Assembly (NCBI RefSeq): GCF_003762835.1
Contig: NZ_RJWA01000010.1
Span: 62,001-126,000 of the forward strand
Source: Micromonospora sp. HM5-17
GTDB taxonomy: Bacteria > Actinomycetota > Actinomycetes > Mycobacteriales > Micromonosporaceae
DNA: 64,000 nt
Direction: 5' to 3'
This document shows positions 1 through 64,000 of this stretch, piece after piece (the stretch's first letter is position 1; every line of letters starts with the position of its first letter). Both the position numbers and the translations under genes were made by a program. The notes beneath the pieces were generated by a model, which worked only from the letters and a program-made list of their open reading frames with translations, ran no database searches and had not been told where the DNA came from.

Positions 1-27
1 GCTCCTCGAGCGCGCCCGCCGGGGTGC

Positions 28-297
28 TCAGTGGTTCCAGCCGCCGCGCGGCGCGCGGTACGCCTTGATCTCGACGGTGAACTCGCTGCCGTCGCTCAGC
101 CGCAGCACGACGCCGCTGTTCGAGGTCATGAAGCCGGCGCTGGAGAGCGTCAGGACCTCGTCGATCTCGACCGGGGCGCCCTCCGCGTCGTGCAGGACCG
201 CAAGGTGCCCGCCGATCTCGCCGGCGGCCAGCTCCAGGTCGGCCTCCTGCATGGCGCCCAGCAGGGCCTGCTCGATGACGTCCTGGTGGGTGGGCAT
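28..297 (-). CDS. Small phage protein of unknown function (89 aa)
   Basis: I do not recognise a family. The protein is acidic, with an N-terminal helix and a C-terminal beta-rich stretch (LRLSDGSEFTVEIKAYR) resembling a small beta-sheet fold. An AAGGAGGAAG ribosome binding site sits just before the ATG at 297. It is the first gene downstream of the strong operator-flanked promoter at 334-385, so it is probably expressed independently of the late genes. Confidence 0.7.
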   Translation of the reverse strand: MPTHQDVIEQALLGAMQEADLELAAGEIGGHLAVLHDAEGAPVEIDEVLTLSSAGFMTSNSGVVLRLSDGSEFTVEIKAYRAPRGGWNH

Positions 298-333
298 GAC
301 TTCCTCCTTGTTAGGGGGAGAAGGGGAGCGGTG

Positions 334-412
334 CGTACATAAACATTGTAGGCAAAAAGCGATCTTGGCGTACAGGTTTTATGTATATCTTGGGCCGTGT
401 AGCAGGTCACAC
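334..412 (-). promoter_or_regulatory. Operator-flanked promoter, copy 1
   Basis: On the minus strand a -35 box TGTACG (369-374) and a -10 box TACAAT (345-350) are separated by 18 bp. Each box is embedded in a 17-bp operator on the plus strand: CGTACATAAACATTGTA (334-350) and CGTACAGGTTTTATGTA (369-385). A further conserved block, GTGTGACC on the minus strand, lies at about 403-410. The same arrangement recurs at 24.3 and 26.5 kb. It drives the gene at 28-297. Confidence 0.75.
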
Positions 413-497
413 AGGCGCCGACACCGCAGGCCCCTCCACGGAGACCGCCGAACGGCCTCGATCGGGTCGGGAAGTGAGGAGGTGCCGGGACGAAGGC

Positions 498-914
498 TTA
501 GACAGGCTGTGGGCGGGCGAAGCCCTCAGGCGCGTCCCGCTCCGGGAACCGGCGCGCCTCCAGCTCGGCCGCTGCCTCCAGCAACCACGCCGGCTGCGCC
601 CGGCGCGCGGCCTCCGGCCGGGCCAGCACCCGGCCGCCCGGCGACGTTGTCTCCGCACCGCACGCCTGGCACCAGGTCGTCAGCCACAGCAGACCGCGCC
701 CCTGCTCCGTCGACCCGGCCAGCAGGCCACCGCAGCCGCACACGCCGACCGGACGGCCGGCGTCGACCGCCGAGACGTACGCCTCGACGTCCACCGTGCC
801 GTCGCGCAGCAGTGCCGTGCTGATGGCCACCACACACACCTCTCCGCTGGTCGAGGCTTCCTCAGTGTGGGACGGGGCCGGGTCGAAGATCAACATTGTT
901 CGACCCGGCCCCAC
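498..914 (-). CDS. Phage zinc-ribbon-like protein (138 aa)
   Basis: Unknown function. Four cysteines in two pairs (VCGCGG about residues 58-63 and WCQACG about residues 81-86) suggest a small zinc ribbon; the C-terminus is Ala/Arg-rich and helical. The GTG start at 914 is supported by a GAGGAGGAG ribosome binding site that overlaps the end of the upstream gene, so the two are translationally coupled. An ATG at 896 is an alternative start. It belongs to the replication/recombination operon. Confidence 0.65.
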   Translation of the reverse strand: MGPGRTMLIFDPAPSHTEEASTSGEVCVVAISTALLRDGTVDVEAYVSAVDAGRPVGVCGCGGLLAGSTEQGRGLLWLTTWCQACGAETTSPGGRVLARPEAARRAQPAWLLEAAAELEARRFPERDAPEGFARPQPV

Positions 915-917
915 CGG

Positions 918-1460
918 TCACTCCTCCTCGACGGACGGCAGTGCCAGGAGCTCACCGAGCGCCAGCCGGCCGTCCCGGTACGCCGCCGCCACCTCCTTCC
1001 GTCCGCCGGTCTTCCACGTCAGCCGCGTGGCCGGCGGGGCCGGCTCGGCGACCCGAACGAAGTCGAGTACCCGGCCGGTCTCGCCGTCGACGACCGTGCC
1101 ATCCGGCTCGACCCGCATCCGGGCCAGCAGCGCCTTACGCCACGCCGGCCGGACCGTCTCCACCGGTGCCGGCGTCGTGACCTCCACCTCGGTCGGGTGC
1201 TCCTGCTTGCACCAGGCGAGGAAGCCGGCTTCCTCGACGATGAACCCGGGCTCAGGAGTGCTCAGGCTGAGCTGGGCGACCGCCCGTCCGCAGCCGGGCA
1301 CCCGCACCTCGACCGTCGTCACCCCGAGCTGGTTGTGCAGGTCGATCAGTCCGCTGTCGGCCTCGTGCCGGGCGGCGTCGTACGCCTTCTTCACCTCGTC
1401 GGCGAGGGCCTTGAGCACGGCGGCCCGCATCGCCACCTCGGGGAGCTGCTGCCTGGTCAC
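918..1460 (-). CDS. Phage protein downstream of the Sak4-like ATPase (180 aa)
   Basis: No family recognised. The N-terminus is an amphipathic helix (KALADEVKKAYDAARHEADSG), followed by a beta-rich core with a lone CKQEH motif and an acidic C-terminus ending in EEE. It overlaps the upstream ATPase gene by 4 bp (ATGA), which implies coordinated production. The position suggests a partner in DNA recombination or replication, but that is inference from context only. Confidence 0.65.
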   Translation of the reverse strand: MTRQQLPEVAMRAAVLKALADEVKKAYDAARHEADSGLIDLHNQLGVTTVEVRVPGCGRAVAQLSLSTPEPGFIVEEAGFLAWCKQEHPTEVEVTTPAPVETVRPAWRKALLARMRVEPDGTVVDGETGRVLDFVRVAEPAPPATRLTWKTGGRKEVAAAYRDGRLALGELLALPSVEEE

Positions 1461-2581
1461 CGGGTCACCTCCGCCAGGTCGGCCCGGCCGCTGGCCTCAG
1501 CTGGCGGCTGCTCGGTCACCTGGGCGGCTGGTTCCGTCTTCACATCGCCGCGCGGCTGGCCCGGCGGCTCGTTGGGCGTCGCGCCGGCCATGCGGGCGGC
1601 CCGGCGAGCCATCTCCGCCCCGGCCTCCTCTGAGGCGTCGATGTCGGCGGCCTGGGCGAGCGACGTCTTTCGCGCGGCGGCGATCTCCTGGCCCCGCGCG
1701 TTGAACGCGGGTCGCAGCTTCTGCGTCATGCCGAGCCGCTGTGCTCGCTGCCACAGCACCTCCAGGTCCTCCCGGGAGCTGCACGCGGCGAGCGCCTTCG
1801 GCCAGTCGACGTCGGCCGGCGGCTCGCCGTTCTCCAGCCAGTCAAGCAGCTGGTGCGCCAGGTCGGCGCCCGGCTTGTAGATCACCTGGTCAGCCAGGGC
1901 GTCGCACCGGCTCTTCGTGATCCGCAGGAAGTGCTCCGCGTCGATGTCGCCAACGATGTCGAACTCGTACTCGATCCCATCGCGCTGGTCGGGCTGCATG
2001 CCCAGCTTGGAGACCTTCGCCTTGCCGTCCGAACCTTCGGTCAGCTCGTACCGTTGCTTAGAGCGCAGGCAGACCGCGACGTGGCCCGGGTACGACATCA
2101 GGGCCTCGATGTACGCCCGCTCGATCGGGCGGACCTGCTTCCAGCCGTCCATCGATCGGCCGCTGTGGTTGCGGGCGAACAGGTCGACCAGCTCCAGGAT
2201 GCCGCCAGGCCCGAACCAGTAGTGCGACAGGCTGTCGACCATGAACCCGGCGAAGCCCTCGTTGGCAGCCTCGTCGATCAGCTCGACCAGCTGCCGCGGG
2301 TCGTACTTCACCGGGGAGATCTTCGAGAACCCGTACCCGCCGGCCTCCTCCGGCGTCATGTCCAGGACTCCGGGCAGCTCCGGGTTGGCGGCGTACTTGT
2401 CGGCCGAGTCCCGCTCGGTGTCGACGACGGCGATCCGCTCGATGCCGTCAGCGACCGTCCGGCAGCCAGTCAGCGTGTAGAGCAGCTTGAGGCTGGTGAG
2501 CGTCTTGCCGGAGCCGGACGGCCCGGCGAGCGCGATCCGTGCCTTCGCCTGCTTCCTCGTCGCAGGCTTGAACCTTGACAC
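1457..2581 (-). CDS. Sak4-like phage AAA/RecA-fold ATPase
   Basis: Probable phage recombinase or recombination mediator. Walker A GPSGSGKT lies at about residues 20-27, and a Walker B-like run GFAGFMVDSLSHYW follows about 100 residues later, as in Sak4/phage AAA ATPases that help single-strand annealing. The Ala/Glu/Pro-rich C-terminus is probably flexible. The GTG at 2581 is chosen because GAAAGGGA lies at good distance; another GTG at 2599 is possible. A 35-bp dyad (2619-2653) lies just upstream. The gene heads a three-gene coupled run to 498. Confidence 0.8.
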   Translation of the reverse strand: MSRFKPATRKQAKARIALAGPSGSGKTLTSLKLLYTLTGCRTVADGIERIAVVDTERDSADKYAANPELPGVLDMTPEEAGGYGFSKISPVKYDPRQLVELIDEAANEGFAGFMVDSLSHYWFGPGGILELVDLFARNHSGRSMDGWKQVRPIERAYIEALMSYPGHVAVCLRSKQRYELTEGSDGKAKVSKLGMQPDQRDGIEYEFDIVGDIDAEHFLRITKSRCDALADQVIYKPGADLAHQLLDWLENGEPPADVDWPKALAACSSREDLEVLWQRAQRLGMTQKLRPAFNARGQEIAAARKTSLAQAADIDASEEAGAEMARRAARMAGATPNEPPGQPRGDVKTEPAAQVTEQPPAEASGRADLAEVTR

Positions 2582-2618
2582 GTCTTCGTCCCTTTCCACG
2601 TGAACGAACTTACAAAGG

Positions 2619-2653
2619 CTATACGGCTACTGAACGTGATTGCGGCCGTATAG
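2619..2653. promoter_or_regulatory. 35-bp dyad element, copy 1
   Basis: CTATACGGC (2619-2627) and GCCGTATAG (2645-2653) are perfect inverted arms separated by 17 bp. The same 35-bp layout occurs at six other prophage gene starts. Here it overlaps the end of the small zinc-finger gene and lies 38 bp before the Sak4-like gene, which it probably controls. Confidence 0.75.
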
Positions 2654-2866
2654 ATCGAGGCCATGCGAAAGCCCGGTGTGGACCTGGCAGGCCAGTGCTC
2701 CGACAGCGGCAGGGAAGCCGCAGTCGGAGTGCCGACAGATGACCGGCGTACCGAACGCCGTGCAGGCCGTGTCGGCCTCGTGCCGCCAGTCGTCGCCTGC
2801 GGGAACGAGCAGCCCGCCACAGGTGGCGCACTGGGCGACGTCGACTGTCGGCAGGGGGACAGTCAC
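2627..2866 (-). CDS. Small Cys/His-rich phage protein (79 aa)
   Basis: Probable zinc-binding protein: CATCGG near residue 13, then a Cys pair around ICRHSDC and a final ACQVHTG, enough ligands for one or two zinc sites. Function unknown. The GTG start at 2866 overlaps the TGA of the upstream initiator-like gene (GTGA), indicating coupling. Its 3' end runs into the 35-bp dyad at 2619-2653, so the coding sequence and a control site share DNA. Confidence 0.65.
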   Translation of the reverse strand: MTVPLPTVDVAQCATCGGLLVPAGDDWRHEADTACTAFGTPVICRHSDCGFPAAVGALACQVHTGLSHGLDLYGRNHVQ

Positions 2867-3555
2867 TTCCCGATCACTCTCCTTCCGTGTTCCCGTACGA
2901 CCGCCAGGTGGCGGCCGTGCAGCGGGGCCGATCTCCTGCATCCAGGGAAGGCGCAGTAGCCGTTCGGCCCCTCGACGTACCGGTGGTCGGCGAGCGTGCC
3001 GCCGCCAACCGGTAGGTCCTGTTTCCCGTTTGGATTGAGTCCGCGTGGCGGACTAGAACCGTCCGCCAGGCGGACTAGCTCTAGTCCGCGACCCGGACTA
3101 GAACCGGCCATCTCTGGTCCGTCTCCCGGACCAGCAAGCCGGGGCGAATCGGACGCTGCTGGTCCGACTCTCGGACCAGCCCTGCGGGTCTCTTCCCGCT
3201 CGTCTGGTCCGGGTGGCGGACGCGTCTCGTCCCCCACTAGTCCGGTGAGCGGACCAGACGGCACCGTTAGCCGGTACACCGTCCGAGCCTTCTTCGACCG
3301 CGCGTCCGCCACGGAGGGCCGGGTCCGAACCACCCAGCCCTCCTTCTCCAGCTTGTTGAGCCACGCGGCCACGGTGGACCGGGCGAGCCCGGTTCCGTTG
3401 ACCAGATCCGTGAGGCTCGGCGTGAACCGCTCGGGGATCGTGGCCGTGGCGTGGTCCGTCCACGTCAGCAGCGTCAAGACGAGCTGGCGGCCAGGAGGAT
3501 CCAACGTGCACTCCTTGCTCCTGACCGCGCGTTCGACCGTCCACCGGTCGACCAT
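2863..3555 (-). CDS. Winged-helix replication initiator-like protein (lambda O-like organisation)
   Basis: Residues 20-95 read as a winged helix (QLVLTLLTW, LVNGTGLARSTVAAWLNKLEKEGWVVR), as in phage replication initiators and DnaD-like proteins. Residues about 100-174 are a low-complexity Gly/Pro/Arg linker encoded by DNA that holds seven palindromic iterons. The C-terminus has a small Cys/His motif (YCAFPGCRR...HGRHL). An initiator gene carrying its own iterons is the arrangement of lambda O and oriLambda. The ATG at 3555 is the start. Initiator function is inferred from fold plus iterons. Confidence 0.7.
   Translation of the reverse strand: MVDRWTVERAVRSKECTLDPPGRQLVLTLLTWTDHATATIPERFTPSLTDLVNGTGLARSTVAAWLNKLEKEGWVVRTRPSVADARSKKARTVYRLTVPSGPLTGLVGDETRPPPGPDEREETRRAGPRVGPAASDSPRLAGPGDGPEMAGSSPGRGLELVRLADGSSPPRGLNPNGKQDLPVGGGTLADHRYVEGPNGYCAFPGCRRSAPLHGRHLAVVREHGRRVIGK
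3036..3257. repeat. Seven phased 21-bp palindromic iterons (candidate phage origin)
   Basis: Copies of CT(A/G)GTCCG-N5-CGGAC(T/C)AG are centred at 3046, 3068, 3091, 3124, 3169, 3214 and 3247. Three are perfect in both arms (3081-3101, 3114-3134, 3159-3179). The centre spacings of 22, 23, 33, 45, 45 and 33 bp are close to whole numbers of 11-bp turns, so all sites face the same side of the helix. A relatively AT-rich stretch (about 3017-3037) flanks the array. All copies lie inside the initiator-like gene. Confidence 0.8.
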
Positions 3556-3652
3556 GCAGGCGGCCTCTCTGTGCAGCGCCGCCAGCGCACCGCACCCCGA
3601 ACTGGCGTACGATGCGCGTGCGACCCGTTATCCGATCCGGGTACGTCTCCAC

Positions 3653-3684
3653 CGGCCCCGCCAGATGACCGCCTGGCGGGGCCG
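3653..3684. terminator. Strong hairpin, probable terminator
   Basis: A 12-bp perfect stem (CGGCCCCGCCAG with CTGGCGGGGCCG) and 8-nt loop lie between the HTH gene ending at 3750 and the initiator-like gene starting at 3555. There is no T-tract, as is common in high-GC actinobacteria. Confidence 0.65.
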
Positions 3685-3749
3685 AGACGTTCTCCGGCAC
3701 CTTACACCCGACGTGTACGGCCGCAGTGCCTCCGGGCATCCTCATACCC

Positions 3750-4064
3750 TCACGCCGTCCCGGCCTCGGGCTCGCCCGGGTCCCGCTTGATGCCCCACGG
3801 ATCCCACACGATCGTCCGGTTCGTCCGCTCGGCGAACGCGTAGATGGTCGGCACCTTCCAGACCGGGTTGTTGCTCACCTCGCCGTCCTCCTTGGGCAGC
3901 ACACCCTTCGACCGCCACTGGTACGGCGTGTTGTCCTTCACGTCGAACATCCGGCCGATCTCCTTGAGGCCCACGACGGGCGGCGGGGAGATCGGCCCCT
4001 CTTCGATCAGGTTGTCGGCGACCGAACGGACCGCCGCCCTCAACTGGGTCTTGCTCACCTTCAC
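3750..4064 (-). CDS. Putative small HTH DNA-binding phage protein (104 aa)
   Basis: The middle of the protein (VVGLKEIGRMFDVKDNTPYQWRSKG, about residues 30-54) reads as a helix-turn-helix of the excisionase/MerR-like type, followed by a short wing (NNPVWKVPTIYAFAERTNR). The GTG at 4064 is chosen because GAGGAGAGG precedes it; the open frame runs further upstream, but those residues look non-coding. It is downstream of the promoter at 4249-4300, with an extra operator at 4090-4106 just before the start. It is a candidate regulator of the operator family, by position only. Confidence 0.65.
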   Translation of the reverse strand: MKVSKTQLRAAVRSVADNLIEEGPISPPPVVGLKEIGRMFDVKDNTPYQWRSKGVLPKEDGEVSNNPVWKVPTIYAFAERTNRTIVWDPWGIKRDPGEPEAGTA

Positions 4065-4089
4065 GTTCCTCTCCTCCCACGACGGGCGC

Positions 4090-4106
4090 CGTACAGAGAG
4101 AATGTA
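4090..4106. promoter_or_regulatory. Isolated 17-bp operator
   Basis: CGTACAGAGAGAATGTA matches the operator consensus seen at the paired promoters; with the next base it forms GTACA-N7-TGTAC. It lies 26 bp before the GTG of the HTH gene, between that gene and the 30-aa leader ORF. No -10 box accompanies it, so it may serve feedback or roadblock control. Confidence 0.6.
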
Positions 4107-4128
4107 CGGCACCACCCCGCGGGATCGA

Positions 4129-4221
4129 TCACAGCGCCGCAGCGGCTCCGAGGTCAGAACCGCAGGGCAGCGGTCCGGCCGCGAGGCCCGACGTCGCCGC
4201 ACTGGGCAAGATCTTGGCCAT
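4129..4221 (-). CDS. Possible 30-aa leader peptide or small protein
   Basis: ATG at 4221 with an AGGAGGG ribosome binding site, encoding MAKILPSAATSG and an Ala/Gly/Leu-rich tail. It is the first open frame after the strongest promoter of the prophage (TTGACG-N18-TACAAT). It could be a leader peptide or simply a chance ORF; no homology is recognised. Confidence 0.4.
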   Translation of the reverse strand: MAKILPSAATSGLAAGPLPCGSDLGAAAAL

Positions 4222-4248
4222 CTTCCCTCCTGTTCATGGCAGACGAGA

Positions 4249-4300
4249 CGTACAAAGACATTGTATAGGATAGGCCATCTCGACGTCAATATTGTATGTA
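4249..4300 (-). promoter_or_regulatory. Operator-flanked promoter, copy 2 (near-consensus)
   Basis: Minus-strand TTGACG (4284-4289), 18 bp, TACAAT (4260-4265). The proximal operator CGTACAAAGACATTGTA is at 4249-4265; the distal one, CGTCAATATTGTATGTA (4284-4300), is degenerate in its left arm, which turns the -35 into near-consensus TTGACG. It transcribes the 30-aa ORF and the HTH gene. Confidence 0.75.
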
Positions 4301-4362
4301 TGTCCGGGACATCCTTTGCTCGGCCTGCGCGCAGCCGGCTATGCTGGTGTCTCCACGTGAAC

Positions 4363-4398
4363 GCAAGGAGCCCCGGACCACGGTCCGGGGCTCCTTGC
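4363..4398. terminator. Terminator at the end of the tail operon
   Basis: A perfect 17-bp stem (GCAAGGAGCCCCGGACC paired with GGTCCGGGGCTCCTTGC) with an almost loopless turn begins 13 bp after the stop codon of the last minor tail gene. It separates the late operon from the 4.2-kb promoter region and could work in both directions. Confidence 0.8.
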
Positions 4399-4410
4399 TA
4401 TCCGGGGCGG

Positions 4411-5112
4411 CTACGTCACCGCGACGGCGTGCGGGAACTTCACCGCCTCGCCACATGCCGTGATCTGCAAGTAGCGGGGCCGTCCCGGCGCGCCGATGTG
4501 CGTGACCGTTCCCGTGTTCGCCTCCAGCGTGAGCTGGATCGTTGTCGACAGGTCCGTGTCCGCGTCCCGCTTGATGTACCGCAGCGCGTCGCAGTTCATC
4601 ACCGGGCCGCCCTCCGTCCGGAACCGGTAGAACTCGGTGATCTGAACCGCGGGGGAGCCAGCCCGCATCAGCCGGAACAACGGCTGCACCCCGGCGGCCG
4701 ACGAGCTGACGCCGCCGCCCAGCTCCACCCGGTACGCCGTCCGCGCCCGCAGCACCATCGGCACGGACAACACCACGGTCTGGGCCGTCACGGCCGGCGA
4801 GTTGTTCTCCGCCCACGCCAGCCCGTCCGGGCCGACACCGGGGGCGGGTGGTCCCGCCCAGCCGACAATGTGGTTCCCGGACGGCGGCGACTTCACCACC
4901 ATGACCCGGGCGCCGACCGCGACGGGCCCCACCATGGACACGACGCGAATCGGCACCGTGTCGCCGTCGTAGACAGCCCGGATCGTCCCGTCGGCCGCCA
5001 CGCTCACCACTGTCGCGGGCCGCAGCCGCCACATCAGCCCGAGCCGGCTCGCCCGCTCCAGCACCGCCTCGGCGATCGCTTTCACCGGCAGATGGCCATA
5101 CGGATCCCTCAC
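4411..5112 (-). CDS. Minor tail protein (233 aa)
   Basis: Last gene of the late operon. The N-terminal third resembles the OB-like baseplate/hub accessory proteins of actinophages (TVVSVAADGTIRAVYDGDTVPIRVVSMVGPVAVGARVMVV), and the rest is beta-rich and probably receptor-facing. It overlaps the preceding minor tail gene by 4 bp (ATGA at 5109-5112). The role is inferred from fold impression and from its place after the tape measure. Confidence 0.65.
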   Translation of the reverse strand: MRDPYGHLPVKAIAEAVLERASRLGLMWRLRPATVVSVAADGTIRAVYDGDTVPIRVVSMVGPVAVGARVMVVKSPPSGNHIVGWAGPPAPGVGPDGLAWAENNSPAVTAQTVVLSVPMVLRARTAYRVELGGGVSSSAAGVQPLFRLMRAGSPAVQITEFYRFRTEGGPVMNCDALRYIKRDADTDLSTTIQLTLEANTGTVTHIGAPGRPRYLQITACGEAVKFPHAVAVT

Positions 5113-6206
5113 GCCGGATCATCCCCGTCCGTCGTCGGATACGCCCGGCGAAGCGTGTGCCGCATCTCCCCGCCCGGGGCGAGCGCCATCGTCCAGCCGG
5201 TCTCCAGCCACAGCTGCCCGTCCCACCGCACCACGTCGTAGCCGTCGTGCCGCGGGTCAGGCGGCGTACTCAGCTCCACCGACTCGTAGATCGTCTGCTG
5301 TATGCCCAGCGTCCGCGCGTATACCGTCACCAGCGCCTGCGATGGCAGCTGCGCCTCCACCACCCTCGGCAGCACGAACCCGCGTCGGGCGATCGAGTGC
5401 GGCGCCGACGCCGGCACGTCGTACGTGCCGACCAGCGGGGCCGCGTCCGAACCTGGGTCGTTGCTGACGACGACGAACCGGTTCGGCGCCGTCAGCAGGT
5501 CCGACACGCGCGAGATTGAGTTGCGGACCACCCGCCGGGACGCGTCCAGGTCGATCGTCGGCGCCTGGCCAGCCGGCTCGAACGCGCGCCGCAGCCGCAG
5601 CCGGCCCTGGTGGTCGAACCACGGCTTGAAGTACCCGCCCATCGTCGCCAGGTCCCGCAGGGCGCTAGCCCGGGAGGTGCCCGGCGACCAGGAGCTCACC
5701 GACCGCTGCTCGGTCGAGTCCATCGCCACCTCGCCGATCGGCAACCCATCCAGCAGCCGGGCCACCGCCTGGTCGACGAGCTGCCCGCCCGCGTCGAACC
5801 CGCTCTCCAGCTCCTGGTCGACGATGAACATCTCGTCGAACAGGGTCAGCGGAGCCGTCGACCCGCCGCTGCGCACCACCTCCACACTGTCGGCGATCAT
5901 GTACCGGCCCAGCGGGTACACGCTGGGCGGCCGGTCGCCGACCACCATCGAGATCGCCACCCGGTCCGTCAGCGGGTTCACCCGCTCGGCGTCCACCGCC
6001 CCGAGGGTCAGCCCGGACACCCGCCGCACGATCGTCGCCGTGACATCGTGGCTCAGGCTCGGTGTCGTCCCGCGTAGCGGAGTCAGCGGCCCGCGCCGCA
6101 CCCCAGTGCGGCCGTCGATCAAGTCGAAGCGGAACGACACCGCCCGCTGCCCAACGTGGTCGGGCAGATCGAGCAGGTCACGCGGTGCCGCAGATGCCAA
6201 GCCCAT
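5109..6206 (-). CDS. Minor tail / baseplate hub-like protein (365 aa)
   Basis: Typical actinophage tail-tip protein. A beta-rich N-terminus has a characteristic stretch on converting hub coordinates (FRFDLIDGRTGVRRGPLTPLRGT), and the central domain has SPGTSRASALRDLATMGGYFKPWFDHQGRLRLR, as in hub proteins of the gp27/gp44 type. The ATG at 6206 overlaps the end of the upstream giant tail gene by 29 bp. It should sit at the tail tip around the tape measure end. Confidence 0.7.
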   Translation of the reverse strand: MGLASAAPRDLLDLPDHVGQRAVSFRFDLIDGRTGVRRGPLTPLRGTTPSLSHDVTATIVRRVSGLTLGAVDAERVNPLTDRVAISMVVGDRPPSVYPLGRYMIADSVEVVRSGGSTAPLTLFDEMFIVDQELESGFDAGGQLVDQAVARLLDGLPIGEVAMDSTEQRSVSSWSPGTSRASALRDLATMGGYFKPWFDHQGRLRLRRAFEPAGQAPTIDLDASRRVVRNSISRVSDLLTAPNRFVVVSNDPGSDAAPLVGTYDVPASAPHSIARRGFVLPRVVEAQLPSQALVTVYARTLGIQQTIYESVELSTPPDPRHDGYDVVRWDGQLWLETGWTMALAPGGEMRHTLRRAYPTTDGDDPA

Positions 6207-9200
6207 TCACCTCCCACCTCAGGCCCTGCGCGTCGACGAACGACGTGGTGCCCTTCGGCAGCGCCTCGAAGTCCGGCGCGGTGATGATCGGGCCGTCGAT
6301 GCCGTTGCGTACCTCCACCCGCGACACCGTGACCCCGCCCCGCACCCACAGCGAGAAGAATCCGGGGTCCAGGTCCAGCGGCTCCGGGTAGTCGGTCGCG
6401 CTGTACACCAGCGTCCACGCCACCCCGTCCAGCGACGTGTACAGGTCCATCCGCGCCAGGCCGCCGCCCGCGTCCTGCTCGTACGTGGCGCGGACCCACC
6501 GGCGCTGGCGGGTCACCACCTGAAGCACGTCGGTACTGACGCACTGGTAGAAGACGTCCTGGCCGAACACCTCGACGCACGTCTCGACCTCGGAAACCAT
6601 GAAGTCCCAGCCGTTGGAGACAAACCCGTCCGGGTCCGAGGTGTAATGCTCAACTGCCACGGCCCACTGGTCGGCCGAGGTGCGCAGCTCCACGCGGATG
6701 TCGAAGTCGGCCATCGGCTCGCGCACGCGGAAGTCGTCGACATCCATCGTCGCGGTCACGTTCGTGTTGCCGGCCGTCAACGCGCCCCGCACACCCGTCC
6801 GGCCGGCCACCGCCAGGCTGGAGTCCACGACCTGCGCCGGGTAGTTGTAGAAGTCGCCGCCGTCCTTCCATGCCCCGGCGCGCACGACCGAGCCGCGTAC
6901 CTGCATCCGCAGCCAGATCCAGTCCCCCGGCGCCCAGGTCACCGGGTCCCAGTTCCTGTCTTCCTGGATCTCCAGCGGCGCGATCGTGGTCAGCGTCCCA
7001 CCCACCAGCTTCTCCAAGCCCACGCCGAGGGTCCCGTCCGGGTTGAACGCGAGCCGGGCCAGGTAGTGGTTGTTGGCGTCGACGTACCTGCCGAGCAGGT
7101 AGCCGTTGACCGGCTGGGTGAGGGCCGCCGTGTCGAGACGGAACCGCGCCCGAATGTCGACGTCGAGCCGGTCGGGGCCGGTGACGATCCCCTTGCCGGC
7201 CGGGGACGGCCCGAGCGCCACCTCGTCGACGTAGAGCAGGTGGCTCGCCGGCGGCGTGCCGTCCATGACCACGTTGACACTGGCCTTCGCCGTCGCCGGG
7301 TTCGTCGGGGCCGTGCTGAACGTCAGTCGGGTCCACGTGTTCGCGGCCACCGCGATGGGACTGCTCGACGAGGTGTTCAGGTAGGTGCTGGCCGCGTCGA
7401 ACCAGTTGATCGACAGGACGACGTTGCGGGCCACCGCGCACCGCACCCACGCCACCGCCCGCCAGGTCACGCCCACCGCCGCACCGGTCACCTGGTTCGA
7501 CTCGATCCGCACCTGCGCGGTCACGCCGTCCGGCGTCACCAACCCCGACGCGACGCCCTCGTGCGCCTGCGCCGTCGAGCGGACGAGCGTGCACCCGAAC
7601 GTCGTCCACCCGGCCACGGTCGTCTCGAAGAACGGGTTGCTGTTGCGGTACTCCACCAGCTTGATCCGGCCGGCGCCGCCCGTCACGGACACGTCCTCCG
7701 GCGGGCCCATGTCAATCGTCCACGGCAGGCCCGGCGTCTCGGTGCTACCCAATCCACCCGCCGGCACATCCCGCGTGAAGCTGTCGTCGACCACGATCGG
7801 GTCCAGGCCGGGCGGCGTGTCCGCGTCGGCGGTCACCGCGTCGACGGTGCCCTCCGGGCGAAGGCCCTCACACGGCGCCGGCCCGCCGTCCAGCGGCGCC
7901 GGCGTGTCGGTGACCTCGACGACGGTCAGCTGCGCCAGGTGCAGGTGCCCCCGCTTGCGGGACCGCCGCACCGATGCGGACGGCACGAGCAGCGCCGCCA
8001 GCCAGCGGTTGCCCAGCTCGTCACGCACGCACACGTACGGCAACGTGTCCCACGCCAGGTCCCGCAGATCCGTGAACCCCTTGTCCATCGTCCCCGGCGG
8101 CACCGCCGCCGCGTTGACCAGCACCGTGCGGGTGAACTCCACCCCGCCCCGCTCCAGCGGCCGGAAAGCCGTGCGGTAGTCCCGGTCGAACATCGCCTGC
8201 AGCTCGACCTGGCCCGCCTCCGGGAACGTGAACTCCTCGGCGCTCTGGCGCTCCCAGCTCATGACGTAGGCCAGGTTCGCGGCCGGGCTGCGGTTGCTGG
8301 TCAGGATCAGCACCCCCACGTCGACGCCGGTGCCGGTCACACCTGGCGCGGGGATGGTGGCGGCGACGGGCGCGGACCACGGGCCGGCGATGCCGGTGCG
8401 GTGCACCATCCGGATCCGGTACCGCGACTCGACGCCCACCCGGGCCTCGTAGTCGTCGACCGCGGTGACGTTCGGCTCGACGACCTTCGCGATCGTCTCC
8501 CACTCGCCGGACGGCATCGTGTCGTCCTGGCGCTGCACCTCGTAGTGGCCCCACCCCGCGACTACCGCCGTGTTGATCGCCGTCCACGACAGCTGGTGGT
8601 AGTGGATGCCGGTCGGGATGCCGCCCACCGGCCGCTGGCAGTTCTCGTCGACCACGGTCAGCGGCTGCACCGCCGACTGCACCGCCAGGCCGGTCACCGC
8701 GTCCATCTCCTGCGCCAGCATGAGCGTCAGGTCAACGGACACGTCGCTGTTGCCGTCGATCGTTGCGTACCCGCCGAGGTCCCCATACCCGGGCTGGGAC
8801 GGTGAGGAGCCCAGGAGGGTGTGGGGTTCCGCGTCGGCGCCGAGGACCTGCCACGGCACCTCGCCGTCGGCACTGCTGTAAAACGCCCAACACGTCGTCC
8901 CGCCGGCGCCGCTCGCCACGTACGGCGGCTCCAGCCGCAGCGTGACCTCCTTCCAACCTCCGGCCACCTCCGGCAGCGCGTCGAACTCGTCGACCGTGAT
9001 CGAGGCGCTCGGGCCGAGCCGCACCCACGTATCGGCCGGGTCGACCTGGAAGAGCTCCAGCGGGTCCTTCGTGCCCGGCAGGTGGCGGGCGTAGAACCTC
9101 GCCCACACGTACGTACCGGCGACGTCGTTGAGCAGCCGCTGCATCGTCGCGCCCGGCCCGTAATGGTCGTACAGCGTGCCGACCGCCTGCGCGAGGTACC

Positions 9201-10413
9201 CGTGCGAGCTGATGTCGGCGGTGCCGGGTGCGCTCGCACCCGCGTACATGACGATCGCCGGCATCTCGCTGACCGTCTCCACGGTCGGCACCGACCCCTC
9301 GCGCAGCGTCTTGCGCAGCAGCACCCCCCGGTGGCCAGGGAACGGCCCCACCGACCCCAGCCGGTCGACCGGCACAGGCACCGGCGACGCCACCGACATC
9401 TGCCCCGAGTACGCCTGCCCCACGGTGACCGCGTACTCGTACCCGGCGCGGAGGGGCACGTCGTACCCGAAGTTGTACATCTCGACGAGCGGGATCTCGT
9501 AGTAGTAGCCGCCGATGAGGGCCGCGCCGTCGGAGATGTCCAGGCCGCCGCCCGCGACACGGTTCTCCTCCCCGTACGTGATCTCCAGGGCCAGGTAGTG
9601 CACCTGGAAAACGGCGCTCGCCGCGGCGGCCGCGCTGGTCTGGAGCCGCACGTTGACGTTCGTGCCACCCGATCCGGACAGCGCTATCAGCCCCGACGTC
9701 GGCGCCAGGCCGCCCGCCCACTTCCACGGCAGCCGGGTCTTCGTCGTCAGGGGCGTGTCGGCCGTGCTCCACCACGGGTTCAGCTCGCCTAGGCGGGCCC
9801 GGCGCGGGGTGGTGACCTCGGTATGCAGGGCAGGCCCCGTCAACGTCTCGTCCATCACCCAGTTCAGTCCGGCCGACGGTCGTTCCAGGCCCAGCGTCAC
9901 CGCCGGGGACAGGTCCGCGAACGGGCCCGACATCACGTAGAGCACCGACACGTCGAGGATCCGCCGGTACCGCAACGCGCCCTGCACCTGCGACGAGCCG
10001 GTGTCGAACCAGAACCGGCAGGCCGCGTTCGGGCCCGTCAGCGTGATGTGCCGGGGGTCGGATGGGTTGTGCACGGCGTCGTTGGGCTGCGCGGCGCCGC
10101 CCGCCAGGGCCGCACCGCCGAGCAGTTCGCCCCCCGTGCAGGCGATCACCAGCTTGCGGATCGGGCCGGTGCCTGCCACCACATCGGACCGGTAGAGGTT
10201 GACCAGCAGCTCCTTGCGGGTCGGCCGACCCGGCGGCGGCGCGGTCGCGAACAGCCGCACCCGCCCCAGGCCCTCCTCCGACGAGCTGTAGTCGTGGCGG
10301 GCCTTGAACGTGTAGCCGACTTCGCTGGCGGTGTCGAGCAGCACCGCGTCAGCCACGAGCGGCGCCCACTGCATTCCGATGACGTACGGCCAGTCCGGGT
10401 TGTAGTTCCCCAC
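6178..10413 (-). CDS. Large minor tail protein with fibronectin-like and lectin-like modules (1411 aa)
   Basis: Probable distal tail/adhesin protein. It opens with a distal-tail-like section (WPYVIGMQWAPL), has a fibronectin type III-like unit around residues 605-700 (SWTAINTAVVAGWGHYEVQRQDD, VGVESRYRIRMVHR), and ends with two concanavalin-like carbohydrate-binding stretches (RFRLDTAALTQPVNGYLLGRYVDANN). The GTG at 10,413 directly abuts the tape measure stop codon. The modular build fits host surface recognition; exact domain limits need a profile search. Confidence 0.75.
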   Translation of the reverse strand: MGNYNPDWPYVIGMQWAPLVADAVLLDTASEVGYTFKARHDYSSSEEGLGRVRLFATAPPPGRPTRKELLVNLYRSDVVAGTGPIRKLVIACTGGELLGGAALAGGAAQPNDAVHNPSDPRHITLTGPNAACRFWFDTGSSQVQGALRYRRILDVSVLYVMSGPFADLSPAVTLGLERPSAGLNWVMDETLTGPALHTEVTTPRRARLGELNPWWSTADTPLTTKTRLPWKWAGGLAPTSGLIALSGSGGTNVNVRLQTSAAAAASAVFQVHYLALEITYGEENRVAGGGLDISDGAALIGGYYYEIPLVEMYNFGYDVPLRAGYEYAVTVGQAYSGQMSVASPVPVPVDRLGSVGPFPGHRGVLLRKTLREGSVPTVETVSEMPAIVMYAGASAPGTADISSHGYLAQAVGTLYDHYGPGATMQRLLNDVAGTYVWARFYARHLPGTKDPLELFQVDPADTWVRLGPSASITVDEFDALPEVAGGWKEVTLRLEPPYVASGAGGTTCWAFYSSADGEVPWQVLGADAEPHTLLGSSPSQPGYGDLGGYATIDGNSDVSVDLTLMLAQEMDAVTGLAVQSAVQPLTVVDENCQRPVGGIPTGIHYHQLSWTAINTAVVAGWGHYEVQRQDDTMPSGEWETIAKVVEPNVTAVDDYEARVGVESRYRIRMVHRTGIAGPWSAPVAATIPAPGVTGTGVDVGVLILTSNRSPAANLAYVMSWERQSAEEFTFPEAGQVELQAMFDRDYRTAFRPLERGGVEFTRTVLVNAAAVPPGTMDKGFTDLRDLAWDTLPYVCVRDELGNRWLAALLVPSASVRRSRKRGHLHLAQLTVVEVTDTPAPLDGGPAPCEGLRPEGTVDAVTADADTPPGLDPIVVDDSFTRDVPAGGLGSTETPGLPWTIDMGPPEDVSVTGGAGRIKLVEYRNSNPFFETTVAGWTTFGCTLVRSTAQAHEGVASGLVTPDGVTAQVRIESNQVTGAAVGVTWRAVAWVRCAVARNVVLSINWFDAASTYLNTSSSSPIAVAANTWTRLTFSTAPTNPATAKASVNVVMDGTPPASHLLYVDEVALGPSPAGKGIVTGPDRLDVDIRARFRLDTAALTQPVNGYLLGRYVDANNHYLARLAFNPDGTLGVGLEKLVGGTLTTIAPLEIQEDRNWDPVTWAPGDWIWLRMQVRGSVVRAGAWKDGGDFYNYPAQVVDSSLAVAGRTGVRGALTAGNTNVTATMDVDDFRVREPMADFDIRVELRTSADQWAVAVEHYTSDPDGFVSNGWDFMVSEVETCVEVFGQDVFYQCVSTDVLQVVTRQRRWVRATYEQDAGGGLARMDLYTSLDGVAWTLVYSATDYPEPLDLDPGFFSLWVRGGVTVSRVEVRNGIDGPIITAPDFEALPKGTTSFVDAQGLRWEVNGLGICGTA

Positions 10414-13239
10414 TCAGATCGTCCTCACCGTCGTGGCCACGTCCCGCCGGGCCAACGTCTGCCACACGCCTTCGCCGACCGCCCGGCCGGCCTCCAGCGC
10501 CTCCTGCCGGGTCGGCATGACACCCTCGAACACCACAGAGATCGCGCCCCGGCCGAACACGATCGGCGTCCCGCCGCCCTGCCCGAGCTGGCCGGCGAGG
10601 ATCCGCAGCAGCCCCGACTCCTCGGCCAGCTCCCGCGCCCGGCGGGGCCGGGTCAGCGGGATGACCACCTCGTCGCCGGCCTCGCCGCCGACGAACAACG
10701 TCGGCCGGCGCAGGATCGCGCCGTCGGCCAGGTACGGGATGCGGGGCAGCGACCCGGGCAGCAGCGCGTCGACCCGGCTGATGCCGGAGTTGATCGCGCC
10801 GATGATCCGGTTGAGCTGGGTCCGGATGGTGCCGGTGATCGCCGAGGCGATGCTGCCCAGCGACGGCACCCGCCGCAACCCGTCGACCAGCCGGCCGATC
10901 AGCGCGCTGCCGGCAGACAAGAACCGGCTGGCGTACCCGGAGATGCGGCCCGGGATCCCCGCGATGTACGACACGATCGCGTTGAAGCCGTTCACCGCCG
11001 CGGTCCGGCCGGCGTTGACCGCGCCGGTGAACGTCGACGAGATGATGCTCCCGAGCCGGGACAGCGCCGACAGGATCCGGCCCGGCAACGCCGTCGCGAA
11101 TCCGACCACGGCGTTGACGCCGGCCAGGAACAGCGATCGGGCCAGGTTCCACGCCTGGGTGAACAGGTTGCCCAGCAGGGCCGGGAGCTGCTGCACCGCG
11201 GCGATGATCTGCCCCGGCAGCTGCGTGACCGCGTAGAGGATCAGTCCGATGCCGACGCCCAGCGCCTCCAACGCCATCCTCGCCGCCGACGTGAACAGGT
11301 TCCACAGCATCTGCGGCAGGCTGGCCAGGAATGCGCCGATCCGGCCCGGCAGCTCGGCGAACCACGTCCCGACCGCGGTGAAGAACCCGACGACGGCGTT
11401 CCACGCCGACGAGAACGCGCCGCCGATCGCCGACCCGACACCAGCCCAGTCGATCGTGTTCAGCCACCCGGCGACCTTGCCGAGCCAGTCGGCGACCCCG
11501 GACAGCGGCGACAACAGCCACGCCAGCGCGCCGGCGATCGCCTGGACCAACGGGACGACCGCCCGCGACGCCAGGAACGACACCAGCAGCGCCGCGACCT
11601 TGATCAGCGGCGCGGCCAGCGCCACCAGCACCCCGGCGAGCTGCGCCGCCAGCTCGATCAGGGGAGTCAACGCCACCACGATGGCGACGACCGGCGGCAG
11701 CAGCGACACGATCGCCGGGATCAGCGGCATCAGCGCGGTGACGACCTGCACGATCAGCGGGCCGAGGGCGTTGAGCACAGGCGCGAGGGCGCTGCCCAGC
11801 GCGGCGACGACCTGGCCGAGCGGCTGCCCCAGCTGGGTGAACAGCTTGGCGAGTAGCCCGGCGGCGGGGGCGAGGACCGCGGTGAGCGTCTGCCCGATCT
11901 GGAGCAGGACCGGGGCTAGCGCGGATACCAGCGGACCGATCAGCGGCCTGAGGGCGGCGAGGGCCTGCGCCAGCGGCCCGACAAGGAGGGTTACCAGCTG
12001 GCCGACGACAGGCAGCAGCGGAGCGAGGGCCAGCGCGATCGACGCAATCACCTGGCCGACCGGCCCGAGCGCGGGCGCGAGGGCCTGCACGCCGGTCGAC
12101 AGGGCCGCGAACACGGGGCCGAGCGCCGCGCCGAGCGCGGAGATCGCTGGCGCGAGACCGTTGGCGAGGGCCTGCAAGGCGGGGACGATCGCCTGCGCGA
12201 TCGGCAGCAGCGCCGGCACCAGCGAGCTGCTGATAATCCCGACCAGCGTCCCGAACACCGGGGACAACCCGGCCGCGACGGTGGCCAGCGCGGTGAAGAT
12301 CCCGGTCAGGGCGGTGCCGCCCTCTGCCGAGGCCAGGAACTCCCGCGCCGCCGTGGTGGCGTTGACCAGGTTGGTCAGGAGCGCGTTGCCTGTCGCACCG
12401 GCGGCGGCGCCGAGGACGGAGCCGATGATCCCGGCGACGTTGCGGGCGATCTGGCCGAGCTGTGACAGCACACCCAGGGCGCGCTCGAGGACGGCGCTCG
12501 CCTCACCGGATGCGGCGACCGACGACAGCCAGAGCCCGAACCCGGTGGCAGCATCGCCGGCGGCTGCCGAGAGCTGCTCGACAGCGGGCAGCGCGATCAC
12601 CGCGATGTCCCGGAACCCGGCCAGCAGCGGCCCGGTCGCCACCGTCAGGTTGGCGACCGACACCCGGGTGGTGTCGAGCACCGAGCGCAGTGCGTCAACG
12701 GTCGCCGCTTCCCGCGCGAACTCCAGCGCCCGGCGGGCGGCGAGACCGTAGTACACCGCGATGTCCGCGAGGCCGGTGCGGAGCGGCCCGGACAGCACGG
12801 CCGCGGTGGCGCTGATCTGGCCGACGATCGGGGCGGCGAAGGCGTCCTGCGCGGCGGCGCGGATCTCCCGCAGCGGAGGCGACACGGCCTGGAACTCCCG
12901 GGCGAGGCGCTGTGCCTGCGGGGACAGGTTCTTGATCGCGTCGGCGAACTTCGCCGCATCGCCCTCTGCGGCTGCCGTGAGGGTGTCGCCGAGGCCGGAG
13001 GTAGCCAGGCGCAGGGTGCCGATGGCGGCGGCGCCAACGGCGATGGCGGCCGGGATTGCCACAGCGGCGCCGCCGACCTGGGCGATCGCGCCGGCCAGCC
13101 CGACGAGCTGGGTGGTGGCCGAGGCGGCGATCGTCCCGATCGACCCGATCTTGAAGGCGGCTTGCAGGCCCTTCCGCAGGTCGGGCCCGAAGCGCCTCAC
13201 GTCGCCGACGATCTCGATGTACGCGCGCCCGAGTGCCAC
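10414..13239 (-). CDS. Tail tape measure protein (941 aa)
   Basis: Sets tail length. Residues about 300-620 are a long run of hydrophobic, Pro-punctuated helical repeats (LAPALGPVGQ, PLIGPLVSALAPVL, ALGSALAPVLNALGPLI) typical of phage tape measures, followed by WNAVVGFF/NLFTSAARMALEA repeats and a C-terminal tail-tip interaction region. The GTG at 13,239 (VALGRAYIEIVGDVRRFGPDLRKGL) is preferred over the longer frame, which would run through a 35-bp dyad. The tail chaperone genes are separated from it by an unusual 5-kb plus-strand block. Confidence 0.9.
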   Translation of the reverse strand: MALGRAYIEIVGDVRRFGPDLRKGLQAAFKIGSIGTIAASATTQLVGLAGAIAQVGGAAVAIPAAIAVGAAAIGTLRLATSGLGDTLTAAAEGDAAKFADAIKNLSPQAQRLAREFQAVSPPLREIRAAAQDAFAAPIVGQISATAAVLSGPLRTGLADIAVYYGLAARRALEFAREAATVDALRSVLDTTRVSVANLTVATGPLLAGFRDIAVIALPAVEQLSAAAGDAATGFGLWLSSVAASGEASAVLERALGVLSQLGQIARNVAGIIGSVLGAAAGATGNALLTNLVNATTAAREFLASAEGGTALTGIFTALATVAAGLSPVFGTLVGIISSSLVPALLPIAQAIVPALQALANGLAPAISALGAALGPVFAALSTGVQALAPALGPVGQVIASIALALAPLLPVVGQLVTLLVGPLAQALAALRPLIGPLVSALAPVLLQIGQTLTAVLAPAAGLLAKLFTQLGQPLGQVVAALGSALAPVLNALGPLIVQVVTALMPLIPAIVSLLPPVVAIVVALTPLIELAAQLAGVLVALAAPLIKVAALLVSFLASRAVVPLVQAIAGALAWLLSPLSGVADWLGKVAGWLNTIDWAGVGSAIGGAFSSAWNAVVGFFTAVGTWFAELPGRIGAFLASLPQMLWNLFTSAARMALEALGVGIGLILYAVTQLPGQIIAAVQQLPALLGNLFTQAWNLARSLFLAGVNAVVGFATALPGRILSALSRLGSIISSTFTGAVNAGRTAAVNGFNAIVSYIAGIPGRISGYASRFLSAGSALIGRLVDGLRRVPSLGSIASAITGTIRTQLNRIIGAINSGISRVDALLPGSLPRIPYLADGAILRRPTLFVGGEAGDEVVIPLTRPRRARELAEESGLLRILAGQLGQGGGTPIVFGRGAISVVFEGVMPTRQEALEAGRAVGEGVWQTLARRDVATTVRTI

Positions 13240-13258
13240 ATGATCAGCGTAGGCGGTC

Positions 13259-13293
13259 CTATACGCCCGCTGTCGTTCATTGCGGCCGTATGC
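13259..13293. promoter_or_regulatory. 35-bp dyad element, copy 2
   Basis: CTATACGCC...GCCGTATGC with the conserved inner TTCATTGCG block, 20 bp before the tape measure start and 101 bp before the divergent plus-strand gene at 13,394. It sits at the switch point between the two transcription directions. Confidence 0.7.
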
Positions 13294-13316
13294 CTTTTCG
13301 TGCCTCACACCCCGCC

Positions 13317-13372
13317 TTGACGTTGCACACGGTCGAGCCCGACGATCGTCGGGGTAGGCAACCCCGTGCAAC
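13317..13372. promoter_or_regulatory. Putative promoter/operator with GTTGCAC inverted repeat
   Basis: GTTGCAC (13,322-13,328) and GTGCAAC (13,366-13,372) face each other upstream of the plus-strand regulator operon; TTGACG at 13,317-13,322 could be a -35 box. The half-site recurs as TGCAAC-N4-TGCAAC right after the XRE regulator gene (15,131-15,146), which suggests an autoregulatory operator. Confidence 0.5.
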
Positions 13373-13393
13373 TTGTTCCAGAGAGGCTGGGAG

Positions 13394-13786
13394 ATGCGGC
13401 TAACGTTCCTGGGCAAGGAGACAACAGGCGGGCAGAGCCCGACCCTGTACGCGACCGACCGTGACAGCTACGTCGTGCAGGGGTGGCGCGTCAGCGACGC
13501 CGACATCCTCGCCCGCTCAGAAACAGATCAGGAGACCGTTGTTGAGGTACCCGCCAGGCTCATGACCCACCTGGCCAAGAACGGCCTGAACGGGCAGGTG
13601 AAGCGGATAGCGCCGCCGATCGTCCACGTAACCCAGCGGGGGACCTACATCATCCGAGGATCGCGGATGACCGACGCCGCCGCGCTCGCCCAGATGGACA
13701 TCCCGCCGCACGAATCCTGCGTCGAGGTGCCCGCCGAGCAAATGCAGAACCTGGTACAGAACATTGATGAATCCGATCACCAGTAG
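13394..13786 (+). CDS. Small protein in the regulator operon (130 aa)
   Basis: Unrecognised family. It contains two similar halves of about 60 residues: residues 20-45 (SYVVQGWRVSDADILARSETDQETVVEVPARLM) resemble residues 78-110 (TYIIRGSRMTDAAALAQMDIPPHESCVEVPAEQM), so it looks like an internal duplication. Such small proteins often sit beside DUF6879/XRE-DUF5753 genes in actinomycetes. The ATG at 13,394 follows GGGAG; the 3' end overlaps the next gene by 20 bp. Confidence 0.7.
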   Translation: MRLTFLGKETTGGQSPTLYATDRDSYVVQGWRVSDADILARSETDQETVVEVPARLMTHLAKNGLNGQVKRIAPPIVHVTQRGTYIIRGSRMTDAAALAQMDIPPHESCVEVPAEQMQNLVQNIDESDHQ

Positions 13787-14285
13787 AGAGTTTGAATCCC
13801 TGTTTCGCCCCGGCGTCCGCGCCTTTCACTTGGAGATGCGGGATGTCTACCGGGTCGAACAGGAAGACGTCCCTTTCCAGAGATGGATCCAAGGGCTGCC
13901 GGACGACTATTCCTGGCGCGAGGAGTGGCTGTCCTTCGTCCGCGCCGTCACCTCAGCCGGTACGGTGATTCAACGAGTGCGGATCGTCACAGAGCCCCAT
14001 TCGGATTACGTACGCTGGGAGCGAGAGCTGGACCCCCAGAACGCCAAGGCCGGTGAAGACATCCGCTACTTGCCCCGCGCGCAGGCAAGCGACATCACCC
14101 TTCCCGCCGAGGACTGCTGGCTGTTTGACGACGACCAGCTCGTCTTGAGCCTGTTCAAGCCAGACGGACGCTCCGGCGGCTACGCCACTGAGGACGACCC
14201 ACAGCTCGTGGCCCAGTACCGGGCGGTGCGTGACGAGGTGTGGGCGCGTGCGATCCCGTACGCCGAGTACCACCCAGCAGGCTAG
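13767..14285 (+). CDS. DUF6879 family protein (172 aa)
   Basis: It matches the pattern of actinobacterial DUF6879 proteins: FESLFRPGVRAFHLEMRDVY at the N-terminus, then a central WLSFVRAVTSAGTVIQRVRIVTEPHSDYVRWE and the DCWLFDDDQLVLSLF signature. These proteins are usually encoded next to XRE/DUF5753 regulators, as here; their biochemical role is not established. ATG at 13,767; its TAG stop overlaps the GTG of the regulator gene. Confidence 0.85.
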   Translation: MNPITSREFESLFRPGVRAFHLEMRDVYRVEQEDVPFQRWIQGLPDDYSWREEWLSFVRAVTSAGTVIQRVRIVTEPHSDYVRWERELDPQNAKAGEDIRYLPRAQASDITLPAEDCWLFDDDQLVLSLFKPDGRSGGYATEDDPQLVAQYRAVRDEVWARAIPYAEYHPAG

Positions 14286-15130
14286 TGTCCACCCCGGCCC
14301 GTCAGGCCCGCGAGGCGTTGGGCGTCAGGCTCAGGGACATCCGGCATGACGCCGGACTGACGGGCCGGGCGCTGGCCGCCAACGCCGGCTGGCACTACAC
14401 CAAGGTCTCCAAGCTGGAACACGGCGTCATCAACGCGTCCGAGAACGACGTACGCACGTGGTGCCGCATCTGCAACGCCGAAGACCAGATACCAGACCTG
14501 GTCGCGGCCGTCCGCTCCATCGACACAATGTTCGTCGAGTGGCGCCGGCAGCTCAGATCCGGCACCAAGCGGCGACAGAAGGAAAGCGTCCGCTTCGAGG
14601 CCGAGACGACGTTCTTTCGCGCCTTCGAGCCGATGTTCATACCCGGGCTGCTTCAGACTGCCGAGTACGCCGCGGCCCTGCTAACCAGCTTCATCGACTT
14701 CCACGGCCTGCCGGATGACGTAGACGACGGCGTGGAGGCTCGCATGGAGCGGCAGAAGATTCTCTACCGGGGAGAGCACCGGTTTCACATGGTCTTCTGC
14801 GAAACGGCCCTGACACTGGGCATCGCCCCAGCAGATGTTTTGGTTGGCCAACTCGATCGCCTGCTGGCCGCTTCGACTCTTCCACGTGTTCACATGGGAA
14901 TCATCCCAACTCGGGCCACTCACAAATTCCTGCCGCTACACGGCTTCTGGATACTCGACAACACGACGGTCCTCATCGAGACGATCTCGGCCGAAATCAA
15001 ACTGACGCAGCCGCGGGACATCGCGGTCTACGCCAAAGCATTCGAGCGGTTGGCGTCGTCCGCCGTCTACGGCCGTGACGCCCGGAGCCTGATCACCAGC
15101 GCCCTCAGGAGCCTCGACGACGCGAGTTGA
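14285..15130 (+). CDS. XRE-type transcriptional regulator with DUF5753 domain (281 aa)
   Basis: Residues about 5-65 form a helix-turn-helix (LGVRLRDIRHDAGLTGRALAANAGWHYTKVSKLEHG), and residues about 95-270 are the DUF5753 domain (FEPMFIPGLLQTAEYAAALL, VHMGIIPTRATHKFLPLHGFWILD). This is the common actinomycete regulator class that works with a small partner protein. The GTG at 14,285 shares bases with the upstream stop codon. In a prophage it is a candidate for lysogeny or accessory-gene control, although it resembles chromosomal developmental regulators more than classic phage repressors. Confidence 0.9.
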   Translation: MSTPARQAREALGVRLRDIRHDAGLTGRALAANAGWHYTKVSKLEHGVINASENDVRTWCRICNAEDQIPDLVAAVRSIDTMFVEWRRQLRSGTKRRQKESVRFEAETTFFRAFEPMFIPGLLQTAEYAAALLTSFIDFHGLPDDVDDGVEARMERQKILYRGEHRFHMVFCETALTLGIAPADVLVGQLDRLLAASTLPRVHMGIIPTRATHKFLPLHGFWILDNTTVLIETISAEIKLTQPRDIAVYAKAFERLASSAVYGRDARSLITSALRSLDDAS

Positions 15131-15146
15131 TGCAACTTCGTGCAAC
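15131..15146. repeat. TGCAAC direct repeat after the XRE regulator
   Basis: TGCAACTTCGTGCAAC starts directly after the regulator stop codon and shares its half-site with the inverted repeat before the operon (13,322-13,372). It may be a second operator controlling the downstream small genes. Confidence 0.45.
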
Positions 15147-15267
15147 ATCCTCCCCTTCGACGCGGCCCGTTCCCTACCGTCACCACGTGCCACGGCAATG
15201 TGATCGGGCGATCACGGCCGGTGGCGCGACGTGAGGTACGAGGGCACACATCACCTGGGGGCTAGTC

Positions 15268-15600
15268 GTGGTCGTCAGTGGTTTGCGTCAGACCCATCCG
15301 AAAGCCAACACCCACAGCCAGGCCACTAGCGGACACGGGATCGAAGTACCCGACCCGTGCCCTACGGAACCCATCCCCGGGTTCGGTTGTCTGGCCCTGA
15401 CCGCCGGGCAGCGCGAAACCATCACAGCGTACGTGCTGACCATCCACCGGGCCGACAGCGGCCTGTTCACGCTCAGGCTGGCCTGGCCGCCGCTGACCAT
15501 CCGTCGTCGCTGCGTGTGGTGCCGCAACCCGTGGCCCTGCGCCGCGGCCGAGTGGGCGCGCCGCGCCGACGTCAAGACGGCAATCGGGCGGGCGCTGTGA
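15268..15600 (+). CDS. Hypothetical protein with CxxC pair (110 aa)
   Basis: Unknown. A C-terminal RRRCVWCRNPWPC motif (about residues 80-92) suggests metal binding. Small proteins ending in this kind of RRCVWCR..WPCAA motif are common beside actinomycete XRE regulators. Start uncertain: GTG at 15,268 is the first in frame. The stop overlaps the next GTG (GTGA). Confidence 0.6.
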   Translation: MVVSGLRQTHPKANTHSQATSGHGIEVPDPCPTEPIPGFGCLALTAGQRETITAYVLTIHRADSGLFTLRLAWPPLTIRRRCVWCRNPWPCAAAEWARRADVKTAIGRAL

Positions 15601-15899
15601 TCACGACCCCCGCGCTACAGGCGCCCATCGGACTCGACCACGAGCAGGACTGGTCACGCGGCGGCGACTGGTGCACCTGCGGATCCCGCTGGCATGCCTG
15701 CCCCCTCCGCCAGCGCAGCTCGTCGACCTCGACACACCAGGTACCCCCGCCGGACTTCACCCCGTCGAGCGGTCCGCTCGACGGCCCGCGCCTCACGCCC
15801 GCCTGGGTCGGACCAAACATCATCCACCGGCACATCGCCGCAGCGCTGACCGGTCGAGGCGGCCAGCAGCGGCGGCGAGGAAACGGCGGCCGCTGGTGA
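15597..15899 (+). CDS. Hypothetical Cys-containing protein (100 aa)
   Basis: Starts at a GTG overlapping the previous stop (GTGA). Contains GDWCTCGSRWHACPLRQ (about residues 23-39), a short Cys cluster similar to motifs in neighbouring small ORFs; the rest is Pro/Ser/Arg-rich. No family recognised; function unknown. Confidence 0.6.
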   Translation: MITTPALQAPIGLDHEQDWSRGGDWCTCGSRWHACPLRQRSSSTSTHQVPPPDFTPSSGPLDGPRLTPAWVGPNIIHRHIAAALTGRGGQQRRRGNGGRW

Positions 15900-16309
15900 C
15901 ACGACTCCGCTCCAACGTGATCCCGAATCTCAAAGGGTCCGTGATGTACCAGCACTGTGTCGAGGTCTACCTACGACACCAGCCCGGTCCGGGCGGCAGC
16001 TGCACCTGCGGATACCTGGGATGTCGAGCCCGTTACAACGCGAGCATCGTTATCCACGCCGCGGGTGTCGATCCCACCTCATTGACCGCCGCCGACGCTA
16101 AACCGCGCCCGTGGCACGAACGGTCGGTACGTCCGCGGCAGGACGAGGCCAACGCCGCGCCTCCATCCCAGGGTGCGCAGGTCCCCCCGGCAGCCTCCGG
16201 GATCGCAGCAACTTCCGAGGCGGGACCTGCGGCGCCCGAGCGAGGGTGGGGCGCCGACCCGACGGCGCCCCACCCTCCGGCAACCCCAAACGGCGGGCCA
16301 CGCTGGTGA
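15896..16309 (+). CDS. Hypothetical protein with CxC-x4-C motif (137 aa)
   Basis: Unknown. The N-terminal half holds SCTCGYLGCRARY and the C-terminal half is low-complexity Pro/Ala/Gly. The GTG at 15,896 overlaps the preceding stop (GTGA); an ATG at 15,944 (MYQHCVEVYLRHQ) with AAAGGG before it is an equally good start and would give about 121 aa. Confidence 0.6.
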   Translation: MTRLRSNVIPNLKGSVMYQHCVEVYLRHQPGPGGSCTCGYLGCRARYNASIVIHAAGVDPTSLTAADAKPRPWHERSVRPRQDEANAAPPSQGAQVPPAASGIAATSEAGPAAPERGWGADPTAPHPPATPNGGPRW

Positions 16310-16635
16310 CCGGCGCCGGCCGGCCGGCCATGGCCGCCAGCACCGACCCCTACCTGCTGCGCAACCTCGTCTGGTGCGGGCCGTGCGACATCCCCATGGC
16401 TCCGGCCCATGAGCCACGCGGCGACAAGCGGCGTGCCTACAAATGCCCGCTCGGCTGCCGCACAGCCGTGGTGCTCGCCGAGCCCGTCGAGTCGATGACG
16501 TGGCTCGCCGCCGAGCGCCACGCCACCGTCGCCGCGATCGCCTCCATCTACCGGCAGTCCGTGCTGGAGATGCTGCTGGTCAAGGTCCTCGTCGGGGCCA
16601 CCGCCGACGACGTGTCCTTCGTCTGGCGCACCTAA
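16306..16635 (+). CDS. Small zinc beta-ribbon protein, recombinase-like ribbon (109 aa)
   Basis: Residues 15-50 (PYLLRNLVWCGPCDIPM ... RRAYKCPLGCRTA) match the zinc beta-ribbon that follows the catalytic domain of large serine recombinases, with two CxxC-type pairs. The catalytic resolvase domain is absent, so it is not an active recombinase; similar stand-alone ribbons occur as small actinomycete proteins. It starts at a GTGA overlap and ends the regulator operon. Confidence 0.65.
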   Translation: MTGAGRPAMAASTDPYLLRNLVWCGPCDIPMAPAHEPRGDKRRAYKCPLGCRTAVVLAEPVESMTWLAAERHATVAAIASIYRQSVLEMLLVKVLVGATADDVSFVWRT

Positions 16636-16731
16636 CCTGAGACCCCGCCGGCCGTCGGCACCGGAGCCGCCGCGGCCGGCGGGCCGGGCCCGCGCGTCCC
16701 GACTTCCCCCGTAGCCGGACGCCGGGCAACC

Positions 16732-16775
16732 GGCGGGCGCGTCGCGTCCCTGAGCACCCGCGCGACGCGCCCGCC
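16732..16775. terminator. Hairpin terminator between regulator operon and lysis genes
   Basis: A 15-bp perfect stem (GGCGGGCGCGTCGCG with CGCGACGCGCCCGCC) and 14-nt loop lie in the 240-bp gap after the zinc-ribbon gene. The rest of the gap (16,636-16,875) holds another GC-rich inverted repeat near 16,645-16,682 and no convincing gene. Confidence 0.65.
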
Positions 16776-16875
16776 AACCGGCCCTGACCGATGCCTGTCA
16801 CCCTCGGCCGCTACCGTTAATGGCGTCCGCCCCCCGGCAGCCACCAGCACGCATGGCTGTCGGGAGGAGCTTTCC

Positions 16876-17722
16876 TTGCACATCATCAGCCGCGCCGAAT
16901 GGGGCGCCAGACCACCACGCAGCCGTGAGGCCGTGCCCTGGTCCAAGCGCACAGGCTTCATGGGGCACTACAGCGCCGCGAGCGCGACGCAAAGCCCCAG
17001 GCAGATCCAGGCCTTCCACATGGACGTCAGACTGGGCGGATGTCGGGTACAACTTCCTGATCAACTCGCTGAACGGCGACATCTACGAGGGCCGGGGCTG
17101 GACCGTTCTCGGCGCCCACTGCGCCGGCCACAACACGCCCAACATCGGCGTCTGCATCATCGGCCTGGACCGCCCGAACCGCCAGGACGTCTCCGACGCC
17201 GCCCGGCGCAGCTTCCGCTGGCTGTACGAGGAAGCCAACCGCCGAAAGGGCTCCAAGCTGGCCCTCCTCGGCCACCGCGACCGCGGTGCCACCGCCTGCC
17301 CCGGGGACGAGATCTACAGCTGGCTACGCGCTGGCCTGCCCATCGTCGGATCGACCCCCACACCCGCCCCGCCGAAGCCGGGACGGCCCGCGCCCGGCCC
17401 CGCCGTCGCGTTCCCGCTGCCGGCCGGCTGGTACTTCGGCCCGGCGTCTGGACCGGACTACAGCGTCTCCGGCAAGTACCTGCGCACCTTCAAAGGCCGC
17501 ACCGACAGGCAGTGGATCCAGGAATGGACCAACCAGCTCAGCCGGCGGGGCTGGAGCATCGGCAAGGGCGAGCGGTGGCTCACCAAGTACGGCAACGACG
17601 GCATCTACGGGCCGGAGTACAAGGCGCTCATCACCGCCTTCCAGAAGGACCAGAACCTGCTCGTCGACGGGCTCCTCGGCCGGCAGACCTGGGACGCCGC
17701 CTACCACAACCCGGTCACGTAG
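16876..17722 (+). pseudogene. Endolysin: N-acetylmuramoyl-L-alanine amidase, frameshifted
   Basis: The N-terminus (HIISRAEWGARPP, then MGHYSAAS) is in one frame from a TTG at 16,876 with GGGAGGAG before it. The rest of the amidase_2/PGRP domain (ADVGYNFLI, YEGRGW, GAHCAGHNTPNIGVCIIGLD, LLGHRDRGATACPG) and a C-terminal peptidoglycan-binding repeat are in another frame. Removing one base at about 17,023-17,028 gives a continuous HMD-SDWADVGYN. All other catalytic residues are present, so this is a recent single-base insertion or a sequence error. Confidence 0.8.
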
Positions 17723-17732
17723 GAGCCGCACA

Positions 17733-18083
17733 GTGAATGCCGCGGTGATCGTCGCGCTCATCGGTGGCGGGTCCATCGCCGGCGTCGTCGTCGACCGGTT
17801 TCTCACCTGGCTGCTCGGGCGGCGGACGCGGGACCTCACGCTCGCCGACCTGAGCAACCAGATCGCGGAACGCACCCTCACCCGGCTGGAGGCCCAGCTC
17901 GCCAGCGCCGAGCGGCAGGTGGCCACCGCGAACGCCACCATCGCCGAGCTGCGCAGCGAGGTCAACCAGTTGCGGGCCGAACTCGCGGCCCGCGCCAACG
18001 TTGCCGCCGAGCGGGACCGGCTCCTCGCCGAGAACGCGCACCTCAAGGCCCAGATCCGCCAACTCACCGGAGGTACCCCATGA
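17733..18083 (+). CDS. Membrane-anchored coiled-coil protein in the lysis cassette (116 aa)
   Basis: One N-terminal membrane segment (AAVIVALIGGGSIAGVVVD) is followed from about residue 40 by a continuous heptad coiled coil (LEAQLASAERQVATANATIAELRSEVNQLRAEL). The layout suits a spanin-like or holin-associated lysis factor. GTG at 17,733 with AGGAG before it; overlaps the holin gene by 4 bp (ATGA). Confidence 0.75.
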   Translation: MNAAVIVALIGGGSIAGVVVDRFLTWLLGRRTRDLTLADLSNQIAERTLTRLEAQLASAERQVATANATIAELRSEVNQLRAELAARANVAAERDRLLAENAHLKAQIRQLTGGTP

Positions 18084-18396
18084 GCACCAACCCGGGCACG
18101 CCCGCCACCAACCTGTCGGCGCAGGCGCCGTCCTCTCCGTCACCATCAAGGCGATCCTCATCGCCCTTGCCGCGCTCGGCTGGGTGCCGATCACGGAGGA
18201 GGCCATCACCGAAGTCACCCTCGCCGTGGCGGCCATCGCCGACGCACTCGTCTACTTCGGCCTCATCAAGCCCCGGGTCAACCAGCTCAAGCAGCAGGCC
18301 GCCGCCAGCCAGGCCGCGCAGATCGACCTGGGACAGATTCCGCCGTACCAGCCGCCGCGCGGCACCACCTTCCGCGGCGACCGGGACCTGCGGTAG
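18080..18396 (+). pseudogene. Holin-like membrane protein, frameshifted
   Basis: The ATG at 18,080 encodes MSTNPGTPATNL, then the frame is lost. The following frame carries VGAGAVLSVTIKAILIALAALGW and VTLAVAAIADALVYFGLI, two membrane segments with a polar tail, as in actinophage holins (about 105 aa). No start codon precedes the membrane part in its own frame. Adding one base at about 18,118 (CTG-GTC) would join the two. As with the neighbouring amidase, this is decay or a sequence error. Confidence 0.7.
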
Positions 18397-18410
18397 CCCC
18401 AACGAGCCGC

Positions 18411-18442
18411 GAAGGGCGACCCCCCGCCCGGGGTCGCCCTTC
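18411..18442. terminator. Bidirectional terminator between convergent lysis and tail genes
   Basis: A 13-bp perfect stem (GAAGGGCGACCCC with GGGGTCGCCCTTC), loop of 6 nt, lies between the plus-strand holin stop and the minus-strand chaperone stop, ending in TTCTTC on the plus strand. Confidence 0.8.
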
Positions 18443-18462
18443 TTCATGCCACCGCGCCGGGA

Positions 18463-18775
18463 CTACGCCGTACGGGCCGCACCGCGCAGGCTGCCCAACG
18501 CCCGCTCGAACGAGTCGTCCGTCTCCTCGTCCGACCATTCCTCGCGGCCCTCCAGCTCGGCGCCGGCCGGCGGCGTCGTCAGCTGCCGATGGAACTTCGC
18601 GATGTCCTTCTCCGTCGCCCCCTCCACCCACCAGGCGTAGATCACGTCCAGCAGCGACGGTAGCGGCAGCCTCAGCGGCTCCCGCCCGGTGCGGAGAAGC
18701 ATCGTGCCGTGGAACTCGGGCCAGCGGTTGACCGCCAGGTCTAGGAGCCGCTGCCCGACCCAGTAGGGCGGCCGG
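18463..18775 (-). CDS. Tail assembly chaperone, T extension (made by frameshift)
   Basis: This frame (VGQRLLDLAVNRWPEFHGTMLL ... WWVEGATEKDIAKFH) has no good start of its own and continues the chaperone reading frame after a -1 shift. The G frame ends at 18,741 with WSGRPTG; the T frame reads VRPPYWVG over the same bases (about 18,758-18,780). Tail chaperone pairs are made this way in most long-tailed phages. The exact slippery site is not obvious in this GC-rich stretch. Confidence 0.7.
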
Positions 18776-19103
18776 ACCACACCTCGCACACGTACTCGAA
18801 GATCCGCATCGCGTCCGAGAAGTCGAACTCGTCGTCGGTGCTGAGCAGCCGCTTCTTGAACACCCGCAGACCCGCCGGGTCGAGCGTCTGCTCGAAGAAG
18901 TCGAGGACCGCCGCCACCTGGTCCTCCTGCGCCCGGCTCGACGACGCCGCCGCCAGCAGGTACGCCAGCTGCGCGTCCTTCGGCGCCCGGCACACCATCT
19001 CCACGCCGTCGAGCTTGAACGGCACGTCGGGCAACCTTCCGCCGTCGCTGCTCTGCGCCGCCTTGGCGCTGGTCGTGAACTCCCGCATCTCTTCCCCAAT
19101 CAC
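18741..19103 (-). CDS. Tail assembly chaperone, G product
   Basis: About 120 aa. LPDVPFKLDGVEMVCRAPKDAQLAYLLAAASSS and LDFFEQTLDPAGLRVFKKRLLSTDDEFDFSDAMRIFEYV match actinophage tail chaperones, which coat the tape measure during assembly. The GTG at 19,103 overlaps the upstream stop (GTGA); an ATG at 19,088 is possible. The T extension is produced by -1 frameshifting near its end. Confidence 0.85.
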   Translation of the reverse strand: MIGEEMREFTTSAKAAQSSDGGRLPDVPFKLDGVEMVCRAPKDAQLAYLLAAASSSRAQEDQVAAVLDFFEQTLDPAGLRVFKKRLLSTDDEFDFSDAMRIFEYVCEVWSGRPTGSGSGS

Positions 19104-19528
19104 CGGACGATCCGGAACCCCGCCGGAACCGCCACCTCTTCCATCGCCTCCCGCAGCCACGGCTGCGGCCTCGTGCCCGGGTGGTCCACATAGGTCGTGA
19201 ACACCACCTCGCCGCCCGTCTCGAACCGCAGCACGCCACCCGGTCGCCGGGGCCGGATGATGTGCGGGCCGATGCCGTCGTGCACGTACTCGGCGTACTC
19301 GACGTCGTTGACCACGAACCCGTACACCTGGCCGAGGCGCACGCCGACCTCCTCGCGGTGTGCTGACCGGAGCCGGCCCGTGTCGACCGGGCACTTCAGC
19401 ACCGCCCGGGTCCGCACCCGGCGGGCCACCGACCGGACGAACGACACCACCGGCCCAACCGGGCCGGTGAGGAGCTGCCGCATCTCTCCCTGGAACAGGT
19501 CGACGCGGGCCTTGATGACCAGCGCCAT
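19100..19528 (-). CDS. Tail completion / HK97 gp10-like protein (142 aa)
   Basis: RTRAVLKCPVDTGRLRSAHRE, VYGFVVNDVEYAEYVHDGIGPHIIRP and the closing PQPWLREAMEEV are the signature of HK97 gp10-like minor structural proteins that cap the tail or join it to the head. The ATG at 19,528 overlaps the upstream stop by one base. Confidence 0.85.
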   Translation of the reverse strand: MALVIKARVDLFQGEMRQLLTGPVGPVVSFVRSVARRVRTRAVLKCPVDTGRLRSAHREEVGVRLGQVYGFVVNDVEYAEYVHDGIGPHIIRPRRPGGVLRFETGGEVVFTTYVDHPGTRPQPWLREAMEEVAVPAGFRIVR

Positions 19529-19788
19529 CAACGGCGACGCGACCGCTTCGCCCCGGCCGGCTCGGCCTCATCCACGCCGGCGGCTACGGCGTCCGCCGCC
19601 GTCGCTTCACCCTCCGGCGGCGCCGGCGGCTGGGTCGGCGGATCCTCCCGCTCGACGAGCTCGTAGCGGCCCAACCGCACCAGCTTCGCCAACCGGGCCG
19701 TCCACTCCAGCACCTGCACCTCGCCGGCCTGGACGCCCGGCATGTTCACCAGCGCCCGCACCGTCACGAACTCACCGAGTTTCGGCAT
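19528..19788 (-). CDS. Small neck-region protein (86 aa)
   Basis: Short protein with a compact N-terminal half (FVTVRALVNMPGVQAGEVQVLEWTARLAKLVRLGRYELV), as in small head-tail joining proteins, and a Pro/Glu/Ala-rich tail ending in KRSRRR. It sits between two connector genes with minimal spacing. Function is inferred from position. Confidence 0.65.
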   Translation of the reverse strand: MPKLGEFVTVRALVNMPGVQAGEVQVLEWTARLAKLVRLGRYELVEREDPPTQPPAPPEGEATAADAVAAGVDEAEPAGAKRSRRR

Positions 19789-19791
19789 CGC

Positions 19792-20337
19792 TCACTCCTC
19801 ATCCCCTCCGACGCACAGGGTGGTCATCACCGTCACCAGCAGCTCCTGCCCGACGCAGCCGCCGGACGGGCCGACGCTGGTTTGCTCGCCGACGAACACC
19901 TCTTCGACCGTTTCGACCTCGGGCAGCCGGCTCAGGACGGCCCGCCGAATCCGGCCGGCGTCGTCGGCGAGCACCGTCGCGGACCGCTCCAGGTCCTCCG
20001 CAGGGGGCGGGTTCCCGAAGTCGTCCTGACTCGGCGCGCACCGCGCGGTGCCGACGCCCAGCTCCACCGCCCAATACACCCCCGGGTCACACCCGTCGCC
20101 GATCGGCGTCGTCCGGCCCTGCGGGAACTCGCCCGGCCGTGTCGGGAACACGCGCACGATCCGCACCCACGCCTGCCCGTTGCAGCAGTCGTCGATGGCC
20201 ACGTCCCGGCCGGGCACGACCGCCGTGGTGGCCGGCGTCCCACCCAGCGCGGCGACCAGCTCGTCAGCCACCGCGGCACGCAGCGCCACCGCGACCGGCC
20301 AAGCCACCGGGTCGGCCGGCACCACGGGCGCGGTCAT
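19792..20337 (-). CDS. Head-tail connector / neck protein (181 aa)
   Basis: ATG at 20,337 in ATGA overlap with the adaptor gene. The sequence (AVALRAAVADELVAAL, CNGQAWVRIVRVFPT, YWAVELGVGTARCAP, GQELLVTVMTTLCVGG) has the layout of actinophage head-closure or tail-terminator proteins: an N-terminal helix followed by a beta sandwich. The assignment between these two is not certain. Confidence 0.7.
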   Translation of the reverse strand: MTAPVVPADPVAWPVAVALRAAVADELVAALGGTPATTAVVPGRDVAIDDCCNGQAWVRIVRVFPTRPGEFPQGRTTPIGDGCDPGVYWAVELGVGTARCAPSQDDFGNPPPAEDLERSATVLADDAGRIRRAVLSRLPEVETVEEVFVGEQTSVGPSGGCVGQELLVTVMTTLCVGGDEE

Positions 20338-21122
20338 GACGTCCTCCGGCGACCGCCGGCCAGGTCCGGCGACCACACCACCGAATCGCGGGGCAGCCGG
20401 TTCGGGTTGACCACCCGCAACCACTGGTCGACCTCGGGCAGCCCGGTCATGCCGTCCTTGGCGAGCTGCGCCGGGTCGAGGAACGTCTGCTGCACGCCCT
20501 GCCGCACCACTGACTGCACCCGCCGAGGCAGCCGGCACGTGCTGTCGGCCAGAATCGCCTTCGCCAGCTCGCACGCGTACTGCCCGGCCGCGAGCTGCCC
20601 GCCCACCGGCACCGGGATGCCACGCTGATAGGTCACAACGAAGCTGCCGGGCTCGGTGTCCGCCGCGGTGAAGTCCTGGCACTCCGGCCAGCAGTCCCCG
20701 TCAACCCGCACCAGCCACCGCCGGTCGTGCACCAGGTACGCGGCCGGCGGCACCACCTCGCCGTCGACGCGGACCTCCGTCACCCCGTGCACCGGACCGG
20801 CCAGGCCCACCTCGCACAGCCGCGACGAGCACGAGCAGCCAGGCCCGGAGCAGCCGCACCACGACACCCCAAGCCAGCCGTACGGCAGCGTCGGCAGGTA
20901 TGGCAGCAACCGCCAGAAGTCGTATCCGTCCGGGCAGCTGCGCCGGCACGGCCGCACCGTCAACGAGCACAGGCCGAAGCGGCGACCGGACAGCGCCCAC
21001 AGCACCTCCGTCGCCACACTGGTGGCCGTCGCCTTGATCTCGGCGTCCACGTCGGCCCAGCCCGCGCAGCCGGCCGTGATCAGCGGCCAGTCGCACGGGC
21101 CGGTCCGGACCGGCTGCGTCAC
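20334..21122 (-). CDS. Head-tail adaptor protein (262 aa)
   Basis: The N-terminal helices (DVDAEIKATATSVATEVLWALSGRRFGLCSLTVRPC) and a Cys-rich insertion (residues about 90-105) match actinophage head-tail adaptors that bind under the portal; the C-terminal half has ELAKAILADSTCRLPRRVQSVVRQGVQQTFLDP and a surface loop. Ten or more cysteines are unusual for a virion protein, but this insertion is common in the family. Confidence 0.75.
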   Translation of the reverse strand: MTQPVRTGPCDWPLITAGCAGWADVDAEIKATATSVATEVLWALSGRRFGLCSLTVRPCRRSCPDGYDFWRLLPYLPTLPYGWLGVSWCGCSGPGCSCSSRLCEVGLAGPVHGVTEVRVDGEVVPPAAYLVHDRRWLVRVDGDCWPECQDFTAADTEPGSFVVTYQRGIPVPVGGQLAAGQYACELAKAILADSTCRLPRRVQSVVRQGVQQTFLDPAQLAKDGMTGLPEVDQWLRVVNPNRLPRDSVVWSPDLAGGRRRTS

Positions 21123-21131
21123 GGCGGTCGC

Positions 21132-22079
21132 CTACGGCGCGAACGGCACGGCGACCGACTTGAAGCGCTGCGCCCCGGTCGTCGTGTCGGTGACCGTCAC
21201 CAGGTACACGCCGGCCGATGCGTACTGGTGACTGACCTTCGCCGCCTCGGCCGGGCCGGGCGACACCGCACCGTCACCCCAATCCACCGTGTAGGTGTGG
21301 ACCGGAGGACCCGGCGGAACGTACGTCGCCGTGAACTCGGCCGTCATGCCGGTCGCGTCCGTGGCGTCCTCGGCCAAGGTACCGTCCGGCGGACGCTCGG
21401 TGATACCGCACGTCGGCGCCGGCGGCGGCAGCGTCGTCCAGTCGATGTGCAGCAGGTCCTTCTCACCCATCGGGTCGAGGAGCTTCCCGACACCGGTCGA
21501 GCGCAGGTAGACGTCGTACGGGCCGACGTCCCACGCCTCGTTCTCGATCGCCTTCCCGGTCAGGGTGAACGTCACCGCCGCGTTCTCGATCGTGAAGTCC
21601 GTGACGTGCCCGTCGATGATCTGCGGCAGCAGGAAGTACCCGAACCGCGGCCGTGGCGTCGCCCCGCCGGCGCACTTCTTCAGCGACGTGCCCGACCACA
21701 GCTCCAGCGCCACCGACGACGCCAGGTTGATCCCGCTGGTGACCCGCATCCCGGTCGCCACCCCGTCCTCGTCAAGGACGACAGGGTGGCCGGTGAACAT
21801 CGTGTACAACTCGGGGTCGACCTTGCAGCAGCTGACGGTGACGTTGTAGAACTTGATCCGCCGCCGGCCCGGCTCGTAGACGGCGGAGTCGCCGTTGGCG
21901 TCCTTCTGGTCGATCTCCTCGCCCTCGTCGAACTCGGGCGCGTACTCGACCGAGATGAAGCCCTTCGTGACCACGTGCACCGGCCAACCCCCGGCCCCCA
22001 TGACCGGGTTGCCGCACGCGTCGAGCTTCGTGGCACGCAGCATCTTCCCCTTGACCGGGGCATCGCACACCGCAGGCAT
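21132..22079 (-). CDS. Major tail tube protein with C-terminal Ig/PKD-like domain (315 aa)
   Basis: The tube domain is recognised by YNVTVSCCKVDPELYTMFTG, TDFTIENAAVTFTLTGKAIENEAW and GPYDVYLR, as in siphophage tail tube proteins. Residues about 235-315 (MTAEFTATYVPPGPPVHTYTVDWGDG ... VSHQYASAGVYLVTVTD) are a PKD/Ig-like surface domain. The ATG at 22,079 follows GAGGA; a GTG at 22,085 is an alternative. Its leader resembles that of the capsid gene. It precedes the connectors, a less common order. Confidence 0.85.
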   Translation of the reverse strand: MPAVCDAPVKGKMLRATKLDACGNPVMGAGGWPVHVVTKGFISVEYAPEFDEGEEIDQKDANGDSAVYEPGRRRIKFYNVTVSCCKVDPELYTMFTGHPVVLDEDGVATGMRVTSGINLASSVALELWSGTSLKKCAGGATPRPRFGYFLLPQIIDGHVTDFTIENAAVTFTLTGKAIENEAWDVGPYDVYLRSTGVGKLLDPMGEKDLLHIDWTTLPPPAPTCGITERPPDGTLAEDATDATGMTAEFTATYVPPGPPVHTYTVDWGDGAVSPGPAEAAKVSHQYASAGVYLVTVTDTTTGAQRFKSVAVPFAP

Positions 22080-22109
22080 CGGCACGTCCTCAACGGGAGA
22101 TCCTTGTGC

Positions 22110-22158
22110 CCGGCCCGCAGCCAGCGGCGCTACCCGCCTAGGGTAGCCCAGGCGGCGC
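22110..22158 (-). promoter_or_regulatory. Late-gene leader element, tail tube copy
   Basis: On the minus strand, GCGCCGCC(T)GGGCTACCCT and, after a short gap, CTGGCTGCGGGCCGG closely match the segment upstream of the capsid gene (29,637-29,688). TACCCT could be a -10 box. It is probably the late promoter or a leader for the two most abundant virion proteins. Confidence 0.55.
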
Positions 22159-22207
22159 CGGATCGACCCTGGACACGAGCGCGGCCTGGGCGGTGACTCA
22201 CCGATGG

Positions 22208-22239
22208 TCGAGGGTCGTGCCCCTAGGCACGACCCTCGA
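22208..22239. terminator. Hairpin terminator after the small accessory operon
   Basis: A 14-bp perfect stem (TCGAGGGTCGTGCC with GGCACGACCCTCGA), 4-nt loop, lies 26 bp beyond the stop of the gene at 22,266-22,652. It isolates that operon from the tail tube gene. Confidence 0.75.
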
Positions 22240-22265
22240 TCCTCTCACCGGTGGAACATCTCCAA

Positions 22266-22652
22266 CTAGGTCAGCCTCCTCGGCTGAACGGGCGGCATCG
22301 GCACCGTCCCTTCGGGCGGCGGGCTCGCGCACCGCCGGCACGTCACCTTCCTCGGGGTGCCCAACGCCAGGTCCGCCTCGACCGTCACCGCCCGGATGCA
22401 GAAGGCGCAGTGCATGGGCACCAGCCTCGGCAAGTACAGCCCGATCACCATGTGGCCCTTCGGCAGCAGCGCCGACGCCGGCTTGCCCTCCGGCATCCGC
22501 CGTACCATCACCTGCAACGCCGTCGCGAAGTCCGGGTGCCCGTGCACGTCAAGGACCTCGACGACATTGCCGAGGAACACCACATGGTCCCGGCGCCGCA
22601 GTTCGTCGACCCGGATCGGCAGACCCATCCGGCTCGTACTCTCCACGGTCAC
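22266..22652 (-). CDS. Accessory phage protein with zinc-ribbon-like Cys motifs (128 aa)
   Basis: Unrecognised. MHCAFCIRA (about residues 80-88) and VTCRRCASPP (about residues 105-114) form a likely zinc ribbon; the N-terminal half is beta-rich (RDHVVFLGNVVEVLDVHGHPDFA). The GTG at 22,652 overlaps the preceding stop (GTGA). It is the last gene of a three-gene operon governed by the 35-bp dyad at 23,720. Confidence 0.65.
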   Translation of the reverse strand: MTVESTSRMGLPIRVDELRRRDHVVFLGNVVEVLDVHGHPDFATALQVMVRRMPEGKPASALLPKGHMVIGLYLPRLVPMHCAFCIRAVTVEADLALGTPRKVTCRRCASPPPEGTVPMPPVQPRRLT

Positions 22653-23149
22653 GCCGCACGCTCCATCCAGCCGCGCCGGGCCTGGACGTCCAGCACCAGC
22701 TGGTCGGTCAGCCCGGCCCACACGTCGAGCGGCAGCGTCGCGATGTGCTCCCACCGCCCGGCCACCGCCACGTACACGTGCAGCGCGCCGTACGCGTACT
22801 CCCACAGGTACGCCCACTCCTCACCCTCGCCGGGCGGATCGGCGGGCATCCGCCCGACGAGCGCCCTCCCGCTGACACCGAGAGGGTGCGCCCGGCCGAC
22901 GCCGGTGACGTGCACCCACCGGCCCTCCTCGTCGGCGACCACAGCCGGCGGCCACTCGGTGTTGGCCAGGAAGCACCAGTCCCGGTCGAGCAACGCGGCG
23001 ACCATCTCCTCCGTGTCCCGCGAAAACTTCCGTCGCCACATCGCGTGCATCTGCCCGAGCAGCCAGCTCGGCTGGCCCTCCAGGTCGACCGGCCGCGCCC
23101 GGTACCACCTGTCGCCGCCGGGGGCGAAGCGCCCCACCAGTGCCGTCAT
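22649..23149 (-). CDS. Accessory phage protein, paralogue of the next gene (166 aa)
   Basis: Unknown function. It shares GEEWAYLWEYAYGALHVYVAVAGRW with EWAYLFGGHRLHVYLAVWPERG of the adjacent gene, plus similar spacing of DRDW/RSDW and a final LVLDVQARRGW/LLDVQKRGFATQW, so the two arose by tandem duplication. The ATG at 23,149 overlaps the upstream stop (ATGA). Confidence 0.7.
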   Translation of the reverse strand: MTALVGRFAPGGDRWYRARPVDLEGQPSWLLGQMHAMWRRKFSRDTEEMVAALLDRDWCFLANTEWPPAVVADEEGRWVHVTGVGRAHPLGVSGRALVGRMPADPPGEGEEWAYLWEYAYGALHVYVAVAGRWEHIATLPLDVWAGLTDQLVLDVQARRGWMERAA

Positions 23150-23673
23150 CGCCAAACCTCCCCGTAGCGCTCGGCGACCGCCGCCATGTACTTCCGGAAA
23201 TCAGCGGCCCGCCATTGCGTCGCGAAGCCGCGCTTCTGCACGTCCAGCAGCTCGGTCATCGACAAGCTGGGAAGCTCGTTGACCGACCAGCACGCCCACG
23301 GCTGCCACTGCTTGTCGCCGCGCTCCGGCCAGACGGCCAGGTAGACGTGCAACCGGTGGCCGCCGAACAGGTAAGCCCACTCGCGGTCGCCCGGGGTGGT
23401 CGTGCCGATGTGACCCGTCTCCGGCTCCGGGGCGCAGAGGATCGGCGCGCCGACCACCTCGCCGGCCATGCCGGTGCCGGGCAGGGCGTAGAGCGACCGC
23501 CAGTCGGAGCGCAGCAGATGGTCGACCGCCGCCGCCTGGTCGTGGTCGAGCACGTTGTGCACCAGCGCGGTCAGCGCGGGCACGATCACGGTGGGGCAGC
23601 CGTCGTAGTGGACATACCGCGCCCGGTACGTGCCGCCGGCGTCCTCGACACCGAGCAGCGCGCGAAGACCCAT
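23146..23673 (-). CDS. Accessory phage protein, paralogue of the previous gene (175 aa)
   Basis: First gene of the operon. RARYVHYDGCPTVIVPALTALV and HVYLAVWPER recur in small actinobacterial and actinophage proteins of unknown role. The ATG at 23,673 is chosen because GGAGG lies 5 bp before it; an in-frame GTG at 23,685 is less likely. The 35-bp dyad at 23,720-23,754 is 47 bp upstream. Confidence 0.7.
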   Translation of the reverse strand: MGLRALLGVEDAGGTYRARYVHYDGCPTVIVPALTALVHNVLDHDQAAAVDHLLRSDWRSLYALPGTGMAGEVVGAPILCAPEPETGHIGTTTPGDREWAYLFGGHRLHVYLAVWPERGDKQWQPWACWSVNELPSLSMTELLDVQKRGFATQWRAADFRKYMAAVAERYGEVWR

Positions 23674-23719
23674 GTTTACCTCCACGTGAACGGGGTCTTG
23701 CTTAAACAGTTACCTTTTT

Positions 23720-23754
23720 CTGTACGGCCGCAATCATCAACAGTAGCCGTATAG
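23720..23754. promoter_or_regulatory. 35-bp dyad element, copy 3
   Basis: CTGTACGGC (23,720-23,728) and GCCGTATAG (23,746-23,754) flank a 17-bp centre that includes CGCAATCA. It is the reverse-orientation twin of the copy at 2,619 over most positions, and it precedes the operon 23,673-22,266. Confidence 0.75.
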
Positions 23755-23826
23755 ATCGGAGGCCCAGGCTGGGAACTCCGTACCGGGGCCGGCCACCCGG
23801 CCGGTCCCGTCTACGCAGTCACCAGC

Positions 23827-24090
23827 TCAGGACCGGGCCTCGTCGAGTGACCCGACCCACCACGACTCGGTCTCGCCGTGCCAGGCCGGCAGGGTGTACG
23901 GCGACGGCGTCGCGCCGCCCGCAAACCAGGCCACGATCTTGTCCGCGTACCACTGCGGCGTCCGCGAGCGGACCAGGTATGCCTTCAGGTCCTCGACCGT
24001 CTCACCGACCCGCTCCCGGTGCCGCCCCAGCTGGCCGTCCAGATCGTCCGGTCGGCCTGTTCTTCCGGGTCGGCCGGACGGGCGTCGCAC
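23827..24090 (-). CDS. Small accessory phage protein, start uncertain (about 87 aa)
   Basis: The C-terminal 60 residues (TVEDLKAYLVRSRTPQWYADKIVAWFAGG ... SWWVGSLDEARS) look like a genuine folded protein. The only plausible start is a GTG at 24,090, deep inside the upstream Cys-rich gene, whose frame stays open to 23,985. The two could be overlapping genes or one protein interrupted by a frameshift. Confidence 0.5.
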   Translation of the reverse strand: MRRPSGRPGRTGRPDDLDGQLGRHRERVGETVEDLKAYLVRSRTPQWYADKIVAWFAGGATPSPYTLPAWHGETESWWVGSLDEARS

Positions 24091-24248
24091 TCGTCGAACG
24101 GCTCGTCCGCGTGCTTGCAATCCGGCGCGTGCGGCTCCGAGAAGTGCGCACCGCAGTGCCAGCAGCAGTCCATCTCGTCGTTGCAGTTGAACCGCCCACA
24201 CTCGTCAGTCGCAGCCGACAGGTCGGGCTCAATCACCTTCTCCGGCAT
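23985..24248 (-). CDS. Cys/His-rich accessory protein (87 aa)
   Basis: CGRFNCNDEMDCCWHCGAHF and PDCKH supply seven cysteines and two histidines, so zinc binding is likely. The ATG at 24,248 with GGAGGAAGAG follows the operator-flanked promoter at 24,277-24,328. The last 20 residues look less protein-like, and the downstream frame takes over there. Confidence 0.6.
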   Translation of the reverse strand: MPEKVIEPDLSAATDECGRFNCNDEMDCCWHCGAHFSEPHAPDCKHADEPFDECDARPADPEEQADRTIWTASWGGTGSGSVRRSRT

Positions 24249-24276
24249 CTCTTCCTCCAGGTAGATGGGCGCGTGG

Positions 24277-24355
24277 CGTACATAGACATTGTATACGGCA
24301 AGCCTCCTGCGCGTACAGAATTTATGTACGGGCTGGGCTATGGAGCGGGTCACAC
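24277..24355 (-). promoter_or_regulatory. Operator-flanked promoter, copy 3
   Basis: Minus-strand TGTACG (24,312-24,317), 18 bp, TACAAT (24,288-24,293). Operators CGTACATAGACATTGTA (24,277-24,293) and CGTACAGAATTTATGTA (24,312-24,328). The GTGTGACC block follows at about 24,346-24,354. It drives the Cys-rich accessory genes. Confidence 0.75.
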
Positions 24356-24363
24356 AAGACGGC

Positions 24364-25386
24364 TTAGAACAGCCGCCCCTGCCGGTAGGTCGCGTCCGCG
24401 TCGAACGTCGCCGAGTGCGGTGGCGCCGCCTTCGGCTCCGGCGGCAACGACTCGCGCAGGTGCCGCACCAGCGGCTCCTCCGGCGCGTCCAGACCGAACA
24501 GCTGCCGGACCGCCGCCAGCATCCGGGCCTGCTCCCACAGCCTGGCCACCTCGTCGATCGCCCGCTGCCGCTCGTCAAGCGCCGCCTGCATCCAGTCGTT
24601 CATCAGCCCGTCGCCGCACCCGACGACCACCCGCATTCCCAAGCCCCAGCAGTGCACGTTGACCGCGCAGCAGGCCGCGGCGAGCCAGTCGATGTCGTTG
24701 GCCCACCACTCGACCGCCTCGGGGTCGCCGCCCCGCCGGCGTATAGCCCGCGCCGCCCCGAGCAGCATCGTGCCCGTGCCAGCGCACGGCTCCAACACCG
24801 ACAGCGGCAGCCTGTCGTTGGCCACCTCGTACGCCGCAATTCCCAGGTCAGCCACCACTATCTCGCCCATCATGTCCGTCACGTCAACGGGCGTTAGGAA
24901 CTGGCCGAGGCCGTCCCGCGCCGACCGGGACCGGATCGCCTGAAGCACGCTGCCGAGCAGGTCCACCTCCTCGCGGCGCCACCTCACGCCGGTGAGCTCC
25001 AGCTGGCCCTTCTTCAGCGCCGCCTGCCCGGTGGCGTGCACCGACCGGAGCAACTGGTCGTCCAGGTCGTCGTCGTCCAGCCACCCCCACAGCGGCTTTG
25101 TGCGGGGCAGCAGGTCCGGCCGCCCGATCGCGAACCGGTTCCAGATGCTGCGCAGCAGCTCGACGAACCCGTGCCGGTCCAGCGACAGCATCTGCTCCGC
25201 CAGGTCCGGCCCGTCCGGGTCGCGTTGCTCGACGAGCGCCAATGCGGCGACCACGCTGACCGGGATCTCGATCCGCGAGCCGCCGAAGTTCCCGTGCCAT
25301 GCCTCGTCGACCGCCTCCGCGATCTTCCAGGCGTGCTGCCGGGGACTCTCTGGCACGGCCTTCCGCCGCGCTGTCTTCGTTGTCAT
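24364..25386 (-). CDS. N-6 DNA methylase-like protein lacking the catalytic NPPY motif (340 aa)
   Basis: It has the fold landmarks of the HsdM-type N6 methylase family: GQFLTPVDVTDMMGEIV (residues about 162-178), the SAM motif LEPCAGTGTMLLGAA (about 197-211) and WWANDIDWLAAACCAVN. After GDGLMNDW no NPP(Y/F) motif follows, so it probably binds SAM or DNA without methylating. Similar genes occur on actinomycete phages and plasmids. It forms an independent cassette with two Cys-rich or helical genes between promoter 26,501 and the hairpins. Confidence 0.75.
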   Translation of the reverse strand: MTTKTARRKAVPESPRQHAWKIAEAVDEAWHGNFGGSRIEIPVSVVAALALVEQRDPDGPDLAEQMLSLDRHGFVELLRSIWNRFAIGRPDLLPRTKPLWGWLDDDDLDDQLLRSVHATGQAALKKGQLELTGVRWRREEVDLLGSVLQAIRSRSARDGLGQFLTPVDVTDMMGEIVVADLGIAAYEVANDRLPLSVLEPCAGTGTMLLGAARAIRRRGGDPEAVEWWANDIDWLAAACCAVNVHCWGLGMRVVVGCGDGLMNDWMQAALDERQRAIDEVARLWEQARMLAAVRQLFGLDAPEEPLVRHLRESLPPEPKAAPPHSATFDADATYRQGRLF

Positions 25387-25409
25387 CGGTACCTCCAGCT
25401 CGAATGGCG

Positions 25410-25441
25410 GCGCCCCCGCAGCCGTCGGGCTGCGGGGGCGC
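25410..25441. terminator. Intergenic hairpin before the methylase-like gene
   Basis: A 14-bp perfect stem (GCGCCCCCGCAGCC with GGCTGCGGGGGCGC) and 4-nt loop lie in the 69-bp gap. It may attenuate transcription into the methylase-like gene. Confidence 0.6.
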
Positions 25442-25455
25442 TCCGGGTTTGTGGG

Positions 25456-26064
25456 TCAGCTGCGGAAGGCGCAGCCCGCGTGACCGCAGCCGCCGCAGTA
25501 GCCGCCGGTCGCGCACTCGCACCCGCACGAGCCAGGCCGCAGGGCACGCCGGGGCAGCAGCACGCCGGTCTGCGCATCGCTCGGAGCCGCGGCCACCGCC
25601 GGCGTCGGCGTCGGCTCCGGCAGCGGCCCGAGGCTCGCCTTTACGCGGCTGACCGCCCACTCCACCGCGCACCGGCACCGGCACCGGCAGGTCCCATCGC
25701 CCGCCTGCCGCTCGCAGCTGGTGTGCCAGCCGGCACGGCACTGCTGGCACCACCCGTGCTCGTGGAACCGGGCCACGATCCGCTCGGCGATCCTCGGCGG
25801 CACCACGTACAACCCGGCCGTCTCCTCGACGACGATCGTCGACGGCGGCCACTTCGCGTCCGGCCCTCGCACTGACAGGAGCATCACCATCGGCTCGGTG
25901 ACGCCGAGCGCGTTGCCGTCCTCCACGACGAACCGGTACGCGACGCCCGCCAGCTCAAAGGTGATGTGCTCCTGGGCGTCGTCGACCTCGGTCACCGTGC
26001 CGTACGCGCCGATGACGTCGACCAGCGCCGCGAGCCCGTTCGCGTCGTCCTTCGTGACCTTCAT
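25456..26064 (-). CDS. Cys-rich accessory protein (202 aa)
   Basis: Unrecognised. Residues 1-90 form a beta-rich domain (GTVTEVDDAQEHITFELAGVAYRFVVE); residues about 100-135 carry CQQCRAGWHTSCERQ and CRCRCRC; the end has CGCECATGGYCGGCGHAGC. In total about 15 cysteines, so two or three zinc sites are plausible. Second gene of the cassette that starts at 26,465. Confidence 0.65.
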   Translation of the reverse strand: MKVTKDDANGLAALVDVIGAYGTVTEVDDAQEHITFELAGVAYRFVVEDGNALGVTEPMVMLLSVRGPDAKWPPSTIVVEETAGLYVVPPRIAERIVARFHEHGWCQQCRAGWHTSCERQAGDGTCRCRCRCAVEWAVSRVKASLGPLPEPTPTPAVAAAPSDAQTGVLLPRRALRPGSCGCECATGGYCGGCGHAGCAFRS

Positions 26065-26088
26065 GCCTTCCTCCCTCTGGAAATGGCG

Positions 26089-26118
26089 GCGCGCCGGCCG
26101 GAAACCCGGCCGGCGCGC
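26089..26118. terminator. Intergenic hairpin inside the accessory cassette
   Basis: A 13-bp perfect stem (GCGCGCCGGCCGG with CCGGCCGGCGCGC) around AAAC, between the genes at 26,130 and 26,064. Like the hairpin at 25,410, it punctuates the cassette gene by gene. Confidence 0.6.
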
Positions 26119-26129
26119 ACTCGTCGACG

Positions 26130-26465
26130 TCAGTTGCTCGCGGTTCCCCGCTTCTGCCGCACGTCGTGGGCGACCAGCGCCAGCGCCTCCCGGCGCTCCG
26201 CGACGCGCATCAGTGCCGCGTCGAACGCCGCCGCCTTGTCCGTCACGGCGGCCATCAGGGAGCCCCGGGTCATCGCCCGCAGGTCGCCCTGCTTCGCCGA
26301 CGCGACGGCCAGCTCCGTCGCCCGCTGCACCTCGCGGGCCGCGGCCTCCACGGCCCGCTCGACCTCGGCGAGCCGGATCGCCAGCTGGGTGGCGAGGTCG
26401 CTCGGGTCGACGACCTCGACCGGCACCTGGTACTCGCCAAGGAGTTCCCGCACTCGCTGTTCCAT
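26130..26465 (-). CDS. Helical accessory protein (111 aa)
   Basis: Mostly alpha-helical (QLAIRLAEVERAVEAAAREVQRATELAVASAKQ); no family recognised. The ATG at 26,465 (MEQRVRELLGEYQ) is chosen because the longer frame would begin inside the promoter. First gene of the cassette driven by the operator-flanked promoter at 26,501-26,552. Confidence 0.65.
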   Translation of the reverse strand: MEQRVRELLGEYQVPVEVVDPSDLATQLAIRLAEVERAVEAAAREVQRATELAVASAKQGDLRAMTRGSLMAAVTDKAAAFDAALMRVAERREALALVAHDVRQKRGTASN

Positions 26466-26500
26466 TTCTGCCCTCTCTTTCTCAGTAGATGGAGACATCG

Positions 26501-26580
26501 CGTACATATTCATTGTATGCAGAGGGCAGGCCATCCGTACACAAAATATGTACACCACGGGGCCGTGTAACAGGTCACAC
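26501..26580 (-). promoter_or_regulatory. Operator-flanked promoter, copy 4
   Basis: Minus-strand TGTACG (26,536-26,541), 18 bp, TACAAT (26,512-26,517). Operators CGTACATATTCATTGTA (26,501-26,517) and CGTACACAAAATATGTA (26,536-26,552). The upstream GTGTGACC block (about 26,573-26,580) is nearly identical to the copy at 0.4 kb over 22 bp. Confidence 0.75.
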
Positions 26581-26586
26581 AGACAA

Positions 26587-26628
26587 CGCCGCCCCTACTG
26601 GCCCGGGAAGCAGCCAGCAGGGGCGGCG
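26587..26628. terminator. Terminator closing the capsid operon
   Basis: A 16-position stem with one mismatch (CGCCGCCCCTACTGGC with GCCAGCAGGGGCGGCG) and 10-nt loop lies 26 bp after the last head gene and just before the promoter at 26,501-26,580. Confidence 0.7.
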
Positions 26629-26653
26629 CGGTCCGACGCGCGGGGTCTCCGAG

Positions 26654-27004
26654 TCACGTGCTCCGGCCAGCACGCGCCCGGGACGCCTTCGACGGCGCGG
26701 AGGAGCCACCGCCGGCAGCGCTCGCCTCGGACTCGCCGGCCCCGACCCTGGCCGACGTCTTCTCCCCGGCGGCCTCCGCCGCCTGCCGCTCACCGGCCGC
26801 ACCCGGCTCGTCCTCGCCGACGTCGAACCCCTCGACGCCGAGCACCTTCACCGCCAGGTCCTCCGGCACGTCGAACCCGAGCCCGAGGGGGCCGTCGCTC
26901 ACCGTCCGCACCTCGTCGTGCCGCTCCGCGCCGGCGGCGTCCAGAAGCCGCCGCGCCAACGCCTTCGCGTCCGCCCGGTCCGTGGGGTAAATCGTGGGCG
27001 CCAT
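26654..27004 (-). CDS. Small head-region protein (116 aa)
   Basis: The N-terminal 60 residues (IYPTDRADAKALARRLLDAAG, VRTVSDGPLGLGFDVPEDLAVKVL) look folded; the remainder is Ala/Gly/Ser-rich and charged. It follows the second capsid-region gene with 9-bp spacing. Likely a head accessory protein; no family recognised. Confidence 0.6.
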   Translation of the reverse strand: MAPTIYPTDRADAKALARRLLDAAGAERHDEVRTVSDGPLGLGFDVPEDLAVKVLGVEGFDVGEDEPGAAGERQAAEAAGEKTSARVGAGESEASAAGGGSSAPSKASRARAGRST

Positions 27005-27013
27005 CTCTACCTC

Positions 27014-27844
27014 CTACGCCGGCTCCGCCGGCAGCTTCACCTTCACCGCCGCGGCCGGCCCGCTCCACCCGACCGTGTAGAACCGCTCGGCGAGCGCGAA
27101 CACGTCGTTCGTCGCCCGGTCGTGCGCCTCGACCAGCCGCGGCATCGTCACCTGCGACCGGCGCACCATCACCGGACCCGTCCCGTACAGCCACGCCTCA
27201 CCGGCCGCCGGGGCGGCGCCGGTGGGACCGACACCGCTGGTGTGCGCGAACACGTACGGGGTGCCCAGGGGCGCCACCATCCGCGGGTTCTCCACCCGCG
27301 TCAGGTCCGCCGACGCGAGCTGTCCCGCCAGCCTGCGGGGCACCCACACCACACCCAGCACCCCGGTCCGGTCGCTGATGTGCTCTTCCAGCAACCCGAC
27401 CGCGGTGGCCAGCGACACCGGCGTCACGTCCGAACCCGCGAGGACCTGCGTGCCCGGGTCGGCCAGGCGCGGCCGGTTCCCGGCAGCGCCGGTCCACACG
27501 TAGTGCTCCAGCGACTGCTGCTCGACCAGGCCCAGCGCCGCGCGGGCCCGCTCCAGGTGGTCGTCGCGGCCGGCCAGGTCCGCCTCCACGCCGGCGTACA
27601 GCCGCAGCACCGGCGAGGCGGTCACCCGCTGCACCCCGACGGTCAGCGTCTTCGCCGGCCGGTTCGGATCCGACGCCGCCGAGCTGGTCGCCGCCGCCGG
27701 GGCGTCGACCGTCACCGGCTCCCACTCCACGCCGGCCTGAAACTCGCGCTGGTCGACCGGATCCACCACCGCCGCCGCCGAGAACAGGCCGTACTTGTAC
27801 GGCGTCGTGGCCGGCGCGCTGACGTACACGAGGGGCTGCGTCAC
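27014..27844 (-). CDS. Capsid-region structural protein (276 aa)
   Basis: Unassigned head protein. Segments such as EQQSLEHYVWTGAAGNRPRL, VWVPRRLAGQLASADL and PLGTPYVFAHTSGVG resemble HK97-fold capsid or encapsulin-like subunits, so it could be a second capsid-type or minor capsid protein. It lies directly downstream of the major capsid gene, behind a hairpin, so it should be made at lower level. Confidence 0.6.
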   Translation of the reverse strand: MTQPLVYVSAPATTPYKYGLFSAAAVVDPVDQREFQAGVEWEPVTVDAPAAATSSAASDPNRPAKTLTVGVQRVTASPVLRLYAGVEADLAGRDDHLERARAALGLVEQQSLEHYVWTGAAGNRPRLADPGTQVLAGSDVTPVSLATAVGLLEEHISDRTGVLGVVWVPRRLAGQLASADLTRVENPRMVAPLGTPYVFAHTSGVGPTGAAPAAGEAWLYGTGPVMVRRSQVTMPRLVEAHDRATNDVFALAERFYTVGWSGPAAAVKVKLPAEPA

Positions 27845-27867
27845 CCGTCACCTCCGGATGGGCTGGA

Positions 27868-27901
27868 GGGCCGCGCCACGAGCGGGGACGTGGCGCGGCC
27901 C
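27868..27901. terminator. Hairpin after the major capsid gene
   Basis: A 13-bp perfect stem (CCGCGCCACG core with CGTGGCGCGG) and 8-nt loop lie 15 bp beyond the capsid stop. It probably attenuates transcription so that capsid protein is made in excess. Confidence 0.65.
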
Positions 27902-27915
27902 CGTCAACGGGTAGC

Positions 27916-29601
27916 TCAGGCGGCCGCGCAGTCGAACGCCACGGTCTGCCCGGTCACACCGGTCGGGCACAGCGGCACCGTCACCTTGTACGACACGTAG
28001 CAGCGCTTCACCAGCAGCGTCGCCTGCTCGGTGAACAGGGCGATGTACTCGTTGTCCCGCAGCCGGGTCGAGTCGTACACCGCCGACAGGTCGATGATCG
28101 GCTTGGAGCCCTTGACCCACGTGCCGGGCGCGTAGATCAGGAAGTCGACCGACGCCGGCCACTGGCCGGGCGGGGCCGTACCGCCGAACCCGGCACCGCC
28201 AGCGTTGACGTAGCCGTCCTGCCAGTCCACCACCCACTGCGGGCGCAGGCCCCGCCTGGTGAACCAGCCGTTGATCTGCTCGTCGGTGACGTCGAAGTAG
28301 TTCACCCCGGCGCGGCGGGCCATGTCGGCGCGGATCCACTCCATCAGCCACGCCGGCGCGACCAGCTCCAGCAGCCGCCGCCGGCTCATCCGGTACCGGT
28401 ACCGGTAGTCGGTCGCCGCGAGACTCACCGAGCCGAGAACCGCGGTGGTCGTCTCGTCGCCGTCGACGTCGCCACCCAACGTCAGGGTGAACTCCGTCGA
28501 CTGCGCTGGAGCTGTCGCCATCCGGGCGATCATCCGCGCGTTGATCTTGTGCTCGTGCGCCGTCATCGCCCGGCGCACCACGTCCCGGGTCAGCTCCGGC
28601 CACACCGCGTTCTGCACGATGTCGTGCTCGATCTGCACCCCGTCGACCTCGAGGCGCGTCTCGGCGAACGTCGGGATCGGCACCCGGTACGCCGGCTTGT
28701 CCGTGCCGGCGATGCTGTCGGCCTCGGTCTGCACGAACCCGACCGCGCTGTAGAAGTCGCGGAAGTCGAGGTTGTTCGGGTACCGCAGACCGCCGCGCTG
28801 GACCGTGATGCTGGGCAAGTCCAGGATCCCCTCGGTGGTCTCCAGGCCCTCGCACAGGTCCCACAGCGTCTCGCTGGGCGCGCCCCAGCCGCCGGCCGCG
28901 ACAAGGTTGCCGCCGGACAGCCGCGACTCCGACGCCGCGTACTCCACCACGTCGTAGTCGCTCATCGCCCCGCCGGCGACGAGCGCCTGGTCGACGGGCA
29001 ACTCCACCCGCGCCACGCCCTGCTTGATCCGGGTCCGCACCTGGGCGCCCGGGCCTGGGAACCCGGCCCACTTGTCGTCGAACGCCGCCGCCAGCTCGGC
29101 CACCGAGCTGAACACGTGCCCGTGCGGCACGTTCGGCACGTCCGCCGCCGCCTTGATCACTGCCGACCGTGCGCTGCGGCCGACGCGCGGCTTCGGCTGC
29201 CGCCGGGCCGCCCGGCGGGCCAGGGACGCCACCACCGGCGTCGGCTGAACCGTGGGGGTCGCCTCGGCCGGCTCGCCGTCGCCGGCCGGCTCACCCTCAC
29301 CAGCGGCGGCCGGCTCACCGCCGTCACGGGCGTCGTCGCCCTCGTCGTCACCGCCGCCGTGCACGGCCGCGTCCAAGTCGTCGAGCTCGGCGACCACCTG
29401 CGCTGCGGCCTGCTCGATGGCCGCCTGCTGGTCGCGTACCTGCCGCACGAAAGCCGCCAGCTCGCGCAGCCGCGCCAGACCGGCGGCGTCCAGGTTCGGG
29501 TCGTCCCGGAGCGCGTCGAACGCCGCCACAGCGTCCGTCTCCAGCTGGGACAGGGCATCCAGGTCGAGGCCGTCCAGGCTCTCGGGGATCTCGAAGTCCA
29601 C
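27916..29601 (-). CDS. Major capsid protein with N-terminal scaffold-like region (561 aa)
   Basis: Residues 1-85 are helical (LETDAVAAFDALRDDPNLDAAGLARLRELAAFVRQV) and 85-135 are Glu/Gly/Pro-rich, like a fused scaffold or delta domain. From about residue 150 the HK97-like capsid follows (SGGNLVAAGGWGAPSETLWDLCE, PSITVQRGGLRYP, RVPIPTFAETRLEVDGVQIEHDIVQN, the C-terminal CYVSYKVTVPLC). GTG at 29,601 with GAGGAG before it. The fused scaffold would be removed or kept inside during maturation, probably by the protease-like part of the MuF fusion. Confidence 0.9.
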   Translation of the reverse strand: MDFEIPESLDGLDLDALSQLETDAVAAFDALRDDPNLDAAGLARLRELAAFVRQVRDQQAAIEQAAAQVVAELDDLDAAVHGGGDDEGDDARDGGEPAAAGEGEPAGDGEPAEATPTVQPTPVVASLARRAARRQPKPRVGRSARSAVIKAAADVPNVPHGHVFSSVAELAAAFDDKWAGFPGPGAQVRTRIKQGVARVELPVDQALVAGGAMSDYDVVEYAASESRLSGGNLVAAGGWGAPSETLWDLCEGLETTEGILDLPSITVQRGGLRYPNNLDFRDFYSAVGFVQTEADSIAGTDKPAYRVPIPTFAETRLEVDGVQIEHDIVQNAVWPELTRDVVRRAMTAHEHKINARMIARMATAPAQSTEFTLTLGGDVDGDETTTAVLGSVSLAATDYRYRYRMSRRRLLELVAPAWLMEWIRADMARRAGVNYFDVTDEQINGWFTRRGLRPQWVVDWQDGYVNAGGAGFGGTAPPGQWPASVDFLIYAPGTWVKGSKPIIDLSAVYDSTRLRDNEYIALFTEQATLLVKRCYVSYKVTVPLCPTGVTGQTVAFDCAAA

Positions 29602-29636
29602 CGGTGGCTCCTCAGCACGGAAGGGATCTCATCCCG

Positions 29637-29688
29637 ACCGGCCCGCAGCCAGCATCGGCGGTACCGGCACAGCGTAGCCCGGCGGCGC
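29637..29688 (-). promoter_or_regulatory. Late-gene leader element, capsid copy
   Basis: On the minus strand, GCGCCGCCGGGCTACGCT then GCTGGCTGCGGGCCGG, aligning with 22,110-22,158 before the tail tube gene. TACGCT may serve as -10. Shared only by the two most abundant virion proteins as far as I can see. Confidence 0.55.
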
Positions 29689-29717
29689 GGCAAGATCCGC
29701 ACCGCCGGGCCGCGTGC

Positions 29718-29879
29718 CTACTTTTGGACCGGCCGGATCACCCCGCCGCCGCCCTGCCGGGCGTCTGCGACTTCCGCCGCCGCCCTCGTTGGGTGCTCGC
29801 TCGACTTCCGGCCGCTGCCGTCCTCGTAGGACAGCACGTACACCGTCTTCCGGCTCCTCGCGCCGCAGTTGCAGCCCAT
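29718..29879 (-). CDS. Small conserved-type phage protein, MGCNCG start (53 aa)
   Basis: ATG at 29,879, TAG at 29,718. The sequence MGCNCGARSRKTVYVLSYED followed by a Gly-rich, valine-ending tail is the form of a short protein often found between MuF and capsid genes of actinophages. The N-terminal CxC and a single beta hairpin are all that can be described. Function unknown. Confidence 0.65.
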   Translation of the reverse strand: MGCNCGARSRKTVYVLSYEDGSGRKSSEHPTRAAAEVADARQGGGGVIRPVQK

Positions 29880-29888
29880 CAACCCTCC

Positions 29889-32099
29889 CTACTCGCCGTG
29901 CACCTGCGCGGACAGCGCCGCGACGAGCGTGGACCGGTCCCGGCCGATGCTGGCGGCGATCCGCTCAGCCGCCGCCGCGGTGCTAGCCCGCTGCCGCTCA
30001 GCCGCGAACGACGCCGCGACGGCCCGGCGGATCGCCGCGTCCAGCGCCGCCGTCGACACGAATCCGGCCTCGCCGCGCCGGACCGCCGGCACCGACGGCC
30101 GCCAGCCCCGCCAGCCAGACGCGACCATCGCGTACGCCCGCCCACCCGAGGCCCGCCCCCTGACCACGGGGAACCCGCCGACGTTGACGCACAGCGCCGC
30201 GACGAGCTGCCGGGCGCCGCCGATCCACCGCCAGTCCCCGGACAGCGGCGACCGGCGCAGCAGCTGCACCTGCTCCTCCGTTGCCTCCGGCACCAGCGAC
30301 CCGGCCACCCAGGTGCCGTGCTCGTCCCGGCCAGCCCGCACCACCGCCACCTGCGTGCCCGTGTTGTCGTAGTGGGCGATGGCGCTCGCCGCGCTGGCCG
30401 ATAGATCGGCGTGCCCGGTGCCGGCGGTGATGTGCCCGACCGCGATCAGCGAGCCGTCCTCGCACATGATCTCCGGCCGGTGGAACCAGTCGAACCCGCC
30501 TTCCTCTGGAGGCAGCACGCACTGCCCCTGCGTCAAGAAGCTCAGGTGGCAGTCCCGGTCGGCGAGGTGGCCAAACACCCGCCCGTCCGCGGTGACCGTG
30601 ATCGGGGTCAGCTCGGACAGGCCCGGGTCGTCGAACCAGGCCCGGGGCGGGTACAGCGGCGCGAGCTGCTTCTTCCCGGCTGCCGTGCCGGCCGCCGTCA
30701 CCGCCGCTTCCTCTTTCTCCACCCCATCCGAGGGCTCGCCCGAGCCCGGTTCGTCGTCGACGAGCTCCAGCCGGGCCTCCGTGAACGCCTGCGTCCCGAC
30801 GAGGGTCACCGCCATCACCCGACCCTTGGTCACCGTGATGTACGGCTCCTCGCCCGACTCGACGAACGCCTCCCACTCCTCATCGGACATGTCCGCGATC
30901 GGGCGGCCCTTCTCGTCCGTGTACACGAACTCGAAGTCGTCGAGGTCGACGCTGGGGAACAGCACCCCGTTGCGCAGCAGCTCCAGCGCCTCCGCCAACT
31001 CCGGCACCGCGTCGATGAAGTCACCCGAGCCGACCAGCTTCGTCTTCTGCACCTCGCCGGCCGTGATCCGCCCGATCGTCACCGCGCCCTCATGCCCGGG
31101 TGCATCCTGCCGCGCCCACCGCAGCGGCAGCGGCATGTCCCGGAAGCTCCACTCGCCATCCGCCGCGAAGATGCGCCGGTCACCCGACTTCGCACCCAGC
31201 GGCGCCAGCACGCCCTTCCACGTCGCCATGGCTCCACCCTTCGCGGCTCCCGCCGCCGTCACCGTGATCTCCAACCCGCTGGACCGGTCACGCCGGGGCC
31301 AGGGGTGCTCAGGGACCGCAGGTAGCGGCTCGTCAGCCTCCACCTCGATCATCGTGCAGCGGCAGTTCACGACCTGGCCGGGCGGCGCCGCCGGGTCGCC
31401 GGGGAACCGCATCGGCACCCCACCGACCATGAACACGCCGTCCAGCGCGACCCGCTGCCCGTCCGCATCGCGGTGGTCGTCGCGGGTCCGCTCGTCGTGG
31501 GTCGCCACCCACACCTTGTCCAGTCGCTCGCCCAGCGCCTGCTCGGCGGTTAGCCACGCCGTCAACGTGCCCGCGTTGTACGCGCCGACCGTCTCCGTCC
31601 GGGCGATCGTCACCGCCCGGTCCGCCCAGGACCGCTCGCCCAGGATCTCCTCGATCGCGTCCCGGATCCGCGGGATGCTGGCACCCTCGGCGGTCAGCTC
31701 CGCCACCACGGCCGTGACCTGCTGCCAGGCGCTGTCGGGCACCCCGGTCAGCCGGTTCGGCAACGCCTGCAGGTACTCGTCCTTGAGCTGGGCGACGCGC
31801 AGCAGCTCCACGTCCCCGCCCGCATCGACCACCCCGGCGTCGAACGTGCGCGCGGCCTCGGGCACCAGGTGCACCGTCATGGCTTCCATCCACGCCTGCC
31901 CGGTACCGGCGAGGGCGGACGGGTCCGGCGGCGGCGCGGCCGCGGTGACCGGCGCCGGCAGCGTCACGGCCCGCGCGGCACGCAGCCACGCCCGCAGCGC
32001 CGCCCTGGCGGCCACCTCCATCCGCTTCTCGGCGGCCACCACCCGCGCCTCGTGGTCCAGGCGGAGCGGCAGCCACGGGTCGACGTCGGCCACCGTCAC
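29889..32099 (-). CDS. MuF-like minor capsid protein fused to a capsid-protease-like domain (736 aa)
   Basis: Residues about 150-245 are MuF-type (RAVTIARTETVGAYNAGT, KVWVATHDERTRDDHRDADGQ, PPGQVVNCRCTM), the part that enters the head with the DNA. After a Thr/Ala linker the second half (MATWKGVLAPLGAKSGDRRIFAADG, GAVTIGRITAGEVQ, FDWFHRPEIMCEDGSLIAVGHI) resembles the capsid maturation protease fused to MuF in other actinophages. The GTG at 32,099 overlaps the upstream stop (GTGA); the longer frame is unlikely. Confidence 0.8.
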   Translation of the reverse strand: MTVADVDPWLPLRLDHEARVVAAEKRMEVAARAALRAWLRAARAVTLPAPVTAAAPPPDPSALAGTGQAWMEAMTVHLVPEAARTFDAGVVDAGGDVELLRVAQLKDEYLQALPNRLTGVPDSAWQQVTAVVAELTAEGASIPRIRDAIEEILGERSWADRAVTIARTETVGAYNAGTLTAWLTAEQALGERLDKVWVATHDERTRDDHRDADGQRVALDGVFMVGGVPMRFPGDPAAPPGQVVNCRCTMIEVEADEPLPAVPEHPWPRRDRSSGLEITVTAAGAAKGGAMATWKGVLAPLGAKSGDRRIFAADGEWSFRDMPLPLRWARQDAPGHEGAVTIGRITAGEVQKTKLVGSGDFIDAVPELAEALELLRNGVLFPSVDLDDFEFVYTDEKGRPIADMSDEEWEAFVESGEEPYITVTKGRVMAVTLVGTQAFTEARLELVDDEPGSGEPSDGVEKEEAAVTAAGTAAGKKQLAPLYPPRAWFDDPGLSELTPITVTADGRVFGHLADRDCHLSFLTQGQCVLPPEEGGFDWFHRPEIMCEDGSLIAVGHITAGTGHADLSASAASAIAHYDNTGTQVAVVRAGRDEHGTWVAGSLVPEATEEQVQLLRRSPLSGDWRWIGGARQLVAALCVNVGGFPVVRGRASGGRAYAMVASGWRGWRPSVPAVRRGEAGFVSTAALDAAIRRAVAASFAAERQRASTAAAAERIAASIGRDRSTLVAALSAQVHGE

Positions 32100-32323
32100 C
32101 CCCCGTCGACAATCCGCCGGCGCCGCTCGACGTCGGCCGGGTCGCACACGTGCGCGAAGTCGGTCACGGGCGGCTGGTCGCCGTCCCACAGATCACCCGA
32201 CCAGCCGCAGGTGCGGCACTCGTGCCACCGCAGCCGGGTGCAGCCCTTGCCGCGCCCGGACCGCTGGCACGCCATCCCGGAAAGCGCCACCAGCTCCGGG
32301 GCGGGCGCGGTTGGGGCGGTCAT
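32096..32323 (-). CDS. Small zinc-finger-like protein between portal and MuF (75 aa)
   Basis: CQRSGRGKGCTRLRWHECRTCGWSGD and a final HVCDPADVERRRR supply a Cys4/His zinc motif. ATG at 32,323 in ATGA overlap with the portal gene; its stop overlaps the MuF start. Role unknown, perhaps assembly. Confidence 0.65.
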   Translation of the reverse strand: MTAPTAPAPELVALSGMACQRSGRGKGCTRLRWHECRTCGWSGDLWDGDQPPVTDFAHVCDPADVERRRRIVDGG

Positions 32324-34170
32324 GTCGGCACCCGCTCTCCGTACACCGTGGCCATCAGGTGTTCGCGCAGCTCGGCCGGGTCGTGCTTCGCCCCGGTCAC
32401 CAGCAGCCGGCCGACGTACCCGGTCAGGGCGGCGGTCAGCTTCTCCGCGTCGACCCCGAGCCGCGACGCGACGTGCGGCACCGTCGCGAACGCGCCCTGG
32501 AGCAGCCGGGGCACGGACACCGGCGTCGCCTGCTGCACGGTGTGCAGCTCCCACGGCGCCAGGTGGTCGTGCCGGTACCGCTGGCGGCCGACCGCCCGTT
32601 TCCCGGCCGTCTCCAACGCCCGCAGCACCAGCGCCTCGCACGCGGCGATGAACGCCTCACCCGGCTCGGCCGCCGAGGCGGCGATCGCGTTCCGCTCGGG
32701 CGGGCCGCGGTCCTCGGTGTCGCCGGCCGGCGGCTCGCTGACGGGCGGCTCCTCCTCGGCGGGTGGGGTGGCCGGCGGCGCCGGGGCGAGAGCAGCCGGG
32801 TCGACCGTGACAGCCACGCCGGCAACCTGTAGGAGCCGCTGCACGAGCAGCGGGCCGGCGGCCGGCACGGTACGCACGATCTCCAGCAACCGGCGCAGCT
32901 CCCGCTCCTCGTCGGTCGGCTTGTCCTCGTCACCGAATCCGGTCTCGCGGCGCAGCGCATCGCCGGACAGCTCCCCGGCCGCGTACAGGTCCTTCGCGTC
33001 GGCGCCCTTGTCCGGGGTCTGCGTCAGCTCGCTAGTGTCGTACCAGACCACCCACCGCTTCGGGTCGTCGACGACGCCCTCCAGCGCCGGCCACAGCATC
33101 TGCTGGGTCAGCGCCGAGCAGAACAGTTCCAGCTTCGACTCGACGTGGTACTTGATCGTCGCCTCGTCGGTCATCCAGGCGCCCCAGTGGTTCGCCTGGG
33201 TCATGCCGAGCAGCATCTCCGGCGGGGCGTCGAGGCCGAGCGCGAGCCGCCGGATCGCCCCGTCGAGCATCGACGGAACCGCCGCCGACAGCTCGGTGGC
33301 GAACGACAGCAGCCGGGCCTTCTCCAGGTGCTCGGCGGGGCCCTGCACGACGATCGGCACGAGGGCGGCCACCGAGTCGCGGTCCTTCACCGCGGTGGTC
33401 ATCGCCTCGGTCAGCGTGGCCAGGAACGACGACACCCCATCCTCGGAGTTCTCTTCCTGCTCGGCGGCCGTGAATGACAGTTCGTTGGGCAGCAGCAGAA
33501 TCCCGGCCCCGGCGAGCCGGGAGTCGATCTGCGACTGCACGTACTGGGTCAGCCGTTCGATCAGCCGCAGCACCCGCCGGTTCGCCTGCACCTGCGACCT
33601 CGGCAACGCATGCCGCCGCGGGCTCGGCACCCAGATCCGTACGATGACCGTCTCCTCCGGGACGAGCTCGCGCGGCCCGGCGCCCTGGTCGAGCACGTAC
33701 GTTCCGGACTTCTCCGTCAGCTCGTCGATCGACGCGATGAACCAGGTCTCCCGGTCGGTGGCGTTCCCGTTCTCGTCGCGCTCGAGTTCACCGATCAGGT
33801 AGCACTCGCCGGGCACGCCGAGCTGGATCCCGGCGTCGTGCAGCAGCTCGGCCTGCTTCGCCGGCCCGCCGAGCAGCGTGTCGTTGACGCCGGCCGGTGC
33901 CTCGTTCGGGGACTCGACGGGGCGGCCCTCGTCGTCGATCTGCGTGATGTACAGCCGGGTGCGGCCCATCGCCTTGGCCACTAGGTCGACGACGTAGGCC
34001 AGCTCGCCGCACTCCTCGTAGTGCCGCCAGGCTTCCTCCTGCCACTCCTGCTTAGTGACCTTCCGGATGGTGCCGCTGGACTCGTAGCGCATCTTCGCCG
34101 CGGAGGCGACCACGGCGGTCGCCTTACCCACCGCGCTGCTCGCGTTCGGCTTCGTGCCCCACCACGCCAT
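32320..34170 (-). CDS. Portal protein (616 aa)
   Basis: Ring protein at the DNA entry vertex. KWEEAWRHYEECGELAYVVDLVAKAMGRTRLYI-type N-terminus, RIWVPSPRRHALPRSQVQANRRVLRLIERLTQYVQSQIDSRL (helical stem), SMLDGAIRRLALGLDAPPEMLLGMTQANHWGAW (the classic portal motif) and a C-terminal crown rich in Pro/Glu. It lies in the expected place between terminase and MuF, although two plus-strand genes now separate it from the terminase. Confidence 0.92.
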   Translation of the reverse strand: MAWWGTKPNASSAVGKATAVVASAAKMRYESSGTIRKVTKQEWQEEAWRHYEECGELAYVVDLVAKAMGRTRLYITQIDDEGRPVESPNEAPAGVNDTLLGGPAKQAELLHDAGIQLGVPGECYLIGELERDENGNATDRETWFIASIDELTEKSGTYVLDQGAGPRELVPEETVIVRIWVPSPRRHALPRSQVQANRRVLRLIERLTQYVQSQIDSRLAGAGILLLPNELSFTAAEQEENSEDGVSSFLATLTEAMTTAVKDRDSVAALVPIVVQGPAEHLEKARLLSFATELSAAVPSMLDGAIRRLALGLDAPPEMLLGMTQANHWGAWMTDEATIKYHVESKLELFCSALTQQMLWPALEGVVDDPKRWVVWYDTSELTQTPDKGADAKDLYAAGELSGDALRRETGFGDEDKPTDEERELRRLLEIVRTVPAAGPLLVQRLLQVAGVAVTVDPAALAPAPPATPPAEEEPPVSEPPAGDTEDRGPPERNAIAASAAEPGEAFIAACEALVLRALETAGKRAVGRQRYRHDHLAPWELHTVQQATPVSVPRLLQGAFATVPHVASRLGVDAEKLTAALTGYVGRLLVTGAKHDPAELREHLMATVYGERVPT

Positions 34171-34173
34171 CGG

Positions 34174-34500
34174 CTACTCCTCCGGCTCGGCGCGCACGAG
34201 CAGGCCGGTCGCATGCGACAAGGCCAGGGCGACGGCGGGGACGTCGACCCACCAGTGCCCGGACCAGCGAGGCACGGCCGACAGCGCCCACCAGGCGGCG
34301 GCGGCCGGGAAGGCGACCCACACCGACAGGCACCAGCGGCAGAACAGCAGGTACGCGAACGAGCTGCCGTCGGGCAGCCGCCGCACCGCCGCCTCGCGGA
34401 CTCTGCGAGTGATCTCGTCGGCGGCGACCAGCCGGGTCAGCCGGGCGACCACGAATAGCACCACCACGATCTCGATCATCGCCGCCACAGGTATGAGCAT
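34174..34500 (-). CDS. Membrane protein of the DUF1360-like type (108 aa)
   Basis: Three membrane segments, with RLTRLVAADEITRRVREAAVRRL and FCRWCLSVWVAF, the Cys motif of DUF1360-like proteins seen in actinophages near the portal. ATG at 34,500 preferred; another at 34,479. The upstream region is the left edge of the restriction-modification insert, so the original start region may have been altered. Ends 3 bp before the portal start. Confidence 0.65.
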   Translation of the reverse strand: MLIPVAAMIEIVVVLFVVARLTRLVAADEITRRVREAAVRRLPDGSSFAYLLFCRWCLSVWVAFPAAAAWWALSAVPRWSGHWWVDVPAVALALSHATGLLVRAEPEE

Positions 34501-34619
34501 AAGCCGAGGCACTGCGGCCGGACATGCAACGGGCATCGGCCATGTGCTGAGGATCAACAGAGCACGAATGCGCAAGCCGGCTAGGGGATGGCGACTCAAA
34601 GCGGAACAGGCTGCCCAGT

Positions 34620-37163
34620 ATGCTCACCGGCGTGGTGACGGACCCTCAGCGAGATCTAGTGATCGATGGCCTTCTAGCAAGGACCGAAGCCCGACGTGGT
34701 GCGGCGATGGCACTGCTTAACCCCGTCGAGCAGCGGGACCTGGGCCAATTCTTCACCCCTCGCGTGGTGGCCGAGCGCATCGCCGCAGAGCCGAGCCTGC
34801 CAAAAAGTGGCGTGCTCAGGGTGCTGGATCCGGGTGCCGGGTCCGGATCGTTGTCGGCCGCGTTGGTTGCCCGGGTGCTGCGAGAGCGGCCCGCTCTAAC
34901 GGTAGGGGTCACTGCGGTTGAACTGGCATCGGGGCTGCATGACACGCTGCGTCAGACCTTGGAAGACTGCCAGGAGACTGCGCGCGCCCTTGGCGGCCAG
35001 TTCAATTACGAGCTCGTCGCGGCGGATTTCATTCCATGGGCCGCCGCCCGGGTCTCCGGCGTGCTCGACCTGGTAGGTGAGCAGCCACGGTTCGACCTGG
35101 TGATCCAGAACCCCCCGTACCGGAAGGTAGCTCGCAGTTCGGCGGTGCGCCGTCACCTTCAATCTGTCGGATTAGACGTTCCGAACCTCTACGCGGCATT
35201 CCTCGCGCTCGGCGTGCACCTTCTCACCGAGGGTGGCCAACTCGTAGCCATCACCCCTCGTAGTTTCGCTAATGGCACATACTTCCGGCAATTTCGCAAG
35301 CAGTTCTTTTCCTTACTGGGCGTCGACCGTATCAACGTTTTCCAGGAACGAGGCGCACTGTTCGCCGATCTATCGGTGCTGCAAGAAAACATCATCTTGA
35401 CAGGCACGCGGGCTCGCCGCTCAGAGAAAGTCACCATTGTCACCTCACGCGGCTACGCTGACCCAACCCACGAGCGGCTAGTCACCTACGAGGACATCAT
35501 CCGGCCAGATGATCCCGAATCGTTCCTCCATATCCCTACAGACGTCGAGGACGATCGAGCGGCCGATATCGTCGCCGAACTCCCTGCCACGCTGGCCGAT
35601 CTCGGTCTCAACGTGTCAACCGGACGGGTCGTCGACTTCCGCGTCAAGGATGCGCTGCGAGCCATGCCGACTGCTGACACAGTGCCGTTGATCTATCCTG
35701 GTCATTTACAGAACGGTCGGGTGAATTGGCCACTGCCTGCGTACCGCAAGCCAAACGCCATCGTCGCCGACGCATCGACCGCCAGCCTGTTGCTACCCGC
35801 TGGTTATTACGTCCTAGTGAAGCGGTTCTCGGCCAAGGAGGAAACCAGGCGCGTGGTCGCCTCCGTATATCGGCCCGCCGACGTCCCGGCAGATCGGGTC
35901 GCGTTCGAAAACCACCTCAACGTCTTCCATCGTGATGGCAACGGCTTGGACGAGCCACTTGCGGTCGGTCTGGCGATCTGGCTCAACTCCAACGTGCTGG
36001 ACACCCACTTCCGCCAGTTCAGCGGCCACACGCAGGTCAATGCAACCGATCTGAGAAACCTTCGCTACCCTGATGCCGCGCAGCTGCGCCGCCTCAGCGA
36101 GAACGTCCGACCAGGCGAGTGGCCAAGCCAAGATGAGATCGACGCGCTTGTGCTGCAGCACGTTCTTGGCGGGGCCGACACGACGGAACAGGGAGGCACG
36201 GTGCCGCAGGACCAGGTAGCAGAGTCAGTGCAGCAGGCCCGCCAGTTGCTCGGTCGGCTCAACTTCGACGCAGAGCGCAGCAACGAGCGGTCAGCGCTGG
36301 TGCTGCGCGCCCTGCTCAACCTACTGCCCGACCAGCCGTGGGAAGCCGCTCAGAACCCCATGTTGCGCACCGTCGAGATCATGGACTTCCTACGGCAGCA
36401 CTACGGCCGCGATTACAAGCCCAACACGCGGGAGACGATCCGCAGGCAGACGTTGCACCAGTTCGCCGCTGCCGGCCTGGTTCTACAAAACCCCGACCGG
36501 CCCGACCGACCTGTCAACTCTCCTCGCTGGTGCTATCAGATCACCGACCGAGCTGTCGCTCTAATTCGGACCTTTGGCACACCCCGGTTCGCCGACGAGC
36601 TTCGTGCGTACCTGGCCGATCTCCCAGGCCAGCTGGAAGCCTACGCGGCGGAGAGGACCATGCGACGCATCCCGGTAACCCTCCCCGGAGGGCAAGAGAT
36701 TACCCTCAGCCCGGGCGGCCAAAACGAACTCCTCGACGCCATAGTCAAAGACTTCTGTAGCTACTTCACTCCGGGCGGGATTGCCCTATACGTCGGTGAC
36801 GCCGATGAGAAGTGGGCATTCTTCGACAACGATGCGCTCAAAGCGCTCGGCGTCACAGTTGACAAGCACGGCAAGATGCCCGACCTCGTCGTGTACATGG
36901 AAGACAAGAACTGGCTCGTTCTTCTAGAGGCAGCGTCCAGCCACGGACCCGTCGACGCCAAACGCCATGCCGAGTTGCAGACTCTCTTCGCGGGCTCCAC
37001 GGCCGGACTGGTCTTCGTCTCCTGTTTTCCCAGTCGCAAGGAGATGCGGAGGTACCTGCAGGAAATCTCGTGGGAGACCGAAGTATGGTGCGCCGACAAC
37101 CCAACGCACATGATCCACTTCAACGGCGAGCGGTTCCTCGGCCCATACCTGGCCCAGCCGTAG
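34620..37163 (+). CDS. Single-chain restriction-modification enzyme: Eco57I-like methyltransferase fused to BsuBI/PstI-like endonuclease (847 aa)
   Basis: N-terminal half: GQFFTPRVVAERIA (about 42-55), SAM motif DPGAGSGSL (70-78), NPPY (164-167), then an Eco57I-type target-recognition region. C-terminal 150 residues are a BsuBI/PstI endonuclease (from about 699: GGQNELLDAIVKDF, LYVGDADEKW, KMPDLVVYMEDKNWLVLLEA, SHGPV, TEVWCADNPTHMIHFNG), with PD 754-755 and E near 770 as the PD-(D/E)xK site. These activities are normally two proteins. Codon use is less GC-rich than its neighbours and it is opposite to the late operon, so it is a cargo gene. ATG at 34,620; a GTG at 34,635 is possible. Confidence 0.88.
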   Translation: MLTGVVTDPQRDLVIDGLLARTEARRGAAMALLNPVEQRDLGQFFTPRVVAERIAAEPSLPKSGVLRVLDPGAGSGSLSAALVARVLRERPALTVGVTAVELASGLHDTLRQTLEDCQETARALGGQFNYELVAADFIPWAAARVSGVLDLVGEQPRFDLVIQNPPYRKVARSSAVRRHLQSVGLDVPNLYAAFLALGVHLLTEGGQLVAITPRSFANGTYFRQFRKQFFSLLGVDRINVFQERGALFADLSVLQENIILTGTRARRSEKVTIVTSRGYADPTHERLVTYEDIIRPDDPESFLHIPTDVEDDRAADIVAELPATLADLGLNVSTGRVVDFRVKDALRAMPTADTVPLIYPGHLQNGRVNWPLPAYRKPNAIVADASTASLLLPAGYYVLVKRFSAKEETRRVVASVYRPADVPADRVAFENHLNVFHRDGNGLDEPLAVGLAIWLNSNVLDTHFRQFSGHTQVNATDLRNLRYPDAAQLRRLSENVRPGEWPSQDEIDALVLQHVLGGADTTEQGGTVPQDQVAESVQQARQLLGRLNFDAERSNERSALVLRALLNLLPDQPWEAAQNPMLRTVEIMDFLRQHYGRDYKPNTRETIRRQTLHQFAAAGLVLQNPDRPDRPVNSPRWCYQITDRAVALIRTFGTPRFADELRAYLADLPGQLEAYAAERTMRRIPVTLPGGQEITLSPGGQNELLDAIVKDFCSYFTPGGIALYVGDADEKWAFFDNDALKALGVTVDKHGKMPDLVVYMEDKNWLVLLEAASSHGPVDAKRHAELQTLFAGSTAGLVFVSCFPSRKEMRRYLQEISWETEVWCADNPTHMIHFNGERFLGPYLAQP

Positions 37164-37227
37164 GCATTCGCCGAATCTCGGCCCGGGACGATGCTCGAAC
37201 ACATAACTACCAGCGTGTCTGGCGGCA

Positions 37228-37262
37228 AGGGGCGGGTCACGGCATCGCCGTGACCCGCCCCT
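37228..37262. terminator. Terminator of the restriction-modification gene
   Basis: A 16-bp perfect stem (AGGGGCGGGTCACGGC with GCCGTGACCCGCCCCT) around ATC, 65 bp after the stop. Its symmetry would also stop transcription arriving on the minus strand. Confidence 0.8.
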
Positions 37263-37266
37263 CTCG

Positions 37267-37287
37267 CTAGTCCGCCAGGCGGACTAG
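37267..37287. repeat. Stray copy of the 21-bp origin iteron
   Basis: CTAGTCCG-CCAGG-CGGACTAG is a perfect member of the iteron family in the initiator-like gene at 3.0-3.3 kb, 34 kb away. It overlaps the stop of the gene at 37,284 and sits at the edge of the restriction-modification insert. Confidence 0.7.
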
Positions 37288-37550
37288 CCGCCGCACTCAG
37301 TGCCGTCGCAGCCGGGCCGCCGGCAGCGCACCCGGTCCCACAACTCGTCCGCCAACCACGCCAACACCAGGCACGGCTGGGAGCCGTCTGGCAGCGGGCC
37401 GCACACGATGTACTCCAGGTCTGGCCGCCCGTACAGCGTCAACCCGGTGTCCGGCGGCACCGGGTGCCGCATCGCCGCGGTTACCTTCTCGACCGGTGCC
37501 CCGCAGCCGTCGCAGGTCACCGGCCGGCCGGACGGCGTCACCTCAACCAC
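37284..37550 (-). CDS. Small zinc-ribbon-like protein (88 aa)
   Basis: Two Cys pairs: VTCDGCGAPVEKV near residue 12 and VRCRRPGCDGTECGG at the end. Function unknown. It overlaps the resolvase-like gene by 8 bp. The last codons lie in the palindrome 37,267-37,287. Confidence 0.6.
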   Translation of the reverse strand: MVEVTPSGRPVTCDGCGAPVEKVTAAMRHPVPPDTGLTLYGRPDLEYIVCGPLPDGSQPCLVLAWLADELWDRVRCRRPGCDGTECGG

Positions 37551-38436
37551 GGCGCCGCTCCGCCGTTCCGCCGGCCGGCGAATCGGCCAGGGTCGCCGAC
37601 AGGAGCAGGCTCGTACCGGCCAGCTGCACCCCGGGGCCGACGATCGTGCCGCCGGCCTTGCGGACCTCGGTGATCCGCGCGAACACCTGCCGGCCGTGGC
37701 CGAGCCGCTCCACGGACGGCACCGCGATCACGTCGGCGCGGCCCTCAACGAGGTCGGCGACCGCAGCAGACCAGCCACCGGGACCGGTGTGCTCAGCGAC
37801 CACCGCGTACCCGGCCGTGTCACACCAGCGCCGCAGCGTCCGCGCCGCCTCCTCCACGGCGGCCCGGCCGCGCCCCGCCCGGCTGAACAGGACGGCGCGG
37901 CGCTGCACCCACCGCTGCCGGTCGACATCCCACCGGGCCTGCTCGTACAGCCGCGACAGGTCCGGCCCTGCCCCGGGCTCGTCGGGACCGCACCGCACCC
38001 AGCCGGCCGCCTGGTCCCACCGCACATACCAGCCGAACTCGCGGCACTCCGGGTGGCCCGGCCAGTCACCGGTCCACACCGCCTCGCCACAGTCGTGCGG
38101 CTCTGCACGGGCGAACTCCCGGCAACCGCGCCGCGCCAGGCCGGTCAGCAGGCACGGCGCGATGGCGCAGTCCTCGCGGTGGGCCTGGCCGACCCACCGG
38201 TCGCATTCGGGGCAGGCGGCGTGCAGCAGCCGCTCACCGCTGGTCATCGTGCGCTCCTTCATCATCTCGTCGAACACCACGGCAGCCGCCTCCCGCGCAT
38301 CGGGGGACATCTGCCGCCACCGCGCGGCCGCGGAGCCCGCGGGCACCGGGCCGTCCGCCTCAGCGGAGGCCCGCACCTGCTCGAACCAGGCGCGGGCCTC
38401 CTCGGCTGAGCGACGAGTCAGCCGGCTCTCGCTCAC
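37543..38436 (-). CDS. Protein with a degenerate resolvase-like domain (297 aa)
   Basis: Residues about 185-275 (RAVLFSRAGRGRAAVEEAARTLRRWCDTAGYAVVAEH, GGWSAAVADLVEGRADVIAVPSVERLGHGRQVFARITEVRKAGGTIVGPG) resemble the N-terminal resolvase fold of serine recombinases. Where resolvases have YxRVS the protein has FSRAG, so the catalytic serine appears missing, and the DRLGR motif is ERLGH. The N-terminal part has Cys/His pairs (CPECDRWVGQAHREDC). The GTG at 38,436 overlaps the previous stop (GTGA). Probably a structural or regulatory descendant, not a recombinase. Confidence 0.6.
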   Translation of the reverse strand: MSESRLTRRSAEEARAWFEQVRASAEADGPVPAGSAAARWRQMSPDAREAAAVVFDEMMKERTMTSGERLLHAACPECDRWVGQAHREDCAIAPCLLTGLARRGCREFARAEPHDCGEAVWTGDWPGHPECREFGWYVRWDQAAGWVRCGPDEPGAGPDLSRLYEQARWDVDRQRWVQRRAVLFSRAGRGRAAVEEAARTLRRWCDTAGYAVVAEHTGPGGWSAAVADLVEGRADVIAVPSVERLGHGRQVFARITEVRKAGGTIVGPGVQLAGTSLLLSATLADSPAGGTAERRRG

Positions 38437-38552
38437 TCGTCTCCCTGCTCCTGCTTGCCGGCGTCCGGGGCGGCGGGCAGCTCGGCGCGTACCGCAGCCT
38501 CGGCATCCGACAGGGTGTAGCCGGCCTCAACCAGCCGGTCCAGCCACGCCAC
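38433..38552 (-). CDS. Very small phage protein at the edge of the AlbA_2 insert (39 aa)
   Basis: Reads VAWLDRLVEAGYTLSDAEAAVR followed by a short polar tail, like a UBA-type two-helix peptide. GTG at 38,552; an in-frame ATG about 30 bp further upstream would add ten residues. Its promoter seems cut by the insert. Confidence 0.45.
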   Translation of the reverse strand: MAWLDRLVEAGYTLSDAEAAVRAELPAAPDAGKQEQGDE

Positions 38553-38564
38553 TGCGGCTTGCGC

Positions 38565-38581
38565 CGTACATAGACATCGCA
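38565..38581 (-). promoter_or_regulatory. Half of an operator-flanked promoter, disrupted
   Basis: CGTACATAGACATCGCA matches the proximal operators in 15 of 17 positions, but the -10 is damaged (GCGATG instead of TACAAT on the minus strand) and the expected distal operator at about 38,600 is absent. The upstream half appears replaced by the AlbA_2 insert. Confidence 0.5.
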
Positions 38582-38664
38582 TCATCCAAGATCATTTGCG
38601 CCAGTTGATTATGGAAGGTCAAAGACGTTGCGTCCCTGCGGGAGCCCGGTCCACGATCGACCGC

Positions 38665-40002
38665 ATGCCTACGCTCCGAAACCGCCGGCTTGAACAGCTC
38701 CTCGGTGGAGCAATCGACGAGACGCTGACCTACGCGCAGGTGAAGGGCCTCATCCCGCACACCGCCGAAGGCCCAGACCTGGACTTCAAGCGCGACACCT
38801 ACACGAGCAGCGACCGAGACCGAAAGGCCCTGTGCACCGATGTCGCCGCACTCGCGAACGCCAACGGCGGCATCCTCGTCCTCGGCATGGACGAGGACGA
38901 GCAAGGCCGCGCGGCAACCGATACCGGCGTCGTCATCAGCGACGACGAGCGGCGCCGGCTCCGACAGACAGTCGTCGGCAACATCCAGCCGACACCGACG
39001 TTCGACATCCTCCCCATCGAGGATCCCGATCGTCCAGGTACTGGCTTCCTCGTCATCTGGGTCGCGCGGTCGGCGACGGCGCCACACGCCTACGTCGCTC
39101 AGAACAAGTCGATGCTGTACCCGAAACGGATTGGTACTGAGACTGCCTGGTTGTCGGAGAGCGAAGTGGCCGAGGCGTACCGGGCACGGTTCGCCGGCTT
39201 CGCAAGCCGGATCGAGGAAGCAGCCCGGATCGAAGCGGACTTCGTTCAACGCCTCGCACCAGACGAGCTGTTCGTCGTCGTCACCCTCGTCCCGGACCTG
39301 CCAGGGTCTGCCACCATCAACAGCGCCGCGCTGAAGGCGTTCCAGATGCGTAACGCGAGCTGTGAAGTGGGCGCCTTCGGTATCCCAGTGGGCAAGTTCC
39401 ACCGATCGACAGTGCGCCGACGCTGCTTGGTAGGCACCGCATCGCTCGAGAGAAGCAAGCCGTACTCGCGTCTTGCGTGCGAGCTGCATGAGACCGGCAG
39501 CGGCGTGTTCGGCTGCGCGAAGATCGAGTCGCGTCCAGATGTCAAGGATCTGAAGGTCAAGCTCGCTGACAACCTGTGGCTCACACTTACCATCGGCACC
39601 GGCCTCAACCTTCTCGCCCGCCATGCGCGTGATCAAGCCGCAGCTGGCGGTCTGGCCACCGTCAGGACCACCATCTGGCCGGTCACGTCTGAGGTTCCAG
39701 TCTCGCTGGTCTCCAACGTCGGTTGGCGAAATGAGCCGGTCGGCGGCGAACTGGTAAGCGAGCCGCCGGTCGCCGAGACCGTCGCCGACATCGACGACTT
39801 GAGCGCTGGAGGGGCAGGTTTGGCAGCGGCAACCCACCGACTCGCTAGCGAACTGTTCCAGGCGTTCGGGGCAGCGGAGGCCGAAGGCGTGACCCCAGAG
39901 GGAGCAATCCGCCTTCCCTACTGGCATCAGGGCTGGCATGCCGAGATAAGCCGCTGGGCCGGGAGCTCTGGGGTTGAGGTGCTTCGGGAGGCCAACGCCT
40001 GA
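38665..40002 (+). CDS. AlbA_2 (Schlafen-like) ATP-binding domain protein, cargo gene (445 aa)
   Basis: Residues 32-80 (HTAEGPDLDFKRDTYTSSDRDRKALCTDVAALANANGGILVLGMDED) are the AlbA_2 signature: acidic/basic DFK motif, then the conserved ANANGG loop. The rest is a mixed alpha/beta C-terminus without a recognised domain. Such proteins appear in phage-defence islands and as prophage cargo. It is on the opposite strand, just beyond the terminase gene, and appears to have cut the promoter at 38,565. ATG at 38,665 with no clear ribosome binding site; ATG at 38,596 would extend it by 23 residues. Confidence 0.75.
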   Translation: MPTLRNRRLEQLLGGAIDETLTYAQVKGLIPHTAEGPDLDFKRDTYTSSDRDRKALCTDVAALANANGGILVLGMDEDEQGRAATDTGVVISDDERRRLRQTVVGNIQPTPTFDILPIEDPDRPGTGFLVIWVARSATAPHAYVAQNKSMLYPKRIGTETAWLSESEVAEAYRARFAGFASRIEEAARIEADFVQRLAPDELFVVVTLVPDLPGSATINSAALKAFQMRNASCEVGAFGIPVGKFHRSTVRRRCLVGTASLERSKPYSRLACELHETGSGVFGCAKIESRPDVKDLKVKLADNLWLTLTIGTGLNLLARHARDQAAAGGLATVRTTIWPVTSEVPVSLVSNVGWRNEPVGGELVSEPPVAETVADIDDLSAGGAGLAAATHRLASELFQAFGAAEAEGVTPEGAIRLPYWHQGWHAEISRWAGSSGVEVLREANA

Positions 40003-40010
40003 TCTACCTG

Positions 40011-41408
40011 TCATCGCGCGTCCGCCTGCAGGCGAGCCCGGTGACCGAGTGGCGACGCAACGACGGCCCGCCGAGTTTCCTTGCTGCGCAGGTACGTCAC
40101 CCCGTGCACGAGCGCGTCCAGCCGGTCCGGCGAGTCCCCGGACTCCGGCGTCCAGGTCGTCAGCTGGTCCTCTAGCGCCGGGAACGCGCCGACGTGGTGC
40201 ACCCGGGGCGGGTCGACCTCGTACCGGGCCGCGACCGGCTCCGCCCGGACCCGCTTGCTCGCCCGGGGCTGCACCACGTCGATCGGCGGGTCGCCGCCGG
40301 GCAGCAGTCCCTCCCGCTGCATCGCGATCCAGGCGTCGACGAGGATGTCCCGCATCCACACCGACGAGCCCTCGACGATCACCACGTCGGCGTCGACATC
40401 GATGTAGCACTGCCAGATCCGGCGGCCGGCCGCCATGCCGGCGATCTTCATCGACCGGTCGGCCAGCACGTAGTGGTCGCCGTCCTCGCCCCGGCCCACC
40501 GCGACGATGCCCGTCTCGTCGCTCGTCTCCGACACCGTGTCGGCCGGGTCGACCGACACCACGGTCCGGACCAGGGGCGGCACGTCGTCCTTGTCGACCC
40601 GGCCGGCCTCGATCCATGCCGACTTCCACAGCGCGCCCTCGACGTCGGTCAGCAGCTCGGCGTCCAGCTCCTGCCGGCCGAGCCGGGTGCCGCCGTACTG
40701 CTCCAGCAGCTCCTCCAGCGCCTCCGGGCTCAGGTTCGCCGCGTTGTCCAGCGTCCGGCCGCGCGTGATGACCACCCGGGGGCGCCTGGACCGGGCCTTC
40801 TGTTTCGCCGCCCGCGTCAGCAGCTTCTTGATGTGCGGCAGCGGCTTCGGGGTCGTGCTGATGACCATGCGCGGGTTCTCGGCCTCGCGCATGCAGAACC
40901 AGAGCATGTCGAACACGCCCTGCGCCGTCTGCACCGGCCAGGCGGCGTACTCGTCGCACCACACGCCGTCGAAGTCGTAGCCGCGCAGCACGTCGGGGTC
41001 CTGCGCGCCGAAGCCGCGGATGATCGACCCGTTGCGGAGCATCACGTAGGGCTCCGACTTGTTGAACGTCGCCACCTCGCGAGGCGGAATGACCGCGAGG
41101 AGCCCGGCCCGCCGGGCGGTGAAGCAGACGTTGTAGACCTCGCGGTGCGTCTTCGCGACGACCGCATAGTGCCCGCCCGGCCGCGCGGCGGCCCACTTCC
41201 GGACCGTCTCCGCGCCGGTGCGGGTCTTGCCGAAGCCGCGACCGGCGAGCAGCATCCAGATCCGGTACCAGGCGGGCTCCAACTGCTCTGGCCGGGCGTG
41301 CCGGGGCCAGTCGTAGCGCAGGTTGCCCTGCACCTCCGAAACCACGCGCAGGTAGGCGGCCAGCTCGGCGTCGGACATCAACGCCGGATCCGGGTACGCC
41401 AGCAGCAT
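40011..41408 (-). CDS. Terminase large subunit (465 aa)
   Basis: ATP-driven DNA packaging motor and nuclease. Walker A GRGFGKT (56-62), Walker B DGVWCDEYAAW with catalytic Glu 153, and the RNase-H-like nuclease starting with VVSVDPAD (Asp 288) and ending with the DALVHGVTYL region. Full length for the family. Three bp separate it from the upstream membrane gene; nine bp separate its stop from the convergent AlbA_2 gene. Confidence 0.95.
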   Translation of the reverse strand: MLLAYPDPALMSDAELAAYLRVVSEVQGNLRYDWPRHARPEQLEPAWYRIWMLLAGRGFGKTRTGAETVRKWAAARPGGHYAVVAKTHREVYNVCFTARRAGLLAVIPPREVATFNKSEPYVMLRNGSIIRGFGAQDPDVLRGYDFDGVWCDEYAAWPVQTAQGVFDMLWFCMREAENPRMVISTTPKPLPHIKKLLTRAAKQKARSRRPRVVITRGRTLDNAANLSPEALEELLEQYGGTRLGRQELDAELLTDVEGALWKSAWIEAGRVDKDDVPPLVRTVVSVDPADTVSETSDETGIVAVGRGEDGDHYVLADRSMKIAGMAAGRRIWQCYIDVDADVVIVEGSSVWMRDILVDAWIAMQREGLLPGGDPPIDVVQPRASKRVRAEPVAARYEVDPPRVHHVGAFPALEDQLTTWTPESGDSPDRLDALVHGVTYLRSKETRRAVVASPLGHRARLQADAR

Positions 41409-41411
41409 CGG

Positions 41412-41825
41412 TCAGCGCCGCCCGTTCCGCAGATCGCGCTCCAGCTCGCGCACGTCGACGCTCGCGCACCACGCCAGCCCGAACAGGACAGCCACCGTCA
41501 CCAGGTGGCAGCAGGCCGAGGCGACGCCGAGCCACCGAACGCCGAGGTACAGCACCAGCACCGTCACCGCGAGCCAGCCGCCGAGGAGCAGCCGCCACGA
41601 CCACACCCGACGGCGGAGAGCTCGCCGCTGCGCCGTGGTGAGCGGGGCCCAGGGTGGCGGCGGGCCGACGAGCGGCGGCGGCAAGGGCAGCGTCGGCGCC
41701 TGGTCGGCCTCGGGCCACGCGTACCGGCCGACGGCCGGCGCCGCCGGCTCAGGCCGCCGGGTGCCATACACGCGGCCTCGCTCGTGGCCGACGACCAGCC
41801 GGGCCGACCTCGGACCGCGGCTCAC
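41412..41825 (-). CDS. Small membrane protein of the terminase operon (137 aa)
   Basis: Basic Pro-rich N-terminus followed by two membrane segments (WRLLLGGWLAVTVLVLYLGV and ACCHLVTVAVLFGLAWC) and a charged tail. The GTG at 41,825 overlaps the stop of the preceding 49-aa gene (GTGA), so the longer frame to 41,936 is rejected. Function unknown. Confidence 0.7.
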   Translation of the reverse strand: MSRGPRSARLVVGHERGRVYGTRRPEPAAPAVGRYAWPEADQAPTLPLPPPLVGPPPPWAPLTTAQRRALRRRVWSWRLLLGGWLAVTVLVLYLGVRWLGVASACCHLVTVAVLFGLAWCASVDVRELERDLRNGRR

Positions 41826-41971
41826 CAGGCCGCCACCAGCCACACGCACCCGACGGCGGCCAAGCCCAGCAGCACCGACCCCACCGCCACACACCACACC
41901 GCCCACCGGGGGGCGCGTACCTCGACCACGATCCACACCTGCCCGTCATTCCTGCGGCGCCGACTCGCCAT
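41822..41971 (-). CDS. 49-aa single-membrane-segment protein
   Basis: ATG at 41,971, TGA at 41,822-41,824. A basic N-terminus (SRRRRN) and one membrane helix (WAVWCVAVGSVLLGLAAVG). It overlaps the terminase small subunit by 26 bp and the next gene by 4 bp. The tight coupling supports a real gene. Confidence 0.6.
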   Translation of the reverse strand: MASRRRRNDGQVWIVVEVRAPRWAVWCVAVGSVLLGLAAVGCVWLVAAW

Positions 41972-42569
41972 CGGTCGCCTCCTCCGTGTCGTCGGCGTCG
42001 CCCGGCCCGTCGTCGCCGCTGTCCGGGCTGGACAGGCCGGCGCGGGACTGCGCCTCGGCGATCAGCGCCCGGAAGAACTCGGCCCGCTGCTCCTCACTCA
42101 TCTGGCTGACCTCGGCCTGGATCGGGCCGCCGTCGGGCCCGGTGTGCGCGGTCGTCGAGTCCGGCAGCCCGAGGGCCAGCCGCTCGACCCGGGTCGCCAC
42201 TTCCAGCCACCGCGCGATGTCGTTGGGCGTCAGCGCCGCCGGGTCGAGGGACTGCAACCGGGCGACGATCTTCGCCTGCAGCGCGGACGCGATGCGGGCG
42301 TGCCGCTCGGCCATGTCCCGGCGCCGCTCGGCCAGGCCCTCGCTGTAGAGGCGGTCCTGCTCGCGGTCCCACGCCTGCGCCCGCTGCACCCACCGCCAGG
42401 TGCTCGCCAGCTTGTGGAGGTAGTCCCGGGATTTGTGGACCTCGGCGGCGGCCTTCGCGACGGTGCGGGTGCGACCGAGGTCCCGGTACAGGGCGAAGTA
42501 CGAGTACGCCTTCTCGGGCTCGTCGTCCTGCCTGTCCCACGGGAGGACCGCCTGCTCGGTCACGGTCAC
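41946..42569 (-). CDS. Terminase small subunit-like protein (207 aa)
   Basis: Residues about 20-65 (YSYFALYRDLGRTRTVAKAAAEVHKSRDYLHKLASTWRWVQRA) form the DNA-binding helix-turn-helix, followed by an oligomerisation coiled coil (RRRDMAERHARIASALQAKIVARLQ) and an acidic tail. It sits directly upstream of the large subunit module, as expected. Confidence 0.8.
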   Translation of the reverse strand: MTVTEQAVLPWDRQDDEPEKAYSYFALYRDLGRTRTVAKAAAEVHKSRDYLHKLASTWRWVQRAQAWDREQDRLYSEGLAERRRDMAERHARIASALQAKIVARLQSLDPAALTPNDIARWLEVATRVERLALGLPDSTTAHTGPDGGPIQAEVSQMSEEQRAEFFRALIAEAQSRAGLSSPDSGDDGPGDADDTEEATDGESAPQE

Positions 42570-42644
42570 CTCCTCGTGCTGTGCTGGCGTGCGGTGGTGC
42601 GGTCGGCCCGGCCGGCGGGGAAGTCGGGTCGGGCCGATCCGTTC

Positions 42645-42932
42645 TCAGTGGCCTGCGGGTCGGGCGCTGGGCATCGGGGGTCGGGCGATCGCCGCGTTGC
42701 CGTACATCAGGGCGTCGTCGAGGGCGGTGAGCACCAGCGAGGATTCGCGGCCGGGCGGCAGGCTGCGCATCGCCTCGGCCATGAGCACCTTCACCGCGGC
42801 CCGCCACCGGGCGTGCCGCTCGGCGGTGGCCAGGTCGGCGGGTGGGTGGTAGTCGCAGCGTCGGTCGAGTTCGGCGCGCTGCCGCTCGTCCAGGCCGGCG
42901 TACAGGTCGTTGTCGGGGGCGGTGCTGGTCAT
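42645..42932 (-). CDS. Acb2/Tad1-like hairpin protein, candidate anti-CBASS sponge (95 aa)
   Basis: Residues 26-84 follow the Acb2/Tad1 hairpin pattern: CDYHPP, then a helix (TAERHARWRAAVKVLMAEAM), LPPGRESSLVLTALDDALMYGNAAIARP. The GRE-SL-LT-L-(D/E)-A-MYxNAAIAR segment is the best-conserved stretch of that family, whose known members trap cyclic nucleotides and block CBASS or Thoeris immunity. The ATG at 42,932 has AGGAGGA before it and a 35-bp dyad directly upstream, at the head of the terminase operon. Activity is inferred from the motif only. Confidence 0.75.
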   Translation of the reverse strand: MTSTAPDNDLYAGLDERQRAELDRRCDYHPPADLATAERHARWRAAVKVLMAEAMRSLPPGRESSLVLTALDDALMYGNAAIARPPMPSARPAGH

Positions 42933-42941
42933 GGTCTCCTC

Positions 42942-42976
42942 CTGTGCGGTCGCGGTGGTTTATTGCGGCCGTCTTG
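42942..42976. promoter_or_regulatory. 35-bp dyad element, copy 4
   Basis: CTGTGCGGT (42,942-42,950) and GCCGTCTTG (42,968-42,976) with the inner TTATTGCG block. Ten bp before the ATG of the Acb2-like gene; its left arm overlaps the AGGAGGA ribosome binding site. Confidence 0.65.
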
Positions 42977-43054
42977 ATCATGCGCCGGCTGGCGCGGGGT
43001 GTGCGGGACCGGCGGGCTGACTGGTGGGTCAGGTCCGCCGGGGCCCGGTGTGGG

Positions 43055-43966
43055 TCAGCTGGCCAGGTAGTCGGCGGCCAGCAGTTCCAGGGCGCGCCAC
43101 CGCTGGTCGGCGGGGACCTCGCCCTTGCGGACCATGCGGTCGACGGCCCGGGCGAGCACGGCGCCGGCGTCGGCCGGCATCGAGCGGGTGCCGAGGATCG
43201 TCTCGATGGGGACGAGGCGTCGAGCGTCGACGGGCTCGCTGGTGTCTGGGTCGAGCCAGGCGTCCCGCAGCTCGTCGAGGTGCCGCTCGAACACCGCCAG
43301 GATGAGGCCGAGGGCGGTGGCTACGTTGCCGACGTTGTGGGCGCCGTGGGCGGTTGCGAGGGCGTCGAGGGTGGTCTCGTAGTCGGCGTAGGCGGCGAGC
43401 CAGCGGGCGTCGGCTTGGACGAGCTTGCGGGCCTCGTCGAACGAGGCGCGGGCGGCGTCCAGCTCGTGGGGCAGGAACACGAGCTGGACGGTGGCGAAGT
43501 CGAGGTTGGCCTCGCTCAGGCCCTCCAGGTCGACCTGGGCGAGCAGGTCGAGCTGCTTGTCGTCGAGGCCGGAGTAGGCCCGCCAGTCGACGTCGTCCAG
43601 CTCCTCGTACAGCTGCCGCAGCGTGGCCGGGTCGTCCTCGCCTTCGATCGCGTTGTGGGACAGCTGCAGCGCGACCTGCCGGGCGCGGGACAGCGGCTGG
43701 TCGACCACGATGACGTCGACCTGCTCCAGGCCGACCTCGCGGGCGGCCATGATCCGGTGGTTGCCGGACAGCACCACCATCCGGCCGGTGGCCTGGTCGT
43801 TCCACACTAGCGGTGTGCTGGTGAGCGCCCCGTCGCGGCGTATGTTGGCCACGAGCCGGTCGAACACCTCTTTGCGCATGAACCGCGCGTTCACCTCGAC
43901 GAGCGTGAGCTCGCGCGGGTCGACCGTCTCGCGGCGCAGGTTCAGCGGTCCCTCGTCGTCGCTCAT
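43055..43966 (-). CDS. ParB-like (ParB/sulfiredoxin fold) phage protein (303 aa)
   Basis: N-terminal ParB nuclease-like domain: VEVNARFMRKEVFDRLVANIRRDG, PLVWNDQATGRMVVLSGNHRIMAAREVGLEQVDVIVV (GNHR box) and VALQLSHNAIEGEDD. The C-terminal half is helical and acidic. ATG at 43,966, ATGA overlap with the modification gene. Genes of this kind often sit beside phage DNA-modification enzymes, so the pair probably acts together on phage DNA. Confidence 0.85.
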   Translation of the reverse strand: MSDDEGPLNLRRETVDPRELTLVEVNARFMRKEVFDRLVANIRRDGALTSTPLVWNDQATGRMVVLSGNHRIMAAREVGLEQVDVIVVDQPLSRARQVALQLSHNAIEGEDDPATLRQLYEELDDVDWRAYSGLDDKQLDLLAQVDLEGLSEANLDFATVQLVFLPHELDAARASFDEARKLVQADARWLAAYADYETTLDALATAHGAHNVGNVATALGLILAVFERHLDELRDAWLDPDTSEPVDARRLVPIETILGTRSMPADAGAVLARAVDRMVRKGEVPADQRWRALELLAADYLAS

Positions 43967-46065
43967 CGCGTGTCCTTTCCGTGGCGGCGCTTCCACTCCG
44001 TCAGCGCCTCGTCGAGGGTCCAGCCGCCGAGCGGGCCGCCGTACTGGAGCTGGTATCGGTGGATGCCGTCGGCGGCCGGCTCGCTGCGCTTCTGCAGCTT
44101 GACGCCGGGGATGCCGCGCCCGTACTTCGCCGAGTTCGGGTTGTTGGTGAACGCGGTCGTCGACCAGGCGGTGAGCCGCTTGCTGAGCGAGCGCTGGAGC
44201 AGCAGTTGGGCCTCCCGGGAGGCGGCGGCCATGACGATCAGCTTCGCCAGCCTGCGGTATCGGGTCCACGACACCGGGAAGTCGCTCATCAGGTACGCCG
44301 TTGACGGGTCGTACTTGGGCGGCAGGTAGGCGAACGCGCCGATGATGCGCCCGTCGACGCTGACGCCGCAGGCGAGCAGGGGAGAGCCCGGCAGGATCGT
44401 CTTGGACATGAACTGGCTCCGGATGGCGGAGAACTGGCCGCCGGTGAGCACGTGGATGGCCATGCGGTCGCCGAGGTCCTCGTTGGGCCCGATCTTCGGC
44501 ATGAGGATCGGTGTGACCTGCTGGGCGGGCCGGACGACCCGGCGCGGGCCGGAGGAGGCGTAGACGTAGATCGGCAGGCCGCGGTTGCTGGTTTGCACGA
44601 CGCCGCGCAGCCACGGCCGCAGCTCGTCCCGGGCGATGTGCAGGCCGAGGATCCAGTGTGGCCGGTCGAGGACCGCGGCGATGATTTCCTCCTTGCCGTC
44701 CTCGTCCAGCTCGTTGTACGTCGGCGCCGGCCAGTCGAAGTAGTGGTCTATGGCCGCGAACTGGCTCTCGTAGTCGCCGGTGTTGTGCATGGCGAAGCCC
44801 TCGCCGATGTACGTCCCGGTCGTCGTCGTGATCGACTGGATGGGTCGCTCGCCGAGTGGTTCCACCGCCACGACCCGCACCCGGCAGTTGCCGCGCGACC
44901 GGACGCTCATCTGCTCGATGTCGAGCGCCGCGAGGCGCGAGATCAGCCGTTCGGGGCGCAGCGTGCCGAGCGCCCGCAGGATCGTCGGGAAGCCTCCGGC
45001 GACCTCGATGCCCAGGACTCCGCTCGGCCGCAGCTTCGCGCCGGCGTCGAAGCCGTGCCGCTTCAACAGGTCGATCACCTTGTCGGCCGTCGGTCCGGGC
45101 CGCTGCGACAGCTGAAGCTTCGACGCCTGCCCAATGTGGATGGAGCCCTCGCCGTCAAACATGCCGGCCAGCCACCCGGCCTCGTAGGTGCGGGCCTCCT
45201 CCCAGGTGTCGAGCAGCCGCAGCACGTACGGTGCCTTCTCCAGCAGCTGGTCGGCCCGCACCCAGCGGCGTTTGCCGCCGCTTGTCTTGCTGTCGTACTG
45301 GTCGGCCAGCCATGGGTGGTCGGCGGTGCAGACGATCGAGGTGCCGTCAGCGAGGTGCACCCGCAAGCACTCCTTCACTGCCGGCTCCGACCGGGTGACG
45401 ACGGACCGCCGCCAGCGCCGCAGCCGCATCCCGTCAGGTGGGTACTCGTCGAACGCGAGGAGCCGGTCGCCGGGCCGCAGCTCGCCGCACGGCACCCACC
45501 GCAGGTCCTCGGTCAGCAGCCGCTCGTCGGGTGCGAGGCAGTAGAACGGCGGGAACATCGCCACCGGGGCGTCGGCCGGCACCACGTCGCGTAGGTAGTC
45601 CCGCACGTCGCCGCAGTAGTACGAGCCGAGCCGCAGGGTCAGCGCCTCCAGCTTGGCGACCGTCTTGGCGTGCATGGTCGGGAACTGGCCGATGGTGGCC
45701 CGCACCATCCGCTCGTAGTAGACCCCGGACCGGCCGACGTACTGGAGGAACCGGGTGCCGAGCATCAGCGTGGCGAGCGTGTGCGTCGGCGTGGTCAGGT
45801 ACGGCTCCAGCCAGGCCAGCTGGTCGCGGTGCTCCTCCTTGAGCTGGTAGTCGAGGGGGCGGCCGGCGAGCCACCAGCCCAACGCCGATGAGTACGCCTG
45901 GACGTCGTTGCCGTGGATGGTGCGGTGTTCGCCGGGGCGGGCGTGCAGCGTCCGCTCGATCGTGAAGTTGCCGGAGCAGCCGACGTAGAGGTCGGTGTCG
46001 GGCCACGAGTCGGCGTGCTCGTAGATGATGCTGCGCAGGTCGGCTGGGATGGAGCCGTGGAACAC
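43963..46065 (-). CDS. DNA-modification-like protein with intein: methyltransferase-like N-terminus, GNAT/Mom-like C-terminus (700 aa precursor)
   Basis: Exteins total 447 aa. Residues 20-75 (DLYVGCSGNFTIERTL, HGNDVQAYSSALG) resemble the SAM region of D12-type adenine methylases, and FPPFY plus TGDYE, rejoined after splicing, would be the catalytic motif. The C-terminal extein (LLACGVSVDGRIIGAFAYLP, YRRLAKLIVMAAAS, TTAFTNNPNSAKYGRGIPG) resembles GNAT acyltransferases such as phage Mu Mom. Relatives are, to my knowledge, called putative antirestriction methyltransferases. GTG at 46,065. Coupled to the ParB-like gene, preceded by a tRNA-Gly gene and a 35-bp dyad. Confidence 0.7.
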   Translation of the reverse strand: MFHGSIPADLRSIIYEHADSWPDTDLYVGCSGNFTIERTLHARPGEHRTIHGNDVQAYSSALGWWLAGRPLDYQLKEEHRDQLAWLEPYLTTPTHTLATLMLGTRFLQYVGRSGVYYERMVRATIGQFPTMHAKTVAKLEALTLRLGSYYCGDVRDYLRDVVPADAPVAMFPPFYCLAPDERLLTEDLRWVPCGELRPGDRLLAFDEYPPDGMRLRRWRRSVVTRSEPAVKECLRVHLADGTSIVCTADHPWLADQYDSKTSGGKRRWVRADQLLEKAPYVLRLLDTWEEARTYEAGWLAGMFDGEGSIHIGQASKLQLSQRPGPTADKVIDLLKRHGFDAGAKLRPSGVLGIEVAGGFPTILRALGTLRPERLISRLAALDIEQMSVRSRGNCRVRVVAVEPLGERPIQSITTTTGTYIGEGFAMHNTGDYESQFAAIDHYFDWPAPTYNELDEDGKEEIIAAVLDRPHWILGLHIARDELRPWLRGVVQTSNRGLPIYVYASSGPRRVVRPAQQVTPILMPKIGPNEDLGDRMAIHVLTGGQFSAIRSQFMSKTILPGSPLLACGVSVDGRIIGAFAYLPPKYDPSTAYLMSDFPVSWTRYRRLAKLIVMAAASREAQLLLQRSLSKRLTAWSTTAFTNNPNSAKYGRGIPGVKLQKRSEPAADGIHRYQLQYGGPLGGWTLDEALTEWKRRHGKDTR
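44782..45540 (-). other. Intein with LAGLIDADG-type endonuclease (253 aa)
   Basis: Residues 176-428 of the precursor. Block A: C176 LAPDERLLTEDLRWVPCGELRPGDRLLA. Block B: GTSIVCTADHPWL with the TxxH histidine. One clear LAGLIDADG-like motif AGWLAGMFDGEGSIHIG (296-312). Block F/G: VEPLGERPIQSIT ... GEGFAMHN with His-Asn at 427-428 and Thr 429 as the +1 nucleophile. Insertion after MFPPFY, inside the host protein's catalytic motif, is typical for inteins. Confidence 0.93.
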
Positions 46066-46095
46066 GCGTCACCACCTTCCCCCGTGGCGGCGTCG

Positions 46096-46167
46096 AGCGC
46101 CGGCCAGGGCTCGAACCTGGGCCTCCGCCGTGGAACGGCGGCGTGCCACCAACAGCACTTCCAGCGC
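46096..46167 (-). tRNA. Prophage tRNA-Gly (anticodon UCC)
   Basis: Cloverleaf by eye: acceptor GCGCTGG with CCGGCGC (one G-T pair), D stem GTGC/GCAC with GG in the loop, anticodon stem CCGCC/GGCGG with loop GTTCCAC, T arm CCAGG-TTCGAGC-CCTGG, discriminator T as in bacterial Gly tRNAs. 72 nt, CCA not encoded. It reads GGA/GGG codons and lies 31 bp before the modification gene. Confidence 0.8.
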
Positions 46168-46174
46168 GGGTGCG

Positions 46175-46209
46175 CGGTATGCGCGCACGGCCAGATCGTA
46201 GCCGTATGC
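46175..46209. promoter_or_regulatory. 35-bp dyad element, copy 5
   Basis: CGGTATGCG on the left and GTAGCCGTATGC on the right; the left arm is degenerate. Eight bp upstream of the tRNA-Gly gene on the minus strand, so it is likely to control the tRNA and modification operon. Confidence 0.55.
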
Positions 46210-46277
46210 CTCGTGCCCGGGAGAGCAGGGAGGCCGCCTTTCGATCACTTTGTGGCTTGGCGTGCATCGCCGTAGCT

Positions 46278-46312
46278 CTGTAGGGCCGCAATGGTCTACT
46301 GTGACCGCACGG
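46278..46312. promoter_or_regulatory. 35-bp dyad element, copy 6
   Basis: CTGTAGGGCCGCAAT then CTACTGTGACCGCACGG: the left half with inner GCCGCAAT is well kept, the right arm is weaker. It lies 31 bp before the excisionase-like gene. Confidence 0.6.
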
Positions 46313-46342
46313 CCAGCGTGGATCATGAAAGGTGGGAGAGTC

Positions 46343-46534
46343 GTGGAGCGGGATTACACCTACGCCGAGGCCGCGGAGAAGCTGCGCATCACCGAGGGCA
46401 CGCTGAGGCGCTGGGTGTCCAAGGGCCGCATCTCCTGTCACCGGCTGGGCAGGCTGGTCAGGTTCACCGACGAGGACCTGGCGAGCGCGTACCGCCGGTC
46501 GCCGGCGTTGCCGACCACCACGCGGCGGCGCTGA
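46343..46534 (+). CDS. Excisionase-like helix-turn-helix protein (63 aa)
   Basis: YTYAEAAEKLRITEGTLRRWVSKGRISCHRLGRLVRFTDEDL is the MerR-type winged-helix pattern of phage excisionases (HTH_17). The GTG at 46,343 with GGTGGGAG is preferred; an ATG at 46,325 would add six residues. Divergent from the modification operon and convergent with the integrase, as expected for a recombination directionality factor. Confidence 0.8.
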   Translation: MERDYTYAEAAEKLRITEGTLRRWVSKGRISCHRLGRLVRFTDEDLASAYRRSPALPTTTRRR

Positions 46535-46556
46535 GCCAGAGGCATCTGCGAAGCAA

Positions 46557-46590
46557 GCGGGCGGCGAGCCTCTGCCTGCTCGCCGCCCGC
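46557..46590. terminator. Bidirectional terminator between excisionase and integrase
   Basis: A 13-bp perfect stem (GCGGGCGGCGAGC with GCTCGCCGCCCGC), 8-nt loop, between the convergent stop codons at 46,534 and 46,610. Confidence 0.8.
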
Positions 46591-46609
46591 CGCTGTCGGG
46601 TCACCCCCT

Positions 46610-47836
46610 CTACCCGACAGCACCCCCCACGGTGCTCAGCTTGTCGACGCCGAGGAAGCCGCCAACGATCCGGCGGACCGGCTCGTGGTGCTTCCGGGTG
46701 GCGTGCACGTACACGTTCAGCGTCGTCGTGACGCTCTTGTGCCCGGCCATCGTCTTGAGCGCTGCCAGGTCCACACCCTCGGTCGCGAGCAGCGTCAGCA
46801 TCGAGTGGCGCAGCCCGTGCATCGTCATCCGGCGGGGCAGTCCCTTCTCCCGCGCCAGGTCGCGGATCTTCACCCACCGGCCCTCGTAGAAGTCCTCGTA
46901 CCGCCAGTGGTTGCCGCGCGGGGCGACGAACACGAACTCGCGGCCTGGCTGCGCGGCGCGTTCGGCGACCAGCTGCATCACCTGGTGCGGCAGCGGCACC
47001 TCCCGGTAGCCCTGCTGCGTCTTCGGCTTGGGCTCCACCACCCACCTGCGGTTGACCTTCCGCAGTACCTGCACGATCTCGATCGTGCCGAGCCTGGGCC
47101 GGACTGCCCGGGGCGGCAGCGCGCTCACTTCGCCCCACCGCAGGCCGGAGGCGAGCTTGGTCAGCAGCAGGTCCGCTGCCTCCGGGTCGACCTCGTACGC
47201 CGCCTCGAGGAAGATCCTCGCCTCGTCGGGGCTTTCCAGGATGTCCCGCTCATGCCGAGCCGCCTCGGGCAGCGGTAGCCCGTCCATCGGGTTGTACGTG
47301 CGCAGCGCTGGCTCCTCGTCCTCGCCCGGCAGGCAGGCGGCCCGGAAGATCGGCACGATCGTCTCGCCTCGGATGTTCGCGATCGTCTTCGGGGACAGTC
47401 CGGCGTCCAGCAGGGCGATCTGCCACTCGCGCATCTCGCGTCGGGTGATCGCGGCGATCGGCCGGTCGCCGAGCCGCGGGAAGACGTGCTTCTCCAGCCG
47501 CTCGAGGTATTTCCGCTTCGTCTCCGGGTGCGGCTTGATGAGGGTGCTCAGCCAGTCGAGCGCGTACTCCCGGAACGTGACCTGGCGCTCCGGCTCGGGC
47601 GTGACTGGAGCGGGTCCGGTACCGGCGGGTGCGAGGTAGCCGAAGCCGTGCTCGTGCAGCTGCTCGGTGGGCGGCATGTGGTCGCCGTTCGCGTCGACGA
47701 GCGCCTTGAAGCGCTTGGCGTCAGTGTGGGTGTCGAACTGCCTGCCGTCCCAGTCGCCGGTGCCGCCGATGCGCCACTTCACCCGCCACCGATGCGTCTT
47801 GCCGTCCTTGTACGTGCGTTTCTCGATCGATGCCAC
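46610..47836 (-). CDS. Tyrosine integrase (408 aa)
   Basis: N-terminal arm-binding domain (ASIEKRTYKDGKTHRWRVKW), SAM-like core-binding domain (FREYALDWLSTLI ... LERLEKHVFPRLGDRPIAAIT), and catalytic domain with SGLRWGEV (Arg), MHGLRHSML (His-x-x-Arg), GHKS (His) and NVYVH (Tyr nucleophile). GTG at 47,836 follows an AGGAGC ribosome binding site; the longer frame would run into the 35-bp dyad. It integrates the phage at the tRNA-Leu gene 260 bp away. Confidence 0.93.
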   Translation of the reverse strand: MASIEKRTYKDGKTHRWRVKWRIGGTGDWDGRQFDTHTDAKRFKALVDANGDHMPPTEQLHEHGFGYLAPAGTGPAPVTPEPERQVTFREYALDWLSTLIKPHPETKRKYLERLEKHVFPRLGDRPIAAITRREMREWQIALLDAGLSPKTIANIRGETIVPIFRAACLPGEDEEPALRTYNPMDGLPLPEAARHERDILESPDEARIFLEAAYEVDPEAADLLLTKLASGLRWGEVSALPPRAVRPRLGTIEIVQVLRKVNRRWVVEPKPKTQQGYREVPLPHQVMQLVAERAAQPGREFVFVAPRGNHWRYEDFYEGRWVKIRDLAREKGLPRRMTMHGLRHSMLTLLATEGVDLAALKTMAGHKSVTTTLNVYVHATRKHHEPVRRIVGGFLGVDKLSTVGGAVG

Positions 47837-47901
47837 TGCTCCTGGTCCTCCACGTGAAGCAGGCGGCCGGATCGCCTCAAAGCCATGCCGCCCGCGCGCA
47901 C

Positions 47902-47936
47902 CTACATGCGCAGCAGTGGGACCGTAGCCGTACATC
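47902..47936. promoter_or_regulatory. 35-bp dyad element, copy 7
   Basis: CTACATGCG on the left, GTAGCCGTACATC on the right; the right arm is well conserved. Lies 66 bp before the integrase start, so the same factor could control lysogeny. Confidence 0.55.
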
Positions 47937-47983
47937 CTGCTGGAGCGCAAAACGCGCCCACGAGCCCGTCGGATGGACGGCTC

Positions 47984-48011
47984 CGGGAACGATGTTCCCG
48001 GGATGTTCCCG
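47984..48011. repeat. Short repeats near the attachment site
   Basis: CGGGAAC-GAT-GTTCCCG is a 17-bp inverted repeat (47,984-48,000), and GATGTTCCCG occurs twice in tandem (47,991-48,000 and 48,002-48,011). About 90 bp from the tRNA 3' end, these are candidates for integrase arm-binding sites. Confidence 0.5.
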
Positions 48012-48096
48012 TGGCGGCAGCGAACCCAGAAACGATCAAGGCCGCTGACCCGAGTTCTGCCAGGTCAACGGCCTAATTTCTTCGTACCCTGATTGG

Positions 48097-48180
48097 TGTC
48101 CGAGGGGGGACTTGAACCCCCACGCCCTATACGGGCACTAGCACCTCAAGCTAGCGCGTCTGCCATTCCGCCACCCGGAC
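48097..48180 (-). tRNA. tRNA-Leu (anticodon GAG), integration target
   Basis: Acceptor GTCCGGG with CTCGGAC, anticodon stem CTAGC/GCTAG with loop TTGAGGT, long variable arm and T arm GGGGG-TTCAAGT-CCCCC; CCA is encoded at 48,094-48,096. The gene is intact on the chromosome side of the integrase, so attR core probably lies in its 3' half (about 48,094-48,130). The partner attL is outside the window. Confidence 0.93.
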
Positions 48181-48976
48181 GTGCACTGCCACTCTAGCGC
48201 GAGCAACCAAACGAGGAACTCCCCGATCTGCTCCCGCAGAGCCGCACGGGGCACTACTGTACACGGCTCTCGTGGATCATGCACGGCGGCCACCCACCCG
48301 CCCCGGGCCGCTCCCGTCGGCCCCCGGTCCGGACGCCGGACCGGGTCACGCGGGTGCCCCCCGGGGACCCGGGGGAGTGCTGTGGCACCGGATGGGGCGG
48401 CCCGCACTCTCCGTCGCTGCCCTCCGGTCCGCGGCCGATCCCGGACCCGGCGGCGACCTCGACCGCCACGCGACGGGTACGGAGTGCGGCGGCGCCGGTC
48501 GACCGCCCGGACACAGACATTCCTGTGCGGATGTTAATAGTTGGTTGACTTGCTGTTCTCTTATATCTGCGGAATCGCTATCAGGATGTTTCGTGGTTCC
48601 ATTCCGGGGCCTGGTGCAAATACGCCTGTCATTCTCGGAATTTGGAACGCTGTTGACCGTGCCCGGCAGTGGTACGGATTATTCAATGTATGCAGCGGCA
48701 ATACATCCTCCACCTCGTCAGCCGCCTGCACATCGATCTGGCTCGTCACGCCAGCGCAGGCTGTCCCCGCTGACCGCGCCCGCCGCCGGGGTTGACCCGG
48801 CCGGCTGACGTCCGCTGACCCTGCCCTTCCCGCCGCACGTCGAGGTGCCGGTGGATTCGTTTTCGTGTCTCGTCTCCCACCGGTTCGGGGCTCCGTTCAT
48901 CCGTCGGGTTCCCGTTCCGGATCGCCACGACTTTGCCATTGGCGGCTACGGCCATGCGACGGACAGGAGAGATGCC
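48181..48976. other. Intergenic region between tRNA-Leu and the sulfur operon
   Basis: 796 bp with no convincing gene. The part 48,535-48,720 is clearly less GC-rich than the surroundings. TTGACC at 48,652-48,657 followed by 18 bp and GATTAT could be a promoter facing the operon at 48,977, but the untranslated leader would be long. Confidence 0.5.
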
Positions 48977-49492
48977 ATGACGATTTCCGAGTCGCCCCGG
49001 CTCGATTCGGCGCGGTTCCGTACGCTCTTGCGGCGGCAGGCGGCGACGGTGACGGTGGTGACCGCGGCGGGCGAACCGCCGGCCGGATTCACCGCCACCT
49101 CGTTCACCTCGGTCTCGCTGCGGCCGCCCCTGGTCTCGTTCTGCCTGGACCGCGGCTCGTCGAGCTGGCCGACGGTGGCGAGTGCCGGACACGTCGCCGT
49201 CCACCTGCTCGGGGCTGGCCAGCACGAGATCGCCCGGATCTTCGCCACCAGCGGCATCGACCGGTTCGCCGCGTACCCGCAGTGGCGGCTCGGCCCGTAC
49301 GGCGTGCCGCTGCTGGACGGGACGATCGCCTGGCTGGTCTGTCGGACCGTCGACCGGGTCGTCGCCGGCGACCACGCGATCGTGCTGGCCGAGCCGCTGG
49401 TCGGACACCACCACGCGGAGGACGTCACGCCGCTGCTCTACCACATGGGCCGGTACGCGTCGCTGACCTCCGCACTTCCCACCGCCAGCTGA
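48977..49492 (+). CDS. Flavin reductase (171 aa)
   Basis: Flavin-reductase-like family that supplies reduced FMN to two-component monooxygenases: FRTLLRRQAATVTVVTA, GFTATSFTSVSLRPPLVSFCLDRGSSSWP (flavin-binding TSFTSVSL..P) and the C-terminal LYHMGRYASL. ATG at 48,977 after AGGAGAG. First gene of a six-gene operon with an ABC transporter and an FMN-dependent monooxygenase, so it likely serves that enzyme. Confidence 0.88.
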   Translation: MTISESPRLDSARFRTLLRRQAATVTVVTAAGEPPAGFTATSFTSVSLRPPLVSFCLDRGSSSWPTVASAGHVAVHLLGAGQHEIARIFATSGIDRFAAYPQWRLGPYGVPLLDGTIAWLVCRTVDRVVAGDHAIVLAEPLVGHHHAEDVTPLLYHMGRYASLTSALPTAS

Positions 49493-49621
49493 GACCGTCC
49501 GGCCGCGGTCGTGCCGCCGGTCACGCCGTCGGTCCGGTCCGCCGTTCCGGTCCGCTGGTTCCCGTATCAGGCCGCCGGCCCCGTACGCCGGCCTGTCGAG
49601 TCTGTCTTCAGGAGCGCGCCC

Positions 49622-50704
49622 ATGCCCCCTCCGTCCACCCCGTTCTCCGCCGCCGGGCCGCTGGCCCTCCGCCGGCGTACCCTCCTCGCGGCCGCGTTCG
49701 GTGTCGCCGCCTCCGGAATCGCCGCCTGCGCCGGCCGGGACGCGCCGACGGTGCGGCTCGCGCTCGACGCGCCGCTGCCGGTCGAGGTGCCCGACGGCAC
49801 GGTGCTGCGGGTCGGTGACAAGGAGACCCAGAAGGCGATCGAGTTCTCGGGCGAGATCGACCGGTTCACCTTCGAGGTCTCCTGGGCGAACCTCAGCGGC
49901 GGCCCGCAGACCATCGAGGCGTTCCGGGCCGATGCCCTGGACCTCGGGGCGGTGGCCGACATCCCGCCGATCCACGCGACCTGGACCGGGCTTCCGGTCA
50001 AGATCGTCGCTTCCCGGTTCCGTCAGGATCCGGTCAATCACCCGATCTACCAGCTCGGCATCGCGCCGGGGGTCACCGTGCGGAGCCTGGCCGACCTGCG
50101 CGGAAAGACGATCGCCTACAGCCCGGGCCAGGCCCAGGGCGCCCTGGTGCTGCGGGTGTTGCGGCAGGCTGGGCTGACCAAACGCGACGTACGGCTGGTG
50201 GAACTGGCCAGCACCGGCGACGTCTACGTGACCGCCCTGGCCAGCCGGCAGGTGGAGGTCGCACCACTCGGCGGCATCCAGGTCAAGCGGTATCAGGCGA
50301 AGTACGCCCGGGACGGGGGAAGCACCATCCCGCACGGGCTGCGGGATGACCCCGGCCACCTGTACGCGCCGGTCGCCGTCCTACAGGACGCGGCCAAGGC
50401 CGCGGCGATCCGGGCCTACGTCCAGCACTGGGCCCGGGCGCTGATCTGGATCGAGAACAACCCGGACGAGTGGATCGAGCGGTACTACGTCCAGGACCAG
50501 GGGCTGACCCGGGAGGACGGACAGTGGCTGGTGGAGAACGCCGGCGTACCGGACATTCCGGCGAACTGGACCGAGGTCATCGCCCGGCACCAGCAGACCA
50601 TCGACCTGCTCGCCGCCGAGACCGGAAACCGACCGTTGCCGGCGGCGGACCTATACGACCTGCGGTACGAGTCGGTGGCCGCCGACGCGATCACGGGGGT
50701 GTAG
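49622..50704 (+). CDS. Sulfonate-type ABC transporter binding lipoprotein (360 aa)
   Basis: A twin-arginine-like RRRTLLAAAFGVAASGIAAC signal ends in a lipobox cysteine. The mature part follows the SsuA/TauA pattern (GAVADIPPIHATWTGLPVKIVASRF, LADLRGKTIAYSPGQAQGALVLRVLRQAGLTKRDVRLV). It should deliver an alkanesulfonate or similar organosulfur compound to the permease. ATG at 49,622 after CAGGAG. Confidence 0.85.
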   Translation: MPPPSTPFSAAGPLALRRRTLLAAAFGVAASGIAACAGRDAPTVRLALDAPLPVEVPDGTVLRVGDKETQKAIEFSGEIDRFTFEVSWANLSGGPQTIEAFRADALDLGAVADIPPIHATWTGLPVKIVASRFRQDPVNHPIYQLGIAPGVTVRSLADLRGKTIAYSPGQAQGALVLRVLRQAGLTKRDVRLVELASTGDVYVTALASRQVEVAPLGGIQVKRYQAKYARDGGSTIPHGLRDDPGHLYAPVAVLQDAAKAAAIRAYVQHWARALIWIENNPDEWIERYYVQDQGLTREDGQWLVENAGVPDIPANWTEVIARHQQTIDLLAAETGNRPLPAADLYDLRYESVAADAITGV

Positions 50705-50708
50705 TGCG

Positions 50709-51761
50709 GTGACCACCCAGCTCGATCCCGAGACGGCGGCCAGCCTGGCGACGGCGGCGCCGTACCTGACCCCGGTGAGCCCGACGACGGATCCGGCAGT
50801 CGCGGACGGAGAAGCCCCGGACCCGACGGTCGTGGACACGAACGCTCCGGATCCGGTCACCCCGAGCGCCGTACCGGGCACGGGAGTCCCGGACCCGGGG
50901 GCGCCGCGCCGCGCGGTCCCGACCGCCCTGGCCCCGGAGGCGGCGGGCGCGACCGACACCGCCCGCGGCGGGTCCGTCCGGCGCCGTCGCCGGCTCGGCC
51001 CGGGCCGGCCGATCCCGCTCGGCGGGGCCATCGGTCCGGTGCTGCTGCTCGCCGTCTGGTCCGCCGGTTCCGCGACCGGCGTGCTCGACGAACGGACCCT
51101 CTCCGCGCCCTGGACGGTGGTGGCCACCGCCGGCGAGCTGCTCGCCAACGGCCGCCTCCAGGAGAGCCTGCTGATCTCCACCCAGCGGGCCGGTCTCGGC
51201 CTGGTCTTCGGCGTGCTGGTCGGCGTCGTGCTCGCCCTGCTCTCCGGGCTCAGCCGGTGGGGCGAGGCGATCATCGACGGTCCGGTGCAGATCAAGCGGG
51301 CGATTCCGTCGCTGGCACTGCTGCCGCTGCTCATCCTCTGGTTCGGCATCGACGAGCAGATGAAGGTGGTGACCATCGCCCTCGGCGTCTTCGTGCCGGT
51401 CTACATCCACACCCACAACGGTCTGCGCACCATCGACCACCGGTACGTCGAGCTGGCCGAGGTGCTGCGGCTGAGCCCCGGCCGGTTCCTCCGCCGGGTG
51501 GTCCTGCCGGGTGCGCTGCCCGGGTTCCTGCTCGGCCTGCGGTTCGCGGTCGTCAACGCCTGGCTCGCGCTGGTGGTGGTGGAGCAGATCAACTCGACCA
51601 GCGGAATCGGCTACCTGATGGAGCTGGCCCGTCAGTACGGCCAAACCGACGTCATCATCGTCGGCCTCGTCCTCTACGGCCTGCTCGGGCTGCTCTCCGA
51701 CGGTGCCGTCCGGATCGCGCAGCGGAGGGCGCTGTCATGGCGACGCACCCTGGCGGACTGA
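50709..51761 (+). CDS. Sulfonate-type ABC transporter permease (350 aa)
   Basis: SsuC/TauC family: about 95 unusual Pro/Ala/Asp-rich N-terminal residues, then six membrane segments with the EAA loop (ELAEVLRLSPGRFLRRVVLPGALPGFLLGLRFAVVNAWLALVVVEQ). GTG at 50,709, five bp after the binding-protein stop; overlaps the ATPase gene by 25 bp. The long extramembrane N-terminus is not usual for the family and may be cytoplasmic and disordered. Confidence 0.85.
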   Translation: MTTQLDPETAASLATAAPYLTPVSPTTDPAVADGEAPDPTVVDTNAPDPVTPSAVPGTGVPDPGAPRRAVPTALAPEAAGATDTARGGSVRRRRRLGPGRPIPLGGAIGPVLLLAVWSAGSATGVLDERTLSAPWTVVATAGELLANGRLQESLLISTQRAGLGLVFGVLVGVVLALLSGLSRWGEAIIDGPVQIKRAIPSLALLPLLILWFGIDEQMKVVTIALGVFVPVYIHTHNGLRTIDHRYVELAEVLRLSPGRFLRRVVLPGALPGFLLGLRFAVVNAWLALVVVEQINSTSGIGYLMELARQYGQTDVIIVGLVLYGLLGLLSDGAVRIAQRRALSWRRTLAD

Positions 51762-52564
51762 CCGCCTCCTCGACCTCGCCGACCCCCGGCGACCGGCCGA
51801 CGCCGGACCCGGACGTCCCGTTCCCGCAGGCCGCGGCCGAACCCGTCCGCCCACCGGTGCGGGTACGCGGCCTGACCCGCCGACTCGGTGGACGGACCGT
51901 CCTGGCGGACCTCGACCTGGAGATCGCCGACAACGAGTTCGTCGCCCTGCTCGGCCGCAGCGGATCGGGAAAGAGCACCCTGCTGCGGGCTCTCGCCGGG
52001 CTGGACCGCGACGCGGACGGCGCCGGTCGGGTCGAGGTGCCGGAGCGGCTTTCGGTGATCTTCCAGGACGCTCGGCTGCTGCCCTGGCAGCGGGTGCTGC
52101 CCAACGTCATCCTGGGCCTCACCGGGCCGGGTGCGGCCGACCAGGGGCGGGCCCGGCTTGCCGAGGTCGGACTCGCGGGCCGGGAGCGGGCCTGGCCCGC
52201 CGAACTCTCCGGCGGCGAGCAGCAGCGGGTGGCCCTGGCCCGATCGCTGGTGAGCGAACCGCGGCTGCTGTTGGCCGACGAACCGTTCGGCGCGCTCGAC
52301 GCGCTGACCCGGATCAGGATGCACGGCCTGCTCCGTGAACTGTGCCAGCGGCACCGGCCGGCGGTGCTGCTCGTCACCCACGACGTCGACGAGGCGGTCA
52401 CCCTCGCCGACCGGGTGCTGGTGCTCGACGCCGGCCGTATCACCGTCGACACCACCATCGACCTTCCGACTCCCCGTTCACCCCGGCACCCCGGCTTCCA
52501 GGGGTACCGGGAGCGGCTGCTCGCCGCGCTCGGCGTCACACGCACCGAAGGAGCGACCTCATGA
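51737..52564 (+). CDS. Sulfonate-type ABC transporter ATPase (275 aa)
   Basis: SsuB family: Walker A GRSGSGKST, Q-loop VIFQDARLLPW, signature LSGGEQQRVALAR, Walker B LLLADEPFGALD, switch THDVDEA. ATG at 51,737 inside the permease gene; the open frame further upstream is only the shadow of the permease. Its stop overlaps the monooxygenase start (ATGA). Confidence 0.9.
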   Translation: MATHPGGLTASSTSPTPGDRPTPDPDVPFPQAAAEPVRPPVRVRGLTRRLGGRTVLADLDLEIADNEFVALLGRSGSGKSTLLRALAGLDRDADGAGRVEVPERLSVIFQDARLLPWQRVLPNVILGLTGPGAADQGRARLAEVGLAGRERAWPAELSGGEQQRVALARSLVSEPRLLLADEPFGALDALTRIRMHGLLRELCQRHRPAVLLVTHDVDEAVTLADRVLVLDAGRITVDTTIDLPTPRSPRHPGFQGYRERLLAALGVTRTEGATS

Positions 52565-53916
52565 GCCAACGACCCGGCACCCTGCACCTCAACGCCTTCC
52601 TGATGGGGGTGGGGCACCACGAGGCGGCCTGGCGGCTGCCGGAGAGCGACCCGTTCGCCCACGTCGACGTCCGGCACTACACGGAACTGGCCCGGATCGC
52701 GGAACGCGGCACGATGGACTCCCTCTTCCTGGCCGACAGCCCGGTGCTGTGGAACAACGTCGGCCGCCGCCCCTCCGGGGCGCTGGAGCCGACCGTGCTG
52801 CTCACCGCCCTCGCCGGGGTGACCGAGCGGATCGGACTGATCGCGACCGCCTCGACGACGTACAACGAGCCGTTCAACCTGGCCCGGCGGTTCGCCTCGC
52901 TGGACCACATCAGCGGCGGCCGCGCCGGCTGGAACGTCGTCACCACCGCTGGGCTGGACGCGGCGCGCAACTTCAACCTCGACGAGCTGCCCGCGCACCG
53001 GGACCGGTACGAACGCGCCGCCGAGTTCATCGAGGTCTCGCGCAAGCTCTGGGACAGCTGGGCCGACGACGCCGCGCTCGGGGACAAGGCCGCGGGCGTC
53101 TGGGGCGACCAGGACCGAATCTTCCCGGCCAACCACGTCGGACGGTTCTTCAAGGTGGCGGGCGCGCTCAACGTCCCGCGGTCGCCGCAGGGCCACCCGG
53201 TGCTGGTCCAGGCCGGCTCCTCGGAGGACGGCAAGGAACTGGCCGCCCGCTACGCCGAGGCCGTGTTCACGGCGCAGCAGACGCTGCCGGAGGCGCAGGC
53301 GTTCTACGCCGACCTGAAGGCCCGGGCCCGGGCCCTCGGCCGGGACCCGGACGGCATCAAGATCCTGCCGGGGATCGTGCCGGTGCTCGGCGGAACCGAG
53401 GCCGAGGCCCGTGCGCTGGAGGACGAACTCGAGCGGCTGATCCGACCGGAGTACGCCCTGCGCCAGCTCGCGACCACCCTCGGCGTGTCGCCGGACGTCC
53501 TCGACCTGGACCGCGAACTGCCGGACGACCTGCCGGACGAGGACCAGATCGAGGGGGCGAAGAGCCGCCGTACGTTGATCGTCAACCTGGCCCGGCGGGA
53601 ACGGCTGACCGTACGCCAGCTGATCGGCCGGCTCGGCGGTGGGCGTGGCCACCGCACCTTCGCCGGTACGCCGGAGCAGGTCGCCGACGCCATCGAGGAG
53701 TGGTGGAACAACGGCGCCGCCGACGGGTTCAACGTGATGCCCCCGGTGCTTCCCTCCGGGCTCGCCGCGTTCGTCGACCACGTGGTGCCGATCCTGCGTC
53801 GTCGGGGCCTGTTCCGGACCGAGTACACCGGCACGACGCTGCGGGACCACTACGGCCTGCCCCGACCGCCGGACCGGCTCCACCGGCGGGCCGCCGAACT
53901 CACGCCCGTCCCCTGA
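52561..53916 (+). CDS. FMN-dependent monooxygenase, NtaA/SnaA/DszA family (451 aa)
   Basis: Luciferase-like TIM barrel: HLNAFLMGVGHHEAAWRLPES, LADSPVLWNNV, LLTALAGVTERIGLIATASTTYNEPFNLARRFASLDHISGGRAGWNVVTT (flavin and substrate loop) and PQGHPVLVQAGSSEDGKELAARYAEAVFTAQ. Length is normal for the family. Members oxidise sulfones, chelators or other xenobiotics with reduced FMN; with the sulfonate-type transporter a sulfur-scavenging role is likely, substrate unknown. Confidence 0.9.
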   Translation: MSQRPGTLHLNAFLMGVGHHEAAWRLPESDPFAHVDVRHYTELARIAERGTMDSLFLADSPVLWNNVGRRPSGALEPTVLLTALAGVTERIGLIATASTTYNEPFNLARRFASLDHISGGRAGWNVVTTAGLDAARNFNLDELPAHRDRYERAAEFIEVSRKLWDSWADDAALGDKAAGVWGDQDRIFPANHVGRFFKVAGALNVPRSPQGHPVLVQAGSSEDGKELAARYAEAVFTAQQTLPEAQAFYADLKARARALGRDPDGIKILPGIVPVLGGTEAEARALEDELERLIRPEYALRQLATTLGVSPDVLDLDRELPDDLPDEDQIEGAKSRRTLIVNLARRERLTVRQLIGRLGGGRGHRTFAGTPEQVADAIEEWWNNGAADGFNVMPPVLPSGLAAFVDHVVPILRRRGLFRTEYTGTTLRDHYGLPRPPDRLHRRAAELTPVP

Positions 53917-54087
53917 GGAGTGACCTGTCGGCTGGGCGCCGCCGAGGCGACGCGCTCCCGGACCGTGCGGGACCGCGTCGACGAGGTCGTGCCACCCGGC
54001 ACCGCGTGGACCGGGCCGTCGCCGGCCACCAACCGCCCGCCCTGCCCGACACGGCGCGGCGTCGGGCAGGGCCGAGAGGAGGAAAAG

Positions 54088-54570
54088 ATGGGTGAGATCG
54101 TCGTCGTCTCCGGCAATCCGCGGCCCGGTTCGCGGACCCGGGCGCTCGCCGTCGCGCTCGGGGTCGAGGTCGCGCGTCGGGAGAACGCGGCGCCGCCGGT
54201 CGTGATCGACCTGGCGGAGTACGGGTCCCGGTTGCTCGTTCCCGACGATCCGGAGGTGGCCGGCGGGGTGGCCGCGGCGCGGGCGGCCCGGGTGCTGGTG
54301 GTCGGCACACCAACGTACAAGGGCAGCTACACCGGCATACTGAAGGTCTTCCTGGATCGGTTGCCGCACCAGGGCCTGGCCGGGGTGGCCGCCGTACCGG
54401 TCACGGTCGCGGCGACGGCGGCCCAGGCCGCCCAGTCGGAACGGCACCTGCGCGGCCTGCTCGCCGAACTCGGCGCCGCGGTACGGCCCGGCCTGGCGCT
54501 GGCCGAGTCCGATCTCACCGACGCGGGCCTGCCCGCCGGCCACCTGGCGGCCCTGGTCGGGTCGGCCTGA
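54088..54570 (+). CDS. NADPH-dependent FMN reductase (160 aa)
   Basis: Flavodoxin-like fold: VVVSGNPRPGSRTRALAVALG (FMN phosphate loop), then VGTPTYKGSYTGILKVFLDRLP and PVTVAATAAQAAQSERHLRGLLAELG. SsuE/MsuE-like. ATG at 54,088 follows GAGGAGG; 170 bp separate it from the monooxygenase and hold no gene. Probably a second source of reduced FMN for the pathway. Confidence 0.88.
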   Translation: MGEIVVVSGNPRPGSRTRALAVALGVEVARRENAAPPVVIDLAEYGSRLLVPDDPEVAGGVAAARAARVLVVGTPTYKGSYTGILKVFLDRLPHQGLAGVAAVPVTVAATAAQAAQSERHLRGLLAELGAAVRPGLALAESDLTDAGLPAGHLAALVGSA

Positions 54571-54642
54571 CCCCGTCCGGTGGCGACCCGTCCGCGACGG
54601 CCGGCACGGGCGTTTGTGGACGGGTCGCCACCACCGGCGGGG

Positions 54643-55431
54643 TCAGCTTCCCGGCGCCGTCGTGCCGCCCGGCTCCACGGGTACGCCGAGCCGGGCGAGC
54701 AGATGACGCCGGAGGGGACCGAACCCGGTCGCGTCCGGCGCCCGCGGCCGGTCCAGCGGCACGCGTGTCTCCTCGGCGATCCGCCCGCCCTCGAGGACGA
54801 GAACCCGGTCGGCCAGCAGCAACGCCTCGTCCACGTCGTGGGTGACCAGCAGCGCCGCGAAGCCGTGTTCGGCGTGTAGCCGGCCGAAGAGGGCCTGCAT
54901 CCGCAGCCGGGTGAGCGCGTCGAGCGCGCCGAACGGCTCGTCCAGCAGCAGCAGCGCCGGTTCGCGGACCAGCGCGCGGGCGAAGGCGACCCGCTGGGCC
55001 TGGCCGCCCGAGAGTTCGACCGGCCAGGCTCGGCTCCGGTCGGCGAGCCCGACCTCGGCGAGCGCGGCGGCCACCCGCCGCCGGACGTCCGGGCCCGACA
55101 CGCCGAGGGCGACGTTGTCGGCGACCCGTTTCCACGGCAGGAGCCGGTGTTCCTGGAAGACCACCGCCTGACTGCCGGCCTGGGAGATCTCGCCGGTGGC
55201 GTCGGGATCGAGTCCGGCAAGGATGCGCAGCAGCGTGCTCTTCCCGGAGCCGCTGGCGCCGAGCAGCGCGACCACCTCGCCCGGTGCGATCACGAGGTCG
55301 ACGCCGTCCAGTACCACGGTTCCCGCGAAGGCCCGCCGTACGCCGGAGGCGGTGACCACCGGTCGGGGGTCGGCGTCCGCCGGGTGGCCGGGCGACGTCC
55401 CGGTCAGACCGCCCGCAGGCCGCGCCGCCAT
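54643..55431 (-). CDS. Second sulfonate-type ABC transporter ATPase (262 aa)
   Basis: SsuB-like: Walker A GASGSGKST, Q-loop VVFQEHRLLPW, signature LSGGQAQRVAFAR, Walker B LLLDEPFGALD, THDVDEA. Complete and intact. The ATG at 55,431 overlaps the damaged permease gene. With that permease broken the ATPase may have no working partner. Confidence 0.88.
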   Translation of the reverse strand: MAARPAGGLTGTSPGHPADADPRPVVTASGVRRAFAGTVVLDGVDLVIAPGEVVALLGASGSGKSTLLRILAGLDPDATGEISQAGSQAVVFQEHRLLPWKRVADNVALGVSGPDVRRRVAAALAEVGLADRSRAWPVELSGGQAQRVAFARALVREPALLLLDEPFGALDALTRLRMQALFGRLHAEHGFAALLVTHDVDEALLLADRVLVLEGGRIAEETRVPLDRPRAPDATGFGPLRRHLLARLGVPVEPGGTTAPGS

Positions 55432-55893
55432 GCCACGGCCCTCCTCTCCGCGGTCCGGATCGCAAGGTCGGACAGGAGGCCGAGGAGCGCGTAGACGAGC
55501 AGGCCGAGGACGACGACGTCGGTCTGACTGAACTCGCGGGCCTCCATCATGAGGAAACCGATCCCGGTCTGGGCGTTGACCTGCTCGCTCACCACGAGAC
55601 TCAGCCAGGCGGCACCGAGGGCCAGCCGGAAACCGAGGAAGAGCGCGCAGGTGGTGGCCGAGGGTTCCGTCTGCCGCCAGCCGCCAGGCCGTACGGGCCA
55701 CCTCGCTGGGCGCGGAGAGCTTCTCCGGCGGAAGCAGCCCGGCCCGCGACGCGGCCTGCCAGCCCAGCAGGAGCGTGAGTGGGGTGACCGCCCGGCGCCA
55801 GCGGTGTCGGGCGCGGGTACTCCGGCTCCGCGGGGCCGCGGACGGAGGCGCTGCGGGGGTCGGGTCGGCGGTCCCGACGACGCCCGCCGTCAT
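55404..55893 (-). pseudogene. Second sulfonate permease, internally deleted
   Basis: The N-terminus (TPLTLLLGWQAASRAGLLPPEKLSAPSEVARTAWRLAADGTLGHHL) runs from an ATG at 55,893. The C-terminus (GFRLALGAAWLSLVVSEQVNAQTGIGFLMMEAREF ... WRRGL) is in another frame. Compared with the intact permease at 50,709, about 130 residues, including most membrane segments and the EAA loop start, are missing at the junction near 55,640-55,660. This is too large for a sequencing error of one base, so a real deletion is likely. Confidence 0.85.
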
Positions 55894-56894
55894 CCGAGAA
55901 CTCCGGCGTAGCGGTCGTCGAGCAGACCGGTGATGTCGACGCGCTCGGGTATCAGCTCCAGCGCGGCGAATCCGTCGGCGATGGCCTGGAGTTCGGCGTC
56001 GATCGCCGGGGTGACCGGGGCGAGGGGCTTGGCGCTCCGGGCCAGTGCCCGAGCCGTGGTCGCCTCGTCGATCTTCAGCTCGGGCGCGAGAATCCTGGTC
56101 CGTTCCTCCGGGTGGGCGATGCCCCAGTCGGTGGTGGCTCGAAACGTCTCCAGGAACGTCCGGATCTGCTCGGGCCGGCGTTCCAGCGCCTCGGGGGAGA
56201 CCAGGATGTACTCCCGGTTGCTGGCCAGCCCGGTCGCGTCGGCCAGGATCGCCACGCCGGGACGTTCGGCGAGCGCGAAGTAGGGGTCCCAGATGACCCA
56301 GGCGTCGACCTGGTCGTTGTCGAACGCGGCGCGCGCCTCGGCGGGCTTGAGGTACTTGACGGTGACGTCCGCCAGGGCCATCCCGTGCGCCTTTAGGAGA
56401 CGGACCAGCAACCAGTGCACGTTGTACCCCTTGTTGAGGGCGATCGTCCGTCCTCTGAGGTCGGCGAAGCTTCGGAAGCCGCGGTCCTCCTTGATCAGCA
56501 CCGCCTCGCCCTGCGGCACCGGCTCCGAGGTGCCGATGATCCGAAACCTGACCTTCCCGGCGGCGGCGAAGATCGGCGGTGCCTCGCCGACCTGGCCGAT
56601 GTCGATCGCGCCGGCCTTCAGTGCCTCGGTCAGCGCCGGGCCGCTCTCGAAGAGTGACCATTCGACGTCGGGGGCGGCGTCCCGGGCCTTGACCAGGCTG
56701 AGTCCGCCGAACCGCTGGTAGCCGACGCGCAACGGGCCGGTGTCGTCCGCCGCGTCGGATCCGGACCCGCAGCCGGCGACCGCCGCCGTGGCGGTCAGGA
56801 CGAGGGCGACCAGGCCGACCAGCACCCGGGGCGGCCGAGGCCGGCGGGTCGCCGGGCGGAGGCGTCCGGGGAGACGCCGGACGGGGTGGGGCAT
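55890..56894 (-). CDS. Second sulfonate-type binding lipoprotein (334 aa)
   Basis: Basic N-region, hydrophobic VLVGLVALVLTATAAVAGC lipobox, then SsuA-like core: GYQRFGGLSLVKARDAAPDVEWSLFESGPALTEALKAGAIDIGQVGEAPPIFA, FADLRGRTIALNKGYNVHWLLVRLLKAHG, VDAWVIWDPYFALAE. ATG at 56,894 with CAGGAG; its stop overlaps the permease remnant (ATGA). Divergent from the SsuD-like gene across a 152-bp control region. Confidence 0.9.
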   Translation of the reverse strand: MPHPVRRLPGRLRPATRRPRPPRVLVGLVALVLTATAAVAGCGSGSDAADDTGPLRVGYQRFGGLSLVKARDAAPDVEWSLFESGPALTEALKAGAIDIGQVGEAPPIFAAAGKVRFRIIGTSEPVPQGEAVLIKEDRGFRSFADLRGRTIALNKGYNVHWLLVRLLKAHGMALADVTVKYLKPAEARAAFDNDQVDAWVIWDPYFALAERPGVAILADATGLASNREYILVSPEALERRPEQIRTFLETFRATTDWGIAHPEERTRILAPELKIDEATTARALARSAKPLAPVTPAIDAELQAIADGFAALELIPERVDITGLLDDRYAGVLG

Positions 56895-56952
56895 GGGTTG
56901 CTCCTGTCGCGAACGGGGACCGGCCCGGGCGGGCCGGGAGCAATAGACTACT

Positions 56953-56966
56953 AAACCTATAGGTTT
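56953..56966. promoter_or_regulatory. Palindrome between divergent sulfur genes
   Basis: AAACCTATAGGTTT is a perfect 14-bp palindrome in an AT-rich island, 59 bp before the binding-protein start and 81 bp before the monooxygenase start. Its place suggests an operator shared by both directions, probably for sulfur-starvation control. Confidence 0.55.
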
Positions 56967-57046
56967 TATGGATAGGATGGTGGGGTCGCCGAAGTCGATC
57001 ACCGCGCCGCGGGGCCGGCGCGGACAGCCCGGGAACTGGAGACGCC

Positions 57047-58264
57047 ATGACCCTCACCTTCCACTGGTTCCTTCCCACCTCCGGCGACAGCCGGGACGTC
57101 GTCGGCGGGGGACACGGCGTGCCGCCGGGCGTCGCCGGTGGTGCCCGGCCGGCCACCATCGCGTACCTCGGGCAGATCGCCCGGAGCGCCGAGCAGCTCG
57201 GCTTCGTCGGCGCGCTCACCCCGACCGGGGCGTGGTGCGAGGACGCCTGGCTGACCACCGCGATGCTCACCGAGGTCACCGAGCGGCTGAAGTTCCTCGT
57301 CGCGTTCCGGCCGGGGCTCGTCTCACCGACCCTGGCCGCACAGATGGCCTCGACCTTCCAGCGGCTGTCCCGGGGACGGCTCCTGCTGAACGTGGTCACC
57401 GGCGGCGAGTCCCACGAGCAGCGCGGCTACGGCGACTTCCTGGACAAGGACGCCCGGTACGCCCGTACCGACGAGTTCCTCCAGATCGTCCGGGCCCTGT
57501 GGCGCGGTGAGACCGTCACGTTCCACGGCGCGCACCTGCGGGTGGAGCAGGCTCGGTTGAGTCGCGTTCCCGAGCCCGTCCCCACGGTCTACTTCGGTGG
57601 CTCGTCGGCCGCCGCCGGCCCGGTGGCGGCGCGTCACAGCGACGTGTACCTGACCTGGGGCGAGCCACCGGAGCAGGTGGCCGGGAAGCTCTCCTGGATC
57701 GGCGAGCTCGCCGCCACGGCGGGACGGAGTCTCCGGTTCGGCATCCGACTGCACGTCATCACCCGGGACACCGCGGAGGCGGCCTGGGCCCAGGCGCGGC
57801 GGCTGCTCGACGGGATCACCGACTCCGACATCCGGACCGTCCAGGCGGGACTGGCGCTCAGCGAGTCCGAGGGGCAGCGCCGGATGCTGGCGCTGCACGG
57901 CGGCTCCCGGGATCGGCTGGAGGTCTCGCCGAACCTCTGGGCCGGAATCGGGCTGGTCCGCGGCGGAGCGGGCACCGCGCTGGTCGGCAGCCACGCCGAG
58001 GTGGCGGACCGGATCGTCGAGTATCACGACCTCGGCATCACCGAGTTCGTCCTCTCCGGATACCCGCACCTCGAGGAGGCGTACTGGTTCGGCGAGGGCG
58101 TCCTGCCCATCCTGCGGCGCCGGGGACTGTGGCGGCACCCGGACGACAGCGCGCCGCTGGCGGCGAGCGGGGAGATCCCGTTCGCGGGACCCGTCGCCGG
58201 GACGGAGACCCCGCCGGCCGCCGGGACGTCCGTGCCGACGGTTCCCGCCGGCCGGGTCGGCTGA
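57047..58264 (+). CDS. Alkanesulfonate monooxygenase-like FMN enzyme (405 aa)
   Basis: SsuD family: FHWFLPTSGDSR, FVGALTPTGAWCEDAWLTTAMLTEVTERLKFLVAFRPGLVSPTLAAQMASTFQRLSRGRLLLNVVTGG, YFGGSSAAAGPVAARHSDVYLTWGEPPEQVA, and VGSHAEVADRIVEYHDLGITEFVLSGYPHLEEAYWFGEGVLP. It releases sulfite from alkanesulfonates using reduced FMN from the reductases nearby. About 25 residues longer than usual at the C-terminus (Pro/Ala/Gly-rich). Confidence 0.9.
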   Translation: MTLTFHWFLPTSGDSRDVVGGGHGVPPGVAGGARPATIAYLGQIARSAEQLGFVGALTPTGAWCEDAWLTTAMLTEVTERLKFLVAFRPGLVSPTLAAQMASTFQRLSRGRLLLNVVTGGESHEQRGYGDFLDKDARYARTDEFLQIVRALWRGETVTFHGAHLRVEQARLSRVPEPVPTVYFGGSSAAAGPVAARHSDVYLTWGEPPEQVAGKLSWIGELAATAGRSLRFGIRLHVITRDTAEAAWAQARRLLDGITDSDIRTVQAGLALSESEGQRRMLALHGGSRDRLEVSPNLWAGIGLVRGGAGTALVGSHAEVADRIVEYHDLGITEFVLSGYPHLEEAYWFGEGVLPILRRRGLWRHPDDSAPLAASGEIPFAGPVAGTETPPAAGTSVPTVPAGRVG

Positions 58265-58366
58265 CCCGGCGCCGGGGCGGCGTCGACTGACCTGGCCCCG
58301 AGGCGGCATCGCGGCCGGAAACCGGTCGTGACCAGGTCTGACGCCGTCCACACCGGCCGGAAATTG

Positions 58367-58382
58367 TTGACAATATTGGCAA
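58367..58382. promoter_or_regulatory. Probable operator of the GalB/GalC-like operon
   Basis: TTGACAATATTGGCAA reads TTG-N-CAATATTG-N-CAA, a perfect inverted repeat apart from the two N positions. It lies 105 bp before the first gene in an AT-rich patch. This form is typical of GntR- or IclR-type regulators; the regulator gene is not in the window. Confidence 0.5.
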
Positions 58383-58486
58383 TGATTGTGTCGCCGTCTA
58401 TGATCGTCCTGCCTGTCGACACGCGCCGGCCGACCCCCCGATGACCAGTCCGGCGCGTCTGCCGAGCCGTCGGGGAGGGAACGACG

Positions 58487-59221
58487 ATGACCACGTCAGC
58501 GACCGGGCGCGGTCCCGTGCTCGTGGTGAGTGCGCACGCCGCCGACTTCGTCTGGCGGGCCGGAGGTGCCATCGCGCTGAGCGCCTCCCGCGGCCAACCG
58601 GTCCACGTCCTCTGCCTCACCTTCGGCGAGAAGGGTGAGTCGCAGGGACTCTGGAAACAGCCGGGCATGACCCTCGACCGGGTCAAGGAGGCACGCCGGG
58701 ACGAGGCGAGCCGGGCGGCGGCGGTGCTCGGCGCCGAGATCGAGTTCCTGGACGCCGGGGACTACCCGCTCCGCGCCACCGACGAGCTCTACGACCGGGT
58801 CATCGCCACCATCCGGCGGACCAACCCGGCGGTGATCCTCACGCACGCGGCCCGGGACCCCTACAACCTCGACCACGCGCTCACCCACGAGATCGTGCTC
58901 CGGTCCCGGATGGTCGCCCAGGCCGCCGGGCACGATCCGTCCAGCCGGCCGATCGGCGCGCCCCAGGTGCTCCAGTTCGAGCCGCACCAGCCGGAGCAGT
59001 GCGGCTTCGTACCGAACCTGTTGCTCGACATCACCGAGGTCTTCGACCGCAAGGTCGAGGCGATGCGGATCATGGGGGCGCAGAGCCACCTCGTCGCGTA
59101 CTACACCGACCTCGGGGTTCGGCGCGGGGTGCAGGCGGTCCGCAACGGCGGGGCCCGGTCCATCACCCACGCCGAGGCGTACCAGCGGGTCTTCCCGGTC
59201 GTGGGTGACGAGCTGTGCTGA
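58487..59221 (+). CDS. galB: PIG-L family protein, 4-oxalomesaconate hydratase-like (244 aa)
   Basis: LVVSAHAADFVWRAGGAIALS replaces the usual AHPDDE zinc motif of PIG-L deacetylases in the way seen in GalB hydratases; also FGEKGESQGLW and ILTHAARDPYNLDHALTHEIVLRSR. It overlaps an aldolase of the LigK/GalC type, the next enzyme in gallate and protocatechuate 4,5-cleavage, which supports the call. No dioxygenase is in view. Confidence 0.8.
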   Translation: MTTSATGRGPVLVVSAHAADFVWRAGGAIALSASRGQPVHVLCLTFGEKGESQGLWKQPGMTLDRVKEARRDEASRAAAVLGAEIEFLDAGDYPLRATDELYDRVIATIRRTNPAVILTHAARDPYNLDHALTHEIVLRSRMVAQAAGHDPSSRPIGAPQVLQFEPHQPEQCGFVPNLLLDITEVFDRKVEAMRIMGAQSHLVAYYTDLGVRRGVQAVRNGGARSITHAEAYQRVFPVVGDELC

Positions 59222-59961
59222 GCCGGCACCGCATCGTCCGTACCAACGCCGCACCCCCGGCCGACGCCGTCGCCCGCCTCGCCGAGCTCGGTGTCGCCTG
59301 CGTACACGAGGCACAGGGGCGGACCGGGCTGCTCGGCCACCGGCTGCGGCCGATCTACCCCGGTGCCCGGATCGCCGGCCGGGCGGTCACCGTCTCCGCA
59401 CCGCCCGGAGACAACCTGATGATCCACGCGGCGGTGGAGCAGACCCGACCCGGCGACATCCTGGTCGTCGCCTTCAGCTCGCCCTGCACCGACGGCGCCT
59501 TCGGTGAACTGCTCGCCACCTCACTGCGGGCCCGGGGCGTACTCGGTGTCGTCATCGATGCCGGCTGTCGGGACGTGGCGGAGCTGACCGCGCTGCGTTT
59601 CCCGGTCTGGTCCCGGGTGGTCTCCGCCCAGGGCACGGTCAAGGCGAGCCCCGGCTCGGTGAACGTCCCCATTGTCATCGGTGGCGCCTACATCCGGGCC
59701 GGCGACGCCATCGTGGCCGACGACGACGGCGTCGTGGTGGTGCCGCGGGAGCGGGCCGCCGAGGTGGCCGCCGCCGGGATCGCCCGGCGGGCCGCGGAGG
59801 AGGAGAAGCGTCAGCGTCTGGCCGCCGGAGTGCTCGGCCTGGACATGTACCAGCTCCGCCCGCTGCTGGACCGGCTCGGCGTCGTGTACGTCGACGCGGC
59901 GGACCCGGCGGAGCCGACCGAGTCGGCTGACCCGGCGGGGCCGGCCGAACCGGCGGGCTGA
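59215..59961 (+). CDS. galC: 4-carboxy-4-hydroxy-2-oxoadipate aldolase-like protein (248 aa)
   Basis: RraA-like fold of the LigK/GalC/HMG aldolase class: GDNLMIHAAVEQTRPGDILVV, FGELLATSLRARGVLGVVIDAGCRDVAEL (catalytic GxRD), VFSR-like PVWSR and VNVPIVIGGAYIRAGDAIVADDDGVVVVP. It splits the meta-cleavage product into pyruvate and oxaloacetate. GTG at 59,215 overlaps the hydratase gene; the last 25 residues are a low-complexity Pro/Ala/Glu tail. Confidence 0.85.
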   Translation: MLSRHRIVRTNAAPPADAVARLAELGVACVHEAQGRTGLLGHRLRPIYPGARIAGRAVTVSAPPGDNLMIHAAVEQTRPGDILVVAFSSPCTDGAFGELLATSLRARGVLGVVIDAGCRDVAELTALRFPVWSRVVSAQGTVKASPGSVNVPIVIGGAYIRAGDAIVADDDGVVVVPRERAAEVAAAGIARRAAEEEKRQRLAAGVLGLDMYQLRPLLDRLGVVYVDAADPAEPTESADPAGPAEPAG

Positions 59962-60471
59962 GGCCGCGGCACCGCCCTCCCGGGCCTCCCTCCCGTCGCC
60001 GAGCGGGCACACCGGGACCGACCCACCGCCATTTCTGGACCCGACCTGGATCACGACGCGTGGTCGGCGGGCAGGGCACGGATCGGCGCCGCCCACGACC
60101 CGGAACGGAACTCGTCCCGAGGCGGGGGCCGGGGCGGTGGCCGACCACGCCGTCCCCGGCCCCGGCCGGTCGGCTCCGGCTCGTGACCTCCGGCGCCGTT
60201 CGACCGTTTGACACCCGGAAGTGATAGCGACGTCGTAGCCCGGCCCCGACCGACCGGCCCGGCGCGGGGGATGTCCCGGGTGCGTGCCCGAACCGGCCCG
60301 GGCCGCACCCCGGATCGGTCGGGGTGCGGGACGCACCGCCACGCCGCCGTCGGTCCGGGACCGAGGGCTCCGCCGCCGTGCCCCGGGCGTCACACGCCCT
60401 GACCCGACGCGCCGGCCGTGGCCGCCAGATCCGGCGTACCGCAGCGCGCTCAGCACCGGAAGGGGCCGTCC
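59962..60471. other. Non-coding gap
   Basis: 510 bp of very GC-rich DNA between the aldolase and the stress-protein gene. Only shadow ORFs are open here; I see no gene, clear terminator or promoter that I can support. Confidence 0.5.
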
Positions 60472-61386
60472 ATGACCAGCACGCCAGCCGCCGCGGTGAT
60501 CGTCGGAGTCGACGGGTCGGAGGGGAGTCTCCGCGCCGTCGACTGGGCGGCCGAGGAGGCGAGGCTCCGGGGCGCTCCGCTGCGGGTCGTCCACGCGTTC
60601 ATCTGGCCGTTGCTGGGGGTTCCGCTCGGGCCGGCGCCGATGGCGCCGCCGGAGGCGGGGCTGCGCAACGAGGCCCAGCGGATCCTCGAGAGCGCCGCCG
60701 ATCGGGCCCGCCGGGCCGCGCCCGGGGTGACGGTGTCGACCGACCTTCCGGCGCGTGTCCCCGCGGCGGCGCTGATCGAGGCGTCCCACGGTGCCGACCT
60801 CGTGGTGGTCGGCAGCCGTGGCCTCGGCGGCTTCTCCGGGTTGCTGCTCGGCTCGGTCGGCGCCCAGGTGACCGCGCACGCCGCCTGCCCGGTCGTGGTG
60901 GTCCGGGGCGGCGACCACCGGCGGTCCCCCGGACCCGTGCCCGGCGAGGTGCTGGTCGGGGTGGATGGTTCGGAGTCTTCGCGGCTCGCCGTCGGCTTCG
61001 CCTTCGCGTACGCCTCCCGGCGCGGGCTCGGGGTGGCGGCGGTACACGCCGGGCGGCCCGGTCGGCCGGGCGGTCCGGGGGTGACCCGACCGGGCGCCGG
61101 CGACGCCGACCTGGCCGAGGCCGAGGCGCGACTTCTCACCGAGGCGCTCGCCGGCTGGCGGGAACGGTATCCCGACGTGCCGGTCCGAAGCGCTGTCGTC
61201 GCCGGGCGGCCGGCCGAGGTGCTGGTACGGCAGGCGTCCGGCGCCGACCTGCTGGTGGTCGGCGCCCGGGGACGCGGCGGCTTCGCCGACCTGCTGCTCG
61301 GCTCGGTGAGTCAGGCGGCCCTGTACCACGCCCCGGTGCCGGTGGCCGTGGTCCGACCGGGCACAGCCCCGGCCGGGAGCCGGTGA
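60472..61386 (+). CDS. Tandem-domain universal stress protein (304 aa)
   Basis: Two UspA domains. The first has VIVGVDGSEGSLRAVDWAAEEA and VVVGSRGLGGFSGLLLGSVGAQVTAHAACPVVVV; the second LVGVDGSESSRLAVGFAF and LVVGARGRGGFADLLLGSVSQAALYHAPVPVAVV. Both hold the G-x2-G-x9-G(S/T) ATP-binding loop. Typical of actinobacterial stress or dormancy proteins. ATG at 60,472 with GGAAGGGG before it. Confidence 0.9.
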   Translation: MTSTPAAAVIVGVDGSEGSLRAVDWAAEEARLRGAPLRVVHAFIWPLLGVPLGPAPMAPPEAGLRNEAQRILESAADRARRAAPGVTVSTDLPARVPAAALIEASHGADLVVVGSRGLGGFSGLLLGSVGAQVTAHAACPVVVVRGGDHRRSPGPVPGEVLVGVDGSESSRLAVGFAFAYASRRGLGVAAVHAGRPGRPGGPGVTRPGAGDADLAEAEARLLTEALAGWRERYPDVPVRSAVVAGRPAEVLVRQASGADLLVVGARGRGGFADLLLGSVSQAALYHAPVPVAVVRPGTAPAGSR

Positions 61387-61567
61387 GCGGGTGCGTCGAT
61401 CGCGGCGGCCGGGGCGGCGGTGGTACGCGCCGAGCCCGGCCCCGCACTGGTGGCGCCAGGTGCCGATCCAGGCCCACCGGTTGATCCGGCCGGCCTCGAC
61501 GTACTCCTGGGCAGAGGCCGGGGCCGGTCACGGTGCTGCTTTCCGATGGTGGGCCCGTCCCCGTCGG

Positions 61568-63277
61568 CTAGTCGCGGCTGCCCTCGCGGTCCCGCCGTAC
61601 CGTCGCCCGGCGACCCTTGATGGTGGTCTGTCGCAGCTTCGTGATGACCTCGGCAGCGGCGGTTTTCGGAACCTCGACCAGGGAGAACCGGTCAGCGATC
61701 TCGATCGCGCCGATCTCCCGGCCGGTGACCCGGGTCTCACCGGTGATCGCCCCGACCAGGTCCTGCGGCCGGATGCCGGCGCGCCGCCCCACCCCGATGA
61801 ACAGACAGGTCATCCCGCCGGGCCGCGGGCGGGCGCCGCGCCGATCGTCCCGGCGGCCCCGTCCCTCCCGCTCGGTGCGGAACGCGACCTGCGGGATGTC
61901 CTCCTCGTCGACGGTCCCGCGGGTCGACTCGTGGGCCAGCTTCACCGCGGCGAGGGCCACCTCCATCACGTCGAAATCGTCGGTCAGGGTCTCCACGACC
62001 ACCCGGTACGGTTCGAGGTCGTCCTCCAGCAGACTCTCGTGCAGCGCGGCCCGGAGGATCTCCAACCGCCGGGTCCGCAGGTCGGCCACGGTCGGCACCT
62101 TGTCGATCGAGATCCGCTGGCCGGTGGTCCGCTCGATGGTCTTCAACATCCGGTGTTCCCGGGGCTCGGCCAGCGTGATCGCCACGCCCTGCCGCCCGGC
62201 GCGGCCGACCCGACCGATCCGGTGCACGTACGACTCCGGCGCCGACGGCACGTCGTAGTTGACCACGTGGGTGAGCTGCTCGATGTCCAGCCCCCGGGCG
62301 GCGACGTCGGTCGCGACCAGGAGGTCGGCCGTACCGGCCCGCAGCCGCCCCATCACCCGGTCCCGCTGCTCCTGCGTCATCCCGCCGTGCAGCGCCTCCG
62401 CCCGGTATCCCCGGCCGTTCATCGTCTCGGTGAGCCGGTCGACCTCCTCCCGGCTACGGCAGAAGACGATGGCCGCGGTCGGCGACTCGACGTCGAGGAC
62501 CCGGCCCAGCGCGGCCGGCTTGTGGGCGCGCGCGACGACGTACGCGATCTGGCGGACCAGCGGGGCCGTTCCCGCGGGGGCGGGCTGCCGGGCGATCTCG
62601 ATCCGAACCGGATCGCGCAGGTGCTGCCGGGCCAGCCCGTCGATCCGGCTCGGCATGGTGGCGGAGAAGAGCACGGTCTGCCGCTGCTCCGGCACGTGTT
62701 GAAGGATCGCCTCGATGTCCTCGGCGAAGCCCATGTCGAGCATCTCGTCCGCCTCGTCCAGCACCACCGTGTCGAGCGCGTCGAGTCGCAGCGTGCCGCG
62801 GGCGATGTGGTCCAGTGCGCGCCCCGGGGTCGCCACCACCACGTCGACCCCGGCGTCGAGCACCCGCAGTTGCCGGGCGATCGGCTGCCCGCCGTAGATC
62901 GGCAGGACCCGGACGCCGAGGTCGCGGCCGTACCGGTGGATCGCCTCGGAGACCTGCGCGGCCAGCTCCCGGGTCGGCACCAGGATCAGTGCCACCGGGT
63001 CGCCCGGCCGGTCGGCGGGCATCCGCTGCAACAGCGGGAGGGCGAACGCGGCCGTCTTGCCGGTTCCGGTGGCTGCCTGCCCGAGCAGGTCACGCCCGGC
63101 GAGCAGCGGCGGGATCGCCTCCCGCTGGATCGCGGTCGGCTCCTCGTAGCCGAGGGCGCCCAGGGCCGCCAGGAGTTCGGGTCGTAGCCCGAGCTCGGCG
63201 AAGGTGCCGGGATCCTCGTCGGTGGCGTTCGGGGTGATGCCCTCCGCCGGGGCGGGGCGTACGCTGTCGGACCTCAT
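61568..63277 (-). CDS. DEAD-box RNA helicase (569 aa)
   Basis: Complete motif set: TAIQREAI (Q), ATGTGKT (I), PTRELA (Ia), TPGR (Ib), DEAD (II), SAT (III), ATDVAARGLD (V), HRIGRVGRAG (VI). C-terminal DbpA-like RNA-binding domain (TCLFIGVGRRAGIRPQDLVGAITGETRV). DeaD/CsdA-like, probably for ribosome assembly and cold adaptation. The ATG at 63,277 is chosen; the longer frame to 63,985 lies opposite another gene. Confidence 0.92.
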   Translation of the reverse strand: MRSDSVRPAPAEGITPNATDEDPGTFAELGLRPELLAALGALGYEEPTAIQREAIPPLLAGRDLLGQAATGTGKTAAFALPLLQRMPADRPGDPVALILVPTRELAAQVSEAIHRYGRDLGVRVLPIYGGQPIARQLRVLDAGVDVVVATPGRALDHIARGTLRLDALDTVVLDEADEMLDMGFAEDIEAILQHVPEQRQTVLFSATMPSRIDGLARQHLRDPVRIEIARQPAPAGTAPLVRQIAYVVARAHKPAALGRVLDVESPTAAIVFCRSREEVDRLTETMNGRGYRAEALHGGMTQEQRDRVMGRLRAGTADLLVATDVAARGLDIEQLTHVVNYDVPSAPESYVHRIGRVGRAGRQGVAITLAEPREHRMLKTIERTTGQRISIDKVPTVADLRTRRLEILRAALHESLLEDDLEPYRVVVETLTDDFDVMEVALAAVKLAHESTRGTVDEEDIPQVAFRTEREGRGRRDDRRGARPRPGGMTCLFIGVGRRAGIRPQDLVGAITGETRVTGREIGAIEIADRFSLVEVPKTAAAEVITKLRQTTIKGRRATVRRDREGSRD

Positions 63278-63583
63278 ACCCGTCAGCCTTCCACCACGCC
63301 GATCGGGGTGCTGCGCCGACCGGCGCGATCCGGGCCGGCGCGGCTGTCGTACCCCTGGCACCGTCACGCCGAAGCTCCCCGGCGTCGGCACGGCCCGGGC
63401 CGAGGCCGCCACGGTGGCCGAGGAGCCGCGGACGAGAACGACCCCCGGCCGCGAACCACAGAGACGGCCCGGCGGGCTGACCGGCCCGGCGGTCGGCACC
63501 GCTGCTGACCGGCCGGTACCCTGAACCCCGCTCGGCTCGGGTTGTCCGGCCGGGTGCACCGCGCCGACCAACCGGGGGATGCC
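63278..63583. other. Divergent intergenic region
   Basis: 306 bp between the helicase and the YkgJ-like gene, transcribed in opposite directions. No gene or clear operator is visible; promoters for both should lie here. Confidence 0.5.
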
Positions 63584-64000
63584 GTGTCTGGGGAGACCGC
63601 ACGCGTCGAGGGCGGCGCGGCGCCGGCCCCGCTCGCGGCGGCCGCGCTGCGGGCCGACTGCGCCCGCTGCTTCGGGCTCTGCTGTGTGGTTCCCGCCTTC
63701 GCCGCCTCGGCGGACTTCGCGATCGACAAGCCCGCCGGCCGGGCCTGCCCGCACCTGCGCGACGACTTCCGCTGCGGCATCCACGCGACACTGCGGGACC
63801 GGGGGTTTCCGGGGTGTACCGTCTTCGACTGCTTCGGCGCCGGGCAGCAGGTGTCGCAGGTGACCTTCGGCGGGCGGAACTGGCGGGCCGAGCCGCGGCT
63901 CGCACCGCAGATGTTCGCGGTCTTCCCGGTCATGCGGGACCTGCACGAGCTGCTCTGGTACCTGACCGAGGCGATCGCGCTGCACCCGCCCGGGCCGCGG
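63584..64000 (+). CDS. Cys-rich YkgJ-like protein, 3' end cut by the window
   Basis: The visible 139 residues have LRADCARCFGLCCVV, then CPHLRDDFRCGIHATLRDRGFPGCTVFDCFGAGQQVSQ: the zinc/iron-cysteine box of YkgJ-like proteins, which in actinomycetes are often followed by pentapeptide repeats. GTG at 63,584 after GGGGGAT. The frame is open at 64,000. Confidence 0.7.
   Translation, partial: MSGETARVEGGAAPAPLAAAALRADCARCFGLCCVVPAFAASADFAIDKPAGRACPHLRDDFRCGIHATLRDRGFPGCTVFDCFGAGQQVSQVTFGGRNWRAEPRLAPQMFAVFPVMRDLHELLWYLTEAIALHPPGPR

Follow-up and report, generated by a model that had tools for sequence, protein, structure and literature searches.

A phage cassette that links a Dam-like/GNAT fusion enzyme to a tRNA-Gly: a candidate system for glycine modification of DNA

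The window analyzed here is a stretch of 64,000 nucleotides from Micromonospora sp. HM5-17. It contains a gene of 700 codons on the minus strand (46065..43963) that starts with GTG and, from the list of open reading frames and Pfam matches, encodes an enzyme that carries an intein. An earlier sequence-only reading had placed this gene at 43963-46065, and these coordinates are correct. Residues 1-175 (45541..46065) form an N-extein with a Dam-like fold extending to an FPPFY motif (PF22555, 1.3e-98; alignment A1). This is followed by an intein of 253 residues (C176..N428; 44782..45540) found with intein profiles and homologue comparison, a C-extein with the remainder of the Dam-like domain (residues 429-525; 44491..44781; Pfam and alignment), and a GNAT-phage-like domain (residues 533-696; 43978..44469; PF22559, 8e-57, and a model of the relative L089), all on the minus strand. 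Downstream on the same strand is a ParB-like gene (43055..43966) from the open reading frame list; its ATG and the enzyme gene's stop codon share bases in the sequence ATGA. Its profile matches, to phrog_7405 (6.6e-69) and ParB_N (2.5e-4), confirm the ParB-like neighbour noted previously. Upstream, 30 bp separate the enzyme gene from a tRNA-Gly with anticodon TCC that ARAGORN predicts on the minus strand (46095..46167). The sequence-only reading did not mention this tRNA.

The FPPFY motif occupies residues 171-175 and the intein begins directly after it at C176 and ends at H427-N428, with T429 opening the C-extein. It contains a TADH block and the sequence LAGMFDGEGSI, and the presence of a single LAGLIDADG motif suggests a small homing part. 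The match to TIGR01445 (intein_Nterm) has an E of 3.9e-4 and, at 21.3 bits, is below the cut-off of 24.5; NF038136 covers residues 175-429 at 3.4e-14, far under its whole-protein cut-off. Of the inteins recovered by search, the most similar lies within the terminase gene of Mycobacterium phage LinStu and its relatives, with 36% identity across residues 160-429 (E 3e-34). At the insertion point, three intein-free homologues in alignment A1 read FPPF-F-AGDYE, FPPF-W-GGGYE, and FPPF-D-VGGYE. This exact gap shows that the insertion is precise and excludes a chance open reading frame. With a nucleophile at position 1 (C176), a terminal HN, T429 at position +1, and exact insertion relative to homologues, the earlier claim of an intein between FPPFY and TGDYE with the blocks C176, TADH, LAGMFDGEGSI, and HN-T is borne out. 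Its location in motif IV of the Dam-like domain is likewise supported. Excision of the intein is predicted to restore the motif FPPFYTGDYE. The intein is ordinary in itself.

The exteins correspond to two existing Pfam domains, DAM-like-phage1 (PF22555, 330 bits) and GNAT-phage-like (PF22559, 192 bits), both against Pfam cut-offs of 27. This protein family is already named by domain in Pfam; the database records examined state no function, mechanism, or tRNA partner for PF22555 or PF22559, and phage records label its members methyltransferase or hypothetical protein. Within the phylum, the GNAT-phage-like domain was found in one of 396 genomes, that of the window itself. The phage setting proposed for the locus is supported, and the cassette also occurs in isolated phages of Gordonia and Mycobacterium smegmatis. 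A viral scan with the intein-bearing protein yielded no relatives; with an intein-free alignment it yielded 99, of which 80 were kept.

The Dam-like domain is fused with GNAT in all 51 members of alignment A3. In the model of L089, residues 1-253 match E. coli Dam (2g1p) with a Z of 13.9 and an rmsd of 5.2 over 196 aligned residues. A sequence link to Dam was rejected (hhalign probability 0.4), although FPPF aligned onto CDPPY. In none of the 61 rows inspected does the xPPx motif open with D, N, or S; in all 61 the first residue of motif IV is F, Y, H, or C (or the F of FLPT, FAPT, or FMPF), so that (D/N/S)PP(Y/F/W) does not occur. The absence of the catalytic D/N/S makes ordinary amino-methyl transfer, and hence plain methylation by this domain, appear unlikely. 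This weakens the earlier proposal of a two-chemistry chain that joins a methylase to a GNAT domain.

That proposal had also depended on the C-terminal half folding as a GNAT domain, and it does so in the model of L089 (pLDDT 94). The GNAT part of this model matches the crystal structure of Mu Mom (8bv8) with a Z of 10.8-10.9 and an rmsd of 3.0 over 140 aligned residues; ordinary acetyltransferases match it equally well (Z 10-11.5). Homology to Mom at the sequence level was rejected, since none of 51 family members matched Pfam Mom (PF25680) at E 0.01 and hhalign of alignment A5 against Mu Mom gave a probability of 1.8. Thus, of the similarity to Mom suggested earlier, the likeness in fold is retained, with acetyltransferases equally close, and the likeness in sequence is not. 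A search for solved structures related by sequence gave nothing credible. With the full model, GNAT enzymes were nearly the only proteins among the best 50 Foldseek matches listed from the pdb set. A GNAT-like fold is also present in FemX and Aat; neither has an entry among the structural matches listed, which excludes nothing, and none of the 51 members matched the FemAB/Aat Pfam families at E 0.01. The top structural match in BFVD was to amidoligase-GNAT proteins; phrog_2443 was matched, weakly, in 3 of 396 genomes.

We examined whether the tRNA accompanies the enzyme gene in relatives, 127 of which were fetched and grouped into 61 clusters at 80% identity. A tRNA-Gly-like element lies within 700 bp upstream and on the same strand in 87 of the 127 loci and 34 of the 61 clusters, at a median distance of 72 bp. 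Another 12 have such an element at some other place in the locus, 27 have none in the DNA examined, and one has no upstream DNA. The 87 comprise 84 detected with the covariance model R1 and three detected by a stem scan (L064, L072, L087); other stem-scan matches looked like chance and were left out. Matches to Met, Gln, or Leu tRNAs (L035, L047, L049, L064, L124) and a 19.9-bit match in L109 were excluded before counting. Because R1 was built from 37 of the cassette tRNAs, that of the window included, its matches to these are by construction and ARAGORN was counted apart. ARAGORN alone called 58 tRNA-Gly close to the gene, along with three tRNAs whose anticodon loops are odd; together these come from 23 of the 61 clusters. 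At the density seen elsewhere, 0.6 tRNAs of whatever type would be expected. The one call of another type was a Ser tRNA overlapping a mini-tRNA. In a second set of 77 loci, many on contigs of the first set and none included in the 127, R1 was run on 47 and gave matches of at least 36 bits in 25; one close group had no tRNA. The loci analyzed leave out 160 of 240 that carry the GNAT-phage-like domain. A ParB-like match lies downstream of the enzyme gene in 124 of the 127 loci. Three relatives (L080, L081, L087) have lost the GNAT domain and kept the tRNA, so the tRNA is not linked strictly to GNAT.

The tRNA alignment is well paired (96.7% of cells), with both-sided changes in 16 of 20 pairs and pairs 1-72 and 2-71 invariant. 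All 99 distinct tRNAs have G1, C2, G71, C72, and U73, that is, G1-C72, C2-G71, and U73, which we take to be the glycine-identity positions. By contrast, features that are nearly constant in cellular tRNA-Gly are often missing. With a rough parser seeking CC at 35-36, U33 was found in 68 of 99 cassette tRNAs versus 32 of 32 cellular ones, and the D-loop GG in 49 of 99 versus 32 of 32. T54T55C56 was present in 59 of 99 versus 31 of 32, G49-U65 in 0 of 91 versus 30 of 32, and G51-C63 in 3 of 91 versus 31 of 32. Some elements are mini-tRNAs with no D-arm that still end in an encoded CCA. The tRNA of the window, with its U33, TTC loop, and D-loop GG, is close to canonical and is atypical only in its T-stem pairs (C49-G65, A51-U63); its 3' CCA is not encoded, and its R1 score of 74.1 bits is the best in the whole genome. 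To judge from their sequences, the cassette tRNAs appear to keep their amino-acid identity while losing features for EF-Tu and translation, as a dedicated non-proteinogenic tRNA would.

The linked tRNA-Gly speaks for glycyl transfer from Gly-tRNA, and the cassette suggests that related phages attach glycine to DNA. On balance, we favour a three-part phage DNA-modification cassette in which a dedicated non-proteinogenic tRNA-Gly supplies the GNAT domain with glycine for transfer to a base presented by the Dam-like domain. Host glycyl-tRNA synthetase would charge the phage tRNA, and weak EF-Tu determinants would hold the Gly-tRNA away from translation. The GNAT domain would then take Gly-tRNA as donor and move glycine onto a base of phage DNA bound and presented by the Dam-like domain, with the ParB-like partner probably helping in DNA targeting. 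The proposal of a DNA acceptor draws on the likeness of the folds to Dam and Mom and on the ParB-like partner. The product would be N6-glycyl-adenine or its isomer N6-carbamoylmethyl-adenine (+57 Da), and may protect phage DNA from restriction. We give an even chance to the more specific proposal that translation-incompetent phage Gly-tRNA is a dedicated donor for DNA-base glycylation, with a Dam-like domain that does not transfer methyl groups presenting the base to an aminoacyl-tRNA transferase of GNAT fold. A search of the open-licence PMC literature, which holds few subscription journals and no preprints, found neither tRNA-dependent DNA modification nor such a cassette. If the proposal is correct, aminoacyl-tRNA joins SAM, sugar-nucleotides, acyl-CoA, and ATP ligation among the donors for DNA modification, many phage tRNAs regarded as codon supplements or as degenerate deserve re-examination, and there is a possible route to the origin of the glycine-like group of Mom-type adenine.

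The GNAT domain might instead modify adenine by Mom-like chemistry with an acyl-CoA, the tRNA being a linked passenger or codon supplement. CoA-binding acetyltransferases and Mom are among its best fold matches, and according to a review, Mom works with an acyl-CoA, for example glycyl-CoA (PMC7824862). We regard this as unlikely, since the glycine specificity, adjacency in 34 of 61 clusters, and loss of U33 and EF-Tu determinants are unexpected of a passenger, and the host already has its own tRNA-Gly TCC, CCC, and GCC. Also improbable in our judgement is that the GNAT domain acetylates Gly-tRNA and halts host translation, with the phage tRNA as decoy, substrate, or protected isoacceptor. AtaT2 and similar GNAT toxins target Gly-tRNA-Gly, according to part of PMC11559606, and the phage tRNA keeps its acceptor features. 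However, a toxin of the TacT/AtaT type would be a stand-alone GNAT protein with an adjacent antitoxin; here the GNAT domain is fused to the Dam-like domain and followed by the ParB-like gene, and neither would have a role in this model. Moreover, a protected isoacceptor must serve translation, and the phage tRNAs lose U33, the D-loop GG, and EF-Tu pairs.

The same loss of translation features argues against a tRNA unrelated to the enzyme that replaces attacked host tRNA-Gly. Phages do provide tRNAs against tRNA-targeting immunity, and FaRel2 attacks tRNA-Gly and tRNA-Thr (PMC11559606, in part). But the linkage to one enzyme gene is constant and, apart from the Ser call, no other tRNA type lies near it, making such counter-defence very unlikely. 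Finally, the shared strand and short distance in most loci would fit an element that acts in cis on the enzyme mRNA, as a leader or as a signal for its processing. This fits poorly with tRNAs located after the ParB gene in six loci (L048, L050, L053, L059, L085, L124), farther away in five (L011, L044, L052, L061, L130), or, in L031, on the other strand, which point to a role in trans. Encoded CCA and U73 are also retained, and we consider a cis element very unlikely too.

The donor system that we favour, in which Gly-tRNA supplies a DNA-modifying enzyme, has partial counterparts in known systems. Mom of phage Mu (PF25680; 8bv8), the product of which is N6-carbamoylmethyl-adenine, shares the GNAT fold and phage origin of the cassette enzyme, and its proposed acyl-type modification of DNA adenine resembles the chemistry that we envisage. 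It differs in having no sequence-profile relation to the cassette enzyme and no Dam-like domain, and we know of no ParB-like partner. No tRNA was found in 33 Mom loci (143 kb), nearly all of them close copies of Mu Mom. Compared with Dam-type N6-adenine methyltransferases such as E. coli and T4 Dam, the cassette domain keeps the fold, a motif-I-like loop, and D54, but has F/Y/H/C-PPF, FPPT, or FLPT in place of DPPY and is fused to GNAT. Glycine is attached to phage DNA in CmoX/CmoY hypermodification by an ATP-dependent ligase that joins free glycine to a carboxymethyl handle on cytosine, and the passages of PMC12783734 consulted mention no tRNA donor. In Staphylococcus, tRNA-Gly isoacceptors that lack G18G19 and have A51-U63 supply glycine to the cell wall, according to part of PMC4052509. 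There, the FemXAB transferases are fed by non-proteinogenic tRNA-Gly with weak EF-Tu determinants (PMC4052509, in part). The cassette enzyme has no FemAB Pfam match and its acceptor is probably a DNA base, whereas that of FemXAB is a peptidoglycan precursor.

The window is part of a 6.17-Mb genome and carries the enzyme gene, of 700 codons, at 46065..43963 on its minus strand. The closest relatives of the gene were found in Micromonospora, which points to an actinobacterial host. Its exteins together belong to two curated Pfam domains, one Dam-like and one GNAT-like, and its stop codon is overlapped by the ATG of a ParB-like gene. The sequence-only reading had placed an intein right after the motif FPPFY (residues 171-175), and this placement was borne out. 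The intein extends from C176 to N428 (253 aa) and is followed by T429. An intein-containing NCBIfam model covers residues 175-429 (E 3.4e-14), an intein N-terminal model matches with an E value of 3.9e-4 and a score that falls slightly short of its cut-off, and there is 36% identity to the intein that interrupts the terminase gene in phage LinStu and its relatives. Alignment showed that intein-free relatives read through the insertion site. Inteins usually sit in conserved active-site motifs, and this one is an ordinary new member of its kind.

Using ARAGORN, we found a tRNA-Gly(TCC) at 46167..46095, 30 bp upstream of the enzyme gene and on the same strand, that the sequence-only reading did not contain. 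In phage Jeon, too, a tRNA-Gly occupies the equivalent position, and we therefore collected the loci of relatives. These comprised 80 viral contigs (of 99 confirmed), 44 genome loci, and three phage records, giving 127 loci in 61 clusters at 80% identity; a few loci are the same contig in the viral and genome collections and were absorbed by clustering. ARAGORN alone called 58 tRNA-Gly and three tRNAs with odd anticodon loops on the gene's strand and at most 700 bp upstream of it; these represent 23 of the 61 clusters, and 0.6 tRNAs of any kind would be expected near the gene by chance from the tRNA density elsewhere in the same loci. The sole non-Gly call near the gene (Ser, locus L075) overlaps a mini-tRNA matched by a covariance model that we built from 37 of the tRNAs. 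With this model and a stem scan, the element was found upstream in 87/127 loci (34/61 clusters) and elsewhere (after the ParB gene, more distant, or reversed) in 12 loci representing nine further clusters. These searches detected no tRNA-Gly element in 27 of the 127 loci, and one locus has no upstream DNA.

Five of the ten plasmid-borne relatives listed were examined, and four had a tRNA-Gly, adjoining the gene in two and about 2.4 kb upstream in two; the fifth, a Salmonella plasmid prophage, is an ambiguous case, its tRNA-Gly being one of a mixed array of tRNAs some 5 kb upstream. When loci were fetched a second time, by the GNAT domain only, the picture was the same, with tRNA matches in 25 of 47 loci searched. 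In this fetch, a close-knit group of relatives with a YVPCCGNFT variant (L213-L247, for example L214) had no recognizable tRNA-Gly nearby. Tandem pairs of the element occur upstream of the gene in L231 (3245-3405) and L242 (3955-4103).

The stems of the element covary: 96.7% of cells are paired and both sides change in 16 of 20 pairs, a level reached by none of 500 shuffles. Pairs 1-72 and 2-71 are invariant in 37 sequences, and every one of the 99 distinct tRNA sequences carries G1, C2, G71, C72, and U73. Glycine identity is conferred by G1-C72, C2-G71, U73, and C35-C36. We compared the phage-type tRNAs with 32 cellular tRNA-Gly from the same phylum, three of which are the host's own, and features of translation are often lost in the former. 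U33 occurs in 68/99 phage-type versus 32/32 cellular tRNAs, T54-T55-C56 in 59/99 versus 31/32, the D-loop GG in 49/99 versus 32/32, G49-U65 in 0/91 versus 30/32, and G51-C63 in 3/91 versus 31/32. The Fisher value for G51-C63, 2e-24, overstates independence because the sequences are related; the direction is plain. The window tRNA has C49-G65 and A51-U63 where the host tRNAs have G49-U65 and G51-C63, and is otherwise nearly canonical. Elements of Gordonia phages are rejected by ARAGORN and score 41-44 bits with the covariance model, keeping the acceptor stem and CCA with an atypical T loop. A distant group has 66-nt forms in which the D arm is apparently absent and CCA is still at the end.

We modelled the structure of an intein-free relative, L089 (pLDDT 92.4). 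In this predicted structure, E. coli Dam is matched by residues 1-253 (Z 13.9), and the crystal structure of Mom, 8bv8, by residues 278-428 (Z 10.9). Modelled alone, the GNAT part reached a pLDDT of 94.1, which supports the C-terminal GNAT fold that had been proposed. The proposed likeness to Mom holds at the level of fold, but acetyltransferases match equally well (Mom Z 10.8). The case for the methylase chemistry proposed for the first domain was weakened. Among 61 rows, motif IV reads FPPF, YPPF, HPPF, CPPF, FPPT, or FLPT, and its first residue is never D, N, or S, which makes classical amino-group methylation by this domain unlikely. C30-S31-G32, D54, and D153 are invariant, and the domain may thus retain binding of a cofactor or nucleoside. 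In the GNAT part, the strictly invariant residues include G323, Y338, D342, K355, L356, T383, S392, K394, Y395, and R397. The GNAT domain finds its closest structural counterpart within a 695-aa phage 'amidoligase' (BFVD A0A8S5SJK3, TM 0.83 on the query), and may thus occur with another partner. The protein of L087, a relative described below, ends in a ParB-like C-terminus.

The region is a siphophage-type prophage with genes for the tape measure (10414-13416), major tail (21132-22085), major head (27916-29601), portal (32320-34170), large terminase (40011-41408), small terminase (41946-42569), an excisionase-like protein (46250-46534), and integrase (46610-47950). The integrase gene adjoins a tRNA-Leu(gag) (48094-48180, minus strand) that is likely to be where a family of Micromonospora prophages attaches; in L008, L088-L091, and L112, this tRNA is likewise situated 3.5-5.8 kb away from the homologous gene. 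Between the ParB-like and small terminase genes is a gene for a small protein that has an Acb2/Tad1 hairpin domain (42645-42932, minus strand; PF24729, 3e-12), a possible anti-CBASS or anti-Thoeris factor beside the modification cassette. An Eco57I-like methylase fused to a BsuBI/PstI-type restriction endonuclease (34620-37163, plus strand) is on the strand opposite the structural genes, and a Schlafen/AlbA_2-domain protein (38596-40002, plus strand), possibly defence cargo, is opposite the terminase genes.

The most economical reading is that the host synthetase would charge the phage tRNA with glycine and that the tRNA, withheld from EF-Tu, would serve the GNAT domain as donor for a base in DNA supplied by the Dam-like domain together with its ParB-like partner. 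Of this reading, the analysis shows the linkage, the features of the tRNA, and the folds, whereas the charging, the donor, the acceptor, the base, and the function are inferred. The frequent position just upstream of the gene would also suit a cis-regulatory leader, but the element is placed downstream, far off, or reversed at other loci. A toxin, or a tRNA for counter-defence, could stand in place of DNA modification, but the Dam-like and ParB-like partners are fixed and translation features are lost. Counting against a Gly-tRNA donor, some loci have no tRNA, the GNAT fold alone is not specific to enzymes that use aminoacyl-tRNA, and three loci (L080, L081, and L087) encode Dam-like proteins that have lost the GNAT domain, although the tRNA-Gly-like element is retained immediately upstream.

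The protein family already has names in Pfam and annotations in the records of phages. In the open-licence literature, we found neither the tRNA partnership nor aminoacyl-tRNA as a donor for DNA, although an earlier report may exist among preprints or subscription papers. The system is new as a category only if the proposed donor role of the tRNA is right. Staphylococcus aureus has three tRNA-Gly without G18G19 and with A51-U63 that are held to evade EF-Tu and supply peptidoglycan synthesis (PMC4052509); A51-U63 is common to these and the window tRNA. The donor of Mom is given as an acyl-CoA, such as glycyl-CoA, in a review (PMC7824862), whereas the donor proposed here is Gly-tRNA; the added mass would be equal.
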